A model generated the notes under the pieces. That model made no database searches. It had not been told where the DNA came from and saw only the letters and a program-made list of their open reading frames with translations. Below are positions 1 to 64,000 of a stretch of 64,000 bases of DNA, piece by piece. Location of the stretch: positions 1 to 64,000 of the forward strand of contig NZ_JALIQP010000007.1 of the NCBI RefSeq assembly GCF_023566055.1, in the 5' to 3' direction. The translations under genes were made by a program, and so were the position numbers. Numbering within the stretch: the first letter of the stretch is position 1; every line of letters starts with the position of its first letter. This stretch comes from Halosolutus amylolyticus (GTDB lineage: Archaea; Halobacteriota; Halobacteria; Halobacteriales; Natrialbaceae).

Positions 1-543
1 CGTCAGCACGGCGGGGAGTTCGATCTCGGTGAGTTCCTCGACGCCGCCTTCGAGTTCGCGGCGGACCGAAGCGGTGTCGTCGTCGAAATCGTGTTCCAGG
101 TGGTTGACGACCGCACCCCACTCGAAGCCGAGGTCCTCGGCCAGCGAGACGCCGGTCGCGGCGAAGCTGTCGTCGCCGGCCTGGACACCCGTGAGCACGA
201 GGTCCGGATCCTCCTCCTCGACGGCGGCGCGGAGGATCTCGGTCTTCGCGCCGACGTCGAGCAGGTCGACGTCCTCGAGGGCGTCGTCCCAGACGCGAAC
301 GGCGCGATCGGCACCTTTCGCGAGCGCCTGGCGAATGGTCTGTTCGCAGTCTTCGGGACCGATCGTCACCGTGACCACCTCGTCGGCGATGCCGTCTTCC
401 TGGAGCTGGACGGCCTCTTCGATGGCGTAGTCGTCCCACTCGTTGAGATCGGCACCGAGGTACTGGTCGGCGATGTCGGCTCCCTCGATTTCGAACTCAT
501 CGCTGATAGTTTTTACCTCAGCAACAGTAACAAGTACCTTCAT
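1..543 (-). CDS. etfB: Electron transfer flavoprotein beta subunit (5' part; 3' end outside window)
   Basis: The N-terminal 181 residues of EtfB, the AMP-binding half of the heterodimeric flavoprotein that takes electrons from acyl-CoA dehydrogenases. The protein opens MKVLVTVAEVK, then shows the family's nucleotide-binding pattern: a run on E-A-V-Q-L near residue 40, V-T-I-G-P near 60, A-L-A-K-G-A-D-R near 75, and a G-x-Q-A-G-D-D segment near 115. A strong ribosome site (GGAGG, seven bases upstream) selects the ATG at 543 over an in-frame ATG at 555. The gene is clearly more GC-rich than the catabolic genes that follow, so it probably belongs to the older backbone. It would be the natural electron acceptor for the acyl-CoA dehydrogenases in this window. 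The missing 3' end prevents checking the C-terminus. Confidence 0.93.
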   Translation of the reverse strand, partial: MKVLVTVAEVKTISDEFEIEGADIADQYLGADLNEWDDYAIEEAVQLQEDGIADEVVTVTIGPEDCEQTIRQALAKGADRAVRVWDDALEDVDLLDVGAKTEILRAAVEEEDPDLVLTGVQAGDDSFAATGVSLAEDLGFEWGAVVNHLEHDFDDDTASVRRELEGGVEELTEIELPAVLT

Positions 544-596
544 TACGTCCTCCATAGAGGTTTATTCGGCATATGAAATAAATCCTTCCAAAGTAC

Positions 597-610
597 TGGT
601 TAGCTAACCA
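597..610. promoter_or_regulatory. 14-bp perfect palindrome upstream of etfB
   Basis: TGGTTAGCTAACCA is a perfect 14-base palindrome about 55 bases upstream of the etfB start. It sits just beyond an A/T-rich TATA-like stretch (about 572-588 on the minus strand). Position and symmetry suggest an operator for a regulator of etfB. The regulator is unknown. Confidence 0.45.
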
Positions 611-713
611 CCGGAGAGCGCTATCGAGAAGTCCGCGTTGGTTTTGCCGCCTTTATATACAAATCTGAACATCAACACGCACATAAGTACTTTATACGCC
701 AGCTAGTAATGGA

Positions 714-1660
714 GATGCAGTAGGTGATCCGTAGAAAACGAAGAGGTAGAGTGTTGTGACTTCGGAATTCCGCCTCTTCACCCGAGAATCGGTCGCGAAC
801 GCTAAAGCGTTGTCGAGAACCCGGACCCCCCGTTGACCCCGAAGGGGTGGCGGGTTCGCCGAATGTGCGATACTCTCCCTGCAAGTACTCCGAATCGAGC
901 TGGGGAAATCTTACCGCTAGACAATCGATCTGCTCAGCGAAATGCCCGGTATCCTTGAAGAGATTGGTCTCACGCGCCTCCCTCGCTTTACTGTCCTCCG
1001 TGACTGATTCGAATAAATTCCGATGGAGACCTACCGTGCATTTCTCGGCTGATTCGCCGAGAAACGCAATGGCCACGTGCAATCGACTCGCCTGGCTTCG
1101 ACTACGATCGATCTTCACGGTACTACGCCAACTGCAAGCACTACCGCATCCGCTCGCTCAAAGTCACCGCTCTCATGGACGTGAAATCACTGTACGTCTA
1201 CAACGTTCACTGCACGACGACGAAGAAACACGACGCGAAGATCGGCCGCAGGTCACGCGGCGTAACGCCGTGGATCTGCGGTCACTCTCGGCTGACAGAG
1301 CATACGACGGGAAACCGTTCCGAGATGAGCGCCGGTCAGATCAAACCCGTCCATTGATTCCCTCTCCGGATCTACTCATCGCTCGATAAAGTGCACAACG
1401 CATGGATTGACCGGCGCTTGTACAATCATCGCTGGATGGTTGAAACTGTCTTCTCGAGCATCAATTGCACGCTCAGCTCCGTCGTGCGTGCGCGAAGCTA
1501 AAACCTCAAATTCCGTGAGATGGTGCTCAAATGTGCCGTCTACAATCTTCGACGAACGGTTAAGTTTCCGTAAGATTGCCCGCAGTCTCTCGGTTTCTCC
1601 TCCTCGACCGAGTGAATGAAAACGCCGAAATCAAGTCTCGTCTAGCGATCCTACGAAGGA
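714..1660 (+). mobile_element. Decayed IS5-type element, sister of the intact copy at 2704-3685
   Basis: Translation in shifting frames gives pieces nearly identical to the intact transposase at 2776-3597, for example LLSEMPGILEEIGLTRLP at about 940-990 and PQVTRRNA near 1240. Several stops and frame changes interrupt the reading. The right end matches the intact copy down to the inverted repeat (TAGCGATCCTACGAAG near 1643-1658). The left end is eroded: only TGCAGTAGG followed by GATC is left near 714. No target duplication is seen. It cannot make a transposase. Confidence 0.85.
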
Positions 1661-1710
1661 TTCTAATACCTTCTATAGATATCGTGTTTGCCCCATGTGT
1701 TGTACCCACC

Positions 1711-1992
1711 TCAAGTTTCTTTAAAAATGCGCTGGTAACTCTTGTACTCGGTCAAGAGTGTTTGTTCACCCTCTCCAGTTATTTCGATGAACTGGCCATT
1801 GTTGGTCGTCTCTCGCTCTATAAACCCTGCATTTTCGAGTTGTTGTAGTCTTCGCGATGCAGTCTGGCTTGACGCATCAATCTCTCCACCAACTTCCTCG
1901 TAAGATGTATTGATATCAGTATCGAGTGCACCCTTCAATGCAAGCCATTTGAGTACAGCTATCTCTGCTTGCCCGACATTCTTGGTTGACAT
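1711..1992 (-). CDS. Truncated RbkR-like winged-helix DNA-binding protein (no kinase domain)
   Basis: About 93 residues matching the N-terminal helix-turn-helix part of the RbkR protein at 10457-11164. Shared features are A-x-L-K-x-L-A-x-x-G-A-L at the start, S-x-Q-T-x-S-R-R-L in the recognition helix, L-E-x-A-G-x-I-x-R-E, and Y-x-x-Y-Q-x-I-F at the end. In the full-length protein the DUF120 CTP-dependent riboflavin kinase domain follows directly after this point; here a stop follows two residues later. The right end of the decayed IS lies about 50 bases downstream, so loss of the kinase domain by insertion and deletion is likely. An alternative ATG lies at 2004. It may still bind DNA and compete with full-length RbkR (inference). 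Confidence 0.6.
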   Translation of the reverse strand: MSTKNVGQAEIAVLKWLALKGALDTDINTSYEEVGGEIDASSQTASRRLQQLENAGFIERETTNNGQFIEITGEGEQTLLTEYKSYQRIFKET

Positions 1993-2124
1993 ACCACACA
2001 CCATATTTCCTATCCGTCACTACAAAAGTGCACCGGTGATAAACCTGTGACAACCATCCTCAATTTAAAACTTGAGAGATTTCCTGATGGCGACAACACG
2101 TGGTATCAGTCCTAAGAGACGACG

Positions 2125-2372
2125 TCAGTCGTCCAGTTGGAGATACCGACTAACAGCCAACTTCCGCTCGAATGCGATCAGTGCGTTGATAAGCGGTGGA
2201 TAGCAGTTCAGCACTTTCTCAAGTGGTGGGTGATCAGGCAGTACCCGATCTGACTGGTCGTAGTTATACCGGCGTCCGACGCGCCCAAGCCAGCGGATGC
2301 CGCTGGCTGGACTGTCTCGCCAAAATGAATGATAGCGAACGAAATACGCACGCGTTGCAATAACGGGAGTTC
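2125..2372 (-). pseudogene. C-terminal scrap of a transposase
   Basis: A minus-strand reading frame without a start gives a segment containing YHSFWRDSPASGIRWLGR followed by R-R-Y-N-Y-D and D-H-P-P-L, ending in TGA at 2125-2127. This resembles the C-terminal catalytic part of the IS6-like transposase remnant at 52561-53235 (FYSFWRANPTSAHRWLRR). The rest of the element is gone. It fills most of the gap between the RbkR fragment and the split membrane gene. Confidence 0.5.
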
Positions 2373-2703
2373 GGAGATGTCTGTTGTAGTGGCTCTATTG
2401 ATATCCTCCTCTTTAGAATTTCTTCTCGTGAAACTACTGCTCACTACACGAACAAACTAAGCGGTGAGAGGAGAAAAAAGACTTATGCAGATATGGTTAG
2501 AATATTTGTGTACGGCCAGAATCCAATTGAAGATGATTTCGGTCTGAACTTCATCCTCGGATTTGAAGTTCTCTTTTCGATGGCCTTTGTTGGACAGGCT
2601 ATCGGTATGCTTCTGTTGGAACTCGGTGTTCCATATGCAAGATGGATAGATGCCTCAATCGAAATTATCGTCGTATTCGTCGCGTTTGTCGTGCTGTATA
2701 GGC

Positions 2704-3685
2704 TGCTCTGTAGGATCGCTAGCCGGCGTCGCCGCAATCTCGTTATCTGCGTAGAAAGCGAAGCGGCAGAGTGTTGTGAGTTCTGAAATCCGCCGCTTCA
2801 CCCGAGAATGCGTCACGAAAGCTAAAGAGGCTGTCGAGAACCCAGACGAACCCGCCGATCCCGAAGGAGGAGGCGGGTTCGCCGAATGGGCGATGCTCAC
2901 GCTGCATGCACTGAGAATCGAGCTGGGGAAGTCCTACCGCCAGACGATCGACCTTCTGAGCGAAATGCCCGGCATTCTCGAAGAAATCGGGCTCACACGT
3001 CTCCCTCACTTCACCGTTCTCCGTGACTGGTTCGAACAGATCCCGATGAAGACGTACCGTGCGTTTCTCCGCGAATCAGCCGAGAAACGCACTGGCCACG
3101 CTGCCATCGATTCAACGGGGTTCGACCGTGACCAGCCCTCACGCCACTACGCCCAGCGGGCGCATTACCGCGTTCGGACGCTGAAAGTCACCGCCTTAGT
3201 TGACGTCGAAACGCTGTACGTCACCGACGTCCACGTCTCGGCGAAAACTCCATCCGATTTCAGAATCGGCCTGCAGGTCACCCGCCGAAATGCGGGTGAC
3301 CTGCTCTCAGTGGCCGCAGACCGTGGTTACGACGACAAAGCGTTCCGAGACGAACTTCGCGCACACGGGATTCGGCCACTGATTAAACATCGCATCTACT
3401 GGGCGCTCGATCACGCGCATAACGTCCGCATGGATCGTGATCGATACAACCGTCGCTGGATGGTTGAAACCGTCTTCTCAAGCCTCAAGCGCACGCTCGG
3501 CTCCGCCGTGCGTGCGCGAAGCTGGCATCTTGAGTTTCGTGAGATGGTGCTCAAATGTGCCGTCTATAATCTTCGCCGAACGGTGAGATATCCGTAGGAA
3601 CAACCGCCGTGTCTCGGTTTCTAACTTGCGGCTGGATCAGTGGCGACACCGAAATCAAGCCCCGGCTAGCGATCCTACGAAGCAG
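2704..3685 (+). mobile_element. Intact IS5-family insertion sequence (ISH1-like group)
   Basis: A 982-bp element with terminal inverted repeats that share TGCT, then two variable bases, then GTAGGATCGCTAGCCGG (17 perfect bases) at both ends. It is flanked by an 8-bp direct duplication GTATAGGC (2696-2703 and 3686-3693). One transposase gene fills it. An 8-bp duplication and this transposase type fit the ISH1-like branch of IS5; the subgroup name is from memory. Intact ends and an intact gene suggest it may still move. Confidence 0.9.
2776..3597 (+). CDS. IS5-family DDE transposase
   Basis: A 273-residue transposase that would cut and join the ends of the surrounding 982-bp element. The DDE catalytic triad is visible: D in HAAIDSTGFDRDQ (near residue 112), D in AADRGYDDKAF (near 180), and E in RRWMVETVFSSLKR (near 235). 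The last of these sits in the typical Y-x2-R-x3-E-x6-K arrangement of IS5/IS4 enzymes. The N-terminal 80 residues hold a helix-rich region with L-T-L-H-A-L-R. There are no stops or frame changes, unlike the sister copy at 714-1660. Confidence 0.92.
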   Translation: MSSEIRRFTRECVTKAKEAVENPDEPADPEGGGGFAEWAMLTLHALRIELGKSYRQTIDLLSEMPGILEEIGLTRLPHFTVLRDWFEQIPMKTYRAFLRESAEKRTGHAAIDSTGFDRDQPSRHYAQRAHYRVRTLKVTALVDVETLYVTDVHVSAKTPSDFRIGLQVTRRNAGDLLSVAADRGYDDKAFRDELRAHGIRPLIKHRIYWALDHAHNVRMDRDRYNRRWMVETVFSSLKRTLGSAVRARSWHLEFREMVLKCAVYNLRRTVRYP

Positions 3686-3749
3686 TATAGGCGGTATGAT
3701 CAGCCCACAATACCGAGTAGCAAATCACCGATAGCGGTCAATGCTTGAC

Positions 3750-4967
3750 CTACATTGTACAGTCGTACTCTTCACAGGGGAAGAGGCTATCTTCCATGCT
3801 GACGGTATTGATTGGCTCTCGAACGGGATGTTCGTATTCATCAGACCCGACAAGCTCGACGACCTGCATCGGGATTTGTGCCTGATGGTCACATTCACGT
3901 AGTTTAATCGGCACTGGATCGTCGTGTTCGATTCCTTTGAGTCCCGAAACGAGATCGTCGTACGCCATCGACCCCTGCTCTACTGCCGCTAACGCAGGTA
4001 GGAGTGCAGCCCAATACGCAGAAGCAGTATGGTTCCATGGATGTTCGTGATCGTCGCTCACTGCTTGGAAATCTTCAGTGAACTGCTGAACGTTTTCGTC
4101 TTCGTCGTCTTCCCAGGAGAAGAAGCTCCATGCATGATATCCTTCGAGATATTCGCCGAGCGCTTTGATTTCGGTAAATAGAACGGACGTCGACATCGGA
4201 TACTCGTCTGGCAGTCCAACTTCGTGTGCCTGGCGGTGAAATGCCGGACTCGCGTTGCCTAGCACTCGAATCATGATGCTATCAGCGTCCGTGTTTCTGA
4301 GTGTTTCCACCTGTGCGGTTACGTCCTGTGTATCAGGTGCCACCTGAAGATCGTCGACAATTTCGCCACCATCCTGTTCGACGATCTCGTGGGTCGCATC
4401 GCGTACCGCCTGCCCATAGGTATTGTTCACTGTCAGCAGAGACATTCGGGGACCAAAATTATCTAATGCGTGTCTTGTTGTGATTATTTGTTCCATATCC
4501 GAGTTAAGAATAGTTCTGAAGTGATTCTCACGACATTCTTCCGCAGTCAGGTGGTTTGCGGATGCTGCCGGGTTCATTTGAATCACTTCGTTTTGCATCG
4601 CAACTTCACCGGCCTGCTGTGCACTGGCGGAATTGGCAGGCCCAATCAGGACGTCGACGTTTTCTTGCTCAATCAATTCTCGGGCCGCACGGACTCCTTG
4701 TTCGGGTTCGTATTGGGTATCTTGTGCAACCAACTCAATTTCGAAATCGTCGTGTTCACTTTCGAACCGGTTTTTTGCTATTTCGGTACCGTCTTCCATA
4801 GAGATTCCTACCGGACCGATAGTCCCCGTAAGCGGTATTGCCATCCCTATTCTCATCGTGGAATCGCCGCTCGAACTGTTCTCCTGTGTGCATCCGGCCA
4901 ACCCAACTGCACCGGCGGACGCCGTTACTGTCCCCATCGATCTAAGTACGTCTCTTCTCCTCGTCAT
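3750..4967 (-). CDS. Branched-chain amino acid-type ABC transporter substrate-binding lipoprotein
   Basis: A 405-residue periplasmic-binding-protein-like type I receptor (LivK/HAAT family). The start MTRRRDVLRSMG carries a twin-arginine signal followed by a lipobox (V-G-L-A-G-C), so it is exported by Tat and lipid-anchored outside the cell. The mature part has the family pattern I-G-x-A-x-P-L-T-G, V-x-x-L-I-G-P-x-x-S, and T-V-N-N-T-Y-G. A TTG in frame at 4985 is possible, but the ATG at 4967 lies about 35 bases after a TATA-like TATAATTG (reverse strand, 5001-5008), fitting a leaderless message. It lies about 330 bases after livF. The permease genes of this family are about 44 kb away (50539-52448). 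HAAT receptors often bind aromatic or short carboxylic acids, so the ligand need not be an amino acid. Confidence 0.9.
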   Translation of the reverse strand: MTRRRDVLRSMGTVTASAGAVGLAGCTQENSSSGDSTMRIGMAIPLTGTIGPVGISMEDGTEIAKNRFESEHDDFEIELVAQDTQYEPEQGVRAARELIEQENVDVLIGPANSASAQQAGEVAMQNEVIQMNPAASANHLTAEECRENHFRTILNSDMEQIITTRHALDNFGPRMSLLTVNNTYGQAVRDATHEIVEQDGGEIVDDLQVAPDTQDVTAQVETLRNTDADSIMIRVLGNASPAFHRQAHEVGLPDEYPMSTSVLFTEIKALGEYLEGYHAWSFFSWEDDEDENVQQFTEDFQAVSDDHEHPWNHTASAYWAALLPALAAVEQGSMAYDDLVSGLKGIEHDDPVPIKLRECDHQAQIPMQVVELVGSDEYEHPVREPINTVSMEDSLFPCEEYDCTM

Positions 4968-5294
4968 AGTGTTATACAGTACCAATGTTCGGGCATGAAC
5001 TATAATTGTTTGGGAAACTGTGTCATCGACGGACGTCCAGTAGATTCAGGATCAGTCACGACGAATGCGACGCCGACCCGGAACTGTATCCTGTTCGCCA
5101 CTACACGGGCGTAGACACTCCAAAGCAAAATCTACGACAGGATCGCTCCTCGAAAACGAGACGGTATATCCGAGACGATAGCGATTGAATCCGAGATAGC
5201 GAAGCTACCTCGTGAACGAGCATCCGACAATATCGTGATGTCAATAGTAGTCGAACTCAGGTGACGAAACCAAGACCACTACACAACGTATGAA

Positions 5295-5990
5295 TTAGTC
5301 GACACTAATGTGTTGCTCAATGATCTCCGGGCTGTTTTCTAACTCCGTCGCTGCCCCATCGTATACGATTTCGCCGTTAACGAGTATGTAGCACCGGTCT
5401 GCAAGATCCAGCGCGAGTTTCACGTTTTGCTCGACCATGAGGATCGTCAACTCGTCTTTGAGTTCGTGAAGTGCTCTTCGCACGTCGTCGACGATCTTTG
5501 GAGCGAGCCCTTCGCTCGCCTCGTCGAGCAATAGTAGTTCGGTCCCACCGAGCATTCCTCGTCCAATTGCGAGCATCTGTTGTTCTCCTCCGCTCAAGTT
5601 CTCTGCGTTGTTCGACGCGAGCTTCTCGAGCTTCGGAAAGACCGCATAGATGTCCTCTATCGTCCGGTTACCGCCGCGATCTGCTGGTATCTTTAAATTT
5701 TCTTCGACAGTTAGCTTTCCCCATACCTCCCTGTCTTCAGGGACGTACCCGAGACCGGCCTGAATCCGCTCATAAGGTTCCTTGTGGGTAATATCCTCTC
5801 CCTTGAATGTAATCGATCCGCGCCGCGGTTCGTTGAACCCAATTACACTTTTGAGCGTCGTTGTTTTCCCCGCTCCATTTCGACCGAGAATCGTGACGAC
5901 TTCTCCGTCGTTTACCTCGAGAGAGACGTTCTTCAGTGCCTGACTCTGCCCGTAATACGTGTCGATAGCATCAATCGAAAGCATTGTCAT
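5295..5990 (-). CDS. livF: ABC transporter ATP-binding protein LivF
   Basis: A 231-residue ATPase of the HAAT (Liv) family, on the cytoplasmic face of the importer. Walker A GRNGAGKTT lies near residue 36, the signature LSGGEQQML near 133, Walker B ELLLLDEASEGLAP near 150, and the H-loop-region substitution V-E-Q-N near 187, as is usual for LivF. The length is typical. Its start overlaps the livG stop by four bases (ATGA), so the two are co-translated. It is expected to pair with LivG below LivH and LivM, encoded at 50.5-52.4 kb. Confidence 0.95.
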   Translation of the reverse strand: MTMLSIDAIDTYYGQSQALKNVSLEVNDGEVVTILGRNGAGKTTTLKSVIGFNEPRRGSITFKGEDITHKEPYERIQAGLGYVPEDREVWGKLTVEENLKIPADRGGNRTIEDIYAVFPKLEKLASNNAENLSGGEQQMLAIGRGMLGGTELLLLDEASEGLAPKIVDDVRRALHELKDELTILMVEQNVKLALDLADRCYILVNGEIVYDGAATELENSPEIIEQHISVD

Positions 5991-6736
5991 ACCTCTCCTC
6001 CGAGGTACGCATCGCGCACAGTTTCGTCCCGTTGAATCGTCTCCGGTGTTCCTTCCGCGAGAAACTGGCCATTATGGAGAACCATTACCGTCTCTGCAAC
6101 GGTCATCACTACGTCCATGTTGTGCTCGACGATCAGGATCGTGAACTCGTTTGCCAGACTGGTTATTAACTCGAGCAACTCATCGATCTCGACCTGGCTC
6201 ATCCCCGCTGTTGGCTCGTCTAACAACAGTACTTCCGGATCTCGAGCCAGCACGATAGCGAGCTCTAGAGCTCGTTTCTCACCGTGGGATAATGATTTAG
6301 CTGGATGATTGTACTTTTCGTCGAGGCCAACGCGCTCGAGTATCTCCATTGCCTCGTCGTGATACCGCTTTAGCCCGCTCATGTTGTGAAGTACGTCCCA
6401 CCCTTGACCGTCTCTAGCGACGAGCGAGACTTGTACGTTTTCCACGACCTCAAACTCATTAAAAATATTCGTTATCTGGAATGAGCGCGCGACTCCTTTT
6501 TCGACGATAGACTCGGGTGACAGGTTGGTGATCGACTCTTCTCGAAAGTACACGTCTCCTGCTGTCGGGTCGAGCCGCCCCGTGAGCAAATTAAAAAGCG
6601 TCGTTTTCCCTGCTCCGTTCGGCCCAATCAACGCCCGAATCTCTCCGTCTTCGAGTTCGAAACTGACTGAATCGATCGCAGTAACAGCCCCGAACTTTTT
6701 TGTTAGTTTATCGCATCTAAACAATATGTTGGACAT
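5987..6736 (-). CDS. livG: ABC transporter ATP-binding protein LivG
   Basis: A 249-residue ATPase partner of LivF. Walker A GPNGAGKTTLFNLLTGR lies near residue 38, signature LSHGEKRALE near 152, Walker B VLLLDEPTAGMS near 172, and the switch histidine in I-L-I-V-E-H-N-M-D near 204. The LivG-specific C-terminal tail with G-T-P-E-x-I is present. A T-rich TATA-like stretch (minus strand, about 6758-6770) lies some 25-30 bases before the ATG, making this the first gene of a livG-livF unit. The downstream receptor gene has its own promoter-like sequence. Confidence 0.95.
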   Translation of the reverse strand: MSNILFRCDKLTKKFGAVTAIDSVSFELEDGEIRALIGPNGAGKTTLFNLLTGRLDPTAGDVYFREESITNLSPESIVEKGVARSFQITNIFNEFEVVENVQVSLVARDGQGWDVLHNMSGLKRYHDEAMEILERVGLDEKYNHPAKSLSHGEKRALELAIVLARDPEVLLLDEPTAGMSQVEIDELLELITSLANEFTILIVEHNMDVVMTVAETVMVLHNGQFLAEGTPETIQRDETVRDAYLGGEV

Positions 6737-6936
6737 CTAGTATCCGACTAGATCTGAAATATAAAAAATCTACCGACTATGTTTGCCCAAATGATAGCAT
6801 ATGAGTTGTGTACCTCCAATTTTGCTCCCCGTTGCACTCGTGTCTCTGGTCGACTCGTCGTCACAGACAACCGGTCAGCTGAGTTGCTTCGTCGATGGAT
6901 AGCACCCCAATCCGAATTTGATACAACTGTAATGTG

Positions 6937-7989
6937 TCAGGAGAGTTCTGGAATGACCTCCTCTCCGAACAGTCGAATCGATCTCGCGTTCTCCTCGAAG
7001 TTTAGTTTCGGCTGCCACATTCGTAACAGCATATGAATGTCACAGGCCGCCCCCCGTTCGGCCTCTCGAAGGCGTTCGACTATCGTTTCGGGACTCCCGA
7101 CGAGCAGATTTTCTTTCAGCCGCTCGATTCGTTCTTCACCCAGATTTTCTAAAGTGAACTCGTCAGGATCACGATCTTTCGAGTGTTCGGCATATGCTCT
7201 ACGTGTGTAGAGGAACGACGGAAGCATCGTCTCCCAGGCCTCCTCGTCGGTTTCGGCCACGTAACAGTAGTTCAGGATTCCAACGAGGAAGTCGTCCATA
7301 TCGACGTCGTGTTCAGCCGCAATATAGTTCGACTGGTCTCCCCAATGGTCGAAGCCGTCTTCGCCGGCACCTGCATCTGACGGTTCCCAGCCCATGTTCG
7401 CGTTTCCGATGAACCCATCCCCACGGAAGGCAGCCCTGTCCACTGCTTGCTGAGAGGTCCCCCCGAGATAGATAGGTGGGCCATTTTCAGAAGCTGGCTT
7501 CGGTTCGACTTCCAGATCACTGTACTGATAGAGATCACCATCGTGGGACACCGGGCCTTCGGTCCACGCTTCTCGACAGATGTGAATCGTCTCGGCCACG
7601 TGTTTTGCACGCTCTTTCATGGACACGTCGAACACGTCGAACTCTCGTTCCATGTACCCCGCGCCGATTCCGAGATTGAACCGCCCGTCAGATAACAGGT
7701 CGACTGTTGCCGCATCTTCGGCGAGTTTTATCGGATGCCGAAACGGTGCAAGGAGAACGCATGTACCGATATCGATCGTTTCGGTTGCCGTTGCCAATCC
7801 GGCACAGAGGGTCAGTGGGGAGGGCGAATGCCCGTCAGGCATAAAGTGGTGTTCTGCCGTCCATGCAGCGTCGAAATCTGACTCTTCCGCTACTTGTACT
7901 AGGTCGACGATCTCCTGGTAGACGCCAGCGTTCGTTTTTCCCGACCCCGGCGGATTCTGCGCACTCAGTATTCCATATCCAAACTCCAT
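6937..7989 (-). CDS. Luciferase-like (bacterial luciferase family) monooxygenase, LLM-1
   Basis: A 350-residue TIM-barrel oxidoreductase of the bacterial luciferase family (FMN or F420 dependent). Family marks: W-T-A-E-H-H-F near residue 45, P-F-R-H-P-I-K-L-A-E-D near 83, L-S-D-G-R-F-x-L-G-I-G-A-G-Y near 100, and I-Y-L-G-G-T-S near 175. The C-terminus has the usual L-V-G-S-P-E-T-I segment. A TATA-like TTTAAGTA lies about 30 bases upstream of the ATG, giving a leaderless message. The flavin reductase at 9158 and the riboflavin genes at 9.8-11.2 kb make FMNH2 the likelier reductant, but coenzyme F420 cannot be excluded. The substrate is unknown. Confidence 0.85.
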   Translation of the reverse strand: MEFGYGILSAQNPPGSGKTNAGVYQEIVDLVQVAEESDFDAAWTAEHHFMPDGHSPSPLTLCAGLATATETIDIGTCVLLAPFRHPIKLAEDAATVDLLSDGRFNLGIGAGYMEREFDVFDVSMKERAKHVAETIHICREAWTEGPVSHDGDLYQYSDLEVEPKPASENGPPIYLGGTSQQAVDRAAFRGDGFIGNANMGWEPSDAGAGEDGFDHWGDQSNYIAAEHDVDMDDFLVGILNYCYVAETDEEAWETMLPSFLYTRRAYAEHSKDRDPDEFTLENLGEERIERLKENLLVGSPETIVERLREAERGAACDIHMLLRMWQPKLNFEENARSIRLFGEEVIPELS

Positions 7990-8113
7990 AATACTGTCCT
8001 ATATTTATGATTACTTAAATTTTCGCTCTCGTTTTCGGTTCGTGTCTGGCTCACCTTCCGATTCATACTCCTAGTCTCATCGACGCGTCCTGCTCCGATC
8101 TTTATTTGGAGTC

Positions 8114-8596
8114 TCAAGGGCGATCTCGTCCTCGCCACTCCTCAACCGCGTTTAAGTCCCAGCCCTCGTCAGGACTAACCCGGTAATCGTAATAAATCTC
8201 CGTTGAATCGAATTTCCACCCATCTGAAGTACAACGATACTGGTCCTCGTATCGACCCTGGATCAGCACCGGTCCGTCTGGTGTCACCTCCGGAACCGCT
8301 ACGTACCAGATTCCACTCGCCTCGTCGCCATCGACGTCGATCAGCGGATTATGCATCATATGTGCTGAAAATGTGAGGAGTTCGTCCATCAATCGGCCGA
8401 ACGATTCTATTTCGTCACGGCCGATAAAGGGCGTTTGCTCAACGTTCTGCTGTGGAAATTCGATCGTTGCGTCTTCAGTAAACAGAGTGATAAAACGGTC
8501 CCAGTTGTGAGTGTCGACGGTCGAGGCGTACTCGTACCGCAACTTCCGGATAGCTTCTTTCGCTTCCAGACGTCGAATCCGATCTTCGATATCCAT
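8114..8596 (-). CDS. SnoaL-like / NTF2-fold protein
   Basis: A 160-residue single-domain protein of the SnoaL-like (NTF2 cone fold) group, whose members include hydroxylating, dehydrating and isomerising enzymes for polyketide, steroid and cyclic substrates. Visible are the opening I-E-D-R-I-R-R-L-E-A-K-E-A-I-R-K-L, the D-W-D-R-F-type turn (H-N-W-D-R-F-I-T-L-F-T-E-D-A) near residue 35, and G-R-D-E-I near 63. H-M-M-H-N-P near 82 is reminiscent of SnoaL_4 members. A TATA-like TGTATAAGTG about 30 bases upstream supports the ATG at 8596 over one at 8629. It may rearrange or dehydrate a product of the nearby oxygenases (inference). Confidence 0.75.
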   Translation of the reverse strand: MDIEDRIRRLEAKEAIRKLRYEYASTVDTHNWDRFITLFTEDATIEFPQQNVEQTPFIGRDEIESFGRLMDELLTFSAHMMHNPLIDVDGDEASGIWYVAVPEVTPDGPVLIQGRYEDQYRCTSDGWKFDSTEIYYDYRVSPDEGWDLNAVEEWRGRDRP

Positions 8597-9157
8597 GACA
8601 AGTACTTTGTCAAAAATACACTTATACATTTCCCCGCTCGGATAGCAAGGGCGTCCCCTTCTTGTGACGAGAGGCCCGCAAGCAGTGACGGTGAATAGCT
8701 GGTGTTCGCCCAGTTCGTGGCGGTCAACCGAGCGTTCGATCGAAACTCGACTGCCAAACGTGCCGACGGTACTGCCAAACGTGCCAACGGTAACACGATC
8801 GCAGCAGACGGCTGTTCGACGATTGGATCACATAACTGTGTTCGTAGGTGCTCTCTCGAAGCCATAGCGACGTGAAACACTTTCATCGCCATCGAAAGTT
8901 GATCGTGGGTTCGACGCATCTCAACTGCGCCGATAGAAACGGAGTCGAAGGTCGATCGCCGATAGTTATGAAACCCGAACCGACTTGCTGTTGTCAGAGT
9001 GAGGATCCGAGTGACAATTGGATCGTGAGATGTTACCAAAAGCAGACAGGAGGCAATGCCCGTGCGGGCAGGTGTGTCTTCGACTCGATCGTGTACATCA
9101 GTGTCCATTCGATTGCAACGACGTCGTTTCAGCGGCGTTGCAGGGAACGTTAGCCGA
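8597..9157. other. 560-base gap with no convincing gene
   Basis: Apart from the SnoaL promoter at its left edge and a two-copy 21-bp tandem repeat (8751-8792), I see no gene. Open frames on either strand have protein compositions rich in Arg, Ser and Cys, unlike the acidic genes around them. Confidence 0.5.
8751..8792. repeat. 21-bp tandem repeat, two copies
   Basis: The unit begins ACTGCCAAACGTGCC and ends ACGGT. It occurs at 8751-8771 and again at 8772-8792 with one base different. Its meaning is unknown. Confidence 0.7.
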
Positions 9158-9640
9158 CTACTCGATCGTCCCGTACTCTCCGCGGAAAAACGTCAGCGGT
9201 TTCGCCCCGGATCGGTTCGTGTCCGCTGACTGCACCTCACCAACGTAAATCGTGTGATCGCCTCCGTCATAACTCTCGAAGAGTTCACAATCGACGTATC
9301 CCAGGGTGTTTTCGAAGACTAGTGCTCCAGTTTCCTCTCTTCGGGTCGCTAGATCTTCGAACGGATCGTCCATCTCCTTGTGTGCACCAGCAAACCGATC
9401 AGAAATCTCCTGTTGGTCCTCCGCTAGAATATTCACCGCGAAGTTCTTCGCTTTCCGTGTGAAATCGTGTGAGGTTGTCCCTTTGTCTGCGTTGTACTGA
9501 ACTAATGGCGGATCGAGGGACACAGAAGTGAACGAGTTCACCGTCATCGCGTGGTCGACGCCGTCGTGGTTCATCGTGACTACCGTTACGCCGGTCGCGA
9601 ATGAACCAAGCGTTTCTCGAAAACTGCTGCCGTCGATCAT
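9158..9640 (-). CDS. Flavin reductase (FMN-binding split-barrel)
   Basis: A 160-residue protein of the flavin reductase-like domain family, which reduces free FMN or FAD with NAD(P)H and hands it to a separate oxygenase. Typical features: F-R-E-T-L-G-S-F-A-T-G-V-T-V-V-T at the start, M-T-V-N-S-F-T-S-V-S-L-D-P-P-L-V near residue 32, F-A-V-N-I-L near 67, and the closing F-F-R-G-x-Y-G. A TATA-like CTATAAGTAAA lies about 30 bases before the ATG. Standing between two-component-type oxygenase genes and riboflavin genes, it is the natural FMNH2 supplier for the luciferase-family enzymes here. Confidence 0.88.
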   Translation of the reverse strand: MIDGSSFRETLGSFATGVTVVTMNHDGVDHAMTVNSFTSVSLDPPLVQYNADKGTTSHDFTRKAKNFAVNILAEDQQEISDRFAGAHKEMDDPFEDLATRREETGALVFENTLGYVDCELFESYDGGDHTIYVGEVQSADTNRSGAKPLTFFRGEYGTIE

Positions 9641-9771
9641 TGATACGGGCTACGTTTTGTGAGAGTTTACTTATAGATTTGGGTGTGAACGTCGTGCTAT
9701 CCCAGATACCGATACTTGAAACTGTCTCTCGCGGATCGCTACGGAGCATCGACGGTATACGAGTGGAGCAG

Positions 9772-10470
9772 TCACTGGGAACTTTGAGTGACTGTTCGGA
9801 TGATATCAGCTCCCTCAACATACGGAATACCGTTCTTCTTTCCATATACTTTGGCGTCTTCGGGTGACAGTGCGTCACCCGTTTCGTCGTCAAGCATTTC
9901 ACAGACGACTGCAGCAGGGGCGCGGTTTGCCGCCGTGGCCACTGCAATTGCCAGTTCCGTGTGTCCCTGCCGATCGTCAAGATTATCCGGGGCACCTCGT
10001 AGGAGGTGAACGTGACCAGGCACTTGGAACGTCGTTTCGAAGCTAACCTGCACCGGCTTGAGAGCTGCAGCCCCGAGCTCGCTGATGGTCAGTGCCCTGT
10101 CTTCGTCTGTGATCCCTGTGTAGGTGTCCCGATGGTTCACGGTCAGCGAAAATGACGACCGTTCGTCGTATCCACGGTGATCACAATCAGTAGCAGAGTG
10201 AGTCAGTTCGTCAGCGAGGAATGGAAGCTCCCAGGCGTCTGCGATCCGGTCACTGAGAGCCACACAAATAAGACCGCCAGCGTCGTTCCGAAGTCGAGCG
10301 ACGGATTCGGGCGTAACGTCACCTGCGGGATACACTAAATCGGTCTCTCCCTCACGATCACCATGATCGTGGATGAGGATGGGGTTTCCAGCCCGAAATG
10401 CAGAAATGGCTCTGTCAACCGTGACGTTCGATGTCTCCCAGGTGTGATGAGTGGAATTACTCCGTGACAT
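9772..10470 (-). CDS. ribB: 3,4-dihydroxy-2-butanone 4-phosphate synthase
   Basis: A 232-residue RibB, which converts ribulose 5-phosphate to the four-carbon precursor of riboflavin and releases formate. The active-site signature D-H-G-D-R-E-G-E-T-D-L-V is at residues 34-45, followed by A-R-L-R-N-D-A-G-G-L-I-C. The second half has D-T-Y-T-G-I-T-D-E-D-R and the H-T-E-L-A box near 165. Its start overlaps the end of rbkR by 14 bases, so the two form one transcript with rbkR first. Location inside a flavoenzyme-rich catabolic cluster suggests a dedicated or extra flavin supply. Confidence 0.93.
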   Translation of the reverse strand: MSRSNSTHHTWETSNVTVDRAISAFRAGNPILIHDHGDREGETDLVYPAGDVTPESVARLRNDAGGLICVALSDRIADAWELPFLADELTHSATDCDHRGYDERSSFSLTVNHRDTYTGITDEDRALTISELGAAALKPVQVSFETTFQVPGHVHLLRGAPDNLDDRQGHTELAIAVATAANRAPAAVVCEMLDDETGDALSPEDAKVYGKKNGIPYVEGADIIRTVTQSSQ

Positions 10471-11164
10471 GGATCGTTATGTGATCTCCGTTCGTTAGTT
10501 CGAGTTCGTCTCGAAAGCTGACGGGACCGATGATTTCGATAGCGTCTTCACCGTGATGTGTCCGATCTGGAACGAGCACGTGTGCGGGCTCGAAAACGTC
10601 CTCGGAATCGGCCTCAACCCGAGCAGCGTAGCACGTTGCAGCACCGTACGTTCGCTCGTCGTCACTCCAGCTATCGATATCGATCCCCGATTTGACTTCG
10701 AGAACCGATCGTTCAGGAACGTCCCTCCGAGAGAGTGTAACGTTGAGTGTTCCCGGATATGGCTCGTAGCCGAGACGATTTTTGAATTGCTCCTTGTAAC
10801 CGTCGAGACTGATGTAGTGTCTCGCCTCGTTCAATCCGTCGGTGACCGTTCCCTTGAAGATGAGCGGTGATTTCGAATTGAAGATCTGTTGGTATTGTTC
10901 AAACTCGCGCATGAGAACGTCCGTTCCCGCTGACGTGAGTGTTAACCGCTGTCCGTCTGCAACGATCTCGCGTGAGATGAGGCCCGCAGACTCGAGTTCA
11001 CGCAGTCGCCGGGAAATTGTCTGGGTCGATACGGAGAGCGCCTTCGAAAGATTTCGAGTTGAAACGGTTATCGGAGCGTCTAATGCACCTTCGATGGCAA
11101 GATGTTTGAGTGTTGCCAACTCGTTACAATCGATCTCGTATGACTGGCTGTGTAACGTAATCAT
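10457..11164 (-). CDS. rbkR: RbkR: riboflavin regulator fused to CTP-dependent riboflavin kinase
   Basis: About 235 residues with two domains: an N-terminal winged helix (residues 1-85, with S-V-S-T-Q-T-I-S-R-R-L-R-E-L-E) and a C-terminal DUF120 archaeal riboflavin kinase that uses CTP (F-K-G-T-V-T-D-G-L-N-E-A-x-H-Y-I-S near 102, G-Y-E-P-Y-P-G-T-L-N-V near 132). In archaea this family makes FMN and represses riboflavin genes. The ATG at 11164 (MITLHSQSYEID) is preferred to the one at 11209, because the region between them holds a palindromic operator-like sequence. It is the first gene of the rbkR-ribB pair, with a likely autoregulatory site. Confidence 0.92.
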   Translation of the reverse strand: MITLHSQSYEIDCNELATLKHLAIEGALDAPITVSTRNLSKALSVSTQTISRRLRELESAGLISREIVADGQRLTLTSAGTDVLMREFEQYQQIFNSKSPLIFKGTVTDGLNEARHYISLDGYKEQFKNRLGYEPYPGTLNVTLSRRDVPERSVLEVKSGIDIDSWSDDERTYGAATCYAARVEADSEDVFEPAHVLVPDRTHHGEDAIEIIGPVSFRDELELTNGDHITIHVTE

Positions 11165-11182
11165 GGTTGTGATGCGTATACG

Positions 11183-11208
11183 ATACGGCCGATACGGCAG
11201 CCGTATCA
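11183..11208. promoter_or_regulatory. Palindromic operator-like site in the rbkR-ribB leader
   Basis: GATACGGCAGCCGTATC (11192-11208) is a perfect palindrome about a central A. A third half-site GATACGGCC lies next to it (11183-11191). It sits 20-45 bases before the rbkR ATG, downstream of a TTTTATT TATA-like stretch, where repressor binding would block transcription. RbkR itself is the obvious candidate, but this is inferred from position. Confidence 0.6.
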
Positions 11209-11209
11209 T

Positions 11210-11828
11210 TTCTGTCGTCCGTAATCATTTTGGGAAGCAGGCGCAATAAAACTTTGGGTCGCCTACCACTCCGGCGCGTTGTGACGGTTCCAGACCAGAT
11301 GGTGAGCGAGTTGTCGTCCCGCTATAACGCAATCAGTCCGAAGTCATGAAATTTATCCATCATTATCCCAGGGATTCGATCGGATTCACGCTTCGAACTC
11401 TCGTTGCTCTTCCGAGTTCGTCACTCCTGTCTGACACACCTCTACAATCGCAGAACCGTACTAGGGTGTCGGTTCACGTCCACAGTGACTGCCTCGTCGC
11501 CACTGTATCTCACGGATCGATCGAACTATTACTCGGGCAACAGTTAGAACCGAGCTGTTGCTCTTTCCATGCTACGACCGCTCTCTCCGTCCACGACCAA
11601 ATCGTTCTGTAATAACGAATTCCTCGTCGTGTGGTCACATCCGACACTCGAGACGAGGACGCCGTCTCACACGTGGCAAGCCTTCCGATCGCTTCCGATA
11701 GAATCCACAAGACCATTACAGAGCCTATTAAACACCCGATACGGACTATATACGACATTACAGAACGGCTGTCCCGTCGTACCTGACTCGGTCTGCAAGG
11801 ATACCAATGTCGTGTTGGTCTCGCTTTG
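11210..11828. other. Gap with no recognised gene
   Basis: Holds the rbkR promoter at its left edge. The remainder shows short open frames with non-acidic composition on both strands and nothing recognisable. Confidence 0.5.
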
Positions 11829-11904
11829 TTACCTATGGCTCGGTCCCCCCGCTTGCGGTCTGGTGAATGTCGTCTCGTCAGTGTCGATCTCGTCTCCGGC
11901 GGGC

Positions 11905-12281
11905 AACCGGAGCAGATTCAACCTGACCGGGACCTTATTTACATAGGTATGGATGTAAAAACCTGGGTTAGGCAAGACATTACAAATGTACTATTGTAAA
12001 CTTCGGAGTCGCCGATAGCGACTCGGACAATTTGTGTCGCATCAATAGTAGAGTCTCCGGCCACGGAACAGCGAATGATTGTCTTATCGACAGGTATCCG
12101 GAGATGATTCAACCTGACCAGGAATATTTACACAAGTACGAATGTAAATATCTTTGGGGCAGGTGAGATATTACAAATGTACTATTGTGAATTTGGGGCG
12201 CCGATAGCGGCCCGGACACTTTGTGTCGCATCAATAGTAGAGTCTCCGGCCACAGAACAGCGAATGATTGCCTCATCGACA
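11905..12281. repeat. Tandem pair of about 190-bp direct repeats with inverted repeats inside
   Basis: Copy 1 (about 11905-12092) and copy 2 (about 12096-12281) align with offset 189-191. The 62 bases at 12031-12092 and 12220-12281 are nearly identical. Each copy holds TTTACA and TGTAAA facing each other across a short spacer (11938-11959; 12127-12148), a palindrome-like TTACAAATGTACTATTGTAA (11980-11999, degenerate at 12171-12190), and a hairpin with loop CGATA (12006-12024; 12195-12213). The minus strand remains partly open through both copies. Confidence 0.8.
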
Positions 12282-12469
12282 GAAATCTCGTTGCTGGTCT
12301 CTGAAGGGCAGAGCACCAGTGTAAAGAGATGGTGTGGCCGGTCGACTGGGTGATTCTCGGGGAAGATCAGGTAATTCGGCGGCGACCAATCGCGTGTCCT
12401 GGATCCTTGTTTGAACAGCTGTTCGGTAACATACCACAGTATACGTTCGCTATTACCGTACTTGTGTCG
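12182..12469 (-). pseudogene. Open frame without a start, probable gene remnant
   Basis: A 95-codon minus-strand frame with haloarchaeal-like composition (includes NYLIFPENHPVDRPHHLF and AIIRCSVAGDSTIDATQ), ended by TAG at 12182-12184 and bounded upstream by a TGA. It contains no ATG. Its last third is duplicated downstream in copy 1 of the 190-bp repeat (frame ending with TAA at 11939-11941). A third shorter echo follows, ending at 11829-11831. I do not recognise the family. Confidence 0.4.
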
Positions 12470-12735
12470 TCACACGGGTGAAATGCCGTATATATCCCGT
12501 TCGGGCGCTGATTCGGGGGTCATTGCTAACGAGAGTAGCGCAACTATCGTTATTTAGAGCCGGTGAGGGAGACATTCGTTCGTAGTTATCCGGTATTATC
12601 GAACAAAATTGCTTACCCTCCGTCCGAAGAACACTTATCAGTTCCGTTACCTTCCTTTGACTCTACGGTCTTCAATTCGCACACGATCTGTGGGTTAATT
12701 ATTTATAAGGTTCTACCCAACTGTTAACTGGAACC

Positions 12736-13506
12736 ATGGCATCGGATGATCTCGGTAAAAAAGAGCAAGAACTCAAGAACAAATACGTAGAGCGTGTCGG
12801 ATACTGGCCCGAAGCGTACGATGAGTGGGTTCGGTTAGACCCAGATCTCTTCGAGGAGTATCTGGAACTGGCTGCACACCCGTGGGAAAATAACGCGATC
12901 CCACGAAAAAATAAAGCACTCATCAGAGTAGCGATCGACGCTTCAGTCACACATCTCTACGAGGGGGGGCTCAGAGATAGTATTCGGCTTGCGTTCGAGG
13001 AAGGAGCCACTGTTGACGAAATTGTAGACGTAATTGAAAGTATCACGTTCGTATCGATGCACACCATAATCGACGGGTTGCCGCTGCTTGAAGACGAAGT
13101 CGGTCTCCCGGACGACGTGTTGGATGAGGAACGTGCCGAACAGGACAGAGTCCGCGAGTACTTCAAGGAGAGTCGTGGATGGTGGCATGAACTTTGGGAG
13201 CCCCTCCTCGCTCTCGATCACGAATTCCTGGAAAAACACACCGATGTTTCGGGCCATCACAGCAAAAACTGGTCACTTGACCCGAAGCTGAAACAGTTCA
13301 TCTATATTGCGATAGATATGTCCACAACCCAACTGTACACAAAGGGTGCACGAGTTCATATCGAGTCGGCCATCGAACATGGCGCGACCCGGGACGAACT
13401 CATCGAACTTCTCGAGTTTGTTAACCACCAGGGGTACGATACGATGCGGTTCGCTCTCCCAGTCCTGGCAGAGGAAGCACGGAGAGCTGGCAAGTACGAC
13501 GACTGA
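12736..13506 (+). CDS. Carboxymuconolactone decarboxylase family protein, two CMD domains
   Basis: A 256-residue protein with two repeats of the AhpD/CMD helical fold: residues 35-115 (L-I-R-V-A-I-D-A-S-V-T-H-L-Y-x-x-G, then A-F-E-E-G-A-T-x-D-E-I) and 160-250 (F-I-Y-I-A-I-D-M-S-T-T-Q-L-Y-x-x-G, then A-I-E-H-G-A-T-R-D-E-L). No cysteine occurs anywhere, so it cannot be an AhpD-type CxxC peroxidase; a decarboxylase or lactone-handling role, or a structural role, is more likely. A TATA box TTTATAAGG is 27-35 bases before the ATG (leaderless). It is followed 13 bases later by the quinone oxidoreductase, in one probable operon. Confidence 0.82.
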   Translation: MASDDLGKKEQELKNKYVERVGYWPEAYDEWVRLDPDLFEEYLELAAHPWENNAIPRKNKALIRVAIDASVTHLYEGGLRDSIRLAFEEGATVDEIVDVIESITFVSMHTIIDGLPLLEDEVGLPDDVLDEERAEQDRVREYFKESRGWWHELWEPLLALDHEFLEKHTDVSGHHSKNWSLDPKLKQFIYIAIDMSTTQLYTKGARVHIESAIEHGATRDELIELLEFVNHQGYDTMRFALPVLAEEARRAGKYDD

Positions 13507-13519
13507 GGCGGAAGAGCTG

Positions 13520-14503
13520 ATGATGAAGGCAGTTCGCTACCACGATTTTGGTGGTCCATCAGTCAGTAGCGTCGATGAGATTGAACCCCTAACCCCCCGC
13601 GAACAGGAGGTCTCGATCGACGTGCGAGGCATCGGTATTAACCCGTCGGATATCCTCCGACGAACGGGGGCATTTCGCAACGAACTCCCCCTGATACCCG
13701 GGAAAGACGTCGCCGGAATCGTTACAGGAACCGGTGACGACGTCGATCGGTTCGAGCCCGGCGACCGAGTGTTCGGGTACATCCCTCACTCGAACGTCCC
13801 TGGATCGGGCACCGATCGGCAGGGAACGTACGCTGAAAACGTCGTCGCACTCACTGACCGACTAGCTCACCTTCCGTTGCCGGTATCTTTCGAGTCGGGT
13901 GCAGCGATCCCTGCAGTCGCGGTGACCGCTTGGGAGGCACTGGTCCGATACGGTGGGTTGCAACCAAGCGAGACCTGTCTGATTCATGGCGGAAGTGGTG
14001 GCGTTGGTCACGTTGCCGTCCAACTGGCCTCCACGATGGGAGCGAACGTCGTTGCCACTGCTGGTGACCGTGAGAAGCGACAACGAGTCAGTGAGCTAGG
14101 TGCCGATCGAGTGCTCGATTACAGTCGCCCGGATCTAGCCGACGGCATTCTCGAGGAGTGTTCGAACCGTCCAGCCGTCATTCTGGACCATCGGGTTGGT
14201 GACTATTTACAGCTAGATGTAGACGTAATCGATCAGCACGGGACGATTGCTATTATTGGTGGCTACGAGGACAGTCCACGGATAGATATTTCGACGGCAC
14301 TCCTGAAAAACGTCACCATCGTTCCCTATACGGTTTCCCTGACCCGGAACATTGGGACGATACTCGAGCGAATAGCTGCACTACTACGGGAGAACAGACT
14401 CTCAGTAGATGTCTGGAAAACGTTTCAACTAAAGGAAGTGGCCGACGCCCAGCGAACCGTCTCGAATGAGAGCTTCGTCGGAAAAGTCGTGATGGTTCCG
14501 TAA
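13520..14503 (+). CDS. Quinone oxidoreductase-like zinc-independent MDR dehydrogenase
   Basis: About 327 residues of the medium-chain dehydrogenase/reductase family, closest to NADPH:quinone oxidoreductases. The GroES-like part carries P-G-K-D-V-A-G-I-V and D-R-V-F-G-Y. The Rossmann part has H-G-G-S-G-G-V-G-H-V-A-V-Q-L-A near residue 150 and G-A-D-R-V-L-D-Y near 195. Zinc-binding cysteines are missing, as in the quinone reductase branch. Starts at 13520 and 13523 (MMK) are both possible; GGCGGAAG just before may serve as a ribosome site. It probably reduces a carbon-carbon double bond or quinone, paired with the preceding CMD gene. Confidence 0.85.
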   Translation: MMKAVRYHDFGGPSVSSVDEIEPLTPREQEVSIDVRGIGINPSDILRRTGAFRNELPLIPGKDVAGIVTGTGDDVDRFEPGDRVFGYIPHSNVPGSGTDRQGTYAENVVALTDRLAHLPLPVSFESGAAIPAVAVTAWEALVRYGGLQPSETCLIHGGSGGVGHVAVQLASTMGANVVATAGDREKRQRVSELGADRVLDYSRPDLADGILEECSNRPAVILDHRVGDYLQLDVDVIDQHGTIAIIGGYEDSPRIDISTALLKNVTIVPYTVSLTRNIGTILERIAALLRENRLSVDVWKTFQLKEVADAQRTVSNESFVGKVVMVP

Positions 14504-14616
14504 CTCAAACCCCGATGTATCGACACGGACGGAACGATACACTATTACTTGGAATTAAACCTCAGATATAGATAAAAATAAAAGGGGACGCAGGCGTTTC
14601 ACTGCTCCTTCGGGGA

Positions 14617-15585
14617 TCAGAAATACTCCGGATAGTGTCTTGGCCACAGATCTAGCTGCCTGTCCAAACCATCGAGGTCGTGTGCTGACGTGAGTGCAAT
14701 GACCTGGTCAAAACCCTGTTTTTCGTATTCCTTGAGCCCGTCTCGTACGTCTTCGATACTTCCGATGATATAGTTTTCTTCGTAGTGTTCCTTCGGCCAC
14801 GTCGTATGTTGCTGGTAGACCTTGAGCTGGCGTTCTTTTGCCAGCTCGGTATCCGCATTCGGAACGAGATGAGTGTAACTGACGGCGAGTTTGGCGTATG
14901 CTGCCGGGTCCTCGTTTTCGGATTTCAGGTACGACGCGAACGCCTTCCAGTCGTGTTCCAGTTCGTCTGCCGTCAACCCGGGTGCTAGCCACCCATCTGC
15001 GAACCGCATTCGCTCTTTGATCGCCATAGGAACGAATCGCGATCCATCCTCGCGATCGACTCCACTCCCTGCGAGCAGAATTTCTGGAGGGCGGTTCAGT
15101 CGTGGCGTGATCGTTAGATTCTCCACTTGATAATAGTCGCCGTCAAAGGTGACTTCCTCTTCGTGGAGGAGGCGATACAACAGTTCGATTCCTTCAGTGA
15201 ATCGTGACGACCGCTCCTCGAACGGTACGTTTGCGCTATCGAACTCCGCCTCATTGTAACCGAGCCCGACACCGAGTGTCACTCGACATGATGAAAGATA
15301 CTGGACCGTTGCGACGCGTTTTGCGAGTAGTACTGGATTCCGAAGTGGAAGAATGAGGATCCCGGTCCCGAGCGGTAAGCGTTCGGTCGCACCGGCCATC
15401 TCCGCAACTGTCGTCAGCGGATCCATAAACGACGTTTTGTAAGTTGGTGGACGCACGAGATGTTCGGGCATCCAGAGACCACCGAACCCATTTTCTTCTA
15501 CAGTTTGTGCGAACTGTTTCAGCCGCTCCGGCGGAACTGCGAACTCGTCTCTGGCAAACGATGGGAAGGATATGCCGATTTTCAT
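14617..15585 (-). CDS. Luciferase-like monooxygenase, LLM-2
   Basis: A 322-residue luciferase-family oxidoreductase: M-K-I-G-I-S-F-P-S-F at the start, G-L-W-M-P-E-H-L near residue 35, L-P-L-G-T-G-I-L-I-L-P-L-R-N-P near 70, L-G-V-G-L-G-Y-N-E near 103, and G-S-I-E-D-V-R near 280. The length is close to that of F420- or FMN-dependent family members of the TIGR03619 kind. A TATA-like GACTTAATAG lies about 30 bases upstream. It is transcribed in the same direction as the lactonase candidate that follows on its other side. Confidence 0.85.
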   Translation of the reverse strand: MKIGISFPSFARDEFAVPPERLKQFAQTVEENGFGGLWMPEHLVRPPTYKTSFMDPLTTVAEMAGATERLPLGTGILILPLRNPVLLAKRVATVQYLSSCRVTLGVGLGYNEAEFDSANVPFEERSSRFTEGIELLYRLLHEEEVTFDGDYYQVENLTITPRLNRPPEILLAGSGVDREDGSRFVPMAIKERMRFADGWLAPGLTADELEHDWKAFASYLKSENEDPAAYAKLAVSYTHLVPNADTELAKERQLKVYQQHTTWPKEHYEENYIIGSIEDVRDGLKEYEKQGFDQVIALTSAHDLDGLDRQLDLWPRHYPEYF

Positions 15586-15661
15586 ACAGAGTGACGTACA
15601 GCGGTTCTATTAAGTCTTTGCGTTCAAAATCTCCGATGAAATCGCCGCGGCGGGTCCCCCA

Positions 15662-16429
15662 TCAGTGCTCGGTAAGCCGCTCTAAATCCGCCGGATCATG
15701 GAGGATGCTCACGGTTGCCCCCTCCGTCGCGGCCATATGTCTGACCGATCGAATTGATTCGAGTGTCTTCTCGACTGACCAATCGAACGTCATCCACAGC
15801 TCCTGTTCGTACGCTTCGCGACAGTAGGCGACGTCAGCAGCCAAGATCACCGTTTCGTTGGGACCGAGAGTCACGGCCACCGACTGATGGCCGGGTGTGT
15901 GTCCAGGTGTAGGAACGCAACGTACACTACCGTCGCCGAATAGATCGTACTCACCGCTAATGGCGCTCACGTCGTATTCCCGAAGCGGGGCAAAGTCGTC
16001 GACGAGGTAAAACGGATGTTGCTCTTTCTCCGGCCACCAGGCGTATTGAAGTTCGTCGCGCTGGACGACGAATTCGGCCTCGGGAAACGCATCGATATAA
16101 CCGGTGTGGTCGAAATGGAGGTGGGTGAGGATTACGTAATCGATCTCGGATGGTTCGTACCCGAGATCCGCGAACTGAGCGGTCGGCGGCTGGGTATTTT
16201 TTATATCTGTTCCCGCAACCATTCCCTCGAGATGTGAAGCTCCGTACGTTTCTGGATCCTCGACGAGCTCGTGGTTGAGTCCAGTGTCGACCAGCACGGT
16301 ACCCTCGGGATGGTCGATGAGGTAGACTGGAATCGAACACGTGAATGATCCAGTATCGAGACCTACAACGGGTGTATATGGAAACGTCAAGTTCGCCGTG
16401 TTTAACGCATGCAGCTGTGTTTCGCTCAT
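15662..16429 (-). CDS. Metallo-beta-lactamase-fold hydrolase, lactonase-like
   Basis: A 255-residue MBL protein of the AHL-lactonase-like branch. The dinuclear zinc motif H-L-H-F-D-H is at residues 103-108, with a further histidine in P-T-P-G-H-T-P-G-H near 178 and the bridging Asp in L-A-A-D-V-A-Y near 200. I-P-V-Y-L-I-D-H-P-E-G near 33 also fits lactonases. In this setting opening a lactone made by a Baeyer-Villiger-type oxygenase is an attractive role (inference). A TATA-like GATTTTAATACG lies upstream of the ATG. It stands about 75 bases before LLM-2. Confidence 0.8.
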   Translation of the reverse strand: MSETQLHALNTANLTFPYTPVVGLDTGSFTCSIPVYLIDHPEGTVLVDTGLNHELVEDPETYGASHLEGMVAGTDIKNTQPPTAQFADLGYEPSEIDYVILTHLHFDHTGYIDAFPEAEFVVQRDELQYAWWPEKEQHPFYLVDDFAPLREYDVSAISGEYDLFGDGSVRCVPTPGHTPGHQSVAVTLGPNETVILAADVAYCREAYEQELWMTFDWSVEKTLESIRSVRHMAATEGATVSILHDPADLERLTEH

Positions 16430-16526
16430 ACATTACCTAGTATTCCCATCAACGTATTAAAATCTCGGGATCGTATGGAGGTCGAGTGTAAGAGCCGAGA
16501 ATCTCGATTGGATCGTCGCGACCTAC

Positions 16527-17681
16527 TCACGTACTCGACGGGCCGAGCACGCGATCGGCGATGATCTTTCGGTGAATTTCGTTTGTCCCTTCACCGATCG
16601 TCAACAGCTGCGCATCGCGAAGATATCGTTCGGGATTGTACTCTTTCGTGTACCCGTTCCCACCAAGAATCTGAATCGCCTCATGGGCATTTTCGACGGC
16701 TGCTTCGCTGGAATACAGCTTGGCGATGCTCTCTTCCCGGCCCTTGTCCCCATGGCCGCGGTCAGCAAAGTCCGCGGCTCGCAGGGTAAGGAGGTTAGCG
16801 ATGTCTGCCTTGACTTCCATCTCTGCAATTTTCCAGCGAATCCCCTGAAAGTCACCGATCGGCTGTCCGAACTGTTCTCGCTCTTTCGCATACGCTGTTG
16901 CGTCTTCGACGGCCGCACGTGCCATTCCCGAACACCGTGCAGCGACGTTGACGCGCCCGACGTTGAGGCCCTGTACCACATGCATGAATCCTTCGTTCTC
17001 CTCGCCGATCAGGTGTTCTTCCGGGACGCAAACGCCGTTCAAATGGAGATCACAGGACTGGACGCTATTGAGCCCGAGCGTATCCCATTCTTTCCCGATT
17101 TCGAAACCATCGGCATCGGTTGGAACGAGAAACGCGCTTATGTTGTGGTACCGATCACTTTCGGGGCCTGTCTTCGCAAGCACGGAAATGACGTCGGCAT
17201 TCGGTGAGTTCGTAATCCAGCGTTTTTGACCGTTGATGACCCACTCGTCACCGTCACGCTCTGCCTGACACTCCATCGCTGCATTGTCACTTCCCGCGTT
17301 TGGCTCGGTCAGGCCGAAGGCTCCGACCGTATCGTACGTCGCCATCTCGGGGAGATAGGTCTCTTTGAGGTAGTCGTTCCCGTATTTCTGGATGAGCGAG
17401 GCGGTGATAACGTGAACATTGATCGCGCTTCCAAGCGCCATCAGTCCTTTCGAAAGCTCCTCGATGATCAGTGCATATTCGACCATTCCGTATCCCAGAC
17501 CACCATACTCCTGGGGCAACGTCGTTCCCATGATCCCCTGGTCTGCGAGTTGTTGGAGCAATTCCGCTGGATACTCGTGGCCGCGATCGAGTTCCCTGGC
17601 GACCGGTTCGACTTCCTCTTCGACAAATACCTGAATAGCATCTCGCACTTGCCGCTGTTCTTCCGTTAGTTCGAAACGCAT
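16527..17681 (-). CDS. Acyl-CoA dehydrogenase (ACAD-1)
   Basis: A 384-residue FAD-dependent acyl-CoA dehydrogenase that introduces the alpha-beta double bond. Features: A-F-G-L-T-E-P-N-A-G-S-D near residue 125, W-I-T-N-S near 158, R-E-Q-F-G-Q-P-I-G-D-F-Q-G-I near 270, and the C-terminal Y-L-R-D-A-Q-L-L-T-I-G-E-G-T-N-E-I-H, where the Glu of G-E-G-T is the usual catalytic base. Length is normal. A strong TATA (TTATATAATTC, minus strand near 17713) precedes the ATG. Electrons would pass to ETF (etfB at the window's left edge). Confidence 0.92.
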   Translation of the reverse strand: MRFELTEEQRQVRDAIQVFVEEEVEPVARELDRGHEYPAELLQQLADQGIMGTTLPQEYGGLGYGMVEYALIIEELSKGLMALGSAINVHVITASLIQKYGNDYLKETYLPEMATYDTVGAFGLTEPNAGSDNAAMECQAERDGDEWVINGQKRWITNSPNADVISVLAKTGPESDRYHNISAFLVPTDADGFEIGKEWDTLGLNSVQSCDLHLNGVCVPEEHLIGEENEGFMHVVQGLNVGRVNVAARCSGMARAAVEDATAYAKEREQFGQPIGDFQGIRWKIAEMEVKADIANLLTLRAADFADRGHGDKGREESIAKLYSSEAAVENAHEAIQILGGNGYTKEYNPERYLRDAQLLTIGEGTNEIHRKIIADRVLGPSST

Positions 17682-17936
17682 AGTGTGGTATCATAATAGA
17701 CTTAGCCGAATTATATAAGCTTTCCTACGCCGACGAGTGTACGGCCGAACGAGTCGATCACTCCAGTCGCTTTTCGATGAACTGCCGGATTTAGGAAGGT
17801 GATCCAGACACAGGGTGTCTGCGGTAATCGAACACCTTTCTTCTCCGCTACGATCGTTCTGTTGTATCTTTTCCCTGATCGTCAGTTCTGATATTTGGTG
17901 GGTGAGATACCTGGTTATCAGTTAGGAAGGTCGACA

Positions 17937-19115
17937 TTACTCGGTATCGTATTCGTAGAATCCGGCTCCAGCTGCTACCCCCGCATGACCCTCCTCAACC
18001 AACTGGACGAGGTATTCGGCGGGTTCGTAGCGGCTTTCACCGTATTTTTCGTGGAACGTAGAGAGCTTCTGTACGATCGTCCCCAAGCCGATTTCATCAG
18101 CACGTTCACAGATTCCAACCGGAAAGCCTGCGCCCAGTTGCATCCCTGTATCTATATCTTCGACAGTGGTGACGTCCTGTTCAAGTAGTTCGGCAGCTTT
18201 GTTGGCCATACAGGCTTCGACATGGAGCGTATCGAACGTGACGCCATCGCCCTGCTCATACATCGGGCCGTCACCGTTCTCGTAATCGTAGTACCCGACG
18301 CCTGCCTTGCGGCCGTACTCGCCGGCGTCAACCCGTTCTTGCATAACTGGTGGTATCGGGATGTCTCCCGCCTGTCGAACATCGTATGCAATGTCGATGC
18401 CGGACAGATCGGCGAGTTCGAACGGTCCCATCGGGTAGTTCCGACAGTGTACCATTGCAGCATCAGCTTCAGGTATCGTGGCCTCACCACGCGAAACCAT
18501 CCACGCAGGTTCGTCGATGAACCCGTGCAGTATGTTGTTTACGACGAACCCGAATACGTCCTTTTGAACCTCGATCGGCTTCTTGTCGAGCGAGTTGACG
18601 AACGAAAGTGCCCTGTCGACTGTCTGGTCACTCGTTTTCGCACCGTAGATGACCTCGACGAGATCCATCTTCACTGGCGGATTGAAGAAGTGGAGACCGA
18701 CCGCTCGTTCCGGTCGCGATATTTCGCTCGCTATCTTCGACACGGAGAGACTCGAGGTGTTCGACGCGAGAATGGCATCTGTCGATGCGTGGCCGTCAAT
18801 ATCCTCGAAGATTGTTCGCTTCAGCTCCAGATCCTCAGAGACTGCTTCGATGACGACGTCCGCGTTTTTTACTGCGGATGCTGTTTCGGTCTCCGTGTCG
18901 ATACGACCGGCAACCGTATCTACTGACTCGATAACTCCATTTTCCGCCAACTTGTCGAGACTCCATTCGATACGTCGGTACCCTTCGGCGAGCGCGTCCG
19001 AATCAACGTCCTGGAGTGTGACCGAGTATCCAGCCATCGCGGTGATCTCCGCGATACCGTGGCCCATTGTCCCGGCACCAATGACTGTGACGTTCTGGAT
19101 GCTTTCGACCGTCAT
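17937..19115 (-). CDS. 3-hydroxyacyl-CoA dehydrogenase (1)
   Basis: A 392-residue NAD-dependent enzyme oxidising 3-hydroxyacyl-CoA. The Rossmann motif V-T-V-I-G-A-G-T-M-G-H-G-I-A-E lies near residue 8, the acyl-CoA catalytic segment G-L-H-F-F-N-P-P near 139, and the NAD-domain D-x-x-E pattern follows. A second C-terminal 3HCDH domain continues from about 190 (G-F-V-V-N-N-I-L near 180; P-M-G-P-F-E-L-A-D near 230). It is a stand-alone enzyme without a crotonase fusion. The ATG at 19115 (MTVESIQ) is chosen over 19142. It follows the CitE-like gene by about 60 bases on the same strand. Confidence 0.92.
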   Translation of the reverse strand: MTVESIQNVTVIGAGTMGHGIAEITAMAGYSVTLQDVDSDALAEGYRRIEWSLDKLAENGVIESVDTVAGRIDTETETASAVKNADVVIEAVSEDLELKRTIFEDIDGHASTDAILASNTSSLSVSKIASEISRPERAVGLHFFNPPVKMDLVEVIYGAKTSDQTVDRALSFVNSLDKKPIEVQKDVFGFVVNNILHGFIDEPAWMVSRGEATIPEADAAMVHCRNYPMGPFELADLSGIDIAYDVRQAGDIPIPPVMQERVDAGEYGRKAGVGYYDYENGDGPMYEQGDGVTFDTLHVEACMANKAAELLEQDVTTVEDIDTGMQLGAGFPVGICERADEIGLGTIVQKLSTFHEKYGESRYEPAEYLVQLVEEGHAGVAAGAGFYEYDTE

Positions 19116-19173
19116 GAGAGATAATCCTAGCTCATCCATCATAATTCCGTCGATAGGTAATGGGAGTAAACAG

Positions 19174-20052
19174 CTACAACACGTCGAACGCTTTGGCCTG
19201 TTCGACTATTTGGGCCGCTCGCTTCCGGTGTGCGATATCTACCATCTGACCGTCGAACTGGAAGACACCGTCGTCATCGCTTTCGTCGAATGCGTACAGT
19301 AATTCCCTTGCCTCCTCGGCTTCAGTCACGCTGGGTGTGAAGACGTTGTTTACGATCGGAACGTGATCCGGATGGACCACCTGGAAGCCTGTATACCCGT
19401 ATTGTTTGACCATTTCGGCTTCGGCAGTGAGTCCGTCGGTATCCGCTACGTCGAGCCACGGCCCGGCAATAAACTGGTTGAGTCCTGCTGCTCGTCCTTC
19501 CATCAGCAGTTTCGAGAGGAAAAATCGACGTTCGTCGGCTCCTTTCGTCCATTCGAAACCCAGTGCTCGTTCGATATCTCCGCCTCGACTCGAGGCCCCA
19601 ATCAGGGCGCTGACTCTATCGGTTGCCTCGCACAACTCTTCAGTTCGGGTAAAACCCCACGCTGTCTCCGGAAGCAGCGCGATCTGTATCGGCGTCTCCA
19701 GACCACGGATCGTCTCGAGATAGTCGATAACGTGGGCTATCCGATCGACGTTTTCTACGGTAGACAGTTTCGGTACGACGATCACATCGACCTCTTCTCG
19801 AACAATAGCGTCGATATCGGCGTCGAACTCGGTGGTATCCGGCGGATTCACTCGAACAGCGAATACCGTGTCTTCGGACGCGGCGTCCGGCAACGCTTCC
19901 GAAAGCACGTTTCGAGCGTGCGCTTTTTCCTCGGGTGGAACAGCATCTTCGAGGTCGTAGATGATTGCGTCAGCCTCGTACTTCGTAGGGGCTGAAGCGA
20001 CCCACTCCGAGTTGTTCGCAGGTACGTACAACAGCGATCGAACCGGTTTCAT
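19174..20052 (-). CDS. HpcH/HpaI (CitE-like) CoA-ester lyase
   Basis: A 292-residue member of the citrate-lyase-beta family, which cleaves or forms malyl-, methylmalyl- or citramalyl-CoA. Shown by R-S-L-L-Y-V-P-A-N at the start, the metal-site region I-Y-D-L-E-D-A-V-P near residue 31, R-V-N-P-P near 67, V-V-P-K near 92, I-A-L-L-P-E-T near 124, and the late G-F-Q-V-V-H-P-D-H. Its start overlaps the preceding MaoC hydratase gene by four bases. The pair matches the hydratase-plus-lyase step of itaconate/citramalyl-CoA or mesaconyl/methylmalyl-CoA pathways. The exact substrate is not shown. Confidence 0.87.
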   Translation of the reverse strand: MKPVRSLLYVPANNSEWVASAPTKYEADAIIYDLEDAVPPEEKAHARNVLSEALPDAASEDTVFAVRVNPPDTTEFDADIDAIVREEVDVIVVPKLSTVENVDRIAHVIDYLETIRGLETPIQIALLPETAWGFTRTEELCEATDRVSALIGASSRGGDIERALGFEWTKGADERRFFLSKLLMEGRAAGLNQFIAGPWLDVADTDGLTAEAEMVKQYGYTGFQVVHPDHVPIVNNVFTPSVTEAEEARELLYAFDESDDDGVFQFDGQMVDIAHRKRAAQIVEQAKAFDVL

Positions 20053-20531
20053 GTCTGGAGATCAGCGGCGTCAGGTGCGTGCTTCATCAACGCGACCCGC
20101 GTGCACGAACAGACGGTTTCGCCGTCCTGATTGATACCGCGGTGCTCGAATGTCACGATGCCGCTGTCATCGCGGGACTCGCTAGTTCGCTTGTCGATAA
20201 TTTCCGTTTCAGAATATACCGTATCGCCGACGAAAACCGGACGTGGAAACGAGATTTCTTCGAACCCGAGATTGGCCACCGTCGTTCCCATCGTCAGGTC
20301 AGTTACCTGCGCACCGACCACCACTGAAAGGGTAAACATACTGTTCATCAATCGTTCGCCGAACTCCGTCTCCTCAGCAAAATGGCGGTCAAGGTGGAGT
20401 GGTTGCATATTCAGTGATGACAACGTCCAGAGCGTATTGTCGAACTCGGTCATCGTTCGTCCTGGCCGGTGCTCGTAGATATCACCCACTTCTAGCTCTT
20501 CGTAGTACTTGCCACGTGCTTGGTATCGCAT
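20049..20531 (-). CDS. MaoC-family enoyl-CoA hydratase (1)
   Basis: About 160 residues with the single hot-dog fold of MaoC hydratases: Y-Y-E-E-L-E-V-G-D-I near residue 8, L-N-M-Q-P-L-H-L-D near 40 (the hydratase motif has the Asp replaced by Asn, while the His is kept), and V-F-V-G-D-T-V-Y near 100. The ATG at 20531 (MRYQARG) is chosen because the upstream extension has non-MaoC composition and a TATA-like CTTATTTCC lies just upstream of it. Translation-coupled to the CitE-like lyase, it may hydrate a mesaconyl- or itaconyl-type CoA ester. Confidence 0.82.
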   Translation of the reverse strand: MRYQARGKYYEELEVGDIYEHRPGRTMTEFDNTLWTLSSLNMQPLHLDRHFAEETEFGERLMNSMFTLSVVVGAQVTDLTMGTTVANLGFEEISFPRPVFVGDTVYSETEIIDKRTSESRDDSGIVTFEHRGINQDGETVCSCTRVALMKHAPDAADLQT

Positions 20532-20842
20532 ACCAATGATTGTTTTCGTATCTGGGAAATAAGCGTTGTCTTTTTCCTGCACAAACGAAATCGATTTATC
20601 GGTATCCGCTCGCGGTGTGATGACTGACCACTTTCTGAGGTTCCAACGACCCGCCAACGTCTGGGATCGTAACAGCCCGTTTGCTCTCGTGACACTCCAT
20701 GTCCACGAAATCGACAGTGGCATTTTATTATAACAGCATGGTGGCGAATATAATCCATGGAGGTGTGATGGGTTATTTGTCGGTGTTCTCCCCTCTGTTC
20801 AGATAAAGAATTAAATATATGGGACAGAATTGGTAGTGGTGT

Positions 20843-22006
20843 ATGCTCACTACTGACAAGCCGAATAGGCGAAAAATCTTGGCAATGACGGCTGCTGGCG
20901 CAGCTGGGGGGCTCGCGGGCTGTCTCGGCGGAGATAACAACGGCCCTAACGACGGATTCCGTCCGATCGAAGCATCCGAAATTCCGCCGGACGGGACGGA
21001 AGGCTCTGTAAACAGCTGGCACATCTTCAACGGCTGGATGGAAGCGATTACCGATTCGTTCGAAGATGAATACGGCTTGTCCGTCAATCATGCATTTCAC
21101 GCCAGCCCGCAACCTGTCCGAGCAGAACTAAACCAGGGCAACAGTGAGATTGACGTCTCATTCGGACTACCGAATATCCTCCAGGAAGGACTCCAAGACG
21201 ACAACAATTGGTTCGAGCCACTTCCAACAGAAATTATGGATGGGTGGGAGTCGAATCTCGAGGAAGTGAAAGAACTGGACGAAGAACACTTCACAAACGA
21301 CGACGGCGATGTCGTCGCAATTAGTTACTCTAGTGACTGGGCTCCAGCACTAGTATACAATACCGACTACTTCGACGAACCACCGGATTCGTGGGACATC
21401 TTCTGGGAAGAGGATCTAGCAGGCGACATCGCACTCAGCCAACTCCACACCTATCCATGCCGAATCGCTGCGCTATACACGGGTCAGGATCCGACCGATC
21501 CCGATGATTTCGAAGAAATTGAAGAGGTACTCGTCCAACAACGGGACCTCAATCAGACGTACTGGGGTGATTTTTCGATGGCACAGGAGATGATGTCCCG
21601 TGAAGATATCGTCGCGACCGTCAATACGCCTGGCCGGGCATCGCTCTCTCGATTCCAGGACGACGCGCCAGTCGATTGGACGATTCCTCAGGAAGGAAGC
21701 GTTCTGGATTACGGACAGATGTTTATCCCGACAGGGGCACCCAACCCAAGAGGTGCGTTAGCATTCCTCGACTGGGCTCTTCGCCCCGAAAACCAGGTTC
21801 GACTGTTCACTGAACACGCAACTGCTCCGACTATTTCTGCGTTCGATGACTACGCTGAAGAACTGGATCTTTCACAGGAACAAATCGACTTCATCGACGA
21901 CAGCGACCGAGTCCCAGACGACATACCTGATTATAATAATATCGAAGAAAGCGCCGAGGTAAACGCAGAATACGCCGATCTCTGGACGCGTGTGATGGGC
22001 GCATAA
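20843..22006 (+). CDS. potD: Spermidine/putrescine-type ABC transporter substrate-binding lipoprotein
   Basis: A 387-residue exported binding protein. N-R-R-K-I-L-A-M-T-A-A-G with lipobox G-L-A-G-C is a Tat lipoprotein signal. The mature domain has the type II binding-protein layout of PotD-like receptors: W-H-I-F-N-G-W near residue 54, A-L-V-Y-N-T-D-Y-F-D near 170, and P-R-G-A-L-A-F-L-D-W-A near 315. An A/T-rich TATA (AATTAAATATATGG) lies about 30 bases upstream. It is the first gene of a four-gene set with potA, potB and potC. Receptors of this type also bind other small cations or organic acids, so the ligand is open. Confidence 0.85.
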   Translation: MLTTDKPNRRKILAMTAAGAAGGLAGCLGGDNNGPNDGFRPIEASEIPPDGTEGSVNSWHIFNGWMEAITDSFEDEYGLSVNHAFHASPQPVRAELNQGNSEIDVSFGLPNILQEGLQDDNNWFEPLPTEIMDGWESNLEEVKELDEEHFTNDDGDVVAISYSSDWAPALVYNTDYFDEPPDSWDIFWEEDLAGDIALSQLHTYPCRIAALYTGQDPTDPDDFEEIEEVLVQQRDLNQTYWGDFSMAQEMMSREDIVATVNTPGRASLSRFQDDAPVDWTIPQEGSVLDYGQMFIPTGAPNPRGALAFLDWALRPENQVRLFTEHATAPTISAFDDYAEELDLSQEQIDFIDDSDRVPDDIPDYNNIEESAEVNAEYADLWTRVMGA

Positions 22007-22233
22007 GCGACCGTCGTCATCGTCAGACCCGTTTGTCACCTTCCGAACGTTGTGAACTCGGAGTTATTGAGTATGCGGCTCACTTGTCCACTGTTCTGCT
22101 GGCCGAGACCACGATCGATTGCGAACCGAATTCCGGACAGAGAATCACGAAACCCTGGTTGCGTTCTATCAGCAAAACTAGGGAAATAACTATACCAAAA
22201 ATTATATAATATGAGGTGTAGAAATGGTATCTC

Positions 22234-23349
22234 ATGTCACACCATATCGAGATAAATAACCTCACAAAGCGCTATGGTTCGCTCATCGCTATTGACGATA
22301 TTTCTTTTTCGGTCGAGAAAGGAAGTTTCGCAAGTATTGTCGGACCAAGTGGTTCCGGCAAGACTACAGCACTCCGCATGATTGCCGGGTTTGAAGACCC
22401 CACAAATGGAGGCATTGAGATTAATGGTCGTGATATCACGGACGACCCGCCATTCGAACGCGACGTCAATATGGTGTTTCAAAATCTGGCACTCTTTCCA
22501 CATCTGACCGTTGCGGAAAACATCAAATATGGTCTCAAATACGGTGGGGAATCCTACTTGACCGAAGAAATTGATCGGAAAGTCGAGACGATGCTAGAGA
22601 TGGTTAATCTCCCTGGCTATGGAGACCGAGACATTTCCGAATTAAGTGGCGGGGAGCAACAACGAATCGCGTTGGCAAGGGCTGTTGTCAAGGAACCAGA
22701 AATTCTACTCTTTGACGAGCCACTGGCCTCGCTAGACCGAAAACTGAGGCAAGAAATGAAGGTCGAACTCCAACGAATTCAATCCGAGACTGGAATCACA
22801 TTTCTATATGTGACGCACGATCAAGAAGTAGCACTTTCCGTTTCTGACCAGATGATCGTAATGAAAGACGGCGAGATCGCACAGCGAGGTGAACCGAAAG
22901 AGATCTACGATCAGCCGACCTCTGCGTTCGTCGCCGATTTCATTGGTGATGCAAACATCGTCACAGGATCGATCGGCGAAATCGGTGAAGATTACGTCAC
23001 TGTCGATATCGAGGGTGAGACTCTGCAGATCCCGGTTGAGGATACCATCAGCCGGGAGCTGATTGCCACTCGTTCTGTGGGAAGCGAGTTTGAGGTCGGG
23101 TTCCGACCACACGATGCGACACTGTCGAGTAAAAAGTTGCCTGAGAGACTCAGCTTTGGCGGGACAGTGACCGGCAAAACGTATGCTGGCGAAAAGTACC
23201 AGTATCTCGTCGATATCGAAAATAACACTATCACGATCAGTGATACGAGCGGCGAGTACAACATTGGTGACTCGATCTACGTCGGTTGCGATCACTCGGC
23301 CATCCACACGTTCGAGACGACGAAACAGAAACGCGAGGTCGAAGCATGA
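22234..23349 (+). CDS. potA: Spermidine/putrescine-type ABC transporter ATP-binding protein
   Basis: A 371-residue ATPase. Walker A GPSGSGKTTALRM lies near residue 36, Q-loop F-Q-N-L-A-L-F near 86, signature LSGGEQQRIALARA near 137, Walker B I-L-L-F-D-E-P-L-A-S-L-D near 158, and T-H-D-Q-E-V-A-L near 193. The C-terminal 120 residues form a TOBE-like domain, standard for PotA/CysA-type ATPases. About 230 bases separate it from potD; an A/T-rich stretch with TATATAATATG lies before the ATG, so it may have its own start of transcription. Confidence 0.92.
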   Translation: MSHHIEINNLTKRYGSLIAIDDISFSVEKGSFASIVGPSGSGKTTALRMIAGFEDPTNGGIEINGRDITDDPPFERDVNMVFQNLALFPHLTVAENIKYGLKYGGESYLTEEIDRKVETMLEMVNLPGYGDRDISELSGGEQQRIALARAVVKEPEILLFDEPLASLDRKLRQEMKVELQRIQSETGITFLYVTHDQEVALSVSDQMIVMKDGEIAQRGEPKEIYDQPTSAFVADFIGDANIVTGSIGEIGEDYVTVDIEGETLQIPVEDTISRELIATRSVGSEFEVGFRPHDATLSSKKLPERLSFGGTVTGKTYAGEKYQYLVDIENNTITISDTSGEYNIGDSIYVGCDHSAIHTFETTKQKREVEA

Positions 23350-24239
23350 AGCAATATTCACACTGGATCGATCGACTGAAGCAGTTCAAACGATCGGACG
23401 ACAGGACTGGACTGCTATTCGTCGTGGGGATTCCGTTTACCGTTCTCTTACTATTCTTCATCATTCCCCTCTTCTTGATGGTTAGACTGTCTTTTCTGGA
23501 AGACATGCCACCTGCGGCGTATACGCTCGAAAACTACGTTGCAATTTTCACCGAAGGTGTGTACGTCGACGTTATCCTGTTCACATTGTACGTCACAGTC
23601 ATAACTACAGCAGTCGTTATCACTCTCGGCTACGTACTCGCATATTCGATCATCTATTTCTCCCGGAAAACAACATTTTTATTACTGATGGTGATTCTGC
23701 CCTTCTGGGTGAATTACATCGTTCGGATGTATGCCTGGATCAACATCTTACAGACCGACGGGCTGATTAACTGGATCGAGTCGTTGCTATTCTCGTCCGA
23801 TCCCAGCGGGTATATGTTCACGACCACTGCAGTGCTGATCGGTTTCGTGTACATCTGGCTTCCGCTTTCGACACTCCCGATCTATGCTTCGATACAAGGA
23901 CTGGACGATAACCTGAAAGAAGCAGCGAAAGATTTGGGGGCGGGACCGATCAGGACGTTCTTCACCGTGACGCTTCCACAGACAAAGAGTGGTGTCATTG
24001 CAGGTACAATTCTCGTGTTCATCCCAACGTTTGGAGCGTTCATTACCCCAAGCATGTTGGGTGGGACGGATCATCTGATGGTTGGAATGGTGATCGAAAC
24101 CCAGTTCAACCAGGTCGGAAACTGGCCGCTTGCTGCAGCGATGGGAACGGTTCTAACGGTTATCGTGGTGGCTCTATTAGTGGTCGGATCGTACTTTTCA
24201 GATGACGTGGCTGGTGGAATCGGAGGTAGTGACAAATGA
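23346..24239 (+). CDS. potB: Polyamine-type ABC transporter permease (PotB-like)
   Basis: A 297-residue inner-membrane permease with six predicted hydrophobic helices. The first follows a charged N-terminus (L-L-F-V-V-G-I-P-F-T-V-L-L). The cytoplasmic EAA loop is E-A-A-K-D-L-G-A-G-P near residue 200. The ATG overlaps the potA stop by four bases (ATGA), so translation is coupled. The upstream in-frame ATG at 23286 would lie inside potA and is not used. Confidence 0.92.
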   Translation: MKQYSHWIDRLKQFKRSDDRTGLLFVVGIPFTVLLLFFIIPLFLMVRLSFLEDMPPAAYTLENYVAIFTEGVYVDVILFTLYVTVITTAVVITLGYVLAYSIIYFSRKTTFLLLMVILPFWVNYIVRMYAWINILQTDGLINWIESLLFSSDPSGYMFTTTAVLIGFVYIWLPLSTLPIYASIQGLDDNLKEAAKDLGAGPIRTFFTVTLPQTKSGVIAGTILVFIPTFGAFITPSMLGGTDHLMVGMVIETQFNQVGNWPLAAAMGTVLTVIVVALLVVGSYFSDDVAGGIGGSDK

Positions 24240-25069
24240 GTCTCCGTTCCAACGCGGCAGCGTACGTCGAGCGTGCTGTGGAACGACACGCGAAACGAAT
24301 GGCGCAGGTTGCGCTTCTTGCCATAATGCTCTTCCTCTGGGTCCCGTTGCTTATCGTTACGATCATGTCCTTTTCCGACTCCGGTGTCCTCGCGTTCCCA
24401 CCCGATAGGTTCACACTCGACTGGTATCATACGTTCTTCGGGGACAGCACTGCGAGAGACGCCACGATTACCTCGGTAAAGGTAAGTCTCGTTTCTGTGC
24501 CGATTGCCGTCATCCTCAGTACGCTGGCTGCCTACGGGCTGACAAATTATAAGTTCCGAGGGAAAGATGGGTTCAATCTTCTCTTGATCCTCCCGATCAT
24601 CGTCCCCCTCGTCGTGACGGCAGCAGCCCTGTTTACCTTCCTCAACACGGTCGGCATCGGGTCCGGATTTACTAGTGTCGTAATTGCTCACATCGTGCGA
24701 GCGGTCCCCTTTGCTGCGATCGTAATCATCCCGTCGTTCTTGAGTCTCGATAAGTCGCTCGAAGAGGCTTCGATGGACCTGGGCGCGTCGCGCGTTCAAA
24801 CGTTTATAAGAGTGACGCTTCCTAACGTCCTGCCCGGCATTATCGCTGGGACGTTGCTGGCATTTGCCATTTCGTTCAACGAATTTGTCTATACACTCTT
24901 CGTCCGTGACACGGCGACGCAGACGCTCCCGATTTATATCTGGAACGAAATCCAGTTCGGCGCATCACCGGAGGTAAACGTCATCAGCGTGTTGTTCATC
25001 GTTATCTCACTCATCGCTGTGATCTTCGCAGTGGTCTTTACGCGCGTCGAACGATTGATCACTACGTGA
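24236..25069 (+). CDS. potC: Polyamine-type ABC transporter permease (PotC-like)
   Basis: A 277-residue second permease with six hydrophobic helices and the EAA loop E-E-A-S-M-D-L-G-A-S-R near residue 180, followed by the C-terminal F-N-E-F-V-Y-T-L-F motif typical of PotC. It overlaps the potB stop by four bases and closes the potDABC-like operon. The convergent crotonase-family gene ends 23 bases beyond. Confidence 0.92.
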   Translation: MSLRSNAAAYVERAVERHAKRMAQVALLAIMLFLWVPLLIVTIMSFSDSGVLAFPPDRFTLDWYHTFFGDSTARDATITSVKVSLVSVPIAVILSTLAAYGLTNYKFRGKDGFNLLLILPIIVPLVVTAAALFTFLNTVGIGSGFTSVVIAHIVRAVPFAAIVIIPSFLSLDKSLEEASMDLGASRVQTFIRVTLPNVLPGIIAGTLLAFAISFNEFVYTLFVRDTATQTLPIYIWNEIQFGASPEVNVISVLFIVISLIAVIFAVVFTRVERLITT

Positions 25070-25092
25070 CCGATCTCGCCGATACGAATCGG

Positions 25093-25893
25093 TTATAGAT
25101 CTCTGAACTGCGGCTCGCGATCTTCGAGGAACGAACGAACGCCCTCTTCGTGCTCGGGTGTTCCCATCATTGCACCCTGTGCGATCGCTTCGTTGTCGAG
25201 TACTGACTCGAACGGCAAGTGTTGTGCATCGTCGATCAGCCGCTTTGACTGACGAAGGGCACGAGTTGGACCGTCAGCGATCGTTTCGATGATCTCCTCT
25301 GCGTTCTCGTCGAACTCCTCATCCGCGAAGACGTGGTTGAATATGCCGATGTCTGCCCCTCGGTCGGCGTCGACCAGCTCTCCTGTATACACCAGCTCTT
25401 TCGCAACGTTCGAGCCGACCAGCCGTGGCAGGAAGTAGGATACACCCGTATCGACCGTGAGCCCGACCTGTCTGAACCCGAACCCAATTCGGGCTGTTTC
25501 GCTGGCGAGCAATAGGTCACACGCCAAAGCGAGGCTCGCACCGGCACCGACTGCCAGCCCATCGATCTTCGCTACAGTTGGAACTGACGCCCGAAAGAGT
25601 CTCGTAACGACTCTGTTCGCACCACTCGAGAGCCGTTCTGCTTGCTCCATTACTTGCACATCAGTACCGACTCGCTCTTTCATCCCGTCGATATCACCAC
25701 CGGCCGAGAACGCCTCTCCGCGCCCTTCGAGGACAATACACCGTACGTCGTCACGTTCCTGTACTTCGTCGAGAGCTGTGAGAATTTCGTCCCCCATCGA
25801 CGGGACGTACGCGTTGTATTTCTCTGGCCGATTCAATTCAATGCGCGCAATCCCCTCTGAAAGTTCGAACGAGACGGTATTGGATTCACTCAT
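25093..25893 (-). CDS. Crotonase-family protein lacking both hydratase glutamates (PaaG/isomerase-like)
   Basis: A 266-residue crotonase-superfamily protein. The oxyanion-hole segments G-R-G-E-A-F-S-A-G-G-D-I and V-G-A-G-A-S-L-A-L-A-C-D are present. The two glutamates that hydrate enoyl-CoA in true hydratases are missing: the first position reads G-A-S-L, and the second lies in G-F-R-Q-V-G-L-T-V-D-T-G. This pattern and the F-L-P-R-L-V-G that follows resemble PaaG-like 1,2-epoxyacyl or delta-enoyl-CoA isomerases, so isomerase or ring-opening roles are likelier than hydration. The ATG at 25893 is preceded by GGGAGGG, a good ribosome site; longer forms lack family similarity. Confidence 0.85.
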   Translation of the reverse strand: MSESNTVSFELSEGIARIELNRPEKYNAYVPSMGDEILTALDEVQERDDVRCIVLEGRGEAFSAGGDIDGMKERVGTDVQVMEQAERLSSGANRVVTRLFRASVPTVAKIDGLAVGAGASLALACDLLLASETARIGFGFRQVGLTVDTGVSYFLPRLVGSNVAKELVYTGELVDADRGADIGIFNHVFADEEFDENAEEIIETIADGPTRALRQSKRLIDDAQHLPFESVLDNEAIAQGAMMGTPEHEEGVRSFLEDREPQFRDL

Positions 25894-26210
25894 CTGTATC
25901 CCTCCCCCCGATCTGTACGGGCTGTGGTGAACGAACGGATCGAGACGAAGTCGTGCCGGACCATTGGAAGCTACCACGGCTGGTGCGTGGTGTTCTCTCA
26001 CACATGTCGGTCAAAATAATTCATGCGCAACCAAAATGGTATCGATTACTCACCAATCATTTTCTTATATTGGTCAACGTGATTTTACATACGCTTGACC
26101 GATCGTGTCAGGCGTTCGTCTGCCACCTGAGTATCCTCTTTCTGGATAGGGAATTCGCCTGCCCCCTGACGGGCGTTATCGACGGATCGCTATTTTCACT
26201 TTCAGTCACT

Positions 26211-26579
26211 CTAATCGCGACGGACGATCTTTCCGAGCCTGTCGCGAGCAGTCTGAAGCGTCGTCCCGATATCTGCTGTCGGTGATCTGTGAGTCTCCCC
26301 CCGGTGATTGTCCGATAGCGTTCGCACCAGATCCAGAATCGCATTTGAGTTCGTTTCGGTGGTCGTATCCGGATGCATCGACGAGTCACCGGGCGAATCT
26401 GTTGGCTCGACGATCATCGCCTCACACTCCAAACAGGTGAAATATGTGTTCTTCCCGTTGTCGCTCCCAACCCGGGTCAGTGATTCATGCGTACATCCGT
26501 CGGTATCGCCGATCGCTATACAGTTGTCTGTTGCTTTTATTTCATCTTCCCTCATGTTGCCTGAATCGTCGTTGTCCAT
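26211..26579 (-). CDS. Small hypothetical protein with a Cys/His motif
   Basis: About 122 residues, very acidic at the N-terminus. A possible metal site combines C-T-H-E-S-L with Y-F-T-C-L-E-C-E-A near residues 25-50, followed by a low-complexity stretch and a basic tail D-R-L-G-K-I-V-R-R-D. Proteins of this look are common and uncharacterised in haloarchaea. Starts at 26579 and 26555 are both possible. I do not recognise a function. Confidence 0.55.
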   Translation of the reverse strand: MDNDDSGNMREDEIKATDNCIAIGDTDGCTHESLTRVGSDNGKNTYFTCLECEAMIVEPTDSPGDSSMHPDTTTETNSNAILDLVRTLSDNHRGETHRSPTADIGTTLQTARDRLGKIVRRD

Positions 26580-26729
26580 GCTGGCCCATTGAGGTGGCAG
26601 GCTTTCAAAATTGTCATCACTGTTTGACACTACCGGAATGTATAGCCACAATCAATGTTGGCACTGTAGACAGGAGCTGTTACCGGTTGACTCGGTTGAC
26701 CTACTTCGTAACCGGGAAGCCAACCAGAA

Positions 26730-27857
26730 TTACGGGTGTGTAAACTCGATCGCCACCCCCTGTCCGAATCCGACGCAGGCCGTCGCAATACCACGGTCGG
26801 TTCCTCGTCGTTGCATCTCGTGGACTAGCGTAACTGGAAGCCGGGCACCGGAAGCGCCAAGCGGATGTCCGATCGCAATAGCACCGCCGTTGACATTGAA
26901 CGAGTCGTCATCGATACCCAGTTGGCGCTTGCAGTAGACCGTCTGGCTGGCAAACGCTTCGTTGAGTTCTACGAGCCCGTAATCCGACATCGAACGGTCA
27001 GTCCGATCGAGAATTTCCCGGACCGCGGGCACTGGCCCGATCCCCATCACGTGCGGATCGACGCCAACGACAGAGTGTTGGCCGACGTGAGCGAGAATAT
27101 CCAGGCTATAGTCATCAGCGAAGGACTGACTGGTGACCATCACGGCCGCTGCACCGTCGCTCATCTGTGAAGAGTTACCTGCGGTGACTGTACCGTTCTC
27201 TTCGAATACGGGTGGCAGGGATGCCAGTTTCTCTGCGGTTGTCCCTGGTCGAAGCCCTTCGTCTTCTGTAATGATTTCCTCACCGTTGTCGATCGGAACG
27301 ATTTCGTCGTCGAATCGACCCTCTCTGGTCGCGTCGACGGCTCGTTTCTGGCTGGTCGCTGCATATTCGTCCTGTGTTTCTCTCGAGACGCCGTACTGTT
27401 CGGCGACGGTTTCTGCAGTCTGACCCATGGCCAGCTCGTCGAGATCGTACGCGTTATCCAACCCTGGAATTTGGCTCCGGTCTTCTGCCCGCTCGACGCG
27501 AGTCATGCTTTCGACACCGCCTGCGATGATGCATTGACGCTGGCCTGCACGAATGGCGTCGGCAGCACTCATAATCGCATGCGCAGACGAAGCACACTGG
27601 CGGTCAATAGTTGCAGCGGGAACCGATTCCCCGAGGTCGGAGAGGAGTGTGATCGTTCGTGCAATATTGTTCCCCTGTTCACCTTCTTGCTTGACACACC
27701 CCCACTGTAGATCGTCGACCTGCTCGCCCGAGAGGCCAGTGTCGTTCAAAAGGGCGTTCACGACGGGAATCGAAAGCTGTTCACTACGGATATCGGCGAA
27801 GATACCATTCTTTTTTCCCTGTGGCGTCCGGCACAAACTTACGAGTACGGGCTCCAT
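26730..27857 (-). CDS. Thiolase (acetyl-CoA acyltransferase), complete catalytic set
   Basis: A 375-residue thiolase for the last step of beta-oxidation. The nucleophile is in T-I-D-R-Q-C-A-S-S-A near residue 85, with N-E-A-F-A near 315, G-G-A-I-A-I-G-H-P-L-G-A-S-G-A-R near 340, and the second cysteine in I-A-T-A-C-V-G-F-G-Q-G near the end. It contrasts with the DUF35-linked thiolase-fold proteins at 35023 and 37092. The ATG at 27857 (MEPVLVSLCRTPQG) fits family N-termini; the ATG at 27923 adds 22 residues without similarity. Confidence 0.93.
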   Translation of the reverse strand: MEPVLVSLCRTPQGKKNGIFADIRSEQLSIPVVNALLNDTGLSGEQVDDLQWGCVKQEGEQGNNIARTITLLSDLGESVPAATIDRQCASSAHAIMSAADAIRAGQRQCIIAGGVESMTRVERAEDRSQIPGLDNAYDLDELAMGQTAETVAEQYGVSRETQDEYAATSQKRAVDATREGRFDDEIVPIDNGEEIITEDEGLRPGTTAEKLASLPPVFEENGTVTAGNSSQMSDGAAAVMVTSQSFADDYSLDILAHVGQHSVVGVDPHVMGIGPVPAVREILDRTDRSMSDYGLVELNEAFASQTVYCKRQLGIDDDSFNVNGGAIAIGHPLGASGARLPVTLVHEMQRRGTDRGIATACVGFGQGVAIEFTHP

Positions 27858-27971
27858 GCCATCAGTAATAGGTGGTAAGAGATTAAATTTTTTTGGGTGT
27901 TCCGTGGCTTCGGTTTTAGTCAACGATCAATATCATCGGCGTGGTTCAGTCACAACCCGGTCCGTCCGTAT

Positions 27972-28421
27972 TCAACTCTGGTATTCCTCTCCTTTTCGTC
28001 CTGTCATCTCTTCTATCTGGATTGCAACGCGCGTTACGTCCGACATCGGTTCAGTGGGCGGGTAGAGCGTCGGAAACAACGCATTATCGTCCAGTACCTC
28101 TTTTGCGTATTTGTCATCCGTCACTTCCTCCAGCATGCCGTTTACAACGGTGCTTTTCCACTTTAGGCGGGTTTCGACGTGATATGCGGTCAGCGACACA
28201 TGCTCGGTGTCAGTTATGTAATCTACTTTCTTGCTCTCGTCTCCGAACGTGATCAGATTCATGAAAATGCGATCACCATCGTATCCAAACGACATCGGAA
28301 CACCATACGCTTCACCACACCCCATTAGCGACAATATCCCGTGTCCCTGTTCGTAGAGAAAGTCGTCTATTTCATCCTTTCCCATTTCTATGCCCCTCAT
28401 TCGCTCTTCGGTCTCAATCAT
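27972..28421 (-). CDS. Pyridoxamine 5'-phosphate oxidase-fold flavin-binding protein
   Basis: A 149-residue split-barrel protein of the kind annotated as flavin-nucleotide-binding in haloarchaea. Visible are F-L-Y-E-Q-G-H-G-I-L-S-L, Y-G-V-P-M-S-F-G-Y-D-G-D-R-I-F near residue 38, and the K-W-K-S-T-V-V-N-G-M-L-E strand near 88. It may reduce or bind FMN or F420; no catalytic assignment is possible. Start choices are M1, M8 and M13. Confidence 0.75.
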   Translation of the reverse strand: MIETEERMRGIEMGKDEIDDFLYEQGHGILSLMGCGEAYGVPMSFGYDGDRIFMNLITFGDESKKVDYITDTEHVSLTAYHVETRLKWKSTVVNGMLEEVTDDKYAKEVLDDNALFPTLYPPTEPMSDVTRVAIQIEEMTGRKGEEYQS

Positions 28422-28686
28422 AGGACAACTGGAACTTCCTCCGTCAGCTGTTCATATGTGAACATACTTCTAATCGGCTGGGAACCAAGCTAGACATTAT
28501 ATAATGAACCGATCTGATAGCCATGGTCTCTACAGTGTGACCACCTACCGGCTTCGACCTGACGACTCGTCACGGGTACTGGACACCAGAGCGCAGTCGT
28601 GGGTGTTATACTGTCGGACAGAACTGTTATGAGAATTCGCCGCTCCTGTCAGGCGAATTCTCTTCAGAGACTTCTGCCCGGCAGTA

Positions 28687-29142
28687 TTACCCCACATTCG
28701 AATTTCGACATTGGAGCATTCCGTTCCCCCGATAGGTTATGATACATTCGTCGTGCTGGTTGTATCCTGAGATCCGACTCCTGATATTCCCGTATGCATC
28801 AGGACTGGAATCCCGTGACTTATCGACAATTTCGTACTCGATTCGAAGCGTGTCTCCTACGTATAGTGGGTCAATCCACTTCAATTCTTCAATGCCCCTA
28901 CCGATGCCGGCTCCCCACCCGGCTTCGTTCAGGATTTCGAGACTTAACCGGTGGCACAACGCCGCTGTATGCCAGCCGCTGGCAACGAGGTCTCCGAACA
29001 TCGTATCCTTCGCTGCACTGGGTTCCGTATGGAATGGTTGCGGGTCGAACTGCGTAGCGAAGTCGACGATGTCCTCCTCGGTAACGGCAACCGCCCTCGA
29101 TTCATACGATTCACCCACTTTGACATCCTCGAAGTATTTCAC
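28687..29142 (-). CDS. MaoC-family enoyl-CoA hydratase (2)
   Basis: A 151-residue hot-dog hydratase with the full catalytic pair: F-D-P-Q-P-F-H near residue 33 supplies Asp and His. V-A-S-G-W-H-T-A-A-L near 52 and L-Y-V-G-D-T-L-R near 93 also fit. It would hydrate 2-enoyl-CoA to the (R)-3-hydroxy ester. A short C-terminal extension (C-R-N-S-N-V-G) is unremarkable. No tight neighbour on either side. Confidence 0.88.
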   Translation of the reverse strand: MKYFEDVKVGESYESRAVAVTEEDIVDFATQFDPQPFHTEPSAAKDTMFGDLVASGWHTAALCHRLSLEILNEAGWGAGIGRGIEELKWIDPLYVGDTLRIEYEIVDKSRDSSPDAYGNIRSRISGYNQHDECIITYRGNGMLQCRNSNVG

Positions 29143-29471
29143 GGTCTATTACCCACTACCAGTACGCTGTATTTGACAACACCGATTCTGCTACGGTCCG
29201 CGTTTGCTTAATAGTCCACGATACCCGGGACAATTTTTCCCGCTGAAGAACGCGTTGTCCCTCGTCGTTCCGGCCTTTCTTTCCAGAAGGGACGAGCCCT
29301 ACTAGCGGATACCTGTGCTGTTTACGGACCTGTTCATCGCATTCGAACAATACCTTTCTATCCTCGCTCCTGGACAGGAAGATATCAAGAGAACACTTTA
29401 CGTATAGAGGGTATCGTCATACTCGCCGTCTCCTCAGGGACGACTTCGCCTGACTCGGGTTTCTGTCCCAA

Positions 29472-29556
29472 CTATAGTAGCTACTGAACATCACTGCACA
29501 CCTAAGCCAGGATAACGTTGCGATCGGTGTATGAATTATTTCAGTACCGACTATAG
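29472..29556. repeat. 85-bp miniature inverted-repeat element, copy A
   Basis: Begins CTATAGTAGCTACTGAA and ends with its approximate reverse complement TTTCAGTACCGACTATAG. The same length and layout recur at 44393-44477 and 56918-57002, with a degenerate copy at 30805-30890. The middle shares CACACC, GACG/AACG and GCGATCGG-type words. It lies between MaoC-2 and the IclR gene. Confidence 0.8.
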
Positions 29557-29636
29557 TGCAGACGTCATGGGAATCGCGTATCTATTACTCGTGATGCCAT
29601 CCGATGATGGCCGATTCATTTCCAAGAACGCCCTGT

Positions 29637-30404
29637 TTATCCGTACATATACCCAAGGTTAACTTCAACAATGTTCGAAATCTGGAATAATTCTTGTCCT
29701 AATGAATTATTTTTTTCAAACTCATCGACTCGCATTCGACTCGACGGTCCGAAAAGATTGATTGCACCTTTTACCGTTTCCCCATCGAGGATTGGAACGG
29801 CAATCCCACTGAGTCCTTCTTTGTGTTCTTCAGCGTCGGTGGCGTATCCCTGTTCGACAATTCGGTCGAACTCTTCATACAATGCTTCGCGGTCGGTATA
29901 GGTATTTTCCGTCCGCTGTTCTAGCCCGTGCGTTTCGATATACTTCTCCTTTTCCTCGTCAGGGAAGTGCGCGAGAATGGCTTTTCCGGCGGCAATAGTG
30001 TGCATCGGGAACCACTGCCCCGCAAACGGCTCAAGTTCAATCGCTTTTTCGCCTTTTGACGTGTACAATGTTACTGCTTTGAAACGCTCTTCGATGACGA
30101 TTGAAGCCTGCTCTCCTGTCGCATTGGCTAGGTCGTCTATTTTATGTTTTGCAACGTTAAACAGCTCCATCCGGTTTCTCGTTAGTTCACCCAGCGCAAT
30201 GAAACGGGTGCTCGTCTGGTATTTTTGCCCATCGTTGATAACGTATCCGAGCTGTTCGAGACTGCGAAGATGCCCATGGACCGTCGTTTTTGGCGCATCG
30301 AGTTTCTCGGTAATCTCTTGTACGCTCAATTCTCCTTCTTTGACCAATTCCTCAATTATATCGAAGGTCTTTCGAGTCGATTCGACGGGAAGTTTTTCTG
30401 CCAT
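29637..30404 (-). CDS. IclR-family transcriptional regulator
   Basis: A 255-residue regulator. The N-terminal winged helix spans residues 8-65 (L-S-V-Q-E-I-T-E-K-L-D-A-P-K-T-T-V-H-G-H-L then L-E-Q-L-G-Y-V). The C-terminal IclR effector domain begins near 80 (G-E-Q-A-S-I-V-I-E-E-R, P-M-H-T-I-A-A-G-K-A-I-L-A near 145, Y-A-T-D-A-E-E-H-K-E-G-L near 195). IclR proteins commonly sense aromatic or small organic acids and control the matching catabolic operons, so this is the best candidate for a local regulator. The ATG at 30404 (MAEKLPVEST) is preferred to 30428. Confidence 0.9.
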   Translation of the reverse strand: MAEKLPVESTRKTFDIIEELVKEGELSVQEITEKLDAPKTTVHGHLRSLEQLGYVINDGQKYQTSTRFIALGELTRNRMELFNVAKHKIDDLANATGEQASIVIEERFKAVTLYTSKGEKAIELEPFAGQWFPMHTIAAGKAILAHFPDEEKEKYIETHGLEQRTENTYTDREALYEEFDRIVEQGYATDAEEHKEGLSGIAVPILDGETVKGAINLFGPSSRMRVDEFEKNNSLGQELFQISNIVEVNLGYMYG

Positions 30405-30804
30405 GTGAGACCCATGTGGCTGTAACAACTTATGGTATACGTTAACGCCGGATACCTTCCTGACAAGAAATGGTACTCGATAGTGGCACTAGGTGGAAGA
30501 AAACGTCTCTTATCACTTCGTACTGGCGTTTTTCCGGTGATGAAACCCATCTGTTATTATCGAACGCTCTTTCCTGTTTCACGTGATTATCGATTCCCTC
30601 TCTACCAACAGCAACCTACTGGAAACCGCACTCCGAGTGCTTGAAAATGCGGTCCACAGCTGAGGCTACCAAAGTCAGTGGCTATTACAGCCACTTGATC
30701 TCGCCGCCTCACAGTTGCAATACCTGGCTAGCCGTAGTACCATACTACTACACCGAACAGCTCTGGAGATTGCGCATCACCATCCGAATCGGGATACGTA
30801 CTTC
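30405..30804. other. Gap with no recognised gene
   Basis: Holds the upstream region of the IclR gene; otherwise nothing recognisable up to the degenerate 86-bp element that follows. Confidence 0.5.
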
Positions 30805-30890
30805 CACCAGTAGTCACTGAAACCATTCACACGTCGATCGGATAGCTGTCGTGTGATCGGGTGCCAATTGGCTGTCGGTAGCTACTATCG
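30805..30890. repeat. Miniature inverted-repeat element, degenerate copy D
   Basis: Left end CACCAGTAGTCACTGAA and right end GTAGCTACTATCG match the 85-bp family with several changes; the centre has ATTCACACGTCGATCG. The right end abuts the stop codon of the CaiB-like gene. Confidence 0.6.
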
Positions 30891-32102
30891 CTACCGGTCC
30901 GTTGCTGTTTTAATCACTCCATGTGCGGCTAGCGCCTCAATTGTCTCTGGATCGTACCCGATCGAAGACAGCAACGTTTCGGTGTCTTCACCACACGACG
31001 GTGCGTCTTTTTTTGTCCTATCTCCTCGATCACCGAATGTGTGTTTGAACGCGAGTTCTTTGGCGGACCAATGATCTTCGGACTCTTCACTCCCTGTCTC
31101 CTCAAACAGGCCCCGTTTACGCAGATGCGGATCAGAAAATATCTCCTCGAAATCGTTTACCGGCCCGGCGGGTACGTCGTGCTCGTCGAAGATTTGCAAC
31201 CACTCGTCACGCGGCCGTTCTGCGATCGTGGCTGCTAGCATCTCTACGAGTGCCTCTTGTTTCGATTCATCGACGTCGCTCGAAAAATCGACGTTCTCGT
31301 CGCTGATCGATTCGAGGTCCGTTGCGGTGCAGAGATTCTTCCAGAACCGATCTTCGAGAGCACCAATGGTCAGAAGCTTGCCATCTGCTGCTTGATACAC
31401 ACGGTATCCAGGATGATACCCAGTTAGTACCGTTTCCCCTCGTTTCGGTGATTCGCTGCCTCCGAGCAACCGATCTGCGTAGGTCATCGAAAATGACGCG
31501 ACGACGTCGGCCATACTTACATCAAGGTGTACTGGCTCTCCAGCGCGACCTGCCAGAGCAGCCGTGATCGCCGTACTCGCGTACAGCGCACCGGCGAGAT
31601 CGGCGATCGGATAGCCGGGTACGGTCGGTTGGCCGTCTTGCTCTCCCGTGAGCGACAGTAGTCCTCCGATCCCGATGTAGTTGATATCGTGCCCGGGTCG
31701 TTCGGAGTACGGGCCATCCTGGCCGTAGCCAGTTAACGAGCAGTAGACGACCTCTTCGTTGGCTTCCCGGACGTCATCGTATCCCACACCGAGGCGGTCG
31801 GCCGTTCCCGGACGAAACCCTTCGAGTACCACGTCGGCGCTGGCGGCCAGGGACAGGCACGCCTCTCGTCCTCGATCGTCTTTTAGATCGATCGCGACAC
31901 TGCGTTTGCCCCGGTCACGAAGTAATTGTGCGGCACCCCGTCCGTCGATTTTTGGGGGTCGGTGTCGGCTTGGGTTCCCGTGGGCTGGATGTTCGACCAT
32001 AACTATTTCTGCCCCGAGGTCCGCAAGCAACGAGGTTGTATACTGGCCGGGTAACAGCCGGGATAGGTCCAAGATACGGATGTTTTCGAGGAAGTCGTGC
32101 AT
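30891..32102 (-). CDS. Class III CoA-transferase / alpha-methylacyl-CoA racemase-like (CaiB/BaiF family)
   Basis: A 403-residue family III protein. I-R-I-L-D-L-S-R-L-L-P-G-Q-Y near residue 8, A-E-I-V-M-V-E near 30, D-L-K-D-D-R-G near 70, and L-T-G-Y-G-Q-D-G-P near 122. The Asp in P-I-A-D-L-A-G-A-L-Y near 165 is the usual acyl-carrying residue. The L-S-L-T-G-E segment before it resembles alpha-methylacyl-CoA racemases, which would suit methyl-branched isoprenoid-like chains, but transferase activity is equally possible. It follows the next CoA-transferase gene by about 40 bases, so the two are likely one transcript. Confidence 0.85.
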   Translation of the reverse strand: MHDFLENIRILDLSRLLPGQYTTSLLADLGAEIVMVEHPAHGNPSRHRPPKIDGRGAAQLLRDRGKRSVAIDLKDDRGREACLSLAASADVVLEGFRPGTADRLGVGYDDVREANEEVVYCSLTGYGQDGPYSERPGHDINYIGIGGLLSLTGEQDGQPTVPGYPIADLAGALYASTAITAALAGRAGEPVHLDVSMADVVASFSMTYADRLLGGSESPKRGETVLTGYHPGYRVYQAADGKLLTIGALEDRFWKNLCTATDLESISDENVDFSSDVDESKQEALVEMLAATIAERPRDEWLQIFDEHDVPAGPVNDFEEIFSDPHLRKRGLFEETGSEESEDHWSAKELAFKHTFGDRGDRTKKDAPSCGEDTETLLSSIGYDPETIEALAAHGVIKTATDR

Positions 32103-32141
32103 AGCGCACTAGTCTCGACCGACGAACAAATATATTTATGA

Positions 32142-33383
32142 TTAGCGCAGCCCGTACTCGCGTGCCGCTTCTCGGAGCTCTGTTCGGTCGTCCGGGTGGG
32201 CGACTGCAACGAGGTCGCTCGCTCGTTCGCGGGTCGTCCGTCCCGTCAGCCTCGCAACGCCGTATTCAGTGACGACCGCGTCGATAGCATACCGCGGTGT
32301 CGTTACAATCTCCCTGTCAGGAAGTGCACCGATAATTTTTGAGATTCCGTTCGACGCACGCGATTCGAGCGCGATGATCGCACGCCCTTCCGGATCGTTA
32401 CTCGCTGCCGTCATGAACGCGGACTGTCCACCGACGCCTGCAACCTGCCGTCCACCGAGCGTCTCGGCGTTGATTTGTCCAGTGAGATCTACCTGAAGTG
32501 CTGAATTAATCGCGACGAGATTTGTCTGCTCGGTGAGCTTTGCGGGTGCATGTGAGACTGACCCACTCACGAATCTAATATCCTCCACACTCTGTACCCA
32601 GTCGTAAAACGATTCGGTGCTACCGATCGCTACGCAGCCAGTAGCACGAGTGACGCACTCGTTTTCGACCATTGGTCGGACGCTCTCTCCGACGAGACCG
32701 GTCCACAACGAGTAGGGGCCTCCGGTAGCGAGTCTCTCGCCAATCGACTCCATGAGACCACCTACCCCGAGCTGGACCGTCGCGGTTTCCGGCACGAGCG
32801 GGCGCAGATTCTCGGCGATATCGGCTGCGACATCACTGGTGGTCAGATCGAGCGTGGGAAGGCCCGATTCCGAACTCAGGAGATGATCGATTTTCGAACG
32901 CTCGATCCGTCCAGATTGCGTCGGCGATGGAACTCGCGGATTCGTTTCGACGATCGTTACGTCACCGGTCTCGACGAGCGATCTTCCGAACGTGGACAAA
33001 CAGCCGATCGGATGATCCTCGTCGTCCGTTCCTGGTGGTGTCTGGACGATTCCCACCGTGCGCCGGTTCGGTCTAAGGGCGGGACTCTGCGCTGTCTGGT
33101 AGACCGTGCGTGGAACGTAGGAAATGTCGCCGTCGGTTACAAGGTCGCGCACACCTGATGGCACCATCGAGAGCTGTACCGAAATTCCATCGTGATTCGC
33201 GAGCGCCCTGAGCAGTGACGAGTCAGCATAGGGGTAGCCAAAAACCGTGACGACCACGTCTCTCAAGTCGTCACGTTCCAACGCGGATTCGAGCGTAGCC
33301 GTGGGTCGCGACGTGTCGACAACGATTTCGTCGCCTGGCCGTATCTGTGCTGCCGCTCGCGTCGCGTTCGTCGGTGTAACCAT
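32142..33383 (-). CDS. Acetyl-CoA hydrolase/transferase (4-hydroxybutyrate CoA-transferase-like)
   Basis: A 413-residue class I CoA-transferase-family protein with two similar lobes. Shown by I-R-P-G-D-E-I-V-V-D near residue 15, V-Q-L-G-V-G-G-L-M-E-S-I-G near 198, S-L-W-T-G-L-V-G-E-S-V near 222 (the Glu is the likely thioester-forming residue), V-G-G-Q-S-A-F-M near 325, and the C-terminal E-Y-G-V-A-R-L-T-G-R-T-T-R-E-R. It moves CoA between small acyl groups or hydrolyses acetyl-CoA. It lies upstream of, and probably co-transcribed with, the CaiB-like gene. Confidence 0.85.
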   Translation of the reverse strand: MVTPTNATRAAAQIRPGDEIVVDTSRPTATLESALERDDLRDVVVTVFGYPYADSSLLRALANHDGISVQLSMVPSGVRDLVTDGDISYVPRTVYQTAQSPALRPNRRTVGIVQTPPGTDDEDHPIGCLSTFGRSLVETGDVTIVETNPRVPSPTQSGRIERSKIDHLLSSESGLPTLDLTTSDVAADIAENLRPLVPETATVQLGVGGLMESIGERLATGGPYSLWTGLVGESVRPMVENECVTRATGCVAIGSTESFYDWVQSVEDIRFVSGSVSHAPAKLTEQTNLVAINSALQVDLTGQINAETLGGRQVAGVGGQSAFMTAASNDPEGRAIIALESRASNGISKIIGALPDREIVTTPRYAIDAVVTEYGVARLTGRTTRERASDLVAVAHPDDRTELREAAREYGLR

Positions 33384-33628
33384 AGTTACTGCCCCCGACG
33401 TGATGATCGTATTACCATGGTCTCAGTTATTACTGCACAAAGTGATAACAGTATCGTAACCGCATCCCCACCGGCGATGATTTTCTCGGTCCCGGTCGAC
33501 ACGGCACCCAGTTTGGAGTCGTGTTTCGTGTCGTCCACTGGCGAGGCCGTCCATCAAAAGCGCTGTTGAGTTTGTCGCTGATGGTCGGCCAGGAGATCGA
33601 ACTGCCGGTACGCGGAAGTCGGTGTCGA

Positions 33629-34762
33629 TTACGCGAGGTGTGGCATTCCGTCCCGTTTCACTATCCGTGCGATCGTGTTTCGCTGTATTTCGTCCGTTCC
33701 CCCTCCGATTCGAAGCCCTCGTACCATGCGATAGAGATACTCGAGTGGATGACCGTTCATGTAGCCGTTGGCTCCGTGGATCTGGAGTGACTCGTCTACG
33801 ATATGGTCTGCTGCTTCACCAGAGTGGAGGAAGGCGATGGTGGATTCGAGCGGATTGGGAATACTGCCGTTCTCGACTGCGTTGAGGGCTGACTGGTGGA
33901 CGATCGCTCGCGAGGTCTCGACCTGTTTCGCCATCTCCGCGATTTTCCACTCGATACCCTGAAAGTCGAGAACTGGTTGGCCGAACTGCTCGCGTTGCGT
34001 TCCGTACTCGAGGGCTTTGTCGAGCGCACACAGGGCGATTCCGTTCGTCATCGCTGCTGTCGACAGTCGCTCCCAGTTCAAGGCCTGCATGTGCTTCCGG
34101 AACCCATCCGAACCACTGGTTAGGACGTGGTCGTCAGACACCCGGGCGTTGTCGAGAAAAAACTGTGTTTGGACGTTCCCTGCCATGTTTTCGAAGTGAT
34201 TTGCCACTTCGATTCCGGGTTCGTCCAGGTCGACGACGACTGTGCCAAGACCATCAGCAAACTTTCCCCAAACCACGACAGCGGTCGCGTCTGGATACTC
34301 GCTCACCCAGATTTTCTCACCGTTTATCACTACTTCGTCGCCATCCCGTTCGATAGTCGTCTCCATCGCGTTGAGGTCCGAACCGGCCTCGGGTTCGGAC
34401 ATCGCGACTGCAACGTAGTCTGTCCCGTCGATGATCCCCGGGAGATACTTTTCTTTTATCATGTCCGAACCAAACATATCGATGGCTCGTGGTGCGACGT
34501 TGTGGCCGTTCATGAACAACGCAGTATCCGGACAGACTCGAGCGACGGCTTCGATGACCAGTAGAGACTCCAGTTCGCTCATCCCCTCGCCACCGTACTC
34601 CGTCCCAAAACTGATACCGAGATATCCCTGTTCAGCGAGAAGTTCGACGTTTTCCCACGGGACATCACCGTTCCACTCGAAGGCTTTGTCTGTAAATTCG
34701 CTCTCTGCCAACTCTCTGGCTGCCTTTACTACCATTTGCTGTTCGTCGGACAGGGTGATCAT
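33629..34762 (-). CDS. Acyl-CoA dehydrogenase (ACAD-2), isovaleryl-type base position
   Basis: A 377-residue acyl-CoA dehydrogenase: A-M-S-E-P-E-A-G-S-D-L near residue 125, W-V-S-E-Y near 155, R-E-Q-F-G-Q-P-V-L-D-F-Q-G near 255. The usual C-terminal catalytic glutamate is absent (G-G-G-T-D-E-I-Q instead of E-G-T). A glutamate appears in L-N-W-E-R-L near 227, the position used by isovaleryl- and long-chain acyl-CoA dehydrogenases. That fits a branched or bulky acyl chain. It stands about 245 bases upstream of the CoA-transferase pair, same strand. Confidence 0.9.
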   Translation of the reverse strand: MITLSDEQQMVVKAARELAESEFTDKAFEWNGDVPWENVELLAEQGYLGISFGTEYGGEGMSELESLLVIEAVARVCPDTALFMNGHNVAPRAIDMFGSDMIKEKYLPGIIDGTDYVAVAMSEPEAGSDLNAMETTIERDGDEVVINGEKIWVSEYPDATAVVVWGKFADGLGTVVVDLDEPGIEVANHFENMAGNVQTQFFLDNARVSDDHVLTSGSDGFRKHMQALNWERLSTAAMTNGIALCALDKALEYGTQREQFGQPVLDFQGIEWKIAEMAKQVETSRAIVHQSALNAVENGSIPNPLESTIAFLHSGEAADHIVDESLQIHGANGYMNGHPLEYLYRMVRGLRIGGGTDEIQRNTIARIVKRDGMPHLA

Positions 34763-35022
34763 ACCTCTTTTTAAATCCAGTAGGGCTAGTATTTAATGAT
34801 TTGGGTAAACACGACACACACCGATTTTCGATTCCGTCCGTGCGGACTTATTGGATAGCTTATGGTGGTGAAATCAACTATTAGAACGATAGAGGGCGAA
34901 CGCGGCAAATGGTCTATAATAGATGTGTTTCTGGACGACCAGACCGGCCGACCCGAACAACACCAGAAGTTCGACTCTCTAGTCGGCGGTACCCTGGCGT
35001 ACCGATACCCGTTACGGCACCA

Positions 35023-36183
35023 CTACCCGCGGAGGATTGTGATACCACACTGTCCCATGGCACCGAGGACGTGGGCGAGACCGACAGACGGATCGTCGAT
35101 CTGTCGATCGCCAGCGTCTCCACGAAGTTGTAACACCAGTTCGTGGACCTGGCCAATGTGGGACGCCCCCGGGGGTTCACCTTTGCTGATGAGACCGCCG
35201 CTGACGTTAACGGGGAGCTCGCCATCTCTCCACGGCGCACCGGAGTCGATAAACTCACCGCCTTTGCCCGGATCACAGAAGCCCAGTTGCTCGTAACAGA
35301 GAAGCTCGCCGAACGCATTCGTATCCTGAACTTCTGCAAGGCTCACGTCGTCCGGTCCGATTCCTGCCTCTTCGTATGCTGCATCGGCCGCCATCTTTGT
35401 CGTCGATCTGTTCCCTGTCGGTGACGCACAGAACGTTCCCCCCCGCGGGAAGGGGAACGTCGCGGTCCGGTGAGTTGCTGTGAGCAGTTCGACTGCGCCG
35501 TCGATGCCACGTTCTTCGACGACCTCACCACTACAGATGACTGCTGCCGCAGCACCGTCGTTGGGAGCACAGATCGAGAACTGATTGAGTGGATCACAGA
35601 CGAGTGGCGAGTCCAGGACTTCCTCGCGGTCCATCGGATCAGTGTAGTAGGCGTTCGGGTTCAGTTCACTGTGCTGGTGGTTTTTGGCAGCCACGTCGGC
35701 TATCTGCTCTTTCGTCGTCCCGTGGTCATACATATGACGCTTAGCTGACATAGCCCAGTACTGTGGATTCTGGGAGAGGCCCATGTGGCACATCCAGTCC
35801 GGATAGATGTTCGTCGGATCCATGAACCCACGGGGCATTTTCTCGACTCCGAACGCCAGCGCAACGTCGATCGCTCCCGCTTCAACCATTGCCGTGGCTG
35901 TCGAGAGGCCGCTTGCACCGGCAGCACACGCGGCATCGATGTCCGGAACTGGAATACCAGTCAGACCGATCTCTTTCAGAACACGTACCCCAGTCGATGT
36001 CGGGAGATATGTTTTCCCACAGAAACCGGCCTCCATGTCGTGGATAGACATTTGAGCGTCGTCCAGTGCCTCCACAACCGCCTCTTTTCCGATTTCCTCG
36101 AATGTTTTCTCGAAGCGACCGAACTCGTGTATCCCGACCCCAGCAACGTAGGTATCACGGGAATGTGTTTGTGTCGAGTTCAT
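35023..36183 (-). CDS. Thiolase-family protein (SCP-x type) with catalytic Cys, DUF35-linked
   Basis: A 386-residue thiolase-fold protein of the lipid-transfer/SCP-x kind. The nucleophile is present in D-A-A-C-A-A-G-A-S-G near residue 85. G-V-E-K-M-P-R-G-F-M follows, and the C-terminal region has G-G-L-I-S-K-G-E-P-P-G-A-S (G-E-P where most have G-H-P) and G-Q-C-G. Its ATG overlaps the end of the OB-fold DUF35 gene by four bases, so the two make an obligate pair, as in archaeal and actinobacterial acyltransferase complexes. Likely a 3-ketoacyl-CoA thiolase for a bulky chain. Confidence 0.87.
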   Translation of the reverse strand: MNSTQTHSRDTYVAGVGIHEFGRFEKTFEEIGKEAVVEALDDAQMSIHDMEAGFCGKTYLPTSTGVRVLKEIGLTGIPVPDIDAACAAGASGLSTATAMVEAGAIDVALAFGVEKMPRGFMDPTNIYPDWMCHMGLSQNPQYWAMSAKRHMYDHGTTKEQIADVAAKNHQHSELNPNAYYTDPMDREEVLDSPLVCDPLNQFSICAPNDGAAAAVICSGEVVEERGIDGAVELLTATHRTATFPFPRGGTFCASPTGNRSTTKMAADAAYEEAGIGPDDVSLAEVQDTNAFGELLCYEQLGFCDPGKGGEFIDSGAPWRDGELPVNVSGGLISKGEPPGASHIGQVHELVLQLRGDAGDRQIDDPSVGLAHVLGAMGQCGITILRG

Positions 36184-36617
36184 GTTTCGTTCTCCTGAAG
36201 TGCGAATTTGTATATCAGTACCTCGTCACCGTCATCCGTTTCCCAGCCAGGCTCGACGACGAGTTCGATCGGTGCGCCGACCTCTAGTTGTTGTCGGTCA
36301 CCGTCGACAAGGCCGAGAAAACGAACGCCATCGAACTCCCCGTACGCCACTGGTCGTGGCGTCCACTCGTCTCTGTCCGTCGAGCCCAGTTTGTATGGCT
36401 CTGGTGGCGGGTATCGCTGGATAGTGTACGTGTAAATCTCCCCGTCCCTGTCGAGGACTCCCTGTTCTACGTCCTGACTTGCACAGTTTTCACATCGGTC
36501 CTTGGTACCGAAAAAACCCGTGCCACAATCATTACAGACAGATTTCATCAAGTTCGCATCGTAAGGATTTGCGGAAATGTCTTCCATAAATCCTTCTGCG
36601 AATGGTATTACTGCCAT
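36180..36617 (-). CDS. Zn-ribbon/OB-fold DUF35 partner of the thiolase at 35023
   Basis: About 145 residues. A rubredoxin-like zinc ribbon C-N-D-C-G then C-E-N-C is at residues 28-45, followed by an OB fold (D-G-E-I-Y-T-Y-T-I near 58, F-L-G-L-V-D near 100). DUF35 proteins bind acyl-CoA for a thiolase-fold partner. The ATG at 36617 (MAVIPFAEGFMED) is chosen; the longer form from 36767 adds unrelated sequence. Translation-coupled to the thiolase. Confidence 0.85.
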   Translation of the reverse strand: MAVIPFAEGFMEDISANPYDANLMKSVCNDCGTGFFGTKDRCENCASQDVEQGVLDRDGEIYTYTIQRYPPPEPYKLGSTDRDEWTPRPVAYGEFDGVRFLGLVDGDRQQLEVGAPIELVVEPGWETDDGDEVLIYKFALQENET

Positions 36618-37091
36618 ATTATGTGTAGAGGTATCTAATAGTGCATAAAGATTGGGATCGGTATTATGCTGAGTGACACAATCATTCATCTCTGAACCAT
36701 CCGTTTCGTTGTGCCAAAAATCTATAAATAATAAATACTGTCGTGTACGACTGACCCTGTTTCCCAAGTCTTTCGCTCATCGGTAGTCCGGGGAAATGCA
36801 TTGACGACAACGCAACCACGAATCGGTCACCGCCCAGGTACAAGTGATCGACGGACGCCGTAGGTAGGGCTGGCTGCTCCAGGCTTGCCTGGATAGGAGA
36901 CACTGACGCTTGAGTGGTACTCCCCAACTGAGAAGGGGCGTTGCTGGGAAAACCGGTAAAATTACGAGCAACCACTATTATTATCGTTCTCTCCTGACAC
37001 CGTTATGATGTGGTAACAGTATGCAATGGATAGATACAACGCCACAGGTAGTGGCAACGATGACCAGAAATCGACGACAGGGGATCGAGTA
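36618..37091. other. Divergent promoter region between the two thiolase-DUF35 pairs
   Basis: About 470 bases with no gene that I can support. The two pairs are transcribed away from each other from here. No shared operator was identified. Confidence 0.5.
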
Positions 37092-38249
37092 ATGTCGACA
37101 GATCCGATTATCGCAGGAGTTGGCGAGAGCGAACTGGGAAAGACGCCGGACCGGACTTGGATAGATAATGCTGCGGTGGCGTCTGTGAGAGCGCTTAACG
37201 ACGCAGGTCTCGATCTCGATGCCGTAGATGGCGTTGCAGTCGCCGGTGCGAATGACGATCTCCCGACGCTTCTTCTCGGAGAGTATCTGGGGATCGATCA
37301 CCCACAGTACATGGATGGGACTGAAATTGGCGGATCAGCGTTCGAACGATTCGTCGAAACAGCAGCGAGATCGATGGAATCCGGAAATGTAGACGTCGTC
37401 GTAATTGCGTACGGGTCGACCCAGCGGACTGCCGGGGAAGGAACACCGGAAATCGAAAGCTCACATCCCGTCGACCAGTTCGCTGAACTGGCTGGGACGT
37501 TCACGCCCGTTAGTCAGTATGCGCTGGCAACACAGCGACATATGCACGAGCACGGAACGACGGAAGCCCAGTTAGCAGAAATCGCAGTTTCGACGCGAGA
37601 GTGGGCCTCGATGAATCCCAAAGCAGCGAGGCGCGATCCGCTCACAGTCGACGATGTTCTCAGTTCGCCACCGGTATCCGCCCCGCTGAAACAGCTCGAC
37701 TGTTGTCTGGTCTCTGACGGCGGTGGTGCTCTCGTTCTCGTCTCACCGGAGAAAGCCGCCGAACTAGACTCGACGAACGTTGCTATTAGTGGCGCTGCGT
37801 CGACCCAGACCCACCGAAAGGATATGAGTCAGATGCCAGATCTGACTTCGACTGGTGCCACAGAGACTGGTCCACGAGCGTTTGAGCAGGCTGGAATCGA
37901 CGTAGACGACGTCGACGTTGCCGAGATATACGATTCGTTCACGTATACGGTCCTTACGACGCTCGAGGATCTTGGCTTCTGTGACCAGGGTGCCGGCGGT
38001 GAATTCGTAGAAGGCGGGACCCTCGGGCCAGATGGGTCGTTACCGACCAATACTCACGGAGGCGGGCTCTCGTACTGTCACCCCGGCCATTTCGGGATCT
38101 TCCTCCTGATCGAAGCTGTTCGCCAACTTCGAGGAGAGTACGACGGAAAACGACAGGTTCCAGATGCTACCACGGCTGTTGCCCACGGAACAGGCGGCGT
38201 TCTTTCGAGTAGTAGTACCGTCGTGCTGGAACGGAGGGGCCAACCATGA
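37092..38249 (+). CDS. Thiolase-fold protein without the catalytic Cys (retro-aldolase candidate), DUF35-linked
   Basis: A 385-residue SCP-x/lipid-transfer-type thiolase homologue. At the nucleophile position it reads T-E-I-G-G-S-A-F-E near residue 85: Ser/Ala instead of Cys. The rest of the fold is intact: V-I-A-Y-G-S near 110, E-H-G-T-T-E-A-Q-L near 155, the C-terminal S-Y-C-H-P-G-H-F-G near 335, and A-H-G-T-G-G near 367. Loss of Cys with a DUF35 partner is the pattern of Ltp2-ChsH2-type steroid side-chain aldolases, which cleave carbon bonds by retro-aldol chemistry. The ATG at 37092 (MSTDPIIAGVGES) is preferred to 37026. It overlaps the DUF35 gene by four bases. Confidence 0.85.
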   Translation: MSTDPIIAGVGESELGKTPDRTWIDNAAVASVRALNDAGLDLDAVDGVAVAGANDDLPTLLLGEYLGIDHPQYMDGTEIGGSAFERFVETAARSMESGNVDVVVIAYGSTQRTAGEGTPEIESSHPVDQFAELAGTFTPVSQYALATQRHMHEHGTTEAQLAEIAVSTREWASMNPKAARRDPLTVDDVLSSPPVSAPLKQLDCCLVSDGGGALVLVSPEKAAELDSTNVAISGAASTQTHRKDMSQMPDLTSTGATETGPRAFEQAGIDVDDVDVAEIYDSFTYTVLTTLEDLGFCDQGAGGEFVEGGTLGPDGSLPTNTHGGGLSYCHPGHFGIFLLIEAVRQLRGEYDGKRQVPDATTAVAHGTGGVLSSSSTVVLERRGQP

Positions 38250-38683
38250 CCGACGGTCCTATCCCGGTGGTCGACAAGTGTGAAGAGTGGGACGGGCCCG
38301 TTCCAGAGCCGACTGGTCTCACTGCCGAGTTCTGGAGCGAAACGGCAAACGGGAGGTTCCTCGTCCAACAGTGTCCAAACTGTGATCATCAGCAGTTCTA
38401 TCCCCGGATCGTCTGTACGAACTGCGGTCGTGAAGAGCCTGACTGGACGGACACGTCCGGAGACGGTGAGATCTACTCGTTCACGATCTGTTATACCGCC
38501 AGGGAGGAAGCGTTCCAGAAGCTAACACCGTATGTCGTGGCGATCGTCGAACTAGAGGACGGTCCGCAGTTGACCGCTCTTGTTCCAGCCGATCCGGACG
38601 AGATAACGATCGGAACTCCAGTAGAGATGCGATTGTGGCAAGTCGACGATGACGCAGCCTTGCCCGTGTTTTACCCGGTGTAA
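38246..38683 (+). CDS. Zn-ribbon/OB-fold DUF35 partner of the thiolase-fold protein at 37092
   Basis: A 145-residue DUF35 protein: zinc ribbon C-P-N-C-D-H then C-T-N-C-G-R at residues 39-58, OB fold with D-G-E-I-Y-S-F-T-I near 75 and P-Y-V-V-A-I-V-E-L near 98. It starts within the stop of the preceding gene (ATGA), so the two are co-translated and very likely form a complex. The convergent ACAD-3 gene ends four bases beyond its stop. Confidence 0.88.
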   Translation: MTDGPIPVVDKCEEWDGPVPEPTGLTAEFWSETANGRFLVQQCPNCDHQQFYPRIVCTNCGREEPDWTDTSGDGEIYSFTICYTAREEAFQKLTPYVVAIVELEDGPQLTALVPADPDEITIGTPVEMRLWQVDDDAALPVFYPV

Positions 38684-38687
38684 TCAC

Positions 38688-39893
38688 CTAGAAGAGTTCG
38701 TTTGCGATCGTTCGCCTTTGAATCTCGTCGGTCCCTTCGAAAATACGGTAGACTCGTGCTGCGCGATACTCGTGCTCGATTGGAAGACTCTTCATGAAGC
38801 CGGCACCACCGTGAACCTGCATCGCAACGTCGGCAGCCTTGTTGTAGAGCTCTGCCCCTCTGAGTTTTGCCATCGACTCCTCTTTTCGGGCGTGCTCGTC
38901 CTGGTCCATCTTCCACGCGGCATACCGATAGAGGAGTCGGGTTTGCTCGATGTCTGTTGCGAGGTCTGCCAACGGGAACGAAACTCCCTGACGATTTCGG
39001 ATCTCCGTCCCGAACGTTTCTCGTTGATTCGCATAATCGACAGCGAGATCCAACAGATACTGGGCCTTTCCAACGGTATAGGCCGCGATATTGAGACGAC
39101 CCCCGCCGATCCAGCTCATCGCTGTCTGGAATCCTTCGCCGACTTCACCGAGGATTTGATCTTTACCCACCCGACAATCGTCGAAGATCAACTCGCTTTG
39201 CATGCCGGGGGTCAACCCCATCGTTCGGTGGATCTTTCCAACTTTGTACCCGGGATTCTCTGCGTCGACGAGAAAACAGGTTATACCGTCGATATCGCCG
39301 TCCTCACCGCTCGTACGCGCAAAGACCATCGCGAAGTCTGCGTACGGACCGTTACTGATCCAGTACTTTTTGCCGTTGATGACCCACTCGTCACCGTCCT
39401 TTTCGGCCGTTGTGTTCATATACTGCGGGTCACTTCCACATTCCGGTTCGGAAATAGCAAACGCCGACGAGATTTCTGCGTCCATTAGTGGATACAAATA
39501 TTTCTCTCGCTGGGATTCGTTACAAGCCAGTAAAATCGGTGTAGGACCCCCTTCCGTTCCCAATACGCCGTATTCGTGAAGACCTGGTTCTCGATTGGCG
39601 ACGTGTTCCCCAACGATAGAACGCGTCAGAATGTCGACGCCGCCGCCACCGACCTCCTCGGGCATCTCCATCCCGTAAAATCCAGCTTCTGCAGCCTTCT
39701 TTTTGACTCGGTGAACCAGTTCTCGATACTCCTCACACTGCAGGTTCTCGTCGTCGACAATGTGGCGTTCTCTATCCTCGCCAAAGAACTTCGGATGTTC
39801 ATCTTCGAGTGGTTTGACTTCTTGCTCGATGAAGTCATCCAGTGCGCGGTTGATATGTCTCGCTTCTTCGGGTACGCTAAACTCCATATCCAC
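38688..39893 (-). CDS. Acyl-CoA dehydrogenase (ACAD-3), ACAD11-like
   Basis: A 401-residue acyl-CoA dehydrogenase of the longer ACAD10/11-like kind. E-A-R-H-I-N-R-A-L-D-D-F near the start, A-I-S-E-P-E-C-G-S-D near residue 148, W-V-I-N-G-K-K-Y-W-I-S-N near 170, R-E-T-F-G-T-E-I-R-N-R-Q near 300, and the catalytic Glu in R-I-F-E-G-T-D-E-I-Q-R-R-T near the C-terminus. An alternate ATG is two codons in. It converges on the DUF35 gene with almost no gap. Confidence 0.9.
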   Translation of the reverse strand: MDMEFSVPEEARHINRALDDFIEQEVKPLEDEHPKFFGEDRERHIVDDENLQCEEYRELVHRVKKKAAEAGFYGMEMPEEVGGGGVDILTRSIVGEHVANREPGLHEYGVLGTEGGPTPILLACNESQREKYLYPLMDAEISSAFAISEPECGSDPQYMNTTAEKDGDEWVINGKKYWISNGPYADFAMVFARTSGEDGDIDGITCFLVDAENPGYKVGKIHRTMGLTPGMQSELIFDDCRVGKDQILGEVGEGFQTAMSWIGGGRLNIAAYTVGKAQYLLDLAVDYANQRETFGTEIRNRQGVSFPLADLATDIEQTRLLYRYAAWKMDQDEHARKEESMAKLRGAELYNKAADVAMQVHGGAGFMKSLPIEHEYRAARVYRIFEGTDEIQRRTIANELF

Positions 39894-40178
39894 TCTATAG
39901 ATACTGCGGATTGTATTTAAAAATAGGGTTTTGGTTGTGACTCTGTCTCACAAGTGATGTCGAGCGGAACGCCGTCGCTATTGGCTCTGTTATTCGACGA
40001 TACTGGCAGACGATCGAACGGACACCGATGTACAGTACTCTGATGGGTCGAAATACAGGACCTGTCGGCAGTCCCAACCGACATCAACACGCGTGACGTG
40101 ATCGACGAAGTGCGTGTGATCGCTCTGTAGGCAGATGGACTGTTGGACCTTCGCGTCGAAAACACGAAGAGAGGTTGC

Positions 40179-41867
40179 CTAGTCGTCAGCGATTCCTTCG
40201 CGCTTCCGGAGATCGACACGACGGAGTTTCCCCGAGGACGTCGTCGGGAGCGTTTCGATGAACTCTAGCTCTCGTGGATATTCGTATTTCGCGAGCCGAC
40301 TCTTGACATACTCCTGTAGTTCCGACTTCAGCGAATCAGTGGGTGTCGCGTCATCTACCAGGGTAACGAAGGCTTTTGGAATCTCTCCTCGGATATCGTG
40401 TGGAACACCGATCACACCTGCGTCGACGACCGCCTCGTGTCCCGTGAGACAGTCTTCGATCTCTTCAGGCCCAATCCGGTAACCCGAACTAATGATTACG
40501 TCGTCAGCTCGACTCTCGAATTCGAGATACCCTTCTTCGTCCATCGATACGAGGTCTTCAGTGTACAGCCACCCATCTTGTACTTTCTTTGCTGTCTTTT
40601 CCGGCTTGTTCAGATAGCGTTTGAAACACTGCGGGTTGTCGTATTTTATCGCCAACTCACCGACCCCACCTCTGTCGACCTCTTCTCGGTCTCCGCGAAC
40701 GTCGACGACCTTCACTTCGACACCGATACCTGGGCGCCCCATCTTTCCATCTTTGTGCCCGCACCCAAGCGACGGACAGTCGCCCGTCAGTGCTGGCGCT
40801 TCTGTCTGACCGAGCCCATCGACGAGATGTGCGCCATCGAACGTTTCGTCGACCCACTCCTCAATCGTCTCACCGACGGCCTCGCCGCCACATGCGAAGA
40901 CCCTGAGACTGTCGAGATCGTATCGTTCGGTGGCGTCCTCGATTTGCATCATCATTCGCACACCCGTTGGCGGGGCAGCGAGAATCGTAATATCGTACTT
41001 GTCGATTAGTTCGAACTCCTTCTCGGGATTGAACCCCTGCCGGTTGTGTGCAACCATCGATTTTCCGAAATACCAGGCCGGAAGGATCGTATCGTTGATC
41101 GAGGCAACCCACGACCACTCGGCAACGATTCGCTCCACCTCGTCGTCCCGGATTTGCATATCATGTTTCATCAACTGTGGCGGTATCAGGCCGAGCAATC
41201 CTCTGTGTGCGTGTACGACCCCTTTAGGATTCCCTGTCGTGCCGCTCGTATAGATTATCATCGCTTCGTCTTCGGGATCGGTTGTGGCGTTTTCGAATGT
41301 CGCCGGTTGGGACCTAACAACCTCCTCAAACGCATACTCGTCGCCGGTAGCTTCCTCCCCTTCGGCGACGATCACCGTTTCGAGAGAATCGATGTCATCT
41401 TTGACCGACCGGAGGGTTTCGACTGCGCCCCCATCGACGATGAATGCAGTTGGCTCACAATCGTTCAGCCGGTACTCGAGACCATCCGGTCCAATCAGAT
41501 TACTCAGTGGTACGGAGACGGCACCGAGCTTCCACGCAGCAAGATGACCGACGATCGTTTCGACCCGCTGAGATCCGCTTACGGCAATTCTCGCGTCTCG
41601 TCCGATCTCCTGATCGCCGAGGAAGTTCGCGATCTGGTTCGCCATCGTTCGGAGTTCCGAGAACGTGTATATCGTCTCCTCCCCATCTACAGTCTCGCTG
41701 TAGAGAGCGATGTGTTCTTCGTCGTCGTCTGCCCAGCGGTCACAGACGTAATTTACCATGTTGAATTCGTCTGGAATCTCGAACTCGAATGAGTCCTGGA
41801 GTTCTTCATAGCTCTCCCAGTCCTGTTCGTGTAGCCGGTACGAATCTAGCGCTGGCACATCTGTCAT
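40179..41867 (-). CDS. Acyl-CoA synthetase (AMP-forming), medium-chain/benzoate-like
   Basis: A 562-residue adenylate-forming ligase that activates a carboxylic acid with ATP and CoA. The P-loop Y-T-S-G-T-T-G-N-P-K-G lies near residue 205, D-G-L-G-Q-T-E near 345, Y-T-E-D-L near 427, R-A-D-D-V-I-I-S-S-G-Y-R-I-G-P near 446, and the catalytic lysine in T-S-S-G-K-L-R-R near 548. The layout fits the ACSM (medium-chain, xenobiotic acid) branch. The substrate is unknown; it would feed the beta-oxidation genes around it. Confidence 0.9.
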   Translation of the reverse strand: MTDVPALDSYRLHEQDWESYEELQDSFEFEIPDEFNMVNYVCDRWADDDEEHIALYSETVDGEETIYTFSELRTMANQIANFLGDQEIGRDARIAVSGSQRVETIVGHLAAWKLGAVSVPLSNLIGPDGLEYRLNDCEPTAFIVDGGAVETLRSVKDDIDSLETVIVAEGEEATGDEYAFEEVVRSQPATFENATTDPEDEAMIIYTSGTTGNPKGVVHAHRGLLGLIPPQLMKHDMQIRDDEVERIVAEWSWVASINDTILPAWYFGKSMVAHNRQGFNPEKEFELIDKYDITILAAPPTGVRMMMQIEDATERYDLDSLRVFACGGEAVGETIEEWVDETFDGAHLVDGLGQTEAPALTGDCPSLGCGHKDGKMGRPGIGVEVKVVDVRGDREEVDRGGVGELAIKYDNPQCFKRYLNKPEKTAKKVQDGWLYTEDLVSMDEEGYLEFESRADDVIISSGYRIGPEEIEDCLTGHEAVVDAGVIGVPHDIRGEIPKAFVTLVDDATPTDSLKSELQEYVKSRLAKYEYPRELEFIETLPTTSSGKLRRVDLRKREGIADD

Positions 41868-42206
41868 GCGGCAAGCAATGTTCCAATCCTATATTAGTTT
41901 GTTGACTAGGATAGCCGTCCAAGGTGCCAGACGGTTCCGTGAACACGTACGTCCCACGAGGTCCGGGACACGTAACTGAATCCCAGCACCGATAGCGTAT
42001 GCTGGTGATGGCGATTGCCCTGGGAAGGCACCATCCCGTTCAGCAGTTTCCCGGCAGGCGTTCGGCAGCGTCGGACTGCTTCGATCGATCCACCTCGGAA
42101 CGGTGTGTCACCACGGTTCGGAGTTGGTTCGTTCGTTACCGTCGGACCGAACGCCTCTTGATGAACGAGACAGGCGGCTTGTCACTGGCCTCGCCGAGAA
42201 ATTACG
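41868..42206. other. Gap with no recognised gene
   Basis: About 340 bases between the CoA ligase start and the crotonase stop. Nothing beyond promoter-length sequence was seen. Confidence 0.5.
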
Positions 42207-43004
42207 TTATCGACCCTCGAATTCGGGTTGATCGTCCGATTTAAACGCGGCAGCAGCAGCCTCGTGGTCAGCTGTCTCGAGGAGTGTCGAGAACACTCGA
42301 CGATCGTATCGACGTCCTTCTGCCAGTCCAGTCTCGACCGAACGGTGTGCTGCATCTTTGATAGCTCGAAGTGCCAGTGGTGGTTTCCGAGCGAGTTCGT
42401 GGACGAACTCATCGACAGCTTCGTCGAACTCACTGTTTGGATACGACGCAGAAACGATTCCTGTTTCCTCGGCAAATTCGGTGGAGTACCGCTTTCCGGT
42501 CATCGCTATCTCCATCGCGACGGCAGGGCCAGCAAGCCGTGAAATGTACTGCACGCCGCCACCGCCGGGAAGTAGACCGAGTTCGACTTCGGGCAACCCG
42601 AACTCGCTTTCGGCACTCGCGAGACGGAGGTCACAGGCAAGGGCCAGTTCTAGCCCCCCTCCGAGACAGTACCCCTCTATCTTGGCGATAACCGGTGCCG
42701 GAAAATCAGCAAGCCGGTCGAAAATTGTTCGCTGTTCGAACTGTCCGGGCGTTCGATCGCCGAATCCGGAGACATCAGCACCTGCACAGAATGCGCGTTC
42801 ACCTGCTCCCTCCAGAACGACGGCACGTACTGACACACCAGACGCTTCCTTGTCGTGCTCACGGAGGGACTTGAGTGCCGTTGTAAGATCGCTTTTTAGT
42901 TGCTGATTGATCGTGTTGAGTTTGTCCGGTCGGTTCAACGTGATGTGGCCGAGTCCGGTCTCTTCGTCCATCTCGACTAGAACAGTATCCAGTGTCTCTT
43001 CCAT
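42207..43004 (-). CDS. Enoyl-CoA hydratase with both catalytic glutamates
   Basis: A 265-residue crotonase. Unlike the protein at 25093 it keeps both catalytic residues: Glu in G-G-G-L-E-L-A-L-A-C-D near 121 and Glu in L-P-E-V-E-L-G-L-L-P-G near 140. The oxyanion segment F-C-A-G-A-D-V is near 73. It should hydrate trans-2-enoyl-CoA to the (S)-3-hydroxy ester. The ATG at 43004 (MEETLDTVLVEM) is preferred to 43052. It lies 63 bases after the 3-hydroxyacyl-CoA dehydrogenase gene on the same strand, which would take its product. Confidence 0.92.
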   Translation of the reverse strand: MEETLDTVLVEMDEETGLGHITLNRPDKLNTINQQLKSDLTTALKSLREHDKEASGVSVRAVVLEGAGERAFCAGADVSGFGDRTPGQFEQRTIFDRLADFPAPVIAKIEGYCLGGGLELALACDLRLASAESEFGLPEVELGLLPGGGGVQYISRLAGPAVAMEIAMTGKRYSTEFAEETGIVSASYPNSEFDEAVDEFVHELARKPPLALRAIKDAAHRSVETGLAEGRRYDRRVFSTLLETADHEAAAAAFKSDDQPEFEGR

Positions 43005-43067
43005 ACAGGTGTACGTCATGTTCGATAGAAAAATAGTTTTCCGTCCAGTCATCTCTCGACGTTCAGA

Positions 43068-44255
43068 CTACTGCTCGTCGTTGTCGTACGTGTGAAAGCC
43101 CTCCCCAGCGGTCTTTCCGGTCCTTCCTTCCTCTACCATCGTTTTCAAACGTGGAGATGGCTTGTGACGCTCGTGACCACTCGCCTCGTAGAGGGTTCTG
43201 AGTTTGTTGTATACGACACCGATCCCGATCGCGTCTGCACGTTCACATATCCCCTCGGGAAACCCTGCTCCAAGCTTCACACCCTTATCTATATCCGCTG
43301 CAGTGGCAATTTCGCGTTCGATGAGTGACGCTGCTTCGTTGATGAGACATGCCTCGATGCGAAACGTGTCGACCTCTGAGCCGTCCGCTATGCTGTATTC
43401 GGCACCGTCACCTAGGTCATAATCGTAATACCCTTTGCCGGTTTTGCGGCCGTACTCACCCGCCTCGTACTTTTCTTCCATTAATGGTGGGACGGGTTTG
43501 TCACCCGCGTCCTGGGCCTCGTACGTTACGTCGATCCCACTCATGTCTCCGAGCTCGAATGGCCCCATTGGATAACCGCGTCGGTGAACCATCGCGGAGT
43601 CGATTGCTCGGATACTTGACTCGCCGTCCGAAACCATGTGGTCGGCCTCGACAGAAAACGGCGCCAACACATTGTTGACGACGAACCCATGAACGTCTTT
43701 TTCCACAGAGATCGGTGTTTTCCCTAGTGCTCTGGCGAAATCAGCGACTGTTTCGACCGTCCTCTCACTCGTCTCTTCTCCGTATATCACTTCGACGAGT
43801 TGCATCAAGACGGGCGGGTTGAAAAAGTGCATCCCGACGACCTTTGATGACCGGTTGGTTCCTTCACCGATGTCCGTAATACTCAGGCTGGAGGTGTTCG
43901 TTGCAAGGATCGCGTCAGCGGGTGCGTGTTCGTCGAGTTCACTGAACACGTTCCGCTTGAGTCCCATGTCCTCGGATACCGCTTCGATAACCAGGTCGAC
44001 ATTCTCGATTGCGTTCGCCGAATTCGGTTCGGTGTCGATACGTGCGACAATTTCGGAGGGGGATTCGTCAATACGGCCTGACGTGGAAAGGTCCTGTAAA
44101 CTCTGTGTGATCTGCTCGTATCCTGTCTGTAGCGCATCTTCGTCTATATCGTGCAACGTGACTTCGTAACCAGCCAGTGCGATGACCTCTGCAATCCCGT
44201 GGCCCATGTTTCCAGCTCCGACGACGGTCACTGATTGGATTTTCTCCTTACTCAC
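43068..44255 (-). CDS. 3-hydroxyacyl-CoA dehydrogenase (2)
   Basis: A 395-residue paralogue of the protein at 17937. V-T-V-V-G-A-G-N-M-G-H-G-I-A-E near residue 8 (NAD binding), G-M-H-F-F-N-P-P near 139, G-F-V-V-N-N-V-L near 180, and P-M-G-P-F-E-L-G-D near 228. The genes at 43068 and 42207 form a natural dehydrogenase-hydratase pair. The two paralogues in one island suggest different chain types or two rounds of beta-oxidation. Confidence 0.92.
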   Translation of the reverse strand: MSKEKIQSVTVVGAGNMGHGIAEVIALAGYEVTLHDIDEDALQTGYEQITQSLQDLSTSGRIDESPSEIVARIDTEPNSANAIENVDLVIEAVSEDMGLKRNVFSELDEHAPADAILATNTSSLSITDIGEGTNRSSKVVGMHFFNPPVLMQLVEVIYGEETSERTVETVADFARALGKTPISVEKDVHGFVVNNVLAPFSVEADHMVSDGESSIRAIDSAMVHRRGYPMGPFELGDMSGIDVTYEAQDAGDKPVPPLMEEKYEAGEYGRKTGKGYYDYDLGDGAEYSIADGSEVDTFRIEACLINEAASLIEREIATAADIDKGVKLGAGFPEGICERADAIGIGVVYNKLRTLYEASGHERHKPSPRLKTMVEEGRTGKTAGEGFHTYDNDEQ

Positions 44256-44392
44256 GGCCTAGTCTCTCGAGGGATGAAGTATAATTCTATCGCCGAGGAG
44301 ACTCGTCGTTCAGCAGGTCGATCAAACGGCAAGACCCGAGATCCACACGGGGAGTCTGATGCGATTCACTTCCAAACTCCAAACCGTCTTCG

Positions 44393-44477
44393 CTAGAGTA
44401 GCTCTTGAATTCAATTCACACTCGATCGCAGGACGACGTTGCGGTCGGTATGTAAATCGTTTCAAGAGCTACTATAG
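44393..44477. repeat. 85-bp miniature inverted-repeat element, copy B
   Basis: Left end CTAGAGTAGCTCTTGAA and right end TTCAAGAGCTACTATAG are inverted repeats differing by one base; the centre shares ATTCACAC, CGATCGCA and GACGACGTTGCGGTCGG with the other copies. It sits between the divergent dehydrogenase and CoA-ligase genes. Confidence 0.85.
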
Positions 44478-44628
44478 TAACAGTCGCGTTTACGTCACAG
44501 TGACGTCAGCGTTCTCATGGGATCTGACCCATATAACGAGTAGCTCAAACCGTTGATCACGCGCAGCGATAGTTGATGTGAGTCAATTTTAAATAATAGC
44601 AGAGTCACTCCTCTAGCACGATAGAACA

Positions 44629-46188
44629 ATGATAGACAGCAACACTCACACACTCAAAGCAGCGTTGAACCAAGCAACTGAATGGTATCCAGAAAAGGAG
44701 GTTTTCGTTCAGGCATTTTCCGATGATCGACGCAATACCTATGTAGAGTTCAACGACGACTGCCGTAAAATGGCAAACGCGTATCTCGAGGATGGTATCG
44801 AAAAAGGTGACAGGATCGTATTTGTTAGTGACACCACCGTCGAGCATGCTGTCGCGTATTTTGCGGCTCTGAAAGTAGGTGCAATTCCAGCGAATCTTCA
44901 TACGCGGGCCGCAGTCAACGTGAACAAGTCGCTGATCGATGAGTTGGAACCGGAAACGATCGTCTTCCAACCGAAATACACTGACGACGTCGAAGCGTTC
45001 GAGACCGACGACGTAAAACGGTTGATCGCTCTCGACTCCGACGCCGAATCACCATCGTTTGCATCGAACGTCAGCGAATTCGTCGAGGGCGCTCCCGAAA
45101 CCGAACCAGACGTCAATCTCCAGCCGTCCGACGACGCCTTCATCAATTTTACATCCGGTACCACAGGAAAGCCAAAGGGGATGGTCCGTTCCCACGAAGA
45201 AGCGATTGAGTTTATCCAGACGGCGACGTATATCTATCAGTCCGACCGGACTGACGTATATCTCAATCCGTTTGGAACGGGATTCATCGGCTGGCCACTG
45301 TTCATGTTGTCCTGTTCGTCTATGGGTGCGACCGTGGTCTGTATGGACGAGTTTGCTCCGGCCCGGGTTCCCGAACTGATCGAATCGGAGGGGATCACGT
45401 TCACAATCATTACGCCAACGATGTGGAAAATGATTCTTCAACACGGTGACGCCGACGACTACGATCTGTCTTCACTCGATAGAGTTGGCTATGCCGGTGA
45501 AGCAATAAGTACAGATGTGTACAAGCGACTTCAGGACCAGTATACGGAAAACGTCCTGACGGTGTACGGTGGTACCGACCCTGGGTTTGTCACGGTTCTT
45601 TTCCCCGAAGAAGTTACGGAGCAGGCACTCGAGAGCGTCGGCCGGCCGGTTATGAACCACAACGTTCGCATTATCGAACCGGAATCGAAGGATCCTACGG
45701 CAACAGTTGAACCGGGGGAGATCGGCGAGATCATCGCCCGGGGACCGAGTACCGCGAACCGCGTCTACAACCGACCCGAGAAGACCGAGGAACTCTTTGA
45801 CGACGATGGATGGTGGTACGGCGGCGATCTCGCCAGGATCGGAACTGACGGCAATATCTATCTCGAGGGTCGCGTCGACAACATGATTATTTCCGGTGGT
45901 GTCAACGTCTACGCTGAAGCAGTCGAAACGGTTCTCGATAATCATCCGGCGATCCACGAAGTTGCAGTTATCGGCATGCCGGACGAAAAGTGGGGTGAGC
46001 GAGTCACAGCGTACGTCATTTCAGACGACGGGTCACTGACCGAAAATGAACTAGAACAATGGTGCCGTGACAATGACGACCTCGGCGATTATCAGCGACC
46101 ACGTGAATTCATCTTCCGGGACGAATTACCTCGGTCTAATACCGGCAAGCTCGACCGCGACTCGCTCCGGTCGGATGCCAATTCCTAA
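44629..46188 (+). CDS. Acyl-CoA ligase (AMP-forming)
   Basis: A 519-residue AMP-binding CoA ligase of the long-chain/aryl acid type. N-F-T-S-G-T-T-G-K-P-K-G lies near residue 172, Y-G-G-T-D-P near 318 (replacing the usual Y-G-x-T-E), G-D-L-A-R near 400, R-V-D-N-M-I-I-S-G-G-V-N-V-Y near 415, and the catalytic lysine in R-S-N-T-G-K-L-D-R near the end. An A/T-rich TTTTAAATAATAG lies about 35 bases upstream of the ATG. It stands divergent from the dehydrogenase-hydratase pair, with the MITE in between. Confidence 0.9.
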   Translation: MIDSNTHTLKAALNQATEWYPEKEVFVQAFSDDRRNTYVEFNDDCRKMANAYLEDGIEKGDRIVFVSDTTVEHAVAYFAALKVGAIPANLHTRAAVNVNKSLIDELEPETIVFQPKYTDDVEAFETDDVKRLIALDSDAESPSFASNVSEFVEGAPETEPDVNLQPSDDAFINFTSGTTGKPKGMVRSHEEAIEFIQTATYIYQSDRTDVYLNPFGTGFIGWPLFMLSCSSMGATVVCMDEFAPARVPELIESEGITFTIITPTMWKMILQHGDADDYDLSSLDRVGYAGEAISTDVYKRLQDQYTENVLTVYGGTDPGFVTVLFPEEVTEQALESVGRPVMNHNVRIIEPESKDPTATVEPGEIGEIIARGPSTANRVYNRPEKTEELFDDDGWWYGGDLARIGTDGNIYLEGRVDNMIISGGVNVYAEAVETVLDNHPAIHEVAVIGMPDEKWGERVTAYVISDDGSLTENELEQWCRDNDDLGDYQRPREFIFRDELPRSNTGKLDRDSLRSDANS

Positions 46189-46209
46189 CGCCAGCAGGTT
46201 GCTATTTTT

Positions 46210-46365
46210 CTATCCGCGTTCTGACGCCGCGAGTTCCCGTTCTGGGAACATAATTACCTCACACTCCGATGTTCCGACCCGAAGCTCGTACTCCAGACGA
46301 AGTTTGTAGCTATCCCGGCCTTCGCCAAACGCGGATTTCTTCGGCAGACAGGAGACAGCCGGCAC
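46210..46365 (-). CDS. Possible small protein downstream of LLM-3
   Basis: A 51-codon frame with a GTG start, with haloarchaeal-like composition (Y-K-L-R-L-E-Y-E-L-R-V, then E-C-E-V-I-M-F-P-E-R-E-L). It ends in TAG at 46210. It lies about 240 bases beyond the LLM-3 stop, same strand. It could be a small gene or the tail of a lost gene. The rest of the 46189-46600 gap is empty. Confidence 0.3.
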   Translation of the reverse strand: MPAVSCLPKKSAFGEGRDSYKLRLEYELRVGTSECEVIMFPERELAASERG

Positions 46366-46600
46366 GCCCTGGCTGGATCTGCGTCTTCTCTACTCACCAC
46401 ACAACACGGCTCACACAACGATCGTTGTCATCGTGTGAAATGACGTTCAGAAGCTATGAAAGTTGGCAGCGCTCGATTCGTTTCCCCAGTACCCTCACTG
46501 CCGTTCGTTTATCCTGGCCAGCACGGCTCCGTTACGAAGTCATAGTGACGTGAAAAGTCACTCTCGAGACTGTCGCTGATCACCAACTAGGTTTGGGCCG

Positions 46601-47932
46601 TTACGGACTCGGATACTCCTCTTCCAGGTGGGGCAGGACCTTTTCTCCGAACGCCTCGAGCTGTTTGTTGGTCTTTTCGTTGGAAACACCCGAGGTTTCG
46701 AAGAAGATAGCGAAATTGAAGTGCTCCTCGTAGCCCAGCATCTCGGCCTGGGTCAGGACTCTGTCCACGATGTGGTCGGTATCCCCGGCGATAATGACTC
46801 CCTTTTCTTCCAGTTCTTCCGCCGTTGGGACCTGCTCCGGATCGCCAGTGATCGGTGCCGTAAACCCAAATGGACCGAAGAAATCCCAGGTGTGTTCGAC
46901 GCCCTGTTTCCACTTTTCGAATGTTTCATCGTCACCGACTTCGGTGTTGAATATCCATCGTCCCGTGATGAATCCACGCTCCCGTTCTTCGTCCCACCCG
47001 TGTCGGAAGGGTTCGCCATCATACTCAGGCCGACGGTCCGGCCACCCGGCCTCCTCTGCGGCGGAGTAGTACCGTTCGAGGTTCTTTCTCACACCTTCGG
47101 TGTGAGCAAACGTCATTCCGTTGACGCCATTCTGTGCTGCCCAGTCACACGACCGATACGTAGAGACCGGCTGCCAGAGCTGTGGATACGGCTCCTGCAT
47201 CGGTTGTGGGAAGACAGAGAGCGATTTGAGCGTCGAACCGCCGGAAACGACACTGTTCCAGAGGTCGCTCGAATAGTAATCCGCATTCTTCCAGTCCATG
47301 ACATCATCGACCTCGTACTCCGTTACGTCGCTTTCGAGAAACGCTTTTTCGTGGTCGTGGTGCCACTTGGTATAGCTCGGCGGGATCGTATGAAACTCTC
47401 CTTGATGGGAGAACAGATCTTCCGTCCAGGCTTTCTTGATAATCTCGAACTTTTCTTCGAACGATGCCCGGTTCTTCTCCTGGTCCTGGATCGTACCGCC
47501 CCAGTATTGGCCTCCGAGTACTTCGTTCTCGCGTGGTTGATAGCCACGTCCAACTCCGATTTCTGCCCGGCCGTCGCTTAGAATGTCAAGCATCGCCGCC
47601 TGCTCGGCAAACCGGACCGGATCGTGCCACGTAATGATATTCGTTCCCTGGCAGAGCTTGATGTCTTCAGTTTGGCTCGCGATCGCCATTTGCGACATCA
47701 TCGGATTCGGACTGAATTCAGCAGCAGTCAGTTCGAAGTGGTGCTCGGTAAAGAAGATGCGATCGAATCCGTGTTGTTCCGCTTTCACACCGTGCTCGAT
47801 TTGATCTTTGACAAGCTGCTGGCAATCCTGATGAACTTCACGTAACGAGGCGTCCGTAATGAGTGATCCATCCTCAGTCCGCTTGGTTGGCAAGTTGGTC
47901 GAGCCATTATGAATAGCTGCTATCTGAACCAT
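46601..47932 (-). CDS. Luciferase-like monooxygenase, LLM-3 (long form)
   Basis: A 443-residue luciferase-family enzyme, about 100 residues longer than LLM-1 and LLM-2. The core is clear: F-F-T-E-H-H-F near residue 55, W-H-D-P-V-R-F-A-E-Q near 95, L-S-D-G-R-A-E-I-G-V-G-R-G-Y near 112, and a C-terminal I-I-A-G-D-T-D-H-I-V segment near 385. The extra length lies mainly around residues 150-260 and is rich in Trp, Tyr and His. This may form a substrate lid. The ATG at 47932 (MVQIAAIHNGS) is chosen over 47992. Confidence 0.85.
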   Translation of the reverse strand: MVQIAAIHNGSTNLPTKRTEDGSLITDASLREVHQDCQQLVKDQIEHGVKAEQHGFDRIFFTEHHFELTAAEFSPNPMMSQMAIASQTEDIKLCQGTNIITWHDPVRFAEQAAMLDILSDGRAEIGVGRGYQPRENEVLGGQYWGGTIQDQEKNRASFEEKFEIIKKAWTEDLFSHQGEFHTIPPSYTKWHHDHEKAFLESDVTEYEVDDVMDWKNADYYSSDLWNSVVSGGSTLKSLSVFPQPMQEPYPQLWQPVSTYRSCDWAAQNGVNGMTFAHTEGVRKNLERYYSAAEEAGWPDRRPEYDGEPFRHGWDEERERGFITGRWIFNTEVGDDETFEKWKQGVEHTWDFFGPFGFTAPITGDPEQVPTAEELEEKGVIIAGDTDHIVDRVLTQAEMLGYEEHFNFAIFFETSGVSNEKTNKQLEAFGEKVLPHLEEEYPSP

Positions 47933-49511
47933 AATCAACCAATTACGGAGCTTCGTAATAGTTGTTGTGGTTGTATTTATGTGAGGACACAAAGTTAGCG
48001 CGCCGTACTGTGGGGATGAAGGACAGTGGGTAACCTTCGAGTCAATTCAGTAGTCTAAAGGTTGTGACTGGGATCTTCCATTCGAGAACCTAGCTCCGGT
48101 GAATGACGTTGTCACCTCACCGACGACCATAACCGTCGATTCCGACTGCTAGATCCGGACAGTCATCGATGAACCTGCAATCTCAAAACCGGTTCTTTAC
48201 TGCCGGGGCCATGCAGCTGTGGTCGGAACTCCCATCTCTTGGCAGCCGTCTCGCTAGCCCCGAGAACCGATCACGCGTTTTCTGGCCACTGAAACGGGTT
48301 TCCACGCCGATCACAAAGCCGTCGATTAATCGGGTATACACCGACGCTCCGCTGGTGCGATCGGCCGATACCGGGTCGCCGACTTGTTTGCTACTGCCCT
48401 CTCGAAGACCATACAAACTTTCGCCAATGGCGAACGCTAATTTGTTCGCCCTGTTCGGTCCTGTATGGTCTGTCCCCTCCCTCACGCTCTCGCTATCTTT
48501 TGTAGCAGGGTTTGAGACTCGCGTTCAACTGACCCAGACGTTTGCACGAGATTATATCTCGTAGTGCGTACGACATTGACGTACAACGTATTTTGTCAGT
48601 TGACAATACGTTCGGTACGTCGGATGATAAGTCGTTGAACACGCCACCCATATATTACACCGGTACTGTTGTAATAGATGTCGGCAATGCACTTTCATAC
48701 CGGTCTTCCTGTGTCCAGGTCCCGACCATCAATTGCGAGCTGCGACATCTGATTCGTCTACCGGGGACTGGCTCGTATCCATACGTTGTTGACACCCGTA
48801 CTGGTGTAATATCCGTCCTGTTCAAGCTGGTGATCGGCTATCCTGTTCTCTCGACTGTGTTGTGAATTCTCGCACGAGGTACACGATAACATGGGACATG
48901 TACGTTCGGTATTATAGTACGTTTGTTCGGCTGGTCTTGAACAGAGGATCTTCTGCATAATGGTCTGAACGTGGCCGATATACTTCGGTAGAATGGGGCC
49001 CATCTGAACAAGTACAGACACAAATCAGCTGCTTGTTACGGACTACCGTACATTAATAGCGAACGGTCTTTGTTCCATCCGTGACCGTCTGTCATTCACG
49101 CACCAGATCATGCGTACCACATTCCACCGTTGGGGAGGCAACTTCGCCGGTCGTATGGCTATTGATGCCGCTGGAAGCAAATGATACCTGGTCTACCAGT
49201 TCTCTCGCAATTGATTTGGACTGTTTCGATGGCAATTGCAGGTGAATCTCCGAATTCGATCTGAGCGACGCAAATCGGCCAGTGAACTTCGCTGTTCACC
49301 CCCTGAACCTGCCGATTCAACCACGGATGCTGTTTAGATTGCCGCAGTTGATCTCGACCGGTCTAGTTTCATCACAGTATGTGGCCGAAACGACAGCGGG
49401 TATCCGACTTGATCGATTCCAACAACATAACTCCTGTATCACTACCGGCAGACAGTATCGTCGCAAACCAGCTAGCACAAAGTACTTCTCCGCTGACCAG
49501 TAACGGGAGTT
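47933..49511. other. 1.6-kb gap with no convincing gene
   Basis: Separates the divergent LLM-3 and LLM-4 genes. Open frames on both strands have compositions unlike haloarchaeal proteins (few Asp/Glu) and show no recognisable domains. The region may hold decayed DNA. A cluster of inverted repeats lies at 48547-48610. Confidence 0.5.
48547..48610. repeat. Cluster of short inverted repeats
   Basis: Within 64 bases there are CGAGAT-TAT-ATCTCG (48547-48561) and TTGTCA-GT-TGACAA (within 48592-48605) flanked by CGTAT and ATACG. Such symmetry usually marks protein binding sites or structured RNA, but no gene start is near. Confidence 0.55.
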
Positions 49512-50498
49512 ATGGCACCATCAGTAGGTTTGTTCCCTCGATCGACTACACACACATCACTTGTCGATTTTGCAGTCCGTGCCGAGGCGCTAGGATACAC
49601 ATCGGTCTGGATTGGGGAGGGAGTCGAACATAATCTGTTCGTGAAACTCTCTGAAATCGCTACTCAAACCAGTTCCATTACGCTTGGGAGCGGTATCGCA
49701 AACGTCTACACACGTACACCGACCTTGCTCGCGATGTCGGCAATGTCTCTCCAGCGACAATCCGGCGGACGATTCATTCTCGGACTGGGGGCCAGCCACC
49801 CCCCTATCGTCGAAGACTATCACGGATTGGCATTTGACCGGCCGCTTCAGCGACTAGAAGAGACAGTCGATATCATCAAGGCGTTAACTTCCGATGACGA
49901 TTCGACGGAGTACGATGGGGATATCTTTTCCGTGTGTGACCTCCCCTGTCGAGAGGTACAGGTTCCGCTGTACAATGCAGCAATTGGTCCCGCGAACCGA
50001 CGGCTCACAGGACAACTCTTCGACGGCTGGATCCCCTATGGAATTCCACTACCGGCACTGGAATCGGCTACTACAGAGATCGAATCAGGCCGAGAATCTA
50101 TTGGTCGGTGTCCCGATTCGATCGAGATAGTGCCGTGGATAACTGCTGCCGTAAGCGACGATCGAAAAACTGCGTACGATGCCGTCCGACAGCACATTAC
50201 AACCTTCGTCAGTCGATTCGACGCGTATCGACGAGCGTTTGCCCAGCAGTATCCCGAAGTAATCGACGACCTCACCACTGCGATAGCGGCTGGCAACGAC
50301 AGCGACGCTATTGCACATATCACCGATGAAATGGTTGCAACGTTCGCCATTGCAGGCGAACCAAAATCGGCACGCGAACAGGTACGGGCAGTTTTCGATC
50401 GTGAGTATATCGACAGCGTTGTGCTAACGACGCCACGGACTGCGAGCGATGGTGTAATTGAACAAACAATATCCGAACTGGCCCCGTCTACCTTGTAA
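49512..50498 (+). CDS. Luciferase-like monooxygenase, LLM-4
   Basis: A 328-residue luciferase-family oxidoreductase most like the F420- or FMN-dependent methylene-tetrahydromethanopterin reductase-like branch. V-G-L-F-P-R-S at the start, Y-T-S-V-W-I-G-E-G near residue 30, L-G-S-G-I-A-N-V-Y-T-R-T-P near 58, F-I-L-G-L-G-A-S-H-P near 88, and A-A-I-G-P-A-N near 155. It runs convergent with the livM permease gene, 40 bases away. The S-H-P pattern after the glycine-rich loop is typical of this branch. Confidence 0.82.
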   Translation: MAPSVGLFPRSTTHTSLVDFAVRAEALGYTSVWIGEGVEHNLFVKLSEIATQTSSITLGSGIANVYTRTPTLLAMSAMSLQRQSGGRFILGLGASHPPIVEDYHGLAFDRPLQRLEETVDIIKALTSDDDSTEYDGDIFSVCDLPCREVQVPLYNAAIGPANRRLTGQLFDGWIPYGIPLPALESATTEIESGRESIGRCPDSIEIVPWITAAVSDDRKTAYDAVRQHITTFVSRFDAYRRAFAQQYPEVIDDLTTAIAAGNDSDAIAHITDEMVATFAIAGEPKSAREQVRAVFDREYIDSVVLTTPRTASDGVIEQTISELAPSTL

Positions 50499-50538
50499 TT
50501 GGTACTGAACGTCCACAGATCAAACTCTATTCAGAGCG

Positions 50539-51558
50539 TTACCGTTCGATCCGGCGCTTGAGATCGTCGATCGAGATAGTACGTCGCCAGTTTTGAATGA
50601 TACCTGCCAGTCCACCTGGAATGAACATTACGACCAGTACGAAGAAGATTCCTATGAAGACTGGCCACGCTGTAAGGAACATTCCGCTCAGCACCTCTTC
50701 GAGCACAAACGTAACCGCGACTCCGAGTGCTGGTCCCCATAGTGTTCCAATACCGCCAATAATCGCCATCATAATGGCATCTCCCGACGTTTCCCAGTAG
50801 AGCATGTCCGGTGTGATGAACGTGTTTGAAATTGCAAAGAGCATTCCCGCAATACCAGCGAACAACCCACTGATCGTGTAGGCAGCAAGCTGAAACCGGT
50901 ATGCATCGAGACCAATGAACTGTGCTCGTTCTTCGTTCTGCCGAATACTGCGTAACACGAGGCCGAACGGGGTTTTGACCAGATGGCGAATCAGAAGATA
51001 GGATATCACTACACAGACGAGGGATAGATAGTACACATTTCCTACATTCGCTAACGAGTAACCGAATACGTCGGGGAATGAGATGAACAATCCGTTCTCA
51101 CCATCGGTTACGCTGTCCAGTTCAACCATCATGATGTACCCAATCTGTGCGAACGCTAGAGTCACCATGGCGAAATAGATGCCATTTGTTCGAAGCGCCA
51201 GCGCCCCAGTTACCAACATCACTAGTAACACGGCAATTAGTGCAATGACGACTGCAGCCAAGAAGGAGAGTTGCCCTTCAGCCAGAAACGGCAGTCTCCC
51301 CTGGAGACTCAGACCAAGAAAGTACGCTCCGATACCATACGGGAGTGCGTGACCGAACGAGAGCACACCGGCGTATCCGATCAACAAATCGTAACTCACT
51401 ACAAACAGAAGCAATATCAAAAAGGCCGTTGCGAGACGAGTCTGGTAGGAGGTCAAAAATTGTGGCAAAAGTAATAGCGCAATCAGAACCCCAATACTCA
51501 AGACCTGTATCTCTCGTGACGAGGTGTCGATGTACATTTTGGTGAGCGAAGTACTCAT
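50539..51558 (-). CDS. livM: Branched-chain amino acid-type ABC permease LivM
   Basis: A 339-residue permease with about nine hydrophobic segments and the LivM mark G-Y-A-G-V-L-S-F-G-H-A near residue 63; the coupling region has L-K-T-P-F-G-L-V-L-R-S-I-R-Q-N-E near 195. Its ATG shares one base with the livH stop. It has no ATPase or receptor neighbours here; those lie at 3750-6736. The two halves together give a complete transporter. Confidence 0.94.
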   Translation of the reverse strand: MSTSLTKMYIDTSSREIQVLSIGVLIALLLLPQFLTSYQTRLATAFLILLLFVVSYDLLIGYAGVLSFGHALPYGIGAYFLGLSLQGRLPFLAEGQLSFLAAVVIALIAVLLVMLVTGALALRTNGIYFAMVTLAFAQIGYIMMVELDSVTDGENGLFISFPDVFGYSLANVGNVYYLSLVCVVISYLLIRHLVKTPFGLVLRSIRQNEERAQFIGLDAYRFQLAAYTISGLFAGIAGMLFAISNTFITPDMLYWETSGDAIMMAIIGGIGTLWGPALGVAVTFVLEEVLSGMFLTAWPVFIGIFFVLVVMFIPGGLAGIIQNWRRTISIDDLKRRIER

Positions 51559-52448
51559 CAGTGAGCTAGCACCCCCGGTTTACCGAACATCCCACTTGGT
51601 TTAAACAATAGTACGAGGACCATCAGTGCGAACAGTGTGACGGATGCGATCTCGGGTGCAAAGAAGTTTCCATACGTCTCTGCGAGTGCGACGACCAGTG
51701 CACCGACGATTGAACCCTTGTAACTACCGAGTCCACCAATTACCACGATCACGAAGCCCAGAAGGATGAGGTCGTGTCCCATTGTTGGGAAGACTCCGAA
51801 CATTGGAGCAGCCATGATGCCACTCAAACCTGCGAGAAATCCACCGATCCCAAACATGAAAGTATACGCTCGATCGATGTTTATCCCGTTTGCCTCTACC
51901 ATGTCTCGATTCATCATGCCTGCGCGGGCGATGAGACCGTATCGAGTTCGCTCCAGAAACAGGTACAACGCAACAGCAACGATTGCACCGACGATGATAA
52001 CGAAGAGACGATAGTACGGGAAGATGACTCCACCAAACGATATGGAGCCTTTGAGTAACCCCGGTGTCGGGAAAGAGAGCGTGACTGGTCCGAAAACCAA
52101 TCGAAATGCACCTTCGAGTATTACAGCTAACCCGAATGTCAAGAGTACTTGATAGAGGATGTCGACGTCGTACAGATGCCTGAGGGTGAACCGTTCGATA
52201 AGCATGCTAATTCCCATGACTGCAAACGGCGCTATGAGGAATGCGACGATAAAAAGTCCTGTTCCAAAGGTTTGTTGATATATGAGAAGACCAATGTATG
52301 CACCCATCATGTACAGCGCACCGTGAGCAAAGTTGACTACTCCCATCAGTCCGAACACGAGCGATAGTCCGGAGGCGAACAGAAAGTACAACATACCGAA
52401 TGCCAACCCGTTCAATAACAAACTCACTATAGTTGCTGTTGATGACAT
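51558..52448 (-). CDS. livH: Branched-chain amino acid-type ABC permease LivH
   Basis: A 296-residue permease, first of the livH-livM unit, with G-L-S-L-V-F-G-L-M-G-V-V-N-F-A-H-G near residue 25 and R-T-R-Y-G-L-I-A-R-A near 165. The ATG at 52448 (MSSTATIV) is preferred; a GTG at 52466 is in frame. A TATA-like GATATAATAAATATG lies upstream. Confidence 0.94.
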   Translation of the reverse strand: MSSTATIVSLLLNGLAFGMLYFLFASGLSLVFGLMGVVNFAHGALYMMGAYIGLLIYQQTFGTGLFIVAFLIAPFAVMGISMLIERFTLRHLYDVDILYQVLLTFGLAVILEGAFRLVFGPVTLSFPTPGLLKGSISFGGVIFPYYRLFVIIVGAIVAVALYLFLERTRYGLIARAGMMNRDMVEANGINIDRAYTFMFGIGGFLAGLSGIMAAPMFGVFPTMGHDLILLGFVIVVIGGLGSYKGSIVGALVVALAETYGNFFAPEIASVTLFALMVLVLLFKPSGMFGKPGVLAH

Positions 52449-52560
52449 TACGATTATAATATTCACTCATATTTATTATATCTTTTGGTAGTCTGAACAA
52501 CAGCATGGCACTCTATAGATGTGAGTTTGAGGAATGAGCAGTTGGTGGCAAGAAGTGTCC

Positions 52561-53235
52561 ATGCAACTCGCCAACCTACTCAGAGAGACCTTAGACGTTG
52601 ACTGTAATGAGGTTTGGGAGAACGATCGCACCCCGACACCTATCAGGGTGTTCGGGGTGCGACTGCATCGATGAGATTGTCGGTTCGAGAGGTCGTCGCA
52701 GTGCTCGAATCACTCGGTGTTAACCGTCTCAGAACGCAATTTGGAACTGGACGCACAAACTGCCGGAGGCTCAGAGCGACCCGCGACGGCTATGCCGTCG
52801 GCGGGTCGCGGTCGACGAGAAACAGATCGAAGTCGACGACGAGAAAAAATGGATGTACGCCGCGATCAACACGGAATCGAAGCTGCCGCTGGAAATCGAC
52901 GTGTTCAGCCGCCGTGGGCTGACCTCGCAACGGCGTTCCTGTACCGACTCACCGAGAAACATGATCTTGACGAGACAGAGTTTCTCGTCGATGCCGGCGG
53001 CTATCTGACTGCCCTTGCTCGCCACGAATTGAGCGGTCAGCTCAACTACAGCGAGCGAAACCACGTCGAAAAGTTGTTTCAGACCGTCTCAATGCGGACT
53101 GACCACTTCTACTCCTTCTGGAGGGCCAATCCAACCAGCGCACACCGCTGGCTCAGACGCTTCAGACACCACATAACCACGATCGACCGGATCAGGCGCT
53201 CGATGGTCGAACGCTAGCCGAGGAGGTTCTCAACT
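52561..53235 (+). pseudogene. Decayed IS6-like transposase
   Basis: Frames must be changed several times to read a DDE transposase: Q-L-A-N-L-L-R-E-T-L-D near 52565, L-S-V-R-E-V-V-A-V-L-E-S-L-G near 52680, W-M-Y-A-A-I-N-T-E near 52850, T-E-F-L-V-D-A-G-G-Y near 52980 (second catalytic Asp) and S-E-R-N-H-V-E-K-L near 53050 (catalytic Glu). At least three frameshifts leave it inactive. It lies just upstream of livH, on the other strand. Confidence 0.75.
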
Positions 53236-53956
53236 AGACAGTGCCGACACGAGGAAGAGATAATCGGGATGAAAGAACAGACCGACGAGTGCGCGTACCA
53301 GTGGGCAACAGTCCAGCTGGTCGGTAACGCAGTCCCGCTCGTCCTTGATGCCCGCCCGTAAGAAAGGCGAGTCACGCAAGGAGATCGTCGAGAACCTCTT
53401 GGACTCCACTGAAGCACCCGTTCACGTCGTACTAATGGACCGCGAGTTCGACAGCCAGCAATCCTGGAGATGCTCAACCACTACGGCCTCTCCTACGTCG
53501 TCCCGAAACGGATGCAGACCAGGGAAAAAGCCCAGGCCAAGCGACTCCTCGAACGGAGAGGACAGGTATGAAACCGATCAGAAGTCGCATCTCGGCGACA
53601 ACGAGTGGCATCGCACGACGCTGATCTACCGCCGGAAAGATAACTCTAGACATGATGATCACCGCCAGTACTCGGTGTTCATGACGAATCGGGAGAGTGG
53701 ACACCTTACTGAGTACGGCTATCGGTGGGAAATCGAGAGCGGATACAAGTCGATCAAACGATTCATGGCCGCCACTACGTCGAAGAATTTCGGACTACGG
53801 TTCGTCTACTTCGCGTTCGCGTGTCTGCTGTACTCGATTTGGTGAGCAGTGGATCTACTTGTGCAGGTTGCGTTAACTGGTGAGTATGAGAATTCGCCGA
53901 TCGTGACAGACGACAACACGCTGACGCTGTTGAAGAAGGATACTGGAATCGGATAG
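53236..53956 (+). pseudogene. Decayed IS4-type (ISH3-like) transposase
   Basis: Starts inside the gene. Readable parts include Y-Q-W-A-T-V-Q-L-V-G-N near 53295, V-V-L-M-D-R-E-F-D-S near 53425 (catalytic Asp), and Y-G-Y-R-W-E-I-E-S-G-Y-K near 53715 (catalytic Glu). F-L-A/M-A-A-T-T-S-K-N-F-G-L-R follows. Frameshifts lie near 53357 and 53460 and an internal stop near 53840. It abuts the IS6-like remnant, showing repeated insertion at this spot. Confidence 0.7.
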
Positions 53957-54247
53957 TGAGGGGCTCTGTTCGGGTTAGCGCACCGTCTGATTGGTAACGC
54001 TTCCGGAAGTCGAAGATATTCGGCCAAATAGCTGGTAGTACAATAAGAATGGCCATTTGAAGAGCAAACTGATGCAGTTTCCGCTCGTCAGTTCGGCCGA
54101 AACCACACATACACCCCCGTTAAACCCGCTGTAGTCTCAACTCCCAAGCACCACATTTTTATATAGCAGTGTTTGGTTCATTAACATCTGTTTCTGTCCG
54201 ACGAGGGTTCTACTATCGAAAAACTGCACTTCCTGCTGTTAGTAGAT

Positions 54248-54277
54248 CACACTTGATTAGCTCAATAATCAAGTGTG
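54248..54277. promoter_or_regulatory. 12-bp perfect inverted repeat upstream of the recombinase
   Basis: CACACTTGATTA and TAATCAAGTGTG face each other across six bases, about 80 bases before the recombinase ATG. It could be an operator, a recombinase core-type site, or an RNA hairpin. Confidence 0.5.
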
Positions 54278-54356
54278 GTTTTATGAGACTCCATCCCCTC
54301 TACCAATCACGAACGATGGGATTCAGTTGGCCACAGGCTCTCCAGGGTGATCGCGC

Positions 54357-55496
54357 ATGAATTCTGAGTCGACTTCCGTTGCGGCCCCCCTCGAGCAGTT
54401 CCTCCAATCGAAGTCGAAAGGAGGCGACGGAAGTGGAAATTATCGACGGAATCTCGAACGCTCCGTGGACGACTTTCTCGAATGGCTCGAAGCGGATCCG
54501 CACTCAGATGGGACGTTCGACGAGGTAAACGAGCGAACGTTCCGACGATATGCTCGGGACCTCACGGGACGAGAACTCAAGCCCGGAACCATCCGGACGT
54601 ACTACGCGAACGTCAGTGCGTACATTGGTTGGTGTGTTCGCGAAGGACTCCTTGAGGCGAACTACGCACAGCGAAACGTCGCAAAAGAACCGCTTCCCGA
54701 GAATGACGGTCGCCGATCAGGCGATCAACAGGCTTGGACTGACAAAGACAGAACGCGAATCACGCGTTACGTCGACGAACGAGCGCATAATGCAGTCGAC
54801 GAAAAGGGGTTCGACGCAATCAGAGAGTTCCGTGACCGAGCGATCGTCTACGTCCTCTGTTATTCCGGCGTACGCGGTGGCGAGATTTTCGCGGATCCGA
54901 AAGACGATCGGCGGAACGGCCTCAGATGGGCGGACGTCTCACTCGAAGATAGAAAAATGACCGTACTCGCGAAGAAACAGAACTGGTCCGATCGATCACT
55001 GACGAAACAGTCTGTAAATCCCATGTCGCGATACAAAAAAATCCTAGATCCTGCGAGTGGAGACTGGCCGGTATTTCCGACGTTTCATCTTCCGACACTC
55101 TATAAGACGCTTCGAACAGGATTACGGGATGAGCATGGTTGGACGCCAGAGAAAATTGAAACTACAGTCGACGAGCTTACCGGTCAACACGATGTTTTCG
55201 AGGTACTTCGTGAATACAAGTTGATACCGCCCTCGATCAATACAGACGGTGCTCGCCGGATCATGCAGCGTCTCTGCGAAGATGCTGAGATTTCCCTCGA
55301 TGACAAGCACGGCTATCTCGCGCCACATGGAGGGCGTCGCGGCGCTGGTGAAGTAATGGTTCGCCAGCGCGGATTCACTGCTGCTGCTCGTCTTTTGGAT
55401 AACAGTGAGGAGGTAGTTCGAAAATCGTATTCCCATATTGAGGCAAAGGAGATGGCCAGAGATGCCGGCGACGCTTTCGCCGAACACGATACCTAG
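54357..55496 (+). CDS. Tyrosine recombinase / integrase
   Basis: A 379-residue phage-integrase-family enzyme. The N-terminal SAM-like core-binding domain spans about residues 10-105. The catalytic domain shows Arg in C-Y-S-G-V-R-G-G-E (R173), His and Arg in P-H-G-G-R-R (H324, R327), and the nucleophile in R-K-S-Y-S-H-I (Y358). All the residues I can identify are present, so it may be active. It stands at the right edge of the catabolic block, next to two decayed transposases, and could have mediated capture of DNA here. Host-type attachment sites were not identified. Confidence 0.88.
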   Translation: MNSESTSVAAPLEQFLQSKSKGGDGSGNYRRNLERSVDDFLEWLEADPHSDGTFDEVNERTFRRYARDLTGRELKPGTIRTYYANVSAYIGWCVREGLLEANYAQRNVAKEPLPENDGRRSGDQQAWTDKDRTRITRYVDERAHNAVDEKGFDAIREFRDRAIVYVLCYSGVRGGEIFADPKDDRRNGLRWADVSLEDRKMTVLAKKQNWSDRSLTKQSVNPMSRYKKILDPASGDWPVFPTFHLPTLYKTLRTGLRDEHGWTPEKIETTVDELTGQHDVFEVLREYKLIPPSINTDGARRIMQRLCEDAEISLDDKHGYLAPHGGRRGAGEVMVRQRGFTAAARLLDNSEEVVRKSYSHIEAKEMARDAGDAFAEHDT

Positions 55497-55542
55497 TCCA
55501 CTTGTTGAGGGCATACCTCACACTTCCGTAACTCTCGCCGGC

Positions 55543-56739
55543 TTAGTACTCGATCGAACCGGCTACGATGAGGACAACTACCCCCGCGAGCCCAGCGATT
55601 CCGAGGAACGCTTCGTCGAAGTACCCGCGGTCGGCGATCGCGCCGAAGACGACTGGACTCACCGCCCCCAGTGCGATGTAGACCGTCCGGAGGGCGCCCA
55701 AATTCGTTCCCTGGGTCCCGTCCGGTAGGCGCCGGGTGAGATCGGCGATCACGATCGTCTCGAATCCCAGGAGGCTACTCGCACCGATGGTCAGGAGGAC
55801 GAACAGCCACACCGTTTCGGCGAACGGCAGCGCGAGAAGCGCGAGCCCGGCCGTGCTCATCAGCACTAACAGCGGGACCCGGACGCCCATTCGGTCGTAG
55901 GCCCGGCCTGCCATCGGCTTCAGCAGGATTCCGAGGGCGAAGAAGAAGCCGAACAGCACGGTCGCACTCTGTGCCGAGAGGTCCTTGACGTCCATCAGGT
56001 AGGTCGGGTAAAACCCCATGAACGCCTGGATAATGATCCCCCACAGCACGAGCAACAGGGTGCCGCGCATCACGATCGGCTGCGACAGCGTCGGGGCGAT
56101 ATCGTCGAGCGCGAGGGACTCGCGCAGTGGTGTCGGTGCTGCCGGCTGGCGCGGAAGCGTCGCCCAGAGCCCGCCCGCGGCGACCAAGAAGAGCGGCACG
56201 GCGACCCCGAAACCGTACTGCCAGGCCAGCGCCGCCGCGAGGAACCCGGCCGTGGGCGGCATCACGGCGTTCCCGAAGTCGCCGGCGGCCATCGTCACGC
56301 CCGTGGCCGTCCCGAGTTGCTCGGGGTAAATCTTCTCCAGGATCGTAAAGCGCGAGACGCCGTACAGCGCCGTCCCCAGGCCGAACAGGGCCGTTGCTAG
56401 AAACAAGATGAGCGGCGAGTCTGCGACGATGACGAGTGTGAGCATCGTCGCCGCCAGGAGGGAACTGGCGATCAACAGTCGACGCTCCCCGGCCCAGTCA
56501 GCGAGGATGCCACCGGGGAGCTGTCCGCTCGCGTACGCGATCCAGAGTACCGTCAACAGGAAGCCGGCCGTCGTGAGCGAGAGGCCGTACGTCCCGCGGA
56601 TCTGCGGTAACACCGCCGGAAAGATCATCCGCACGCTGATCGACAGAAACCAGCCGAAAGCGACAGCGAGCAGGATCTTCCCACGGCCGTCGCTTCGGAG
56701 ATCGCCGATCGCGTGTTTTGTCGCCGCAATATAGCGCAC
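55543..56739 (-). CDS. Major facilitator superfamily transporter
   Basis: A 398-residue protein with about twelve hydrophobic segments. MFS marks are G-G-I-L-A-D-W-A-G-E-R-R near residue 75 (the G-x-x-x-D-R-x-G-R-R loop) and a related G-R-A-Y-D-R-M-G-V-R near 278 in the second half. Its DNA is distinctly more GC-rich than the catabolic island, like etfB at the other edge. The substrate is unknown. It converges on the recombinase gene, about 45 bases apart. Confidence 0.88.
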   Translation of the reverse strand: MRYIAATKHAIGDLRSDGRGKILLAVAFGWFLSISVRMIFPAVLPQIRGTYGLSLTTAGFLLTVLWIAYASGQLPGGILADWAGERRLLIASSLLAATMLTLVIVADSPLILFLATALFGLGTALYGVSRFTILEKIYPEQLGTATGVTMAAGDFGNAVMPPTAGFLAAALAWQYGFGVAVPLFLVAAGGLWATLPRQPAAPTPLRESLALDDIAPTLSQPIVMRGTLLLVLWGIIIQAFMGFYPTYLMDVKDLSAQSATVLFGFFFALGILLKPMAGRAYDRMGVRVPLLVLMSTAGLALLALPFAETVWLFVLLTIGASSLLGFETIVIADLTRRLPDGTQGTNLGALRTVYIALGAVSPVVFGAIADRGYFDEAFLGIAGLAGVVVLIVAGSIEY

Positions 56740-56917
56740 AGTCGGTGAACGTCTCCCTCTCGATGGTCGTCGGTTGCGCTCTTCAGTCTTGTTCTTGTCC
56801 GGCGCCGGTCGATTGGGTCACCGATTGTGTCGGCGCACGCTCCGTTGGCGATCACTAGAGGTGCCGAGAGCCATCCGCCTCGGTGCGGGGAGCGAGTGCG
56901 ACCGAGTGCGTGACGAG

Positions 56918-57002
56918 CTATAGTGATAACTGAACAATTCACACACCGATCGCACGACAGCTGTTCGATCGAGTGAGCATTGACTTTCAGTGGCTACTAT
57001 AG
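56918..57002. repeat. 85-bp miniature inverted-repeat element, copy C
   Basis: Left end CTATAGTGATAACTGAA, right end TTTCAGTGGCTACTATAG; centre ATTCACACACCGATCGCA and GACAGCTGTTCGATCG. Same length as copies A and B. It lies between the MFS gene and the winged-helix gene, outside the catabolic block. Confidence 0.8.
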
Positions 57003-57142
57003 GCGACGCAGCACTACTCCACAAGACACGCACGCGTGCGCACCCTTGGCCGGCACCGTCGACCACCGGTCGGCCAGGGTCACTGGCTCGCCAGCCGCGA
57101 TCGTACGAGGCGCGGGACGGGCGCGTCAAGTGAGAAATTCGG

Positions 57143-57883
57143 TCAGGAGAGAAATTCGGTCAGTATCTGTACCTCTTCGTCTTCGGTGATCTGGTCCGAG
57201 TGAAGACACGCATGCATCACTTTCGCCACGAGTTCAGAATCGTCACTGCTGAATTGTGATGTGGAGTCATTCACCTGGGTTTCGAGTCGGTGTACCTGTT
57301 GTTCAAGATCATCGAGACGGCTTCCGTGGTCTTCGACTGCGGTGTCCGTGTGGTCCTGCATCATTGGTTCTGTATTTCCGTTGTCAAATATCTGGTTGGC
57401 GTACTTCTCTCGAGACCCCCATTCGAACCCATCGATAGCGTTGACCCGTCGCGAAATCGTTGCGGCTGTCACGTCAAAGCGTTCAGCGAGATCCCGCTGG
57501 GTCGCATCTGGATTCTCATAAATCGCTTGTAAAACCCCCCATTGTTTCTTGCTCACCTTGGCTGGATCCGGTGGTGCGGACAGTTCCTGATCCTCTTTTG
57601 ATTCGGTTTCATCGTTCTCTGACGGTGTGTCAAGCTGATCATCGGATGTGCTGGACGCAGTTTCAGTCATCGACGGATCATCGTCAACGGGATCGCCATA
57701 TTCTTCAAGAACTCTCTCGACAAGCCCGGGTGTTGCCCCAGACACGTCGCTTGCGAGTGCTTCCATCGATGCATTTGGTTGCGATTCTGCAGTATCGAGG
57801 ATTTGTTTATGGATAGTTGCACGTGGAACGGACGCCGGGTTCTGTGATGGTTTGCCTGCTGGATTCTTTGTTGACTCGCTCAT
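57143..57883 (-). CDS. Winged-helix DNA-binding protein of haloarchaeal plasmid type
   Basis: A 246-residue protein. An acidic, low-complexity middle (about residues 65-105) separates an N-terminal helix-turn-helix-like part from a clear winged helix near 110-155 (S-K-K-Q-W-G-V-L-Q-A-I-Y-E-N-P-D-A-T-Q-R then L-A-E-R-F-D-V-T-A-A-T-I-S-R-R-V). A coiled-coil-like heptad stretch follows (R-L-D-D-L-E-Q-Q-V-H-R-L-E near 190). Regulators of this layout occur on haloarchaeal plasmids. The target is unknown. Confidence 0.75.
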   Translation of the reverse strand: MSESTKNPAGKPSQNPASVPRATIHKQILDTAESQPNASMEALASDVSGATPGLVERVLEEYGDPVDDDPSMTETASSTSDDQLDTPSENDETESKEDQELSAPPDPAKVSKKQWGVLQAIYENPDATQRDLAERFDVTAATISRRVNAIDGFEWGSREKYANQIFDNGNTEPMMQDHTDTAVEDHGSRLDDLEQQVHRLETQVNDSTSQFSSDDSELVAKVMHACLHSDQITEDEEVQILTEFLS

Positions 57884-58291
57884 GTCTCCCTACTGATGGA
57901 CAGATTCGTGTATCTAGTTCACATCCACCAGAGTACAGTATAACTAACTGAATACTCCATAGTTTTCCTGTCAAACTAAAATGAAACTCTATTACTGAAT
58001 GAAATGGTTTAGAATAGTGATTGGATACTTCTTCACTTATTACTCAAACCTTTCGACTATTACTCAACCAAGAAAGCTTGATTCGATGCATCTGGACTAA
58101 GGACCACTCGGTCACACAAGAAGAGCCCTCAGCACCGCACGCGACCGCCCATCTCGTCTTATTACCGGCGCGTCTAGGCATTGTTCAGATTAGCTGGTTC
58201 CAGCAGTATGCGTAGCTCTGCAACCATGTCTCCGCGGTTGCTGAATTGGCGTTCCTAGAATAGTTTTTAGAATGGTAGATATGCTGTTTTA
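57884..58291. other. Gap with no recognised gene
   Basis: About 400 A/T-rich bases upstream of the winged-helix gene. Only its promoter region is expected here. Confidence 0.5.
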
Positions 58292-58760
58292 CTATCTAAA
58301 AGAAATATTCGGCAGCGTTCCGATTTCCGTGTATCTCATGTCGAATCGGAGTCCGTATCCGTGGGGAGTTACTTTCAGCCAAGGACCAAAATCGACAAGA
58401 AATACTGTATCGTTGACGTCGGGTTTCTCGGACAACTCGGAGAGGAAGATCGAGGTGACACCCTCATTGCGCGTCGAAGAGAGCCAGATATGGATGAGTT
58501 CGTTTGTTTCGGGATCGACAGCCGCATACAGCCAGTAGCATTTCTCGTCCAGTTGAATCACGGTTTCGTCGAGCGTAACGTGATCCGGCTGGGCTCCGTC
58601 TGTCGGCTGTAGTCAGCTTTCTGGACCCAGTTGTAAACAGTCGAGCGCGCCCGCTTGATATCGAAATACTCCAAGAAAAGCACAGTAACTAAAAGTGATG
58701 ATTCTCGCAACTGGAGCTGGATACTGAACTTTATCAGCTGGTGCAGTGTCTGCTTGCGCT
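58292..58760 (-). pseudogene. Decayed IS6-family transposase (ISH type)
   Basis: Minus-strand pieces: S-T-V-Y-N-W-V-Q-K-A near 58625, then after a frame change D-H-V-T-L-D-E-T-V-I-Q-L-D-E-K near 58560, Y-W-L-Y-A-A-V-D-P-E-T-N-E-L near 58520, and F-L-V-D-F-G-P-W-L near 58395. The middle catalytic Asp is kept but the C-terminal third is lost. It is a different IS6-type transposase from the remnant at 52561. Confidence 0.75.
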
Positions 58761-58889
58761 ATACAAAGTCTAACTCAAACCCAATGCTAGCTCCGACTAG
58801 GTAATCGAATTCTTATATATCCACCCCGAATCCTATCGCCTCACTCCCTCAAACTCTAATCTGGACAGCGCCGCCTCGACCAGGATCAG

Positions 58890-58936
58890 GAATTAACCAA
58901 CACGTCGCTCTATACCCACAATCTGTTGGTTAATTC
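58890..58936. repeat. 13-bp perfect inverted repeat
   Basis: GAATTAACCAACA (58890-58902) and TGTTGGTTAATTC (58924-58936) face each other across 21 bases in an otherwise empty region about 115 bases before the small gene at 59052. This could be a regulator site or the ends of a tiny element. Confidence 0.5.
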
Positions 58937-59051
58937 TAACTTCCAGGAGGGGCCGTCGACTCATTTCCCAAATCTCGGCAGGTTCCCGTCGAATGCCCGT
59001 GCGATTCCATTCCCCATAGAGTTTTCACAGGGTGTGTAGAGTGACAATATA

Positions 59052-59354
59052 ATGGCAGCCGGTAAAAAACCGAAGCGATATCAATTTGCTTCGAGTATCG
59101 ATCTCACTGCCGCGTTCTCGTCGTTCGAAATTGAATATCTGACCGTCTCTGAGAGCCGTGTGATTGCGATCTATACCCAGTCTATCCTCAATATCGAAGT
59201 GGAAGATGGTAGTTTAGAGAACGCACGCATCCTTGATGTTGAAGTTCTGGATCACTCTTCGAGAGTTGGTGATGACGACCCGACAGATCTAGTTCAGACG
59301 ATGATAGGACAGATCAGCAGGAGCACAGGTGCAGACTTCCGAGAAATTCGATGA
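59052..59354 (+). CDS. Hypothetical protein, 100 residues
   Basis: A small protein with alternating beta-like segments (F-E-I-E-Y-L-T-V-S-E-S-R-V-I-A-I-Y, then I-L-N-I-E-V-E-D-G-S) and an acidic composition that fits a real haloarchaeal gene. No known family recognised. Neighbours are decayed genes, so it may belong to plasmid accessory DNA. Confidence 0.55.
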   Translation: MAAGKKPKRYQFASSIDLTAAFSSFEIEYLTVSESRVIAIYTQSILNIEVEDGSLENARILDVEVLDHSSRVGDDDPTDLVQTMIGQISRSTGADFREIR

Positions 59355-59649
59355 TATCCCTGTATTTGCGTCGCTGACTAATCTACTGTAACATTCAAGC
59401 ACTCTATCGCCAGTCAGTTGCTGTTGTTTCTGGCATGTGTACCGTAATCAACGTGGACCTCTGGCACACTCAATGATTCCGGTGCTGGGATGGTAGAGAA
59501 CGCGAGAATAAATCGTAGACATAGGTTCAGCCACCACCGAGAGGGAACCGTCAATCTTCGGTAGTCTCCTTTGAAGTGTGCTCTCTCAGTCACATTCCGG
59601 TCACCGTACCAAAACACAAGTCATTATCGCAGTAATCATTAGGTAGAGT

Positions 59650-59906
59650 ATGACCTTCTGCGATCGCCTCCTCCTCGCCGAATGCAAATGGACCAGTGAT
59701 CCGGTCGGTCGCGGACTCGTCAAGGATCTTCGAACGAAGGCCGACAGCGTCCGGTGGGGCCCTACAGATCGATCTGAACGGTTTGCTCTCTTTTCGAAAA
59801 GTAGGATCACCGACAACCTTACCGACATCTCGACGACAACTGGTCGCTTTTCGACCTCGACGATCTCGATCAGGTTTTCTCAGGCACTTTATCGACTGCC
59901 TCGTAG
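59650..59906 (+). pseudogene. Remnant of an archaeal AAA ATPase C-terminal DUF234 domain
   Basis: The frame gives L-L-L-A-E-C-K-W-T-S-D-P-V-G then K-A-D-S-V-R-W-G-P and R-F-A-L-F-S-K-S, the DUF234 restriction-endonuclease-like domain found at the end of archaeal ATPases. After a frame change near 59840 it continues D-D-N-W-S-L-F-D-L-D-D-L-D-Q-V-F to a stop at 59904-59906. The ATPase domain is absent. So this is the 3' scrap of a larger gene. Confidence 0.65.
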
Positions 59907-59983
59907 TCACCAGGAGCTCTCGTCCAGGCGATCGGATCGCGTAGCTATTTGAGGTGTCCGGAGACTACCGTTCCGGCAATCCA

Positions 59984-60297
59984 CTACACTCTATTCGGGC
60001 TATTGTCATTCTCCGCCCTGAACGGCAAGAAGTCCCGCATATCTGGAAACCCTGTTCGAAGGATCTCCTCGAGTTCGTCGAGGAACATATTGCGTATCGT
60101 CCCGACGAGATACCGAATGCTCGGATCCAATCGCCGGCGGTGTCGTAGTCGTTCAGTTCTGGTATGGCAGTGTACCGATCGAACTCGATATCTGCCATTG
60201 GTTGGCACCGGTAGGTGGGCCCAGAGTCATCATCCCCGTCTTTACCGGTGATGGTGATTGGACCATCCTTGCGACTATTGTACTTCGAAACCGCCAT
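59984..60297 (-). pseudogene. Small hypothetical gene with an apparent frameshift
   Basis: From ATG 60297 the frame reads M-A-V-S-K-Y-N-S-R-K-D-G and continues as a good acidic protein to about 60100 (D-W-I-R-A-F-G-I-S-S-G). The amphipathic sequence then continues in another frame (T-I-R-N-M-F-L-D-E-L-E-E-I-L-R) to a stop at 59984. The pieces look like one protein of about 105 residues broken by a shift near 60100. Family unknown. Confidence 0.45.
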
Positions 60298-60311
60298 TAC
60301 TCTCATCAGTG

Positions 60312-60577
60312 ATGTTCATTCGTATTGTTCACCAGTGGTGTTCATTCACTACATTCATTCTTGAATTGTGTTCATGAGTTGTGTCCTATACATCGAATGA
60401 GCTTCCGTGGCCAAACCGTCCGTTGAGTCATGTAGTGGAGATCATTATTATCATCTACTCCCCCCGTTCATGGACAACTACCACGGAAACCATCCATGAA
60501 AAAGATTGCTGAACAGCGTTCATGAATTGTGTTCATGAGTGGTGTTCATTCATGATGTTCAGTAGTGTTGTTCACTA
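60312..60577. repeat. GTTCAT-rich repeat array upstream of parA (centromere/iteron candidate)
   Basis: Multiple GTTCA words, many as GTGTTCATTCA or GTGTTCATGAGT, in two clusters (60314-60382 and 60518-60575). TGAATTGTGTTCATGAGT occurs at about 60362 and again at about 60523. A TATA box (GATATAAAG near 60589) for parA follows. Position directly before parA suggests a partition site or autoregulatory operator. Confidence 0.6.
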
Positions 60578-60649
60578 GGTCAAAAAATGATATAAAGACA
60601 TGAATGAGGATGGCGAACTTTCAAGATGAATGGCTTTCATGGAGAGAAT

Positions 60650-61525
60650 ATGTTAGCGTACTCGACGTATAGCGAGGCCGGAGGGGTCGGAAAGACCAGC
60701 ACAGCCGCAAATCTAGCGGTCGCGCACGCGCGCGCGGGACTCAAACCACTTGTTGTCCCGCTCGATCCGCAAGACGGGAATCTCTCTCGACTGTTCGGAG
60801 TAGACGACGAGCGGACGGAGCCCGTCGACAACCTCGTCCGCCACATGATTCGCCGTCCAAAAGGTGACTTCGAGGACCTGGTCCGGACCGCAGAAGGCGT
60901 GGATATCGTTCCCGAACATAATATGCTCTCGGACCTCGCGGAGTACCTCCGACGGGAGAAAGAACAGGCAGAAGCGATGGGCGAAGCGTTCGGGATGCAC
61001 GCACAACTCCTTCGTGTCCTGCGAGACGCGGGTGTACCCGAGAAGTACGACGTTCTCATCTGTGACCCCCCTGCGACCGAAGGACCGCACCTCTACAACG
61101 CAATCCACGCGACCCGATCGCTGGCGATTCCCGTCGAACCAACCGCAAAGGGTCGCGCTGCGGTCGAAGGGCTCGAAGCGCTCGTCGGAGGTCTCGAGGA
61201 TCAACTCGACGTCGAGGTTGGCGTACTTGCCGCCGTTCCGATCGGATTCAAGAACACGAAGGATCAACGCCAGATCCTCGACGAGATCGAGTATCCGGTC
61301 CCAGAGATCATCGGCGAACGAGCGTCGCTGATGGAAGGGTGCTGGATGGAACAGTGTTCTGCGTTCGAATACGTCCGCGAGTTCCGAGACCGCCAGCGCG
61401 AATATGAGGTCGAAACGCTCGCCCAGTTCGATCGAATCGCGCGGCATCTAGAACAGGATGTCGGACTGGAAGCACCCAACCCACCCGAACCGGGTGACCT
61501 GACCCACGAGGTGCTATCGGTATGA
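60650..61525 (+). CDS. parA: ParA-family partition ATPase
   Basis: A 291-residue Walker-type ATPase for segregation of a replicon. Deviant Walker A E-A-G-G-V-G-K-T-S near residue 10 (signature lysine in G-G-V-G-K-T), P-L-D-P-Q-D-G-N-L-S near 40, and the Walker B-like V-L-I-C-D-P-P-A near 137. The ATG at 60650 is preferred, as GGAGAG lies four bases upstream; 60626 is in frame. It overlaps the next gene by four bases and follows the GTTCAT repeat array. Confidence 0.88.
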   Translation: MLAYSTYSEAGGVGKTSTAANLAVAHARAGLKPLVVPLDPQDGNLSRLFGVDDERTEPVDNLVRHMIRRPKGDFEDLVRTAEGVDIVPEHNMLSDLAEYLRREKEQAEAMGEAFGMHAQLLRVLRDAGVPEKYDVLICDPPATEGPHLYNAIHATRSLAIPVEPTAKGRAAVEGLEALVGGLEDQLDVEVGVLAAVPIGFKNTKDQRQILDEIEYPVPEIIGERASLMEGCWMEQCSAFEYVREFRDRQREYEVETLAQFDRIARHLEQDVGLEAPNPPEPGDLTHEVLSV

Positions 61526-61944
61526 CCGGCATGAAAGAAGGCGCCGGCGAGGATCCATTCGCCGAGGATTCATCGACGACATCGTCGGATACCAGCGAGG
61601 AGACGGGTTCAGTTGAGCCCGAGCCGATAGCAAACGCCGAAAACGAGTCAACTAGCGGATCGACCTCGAAATCCCCGCAGTCACAACAGCGTCAGTCGAT
61701 GCAGATCCCCTACAAGTTTCGACGCGATGGCGTTCAGGACGGACGCGATCGAGTTCCGCTGTTCCTCCAACCGGAAACGAAACGAGCCGAACGCGATGCC
61801 CTTCGAGAACTTGAGGACCGATTCGACGACGATGTCTCGTTAACCGACCTTCGAGAAGCACTCGTAATAGCTGGTCTCGACCAACTCGATGACGTCGAAG
61901 AACAACTGGAAGAGTGGGGTTACGGGATGACGTTCGACACCTGA
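61522..61944 (+). CDS. ParA-associated small protein (ParB-like role inferred)
   Basis: A 140-residue protein, translation-coupled to parA (ATGA). Residues 1-60 are low-complexity and acidic. Then comes I-P-Y-K-F-R-R-D-G-V near 64 and an acidic helical C-terminus with L-T-D-L-R-E-A-L-V-I-A-G-L-D. Proteins in this position often act as the DNA-binding or adaptor partner of ParA. I see no known DNA-binding motif, so the role rests on context. Confidence 0.65.
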   Translation: MTGMKEGAGEDPFAEDSSTTSSDTSEETGSVEPEPIANAENESTSGSTSKSPQSQQRQSMQIPYKFRRDGVQDGRDRVPLFLQPETKRAERDALRELEDRFDDDVSLTDLREALVIAGLDQLDDVEEQLEEWGYGMTFDT

Positions 61945-62027
61945 CCAGGCTAGATCGAAATACGATCGCAGTAGTTGAGACCGGTCGTCTCAATGCATAC
62001 GCCTCAAGCCCCCGTCTGCTCAGTACT

Positions 62028-63200
62028 TCAGAGTTGGTCGATCGGCTTGTTGATCATCTTGAAGACTTCGCTCGCTCGGTAGAACCGATTCCGATCTTTC
62101 CCGGTGAGTTCTTCGAGTATCCCGTCATCTTCAAGCTGTCCGATCAGTCGGTTGGCCGTACTGTACTCGACATTCAGCCACTCGGCCGCCGTATTCACGT
62201 CAAGGTACGGATCTTCGAAGAGCCGCATGACCAATTCAAGGATATTCTCAGACCGTTCGCTCTGGTAGTGCTGTTGATAGTCCTCACGGAGGTCAACCAG
62301 CAAGTTTGCACGCTGGTGGGCCTCATCTGCCTGCGACTGCACGCCACGTAAGAAGAACAGTAGCCACTCTTCCCATTCGCCGCGCTGACTGACTGCCAAG
62401 AGATGATCGACGTACTCTGAACGTCGTGCATTGAAATACGAACTCAGGTAGAGATACGGCTCGGGCAAGAGACCGTCACGTTGCAGGAGAAGACTGATCA
62501 ATAGTCGCCCGAGCCGTCCATTCCCATCGAGAAACGGGTGAATCGTCTCGAATTGGTAGTGAATCAGCCCGATTCGAAGAAGCGGATGAAGATCAGTATC
62601 CCGGTTCGCATACTCAAGCAAGTCTTCGAGAAGGTCGGGAATGTCGTTCGGCGGTGGCGGAACGTACCTAGCGTCCTGGATGTATGGCGTACTGCCGATG
62701 AAGTTCTGAGTCGTGCGGAGTTTACCTGGGTCAGCTTCGTCCCCACGGACACCCGAAAGCAACCGGTCGTGCATTTCGCACAGCAATTCGACAGTAATTG
62801 GATCGCCAGCTGTGATCGCATCCAATCCGTGCGTTAGCGCGTGCAGATAGTTCACGACTTCCTGGGTTCCCTGCTGCCTATCTTCGTCGATGAGGGCTTC
62901 TTGTCCAGCCTCATAGGCGTAAATATCTGAAAGGGTAGCATGTGTCCCTTCGATTTGCGAGGATTCTAGCGCTTCTTTTCGAATGAACGGCTTGATTAGG
63001 ATTTCTCTTGAGCCGACACGTGGGCCGATACCGTGGAGTCGACCAAGTGCCTGTGTCGCCTCCGCCAGCGGTGTAATGAGTTGCTCAGTGCTGATTGAAG
63101 GGGAAAGCGGGTCAGGCCGGAACGCCGAATACGTCCCCTTCGGTGTCGTCGTGGGAACGATTTCACCGGGAGCCGTCTCGTCGAAGTCATCTCGCTCCAT
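62028..63200 (-). CDS. Fic-family protein with N-terminal inhibitory motif
   Basis: A 390-residue Fic protein, normally an AMP transferase that modifies target proteins. The active-site loop H-P-F-L-D-G-N-G-R-L-G-R is at about residues 221-232, complete with catalytic His. The self-inhibitory helix motif (S/T)xxxE(G/N) appears as S-S-Q-I-E-G at about 80-85, so it is a class II, internally silenced Fic. A winged-helix-like C-terminus (about 320-380: A-A-E-W-L-N-V-E-Y-S-T-A-N-R-L) suggests DNA binding. The ATG at 63200 is preferred to a GTG at 63230. It lies between the partition genes and the origin-like repeats. Confidence 0.92.
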   Translation of the reverse strand: MERDDFDETAPGEIVPTTTPKGTYSAFRPDPLSPSISTEQLITPLAEATQALGRLHGIGPRVGSREILIKPFIRKEALESSQIEGTHATLSDIYAYEAGQEALIDEDRQQGTQEVVNYLHALTHGLDAITAGDPITVELLCEMHDRLLSGVRGDEADPGKLRTTQNFIGSTPYIQDARYVPPPPNDIPDLLEDLLEYANRDTDLHPLLRIGLIHYQFETIHPFLDGNGRLGRLLISLLLQRDGLLPEPYLYLSSYFNARRSEYVDHLLAVSQRGEWEEWLLFFLRGVQSQADEAHQRANLLVDLREDYQQHYQSERSENILELVMRLFEDPYLDVNTAAEWLNVEYSTANRLIGQLEDDGILEELTGKDRNRFYRASEVFKMINKPIDQL

Positions 63201-63312
63201 CAGTGGTATCCCTACAAATACGCTGGCCACTATTGGTATTTTTGGCCCTAAATCAAAATAGCGGAGTGGCTGATTGCACCGTCACAACTACTCAGGATAT
63301 CTGGGGTACGAT

Positions 63313-63661
63313 ACTTCGATAGAGGGTATCTGCCATGCTACCGAATTGGAACACTTCGATAGAGGGGTGGGTCGTAATCGCAGATATCTCGAAACACATC
63401 GATAGAGGGGTGTGTAGAGCCACAAACCCCATCACGGACCTATTTAATCCATAAGTGATTCAAGAATAATGGTGTTCCGATAGGTTAGATAAGGCAGTAC
63501 CCACTCTGAGACGGGCAAATACACTTCGATAGAGGAGGGTGCTACGTCAGAAAGTGAAAAGGACCGAAATATATTAGGGCGAACGAAAGCGATCGATCCT
63601 CACCACTACTCCGATCGAACGTGAAACGATACCACTCGAACAGGACACATCGATAGAGGGG
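63313..63661. repeat. Five direct ACWTCGATAGAGG repeats (origin-like iterons)
   Basis: The unit AC(T/A)TCGATAGAGG, mostly extended by GG, occurs at 63313, 63353, 63396, 63533 and 63647, all in the same orientation. They flank a more A/T-rich stretch (about 63430-63500). The unit resembles Orc1/Cdc6 origin-recognition boxes of haloarchaea in ending TCGA..AGAGGGG, but I recall that consensus only roughly. No Orc1/Cdc6 gene is in view; one could lie beyond the right edge. Confidence 0.65.
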
Positions 63662-63806
63662 TGTCTTCGATGCGATCGGAACGTCTCTCGAGCCAAGAAT
63701 TGGGATCAAATCGCTCGTTAGAGCACCTATCCTACTTTGGACCTCTAATTTATAATGTGTTGAAAAAGCAAAATAGGGTAGTAGAGGCGGAATCCGCTAT
63801 GGAGAC

Positions 63807-64000
63807 TTACCTACGCTGTTGTGTATCGAGTTCGTACCGCGTTACATCGTCTACCTCGCTAATCACGACGCGGTTCTCGTCCTCTAACAGGTCGAGGTGG
63901 CCGATCACCTCCGACATACCAGGGAACATTTCGGTCGCCGGAAGATCCGGGAACATCTCTTTCATGATCTGATACGCCGTCGTCGGCTGGCTTTCGGCGA
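63807..64000 (-). CDS. C-terminal part of an unidentified protein (starts outside window)
   Basis: The last 64 or so residues of a minus-strand gene: Y-Q-I-M-K-E-M-F-P-D-L-P-A-T-E-M-F, G-H-L-D-L-L-E-D-E-N-R-V-V-I-S-E-V and a stop TAA at 63807-63809. The composition is that of a real haloarchaeal protein; the end looks like a winged-helix wing. Function unknown. Confidence 0.6.
   Translation of the reverse strand, partial: AESQPTTAYQIMKEMFPDLPATEMFPGMSEVIGHLDLLEDENRVVISEVDDVTRYELDTQQRR

Follow-up and report, generated by a model that had tools for sequence, protein, structure and literature searches.

The window (the whole 64,000-nucleotide stretch of Halosolutus amylolyticus DNA analysed here) probably encodes a two-component, FMNH2-dependent monooxygenase system of the luciferase family that has its own flavin supply. 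This reading draws on features evident in the sequence itself: the genes present, a flavin reductase that is the only member of its family in the genome, second copies of two riboflavin genes, the intact catalytic motifs of RibB, and a linkage of reductase, RibB and luciferase-family (LLM) genes that recurs elsewhere.

Gene Content and Genomic Setting

The genes named in the initial annotation were all found where it had placed them, and each family assignment was confirmed by Pfam. The relevant features are as follows.

3750–6736, minus strand: Liv-type ABC transporter parts (substrate-binding protein by Pfam, two ATPases read from sequence)
6937–7989, minus strand: LLM-1 (PF00296, 222 bits), with the luciferase-type motif EHHF
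8114–8629, minus strand: SnoaL_4 protein (NTF2-like), by Pfam
9158–9640, minus strand: split-barrel flavin reductase, FR (PF01613 Flavin_Reduct, 140 bits)
9772–10470, minus strand: RibB (DHBP synthase), second genome copy (Pfam, 179 bits)
10457–11209, minus strand: RbkR (HTH plus CTP-dependent riboflavin kinase), second genome copy, overlapping ribB by 14 bp
12736–13506, plus strand: Cys-free double carboxymuconolactone-decarboxylase-like protein (CMD), by Pfam; nearest solved structure 2q0t
13526–14503, plus strand: MDR/quinone-reductase-type dehydrogenase, by Pfam, starting 19 bp after the CMD gene
14617–15585, minus strand: LLM-2, closest to TIGR03619 (F420-type), with EHL in place of EHHF
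15662–16429, minus strand: AHL-lactonase-type MBL hydrolase, 76 bp upstream of LLM-2 and 97 bp from the ACAD gene
16527–20723, minus strand: ACAD, 3-hydroxyacyl-CoA dehydrogenase, CitE-like lyase and MaoC hydratase, on the MBL and LLM-2 strand and upstream of both
46601–47929, minus strand: LLM-3, about 442 aa (PF00296, 121 bits), with the luciferase-type motif EHHF
49512–50498, plus strand: LLM-4, F420/Mer-like, lacking EHHF
50539–52466, minus strand: Liv-type permease pair, on the strand of the ATPases 44 kb away

These genes form part of a degradation island, which is carried by a secondary contig (C7, 232.7 kb). The ACAD, dehydrogenase, lyase and hydratase genes give it a CoA-dependent catabolic character, in support of the earlier link to CoA-dependent chain shortening. 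The CMD translation, as had been noted, contains no cysteine. The two Liv-type ATPases resemble Liv ATPases of Natrinema. An ETF gene is found at the left edge of the window, which also carries transposase and integrase genes.

The density of LLM genes exceeds chance. Four of the 17 PF00296 places in the 4.59 Mb genome fall within these 64 kb, and given one such place in the window, the probability of at least three others there is about 0.001.

Flavin Supply Genes

FR is the sole PF01613 protein of the whole 4.6 Mb genome (one PF03358 reductase is encoded elsewhere), and has a RutF-like score by NCBIfam. It is contiguous with RibB and RbkR. The window copy of RibB retains the DREGETD acidic loop and the GHTE motif, scores above the cut-off of TIGR00506 (207.2 bits; cut-off 177.45), and in the tree falls outside its family's clade of chromosomal RibBs. 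RbkR matches PF01982 (129.8 bits) and its N-terminal HTH also matches, with a score below the equivalog cut-off of NF010762 (217.5 versus 279). The other ribB-rbkR pair of the genome, adjacent, intact and of standard form, is on a separate contig (C2:475790-476877). No convincing common motif was found upstream of the second and the chromosomal rbkR that could be a shared RbkR operator, and none was evident by eye upstream of FR or the LLM genes.

FMN-Type and F420-Type Features of the Four LLMs

The view that the LLMs of the window are FMN-fed is better supported for LLM-1 and LLM-3, which carry EHHF and have luciferase-type matches, than for LLM-2 and LLM-4, which lean towards F420 families. 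Of the genome's 17 LLMs, the majority lack EHHF. The AlphaFold model of LLM-1 (pTM 0.86) is closest in fold to RslO1 (TM 0.82) and LuxA (0.78), and the nearest solved structures of this protein are bacterial luciferases and RslO1, with a diketocamphane monooxygenase (4uwm) far down the list. Its best NCBIfam model is the F420 family TIGR03619, at 160.4 bits just under the cut-off of 166.9. The best structure matches of LLM-3 are FMN luciferases, with 4uwm fifth (8.6e-9); its AlphaFold model was of low confidence (pLDDT 56) and was left out of the fold comparison.

LLM-2 also stops short of the TIGR03619 cut-off (164.6 versus 166.9 bits), and these two near-misses mean that F420 use is possible for both LLM-1 and LLM-2. 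LLM-4 scores 219.9 bits against TIGR04024 and does not reach its cut-off of 345.4. LLM-2 and LLM-4 are more likely to be F420-type enzymes, leaving two of the four, LLM-1 and LLM-3, as good FMN candidates.

Linkage of Reductase, RibB and LLM Genes in Other Genomes

The two nearest haloarchaeal relatives of FR occur in genomes of different families (G313, 72% identity; G026, 61%). In both, the reductase gene is close to an orthologue of LLM-3 (53–57%), at 4.6 kb in G313 and 8.4 kb in G026. A second RibB is located 2.8 kb from the LLM-3 orthologue in G313, and an RbkR-RibB pair 0.6–2 kb from it in G026. The accessory RibBs of these two genomes are sisters in the tree; their chromosomal copies are not. 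Over 390 genomes, close FR and LLM-3 orthologues co-occur significantly (p = 2e-4), and they lie within 12 kb of each other in 2/2 genomes having both; under broad cut-offs the co-occurrence gives only p = 0.04. Two close LLM-3 orthologues (in G036 and G373) lack both reductase and RibB in their vicinity. A SnoaL_4 gene is next to the reductase in G026 as well as in the window.

This linkage in other genomes makes LLM-3 the oxygenase most likely served by FR and RibB, even at a distance of 36 kb from FR in the window and beyond the 6937–16429 stretch first highlighted. The proposal of an oxygenase system with its own reductase and flavin supply is upheld by the sole PF01613 protein and the second ribB-rbkR pair, but the predicted partner is LLM-3, and not specifically LLM-1 or LLM-2. 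LLM-1 was rejected as the sole partner of FR because its nearest relatives (47–49%) have no reductase or RibB nearby; MR_MLE genes adjoin them instead. A scan of genome contigs with LLM-1 gave only three distant matches, in records labelled bacterial MAGs.

Similar groupings are found on plasmids. That of Natrinema halophilum carries FR, three LLMs, RbkR, ACADs and a Liv transporter. In Rhodococcus USK10, FR, a RibB-like gene and LLM-3 are consecutive, with a BVMO-like FAD monooxygenase gene nearby. A Sulfitobacter plasmid has FR, LLM, MBL and RibB inside 8 kb; one of Peribacillus has FR, LLM, an MBL (a 39% homologue), ACAD and CaiB; and one of Pseudonocardia has LLM, a RibB-like gene, ACAD, CoA transferase and a Liv transporter. 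Module LLMs in other genomes also carry EHHF, like LLM-1 and LLM-3. Actinobacterial RibB homologues have lost the DREGETD and GHTE catalytic motifs, which rules out plain flavin supply as their role.

The genes might instead be loose neighbours brought together by accident on a mobile, LLM-rich secondary replicon, forming no functional module. The 17 LLMs of the genome, the mobility genes of the window, and the 1.5 kb gap and strand change between RbkR and CMD all fit such a history. Nevertheless, two other haloarchaea show the FR/RibB/LLM linkage again, as do several bacterial plasmids, and the linked RibBs of G313 and G026 are sisters, which makes an accidental grouping very unlikely.

The modules of G313 and G026 are embedded among genes for amidases, hydantoinase B, creatininase, arylmalonate decarboxylase and amidohydrolase. 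RutA/RutF is a known pair of an LLM and a PF01613 reductase. Both this precedent, with the RutF-like score of FR, and the embedding genes would suit an oxygenase that, like RutA, cleaves an N-heterocycle or amide-type substrate and no cyclic ketone; a separate route would then account for the MBL and beta-oxidation genes. We regard this as improbable, given that the surroundings of the window's module yielded neither an amidase nor an amidohydrolase and that the Natrinema, Peribacillus and Pseudonocardia relatives are accompanied by ACAD, CoA-transferase or lactonase-type genes.

Second RibB copies were present in seven of 80 sampled genomes, three of the seven having an LLM gene at a distance of about 10 kb or less. 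Others are beside berberine-bridge oxidases (G046, G213) or alone (G119), and in G181 the second RbkR-RibB pair has ETF, an acyl-CoA ligase and further acyl-CoA genes next to it and lacks any LLM in the surrounding 10 kb. RibBs of rhizobial plasmids are located in sugar clusters. Given these sugar-cluster copies and the haloarchaeal copies by ETF or berberine-type oxidases, a universal RibB-LLM linkage was rejected.

The G181 arrangement is what would be expected if the flavin genes served FAD-rich beta-oxidation (several acyl-CoA dehydrogenases and ETF) and no oxygenase, the LLMs being F420-type enzymes that share the island by chance. In line with this, LLM-1, LLM-2 and LLM-4 all score best with F420 families in NCBIfam, most LLMs of the genome are without EHHF, and an ETF gene lies at the left edge of the window. 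However, acyl-CoA dehydrogenases work without any PF01613 reductase, yet this reductase tracks with LLM-3 and RibB, and LLM-1 and LLM-3 combine EHHF with best matches to FMN luciferases. We judge this explanation unlikely.

The MBL Hydrolase and a Possible Lactone Route

The MBL protein has a full metal site (HLHFDH at 103, corresponding to HxHxDH; GHTPGH at 176; LHDP at 243), including the second His and the Asp, and the AiiA-type Tyr (DVAY at 199, corresponding to DxxY). The earlier description of it as lactonase-like is supported by these residues and by AttM/AiiA-type AHL lactonases being its best-matching family, but it does not reach the NCBIfam AttM/AiiA cut-offs (169 versus 390 bits; 121 versus 375 bits).

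A type II Baeyer-Villiger route, in which an LLM turns a cyclic ketone into a lactone for the MBL to open, with beta-oxidation then shortening the hydroxy acid, is possible, if on the doubtful side. The complete MBL active site and the recurring bacterial LLM and MBL pairs keep the lactone idea alive: the MBL gene lies between LLM-2 and ACAD, FR accompanies such pairs on the Peribacillus and Sulfitobacter plasmids (with RibB on the latter), LLM-3 matches a diketocamphane monooxygenase, and the Rhodococcus FR-RibB-LLM-3 row has the BVMO-like gene nearby. Against it, LLM-2, the neighbour of MBL, is a less likely FMN enzyme, and its nearest relative adjoins iron-alcohol-dehydrogenase-like and SDR-like genes. 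LLM-2 and MBL were rejected as a conserved pair, there being no MBL match near LLM-2 relatives. Nor was a diketocamphane monooxygenase the closest match of any LLM tested, and LLM-3 relatives have amidase genes beside them.

Proposed Function

For the favoured two-component FMNH2 system, we infer the following cofactor use, partner choice, regulation and substrate flow. RbkR and RibB would raise local riboflavin and FMN, which the PF01613 reductase would convert to FMNH2 with NAD(P)H. FMNH2 would diffuse to LLM-3, and probably also to LLM-1, for the O2-dependent oxygenation of an organic substrate; uptake of this substrate is probably the task of the Liv-type transporter. The products would pass to the neighbouring CoA-dependent degradation genes.

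A more far-reaching form, put forward tentatively and at somewhat less than even probability, is that RbkR-RibB-FR is a mobile, self-regulated FMN-supply cassette attached to oxygenases of the luciferase type. Such a cassette would be the archaeal equivalent of the Photobacterium lux-rib linkage and would feed an undescribed haloarchaeal oxygenase pathway, perhaps the first type II Baeyer-Villiger route in archaea. Among the open-licence PMC papers searched, none describes a luciferase-like monooxygenase in haloarchaea, nor a Baeyer-Villiger system there. If the proposal is true, a linked PF01613 gene and second RibB would be a marker of FMN oxygenases among the many haloarchaeal LLMs. Archaeal FMNH2 oxygenases, like those of luminous bacteria, would then seem to have a gene-encoded bottleneck in their flavin supply, and a second RibB copy would point to a flavin-hungry catabolic island.

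Comparison with Known Systems

The window shares with two-component LLM monooxygenases (bacterial luciferase, RslO1/RslO2, RutA/RutF, SsuD and SfnG) the PF00296 fold, EHHF in LLM-1 and LLM-3, and a PF01613 reductase, and differs in being haloarchaeal and in having second flavin genes attached. The pyridine monooxygenase PyrA/PyrE was considered as an analogue and set aside. Diketocamphane monooxygenases are alike in fold and likewise rely on a separate FMN reductase. For P. putida, this reductase (Fred) is encoded on the chromosome, and lactone opening is spontaneous (PMC5192521). The MBL shares the metal-binding motif and DxxY with AttM/AiiA-type AHL lactonases, but its context is catabolic rather than quorum sensing, and its score is far below the family cut-off. 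Adjacency and domain make-up of the RbkR-RibB pair are as in the housekeeping haloarchaeal pair of adjacent genes, HVO_0326/HVO_0327 (PMC8305020), except that the window pair is a second copy with a RibB from outside the chromosomal clade.

In Photobacterium lux-rib, riboflavin synthesis genes are linked to those for a flavin reductase and an FMNH2 oxygenase of the luciferase family, an arrangement explained as FMN supply (PMC8272222). The likeness is this linkage of oxygenase, reductase and riboflavin genes. The window differs in its archaeal RbkR-RibB pair, in a reductase of the PF01613 type, in lacking aldehyde genes and in the catabolic island that surrounds the system, and the contiguity of lux-rib is not seen with LLM-3 so far off, whereas in G313 and G026 the genes are within about 12 kb.

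Gene content and replicon

The genes listed in the initial annotation were all found in the window at their coordinates; those needed here are:

6937-7989, LLM-1, luciferase-family protein (PF00296)
9158-9640, split-barrel flavin reductase (PF01613)
9772-10470, RibB, DHBP synthase
10457-11209, RbkR, HTH and CTP-dependent riboflavin kinase
14617-15585, LLM-2, luciferase-family protein
15662-16429, MBL, lactonase-like metallo-beta-lactamase-fold protein
46601-47929, LLM-3, luciferase-family protein
49512-50498, LLM-4, luciferase-family protein

Four of the 17 luciferase-family places in the 4.59 Mb genome lie inside this 64-kb window, which exceeds chance expectation (p about 0.001). The contig bearing it (C7) is 232.7 kb, and ParA-like, integrase and transposase genes are present in the window, so C7 is likely a plasmid or other secondary replicon. 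A Fic-domain protein (62028-63230) is encoded near the ParA-like gene (60626-61525). Parts of a Liv-type transporter (3750-6736 and 50539-52466) lie on one strand, 44 kb apart with catabolic genes between, as though an insertion had split one operon.

Flavin genes

A genome search found the reductase to be the sole PF01613 protein, and one PF03358 reductase on contig C4. RibB and RbkR are second copies, the other adjacent pair being on contig C2; adjacent rbkR and ribB (HVO_0326, HVO_0327) represent the normal riboflavin set in Haloferax volcanii (PMC8305020). The window rbkR and ribB share a 14-bp overlap, with the reductase 131 bp downstream. The acidic loop and GHTE motif, which are catalytic in the RibB family, are intact in the window RibB. 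In a tree, this RibB does not group with the chromosomal RibBs of its family, a well-supported clade, so it is not a recent duplicate.

Probable oxygenase partner of the reductase

The reductase was found in 20 of 391 haloarchaeal genomes (E <= 1e-30) and LLM-3 in eight (E <= 1e-40). The nearest relatives of the window reductase, in genomes G313 (72%) and G026 (61%), lie 4.6 and 8.4 kb, respectively, from LLM-3 orthologues. Past these orthologues are a second RibB (2.8 kb, G313) and an RbkR-RibB pair (0.6-2 kb, G026), and a SnoaL_4 gene adjoins the G026 reductase. The two second RibBs are sisters (support 95/85), whereas the chromosomal RibBs of these hosts, which come from different families, are not, a pattern that fits transfer as one unit.

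The initial proposal of a flavin-fed oxygenase system holds in that such a system is likely, but because both nearest reductases lie near LLM-3 orthologues, the best-supported candidate partner is LLM-3, ahead of LLM-1 and LLM-2. In the window, LLM-3 is 36 kb from the reductase. LLM-1 is a plausible second user of the flavin supply. Next to its closest relatives (L076 in G311, L077 in G200) lie genes of the mandelate racemase/muconate lactonizing family and one for an IclR regulator.

Linkage on other plasmids

The theme of luciferase-family and flavin genes repeats beyond close relatives, with varying parts. Consecutive genes on a plasmid of Rhodococcus sp. USK10 encode an alpha/beta hydrolase, reductase, RibB-family protein and LLM-3 homologue (38%), with a BVMO-like (Baeyer-Villiger monooxygenase) gene upstream and a CoA-transferase downstream. 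A Sulfitobacter alexandrii plasmid carries a reductase (41%), LLM (27% to LLM-3), MBL (28%) and RibB (31%) within about 8 kb, and one of Peribacillus frigoritolerans a reductase, LLM, MBL (39%), acyl-CoA dehydrogenase, hydratase and CoA-transferase. Two LLMs are encoded on a Pseudonocardia plasmid, along with a RibB-family protein, acyl-CoA dehydrogenase, CoA-transferase and Liv transporter. In the haloarchaeon Natrinema halophilum, a single plasmid encodes a reductase (56%), three LLMs (none matching LLM-3 in the comparison made), RbkR, a Liv transporter and several acyl-CoA dehydrogenases.

A second RibB was seen in 7 of 80 sampled genomes, a sample picked to include every reductase or LLM-3 carrier and hence giving no population rate; three are near an LLM, three near other flavoprotein genes and one is alone. 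Next to those at L135 (G181), L136 (G046) and L138 (G213) are ETF/acyl-CoA genes or genes for FAD oxidases of the berberine-bridge type. In general, second RibBs may mark flavin-demanding gene clusters. Of four rhizobial plasmid RibBs sampled, three are in sugar clusters and the fourth (Mesorhizobium) has an LLM two genes off. On six sampled actinobacterial plasmids (loci L123, L141, L142, L143, L169 and L170), the RibB-family proteins adjoining a reductase or LLM have lost the DREGETD loop and GHTE motif, and are probably non-catalytic RibB-fold proteins.

Cofactors

FMN or F420 use by LLM-1 to LLM-4 is throughout something we infer. EHHF is present in LLM-1 and LLM-3 and in most of the module LLMs of other genomes, whereas it is EHL in LLM-2 and absent from LLM-4. 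The nearest solved structures to LLM-1 by sequence are luciferases and RslO1, a luciferase-like monooxygenase whose presumed partner is the flavin reductase RslO2 (PMC7221717). By fold, too, the predicted LLM-1 model (pTM 0.86) is closer to RslO1 (TM 0.82) and LuxA (0.78) than to F420-dependent Mer (0.71-0.75), but the top NCBIfam model of LLM-1 is an F420 subfamily (score just under cut-off), which counts against FMN use. The best solved match of LLM-2 is an F420 enzyme, with non-F420 LLMs close behind, and LLM-2 appears less likely to use FMN. The nearest family model for LLM-4 is TIGR04024.

Possible lactone step

The ketone-to-lactone route of the initial annotation is one possibility. MBL has a complete AHL-lactonase-type site, and its top models and structures are lactonases, with scores far under lactonase cut-offs. 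The LLM and MBL pairs of Peribacillus and Sulfitobacter leave the route possible; against it, MBL lies 76 bp upstream of LLM-2 rather than beside a likelier FMN enzyme, and the abundance of amidase genes around LLM-3 in G313 and G026 favours other substrates in those genomes.

Comparison with known systems

The window likely encodes a flavin-fed luciferase-family oxygenase system, its oxygenase most likely being LLM-3. In Photobacterium, riboflavin genes lie directly downstream of luxG, an arrangement interpreted as supplying luciferase with FMN (PMC8272222). The window differs in its rib and oxygenase parts, and its oxygenase is not contiguous, making it a functional parallel to the Photobacterium lux-rib arrangement and not a member of it.
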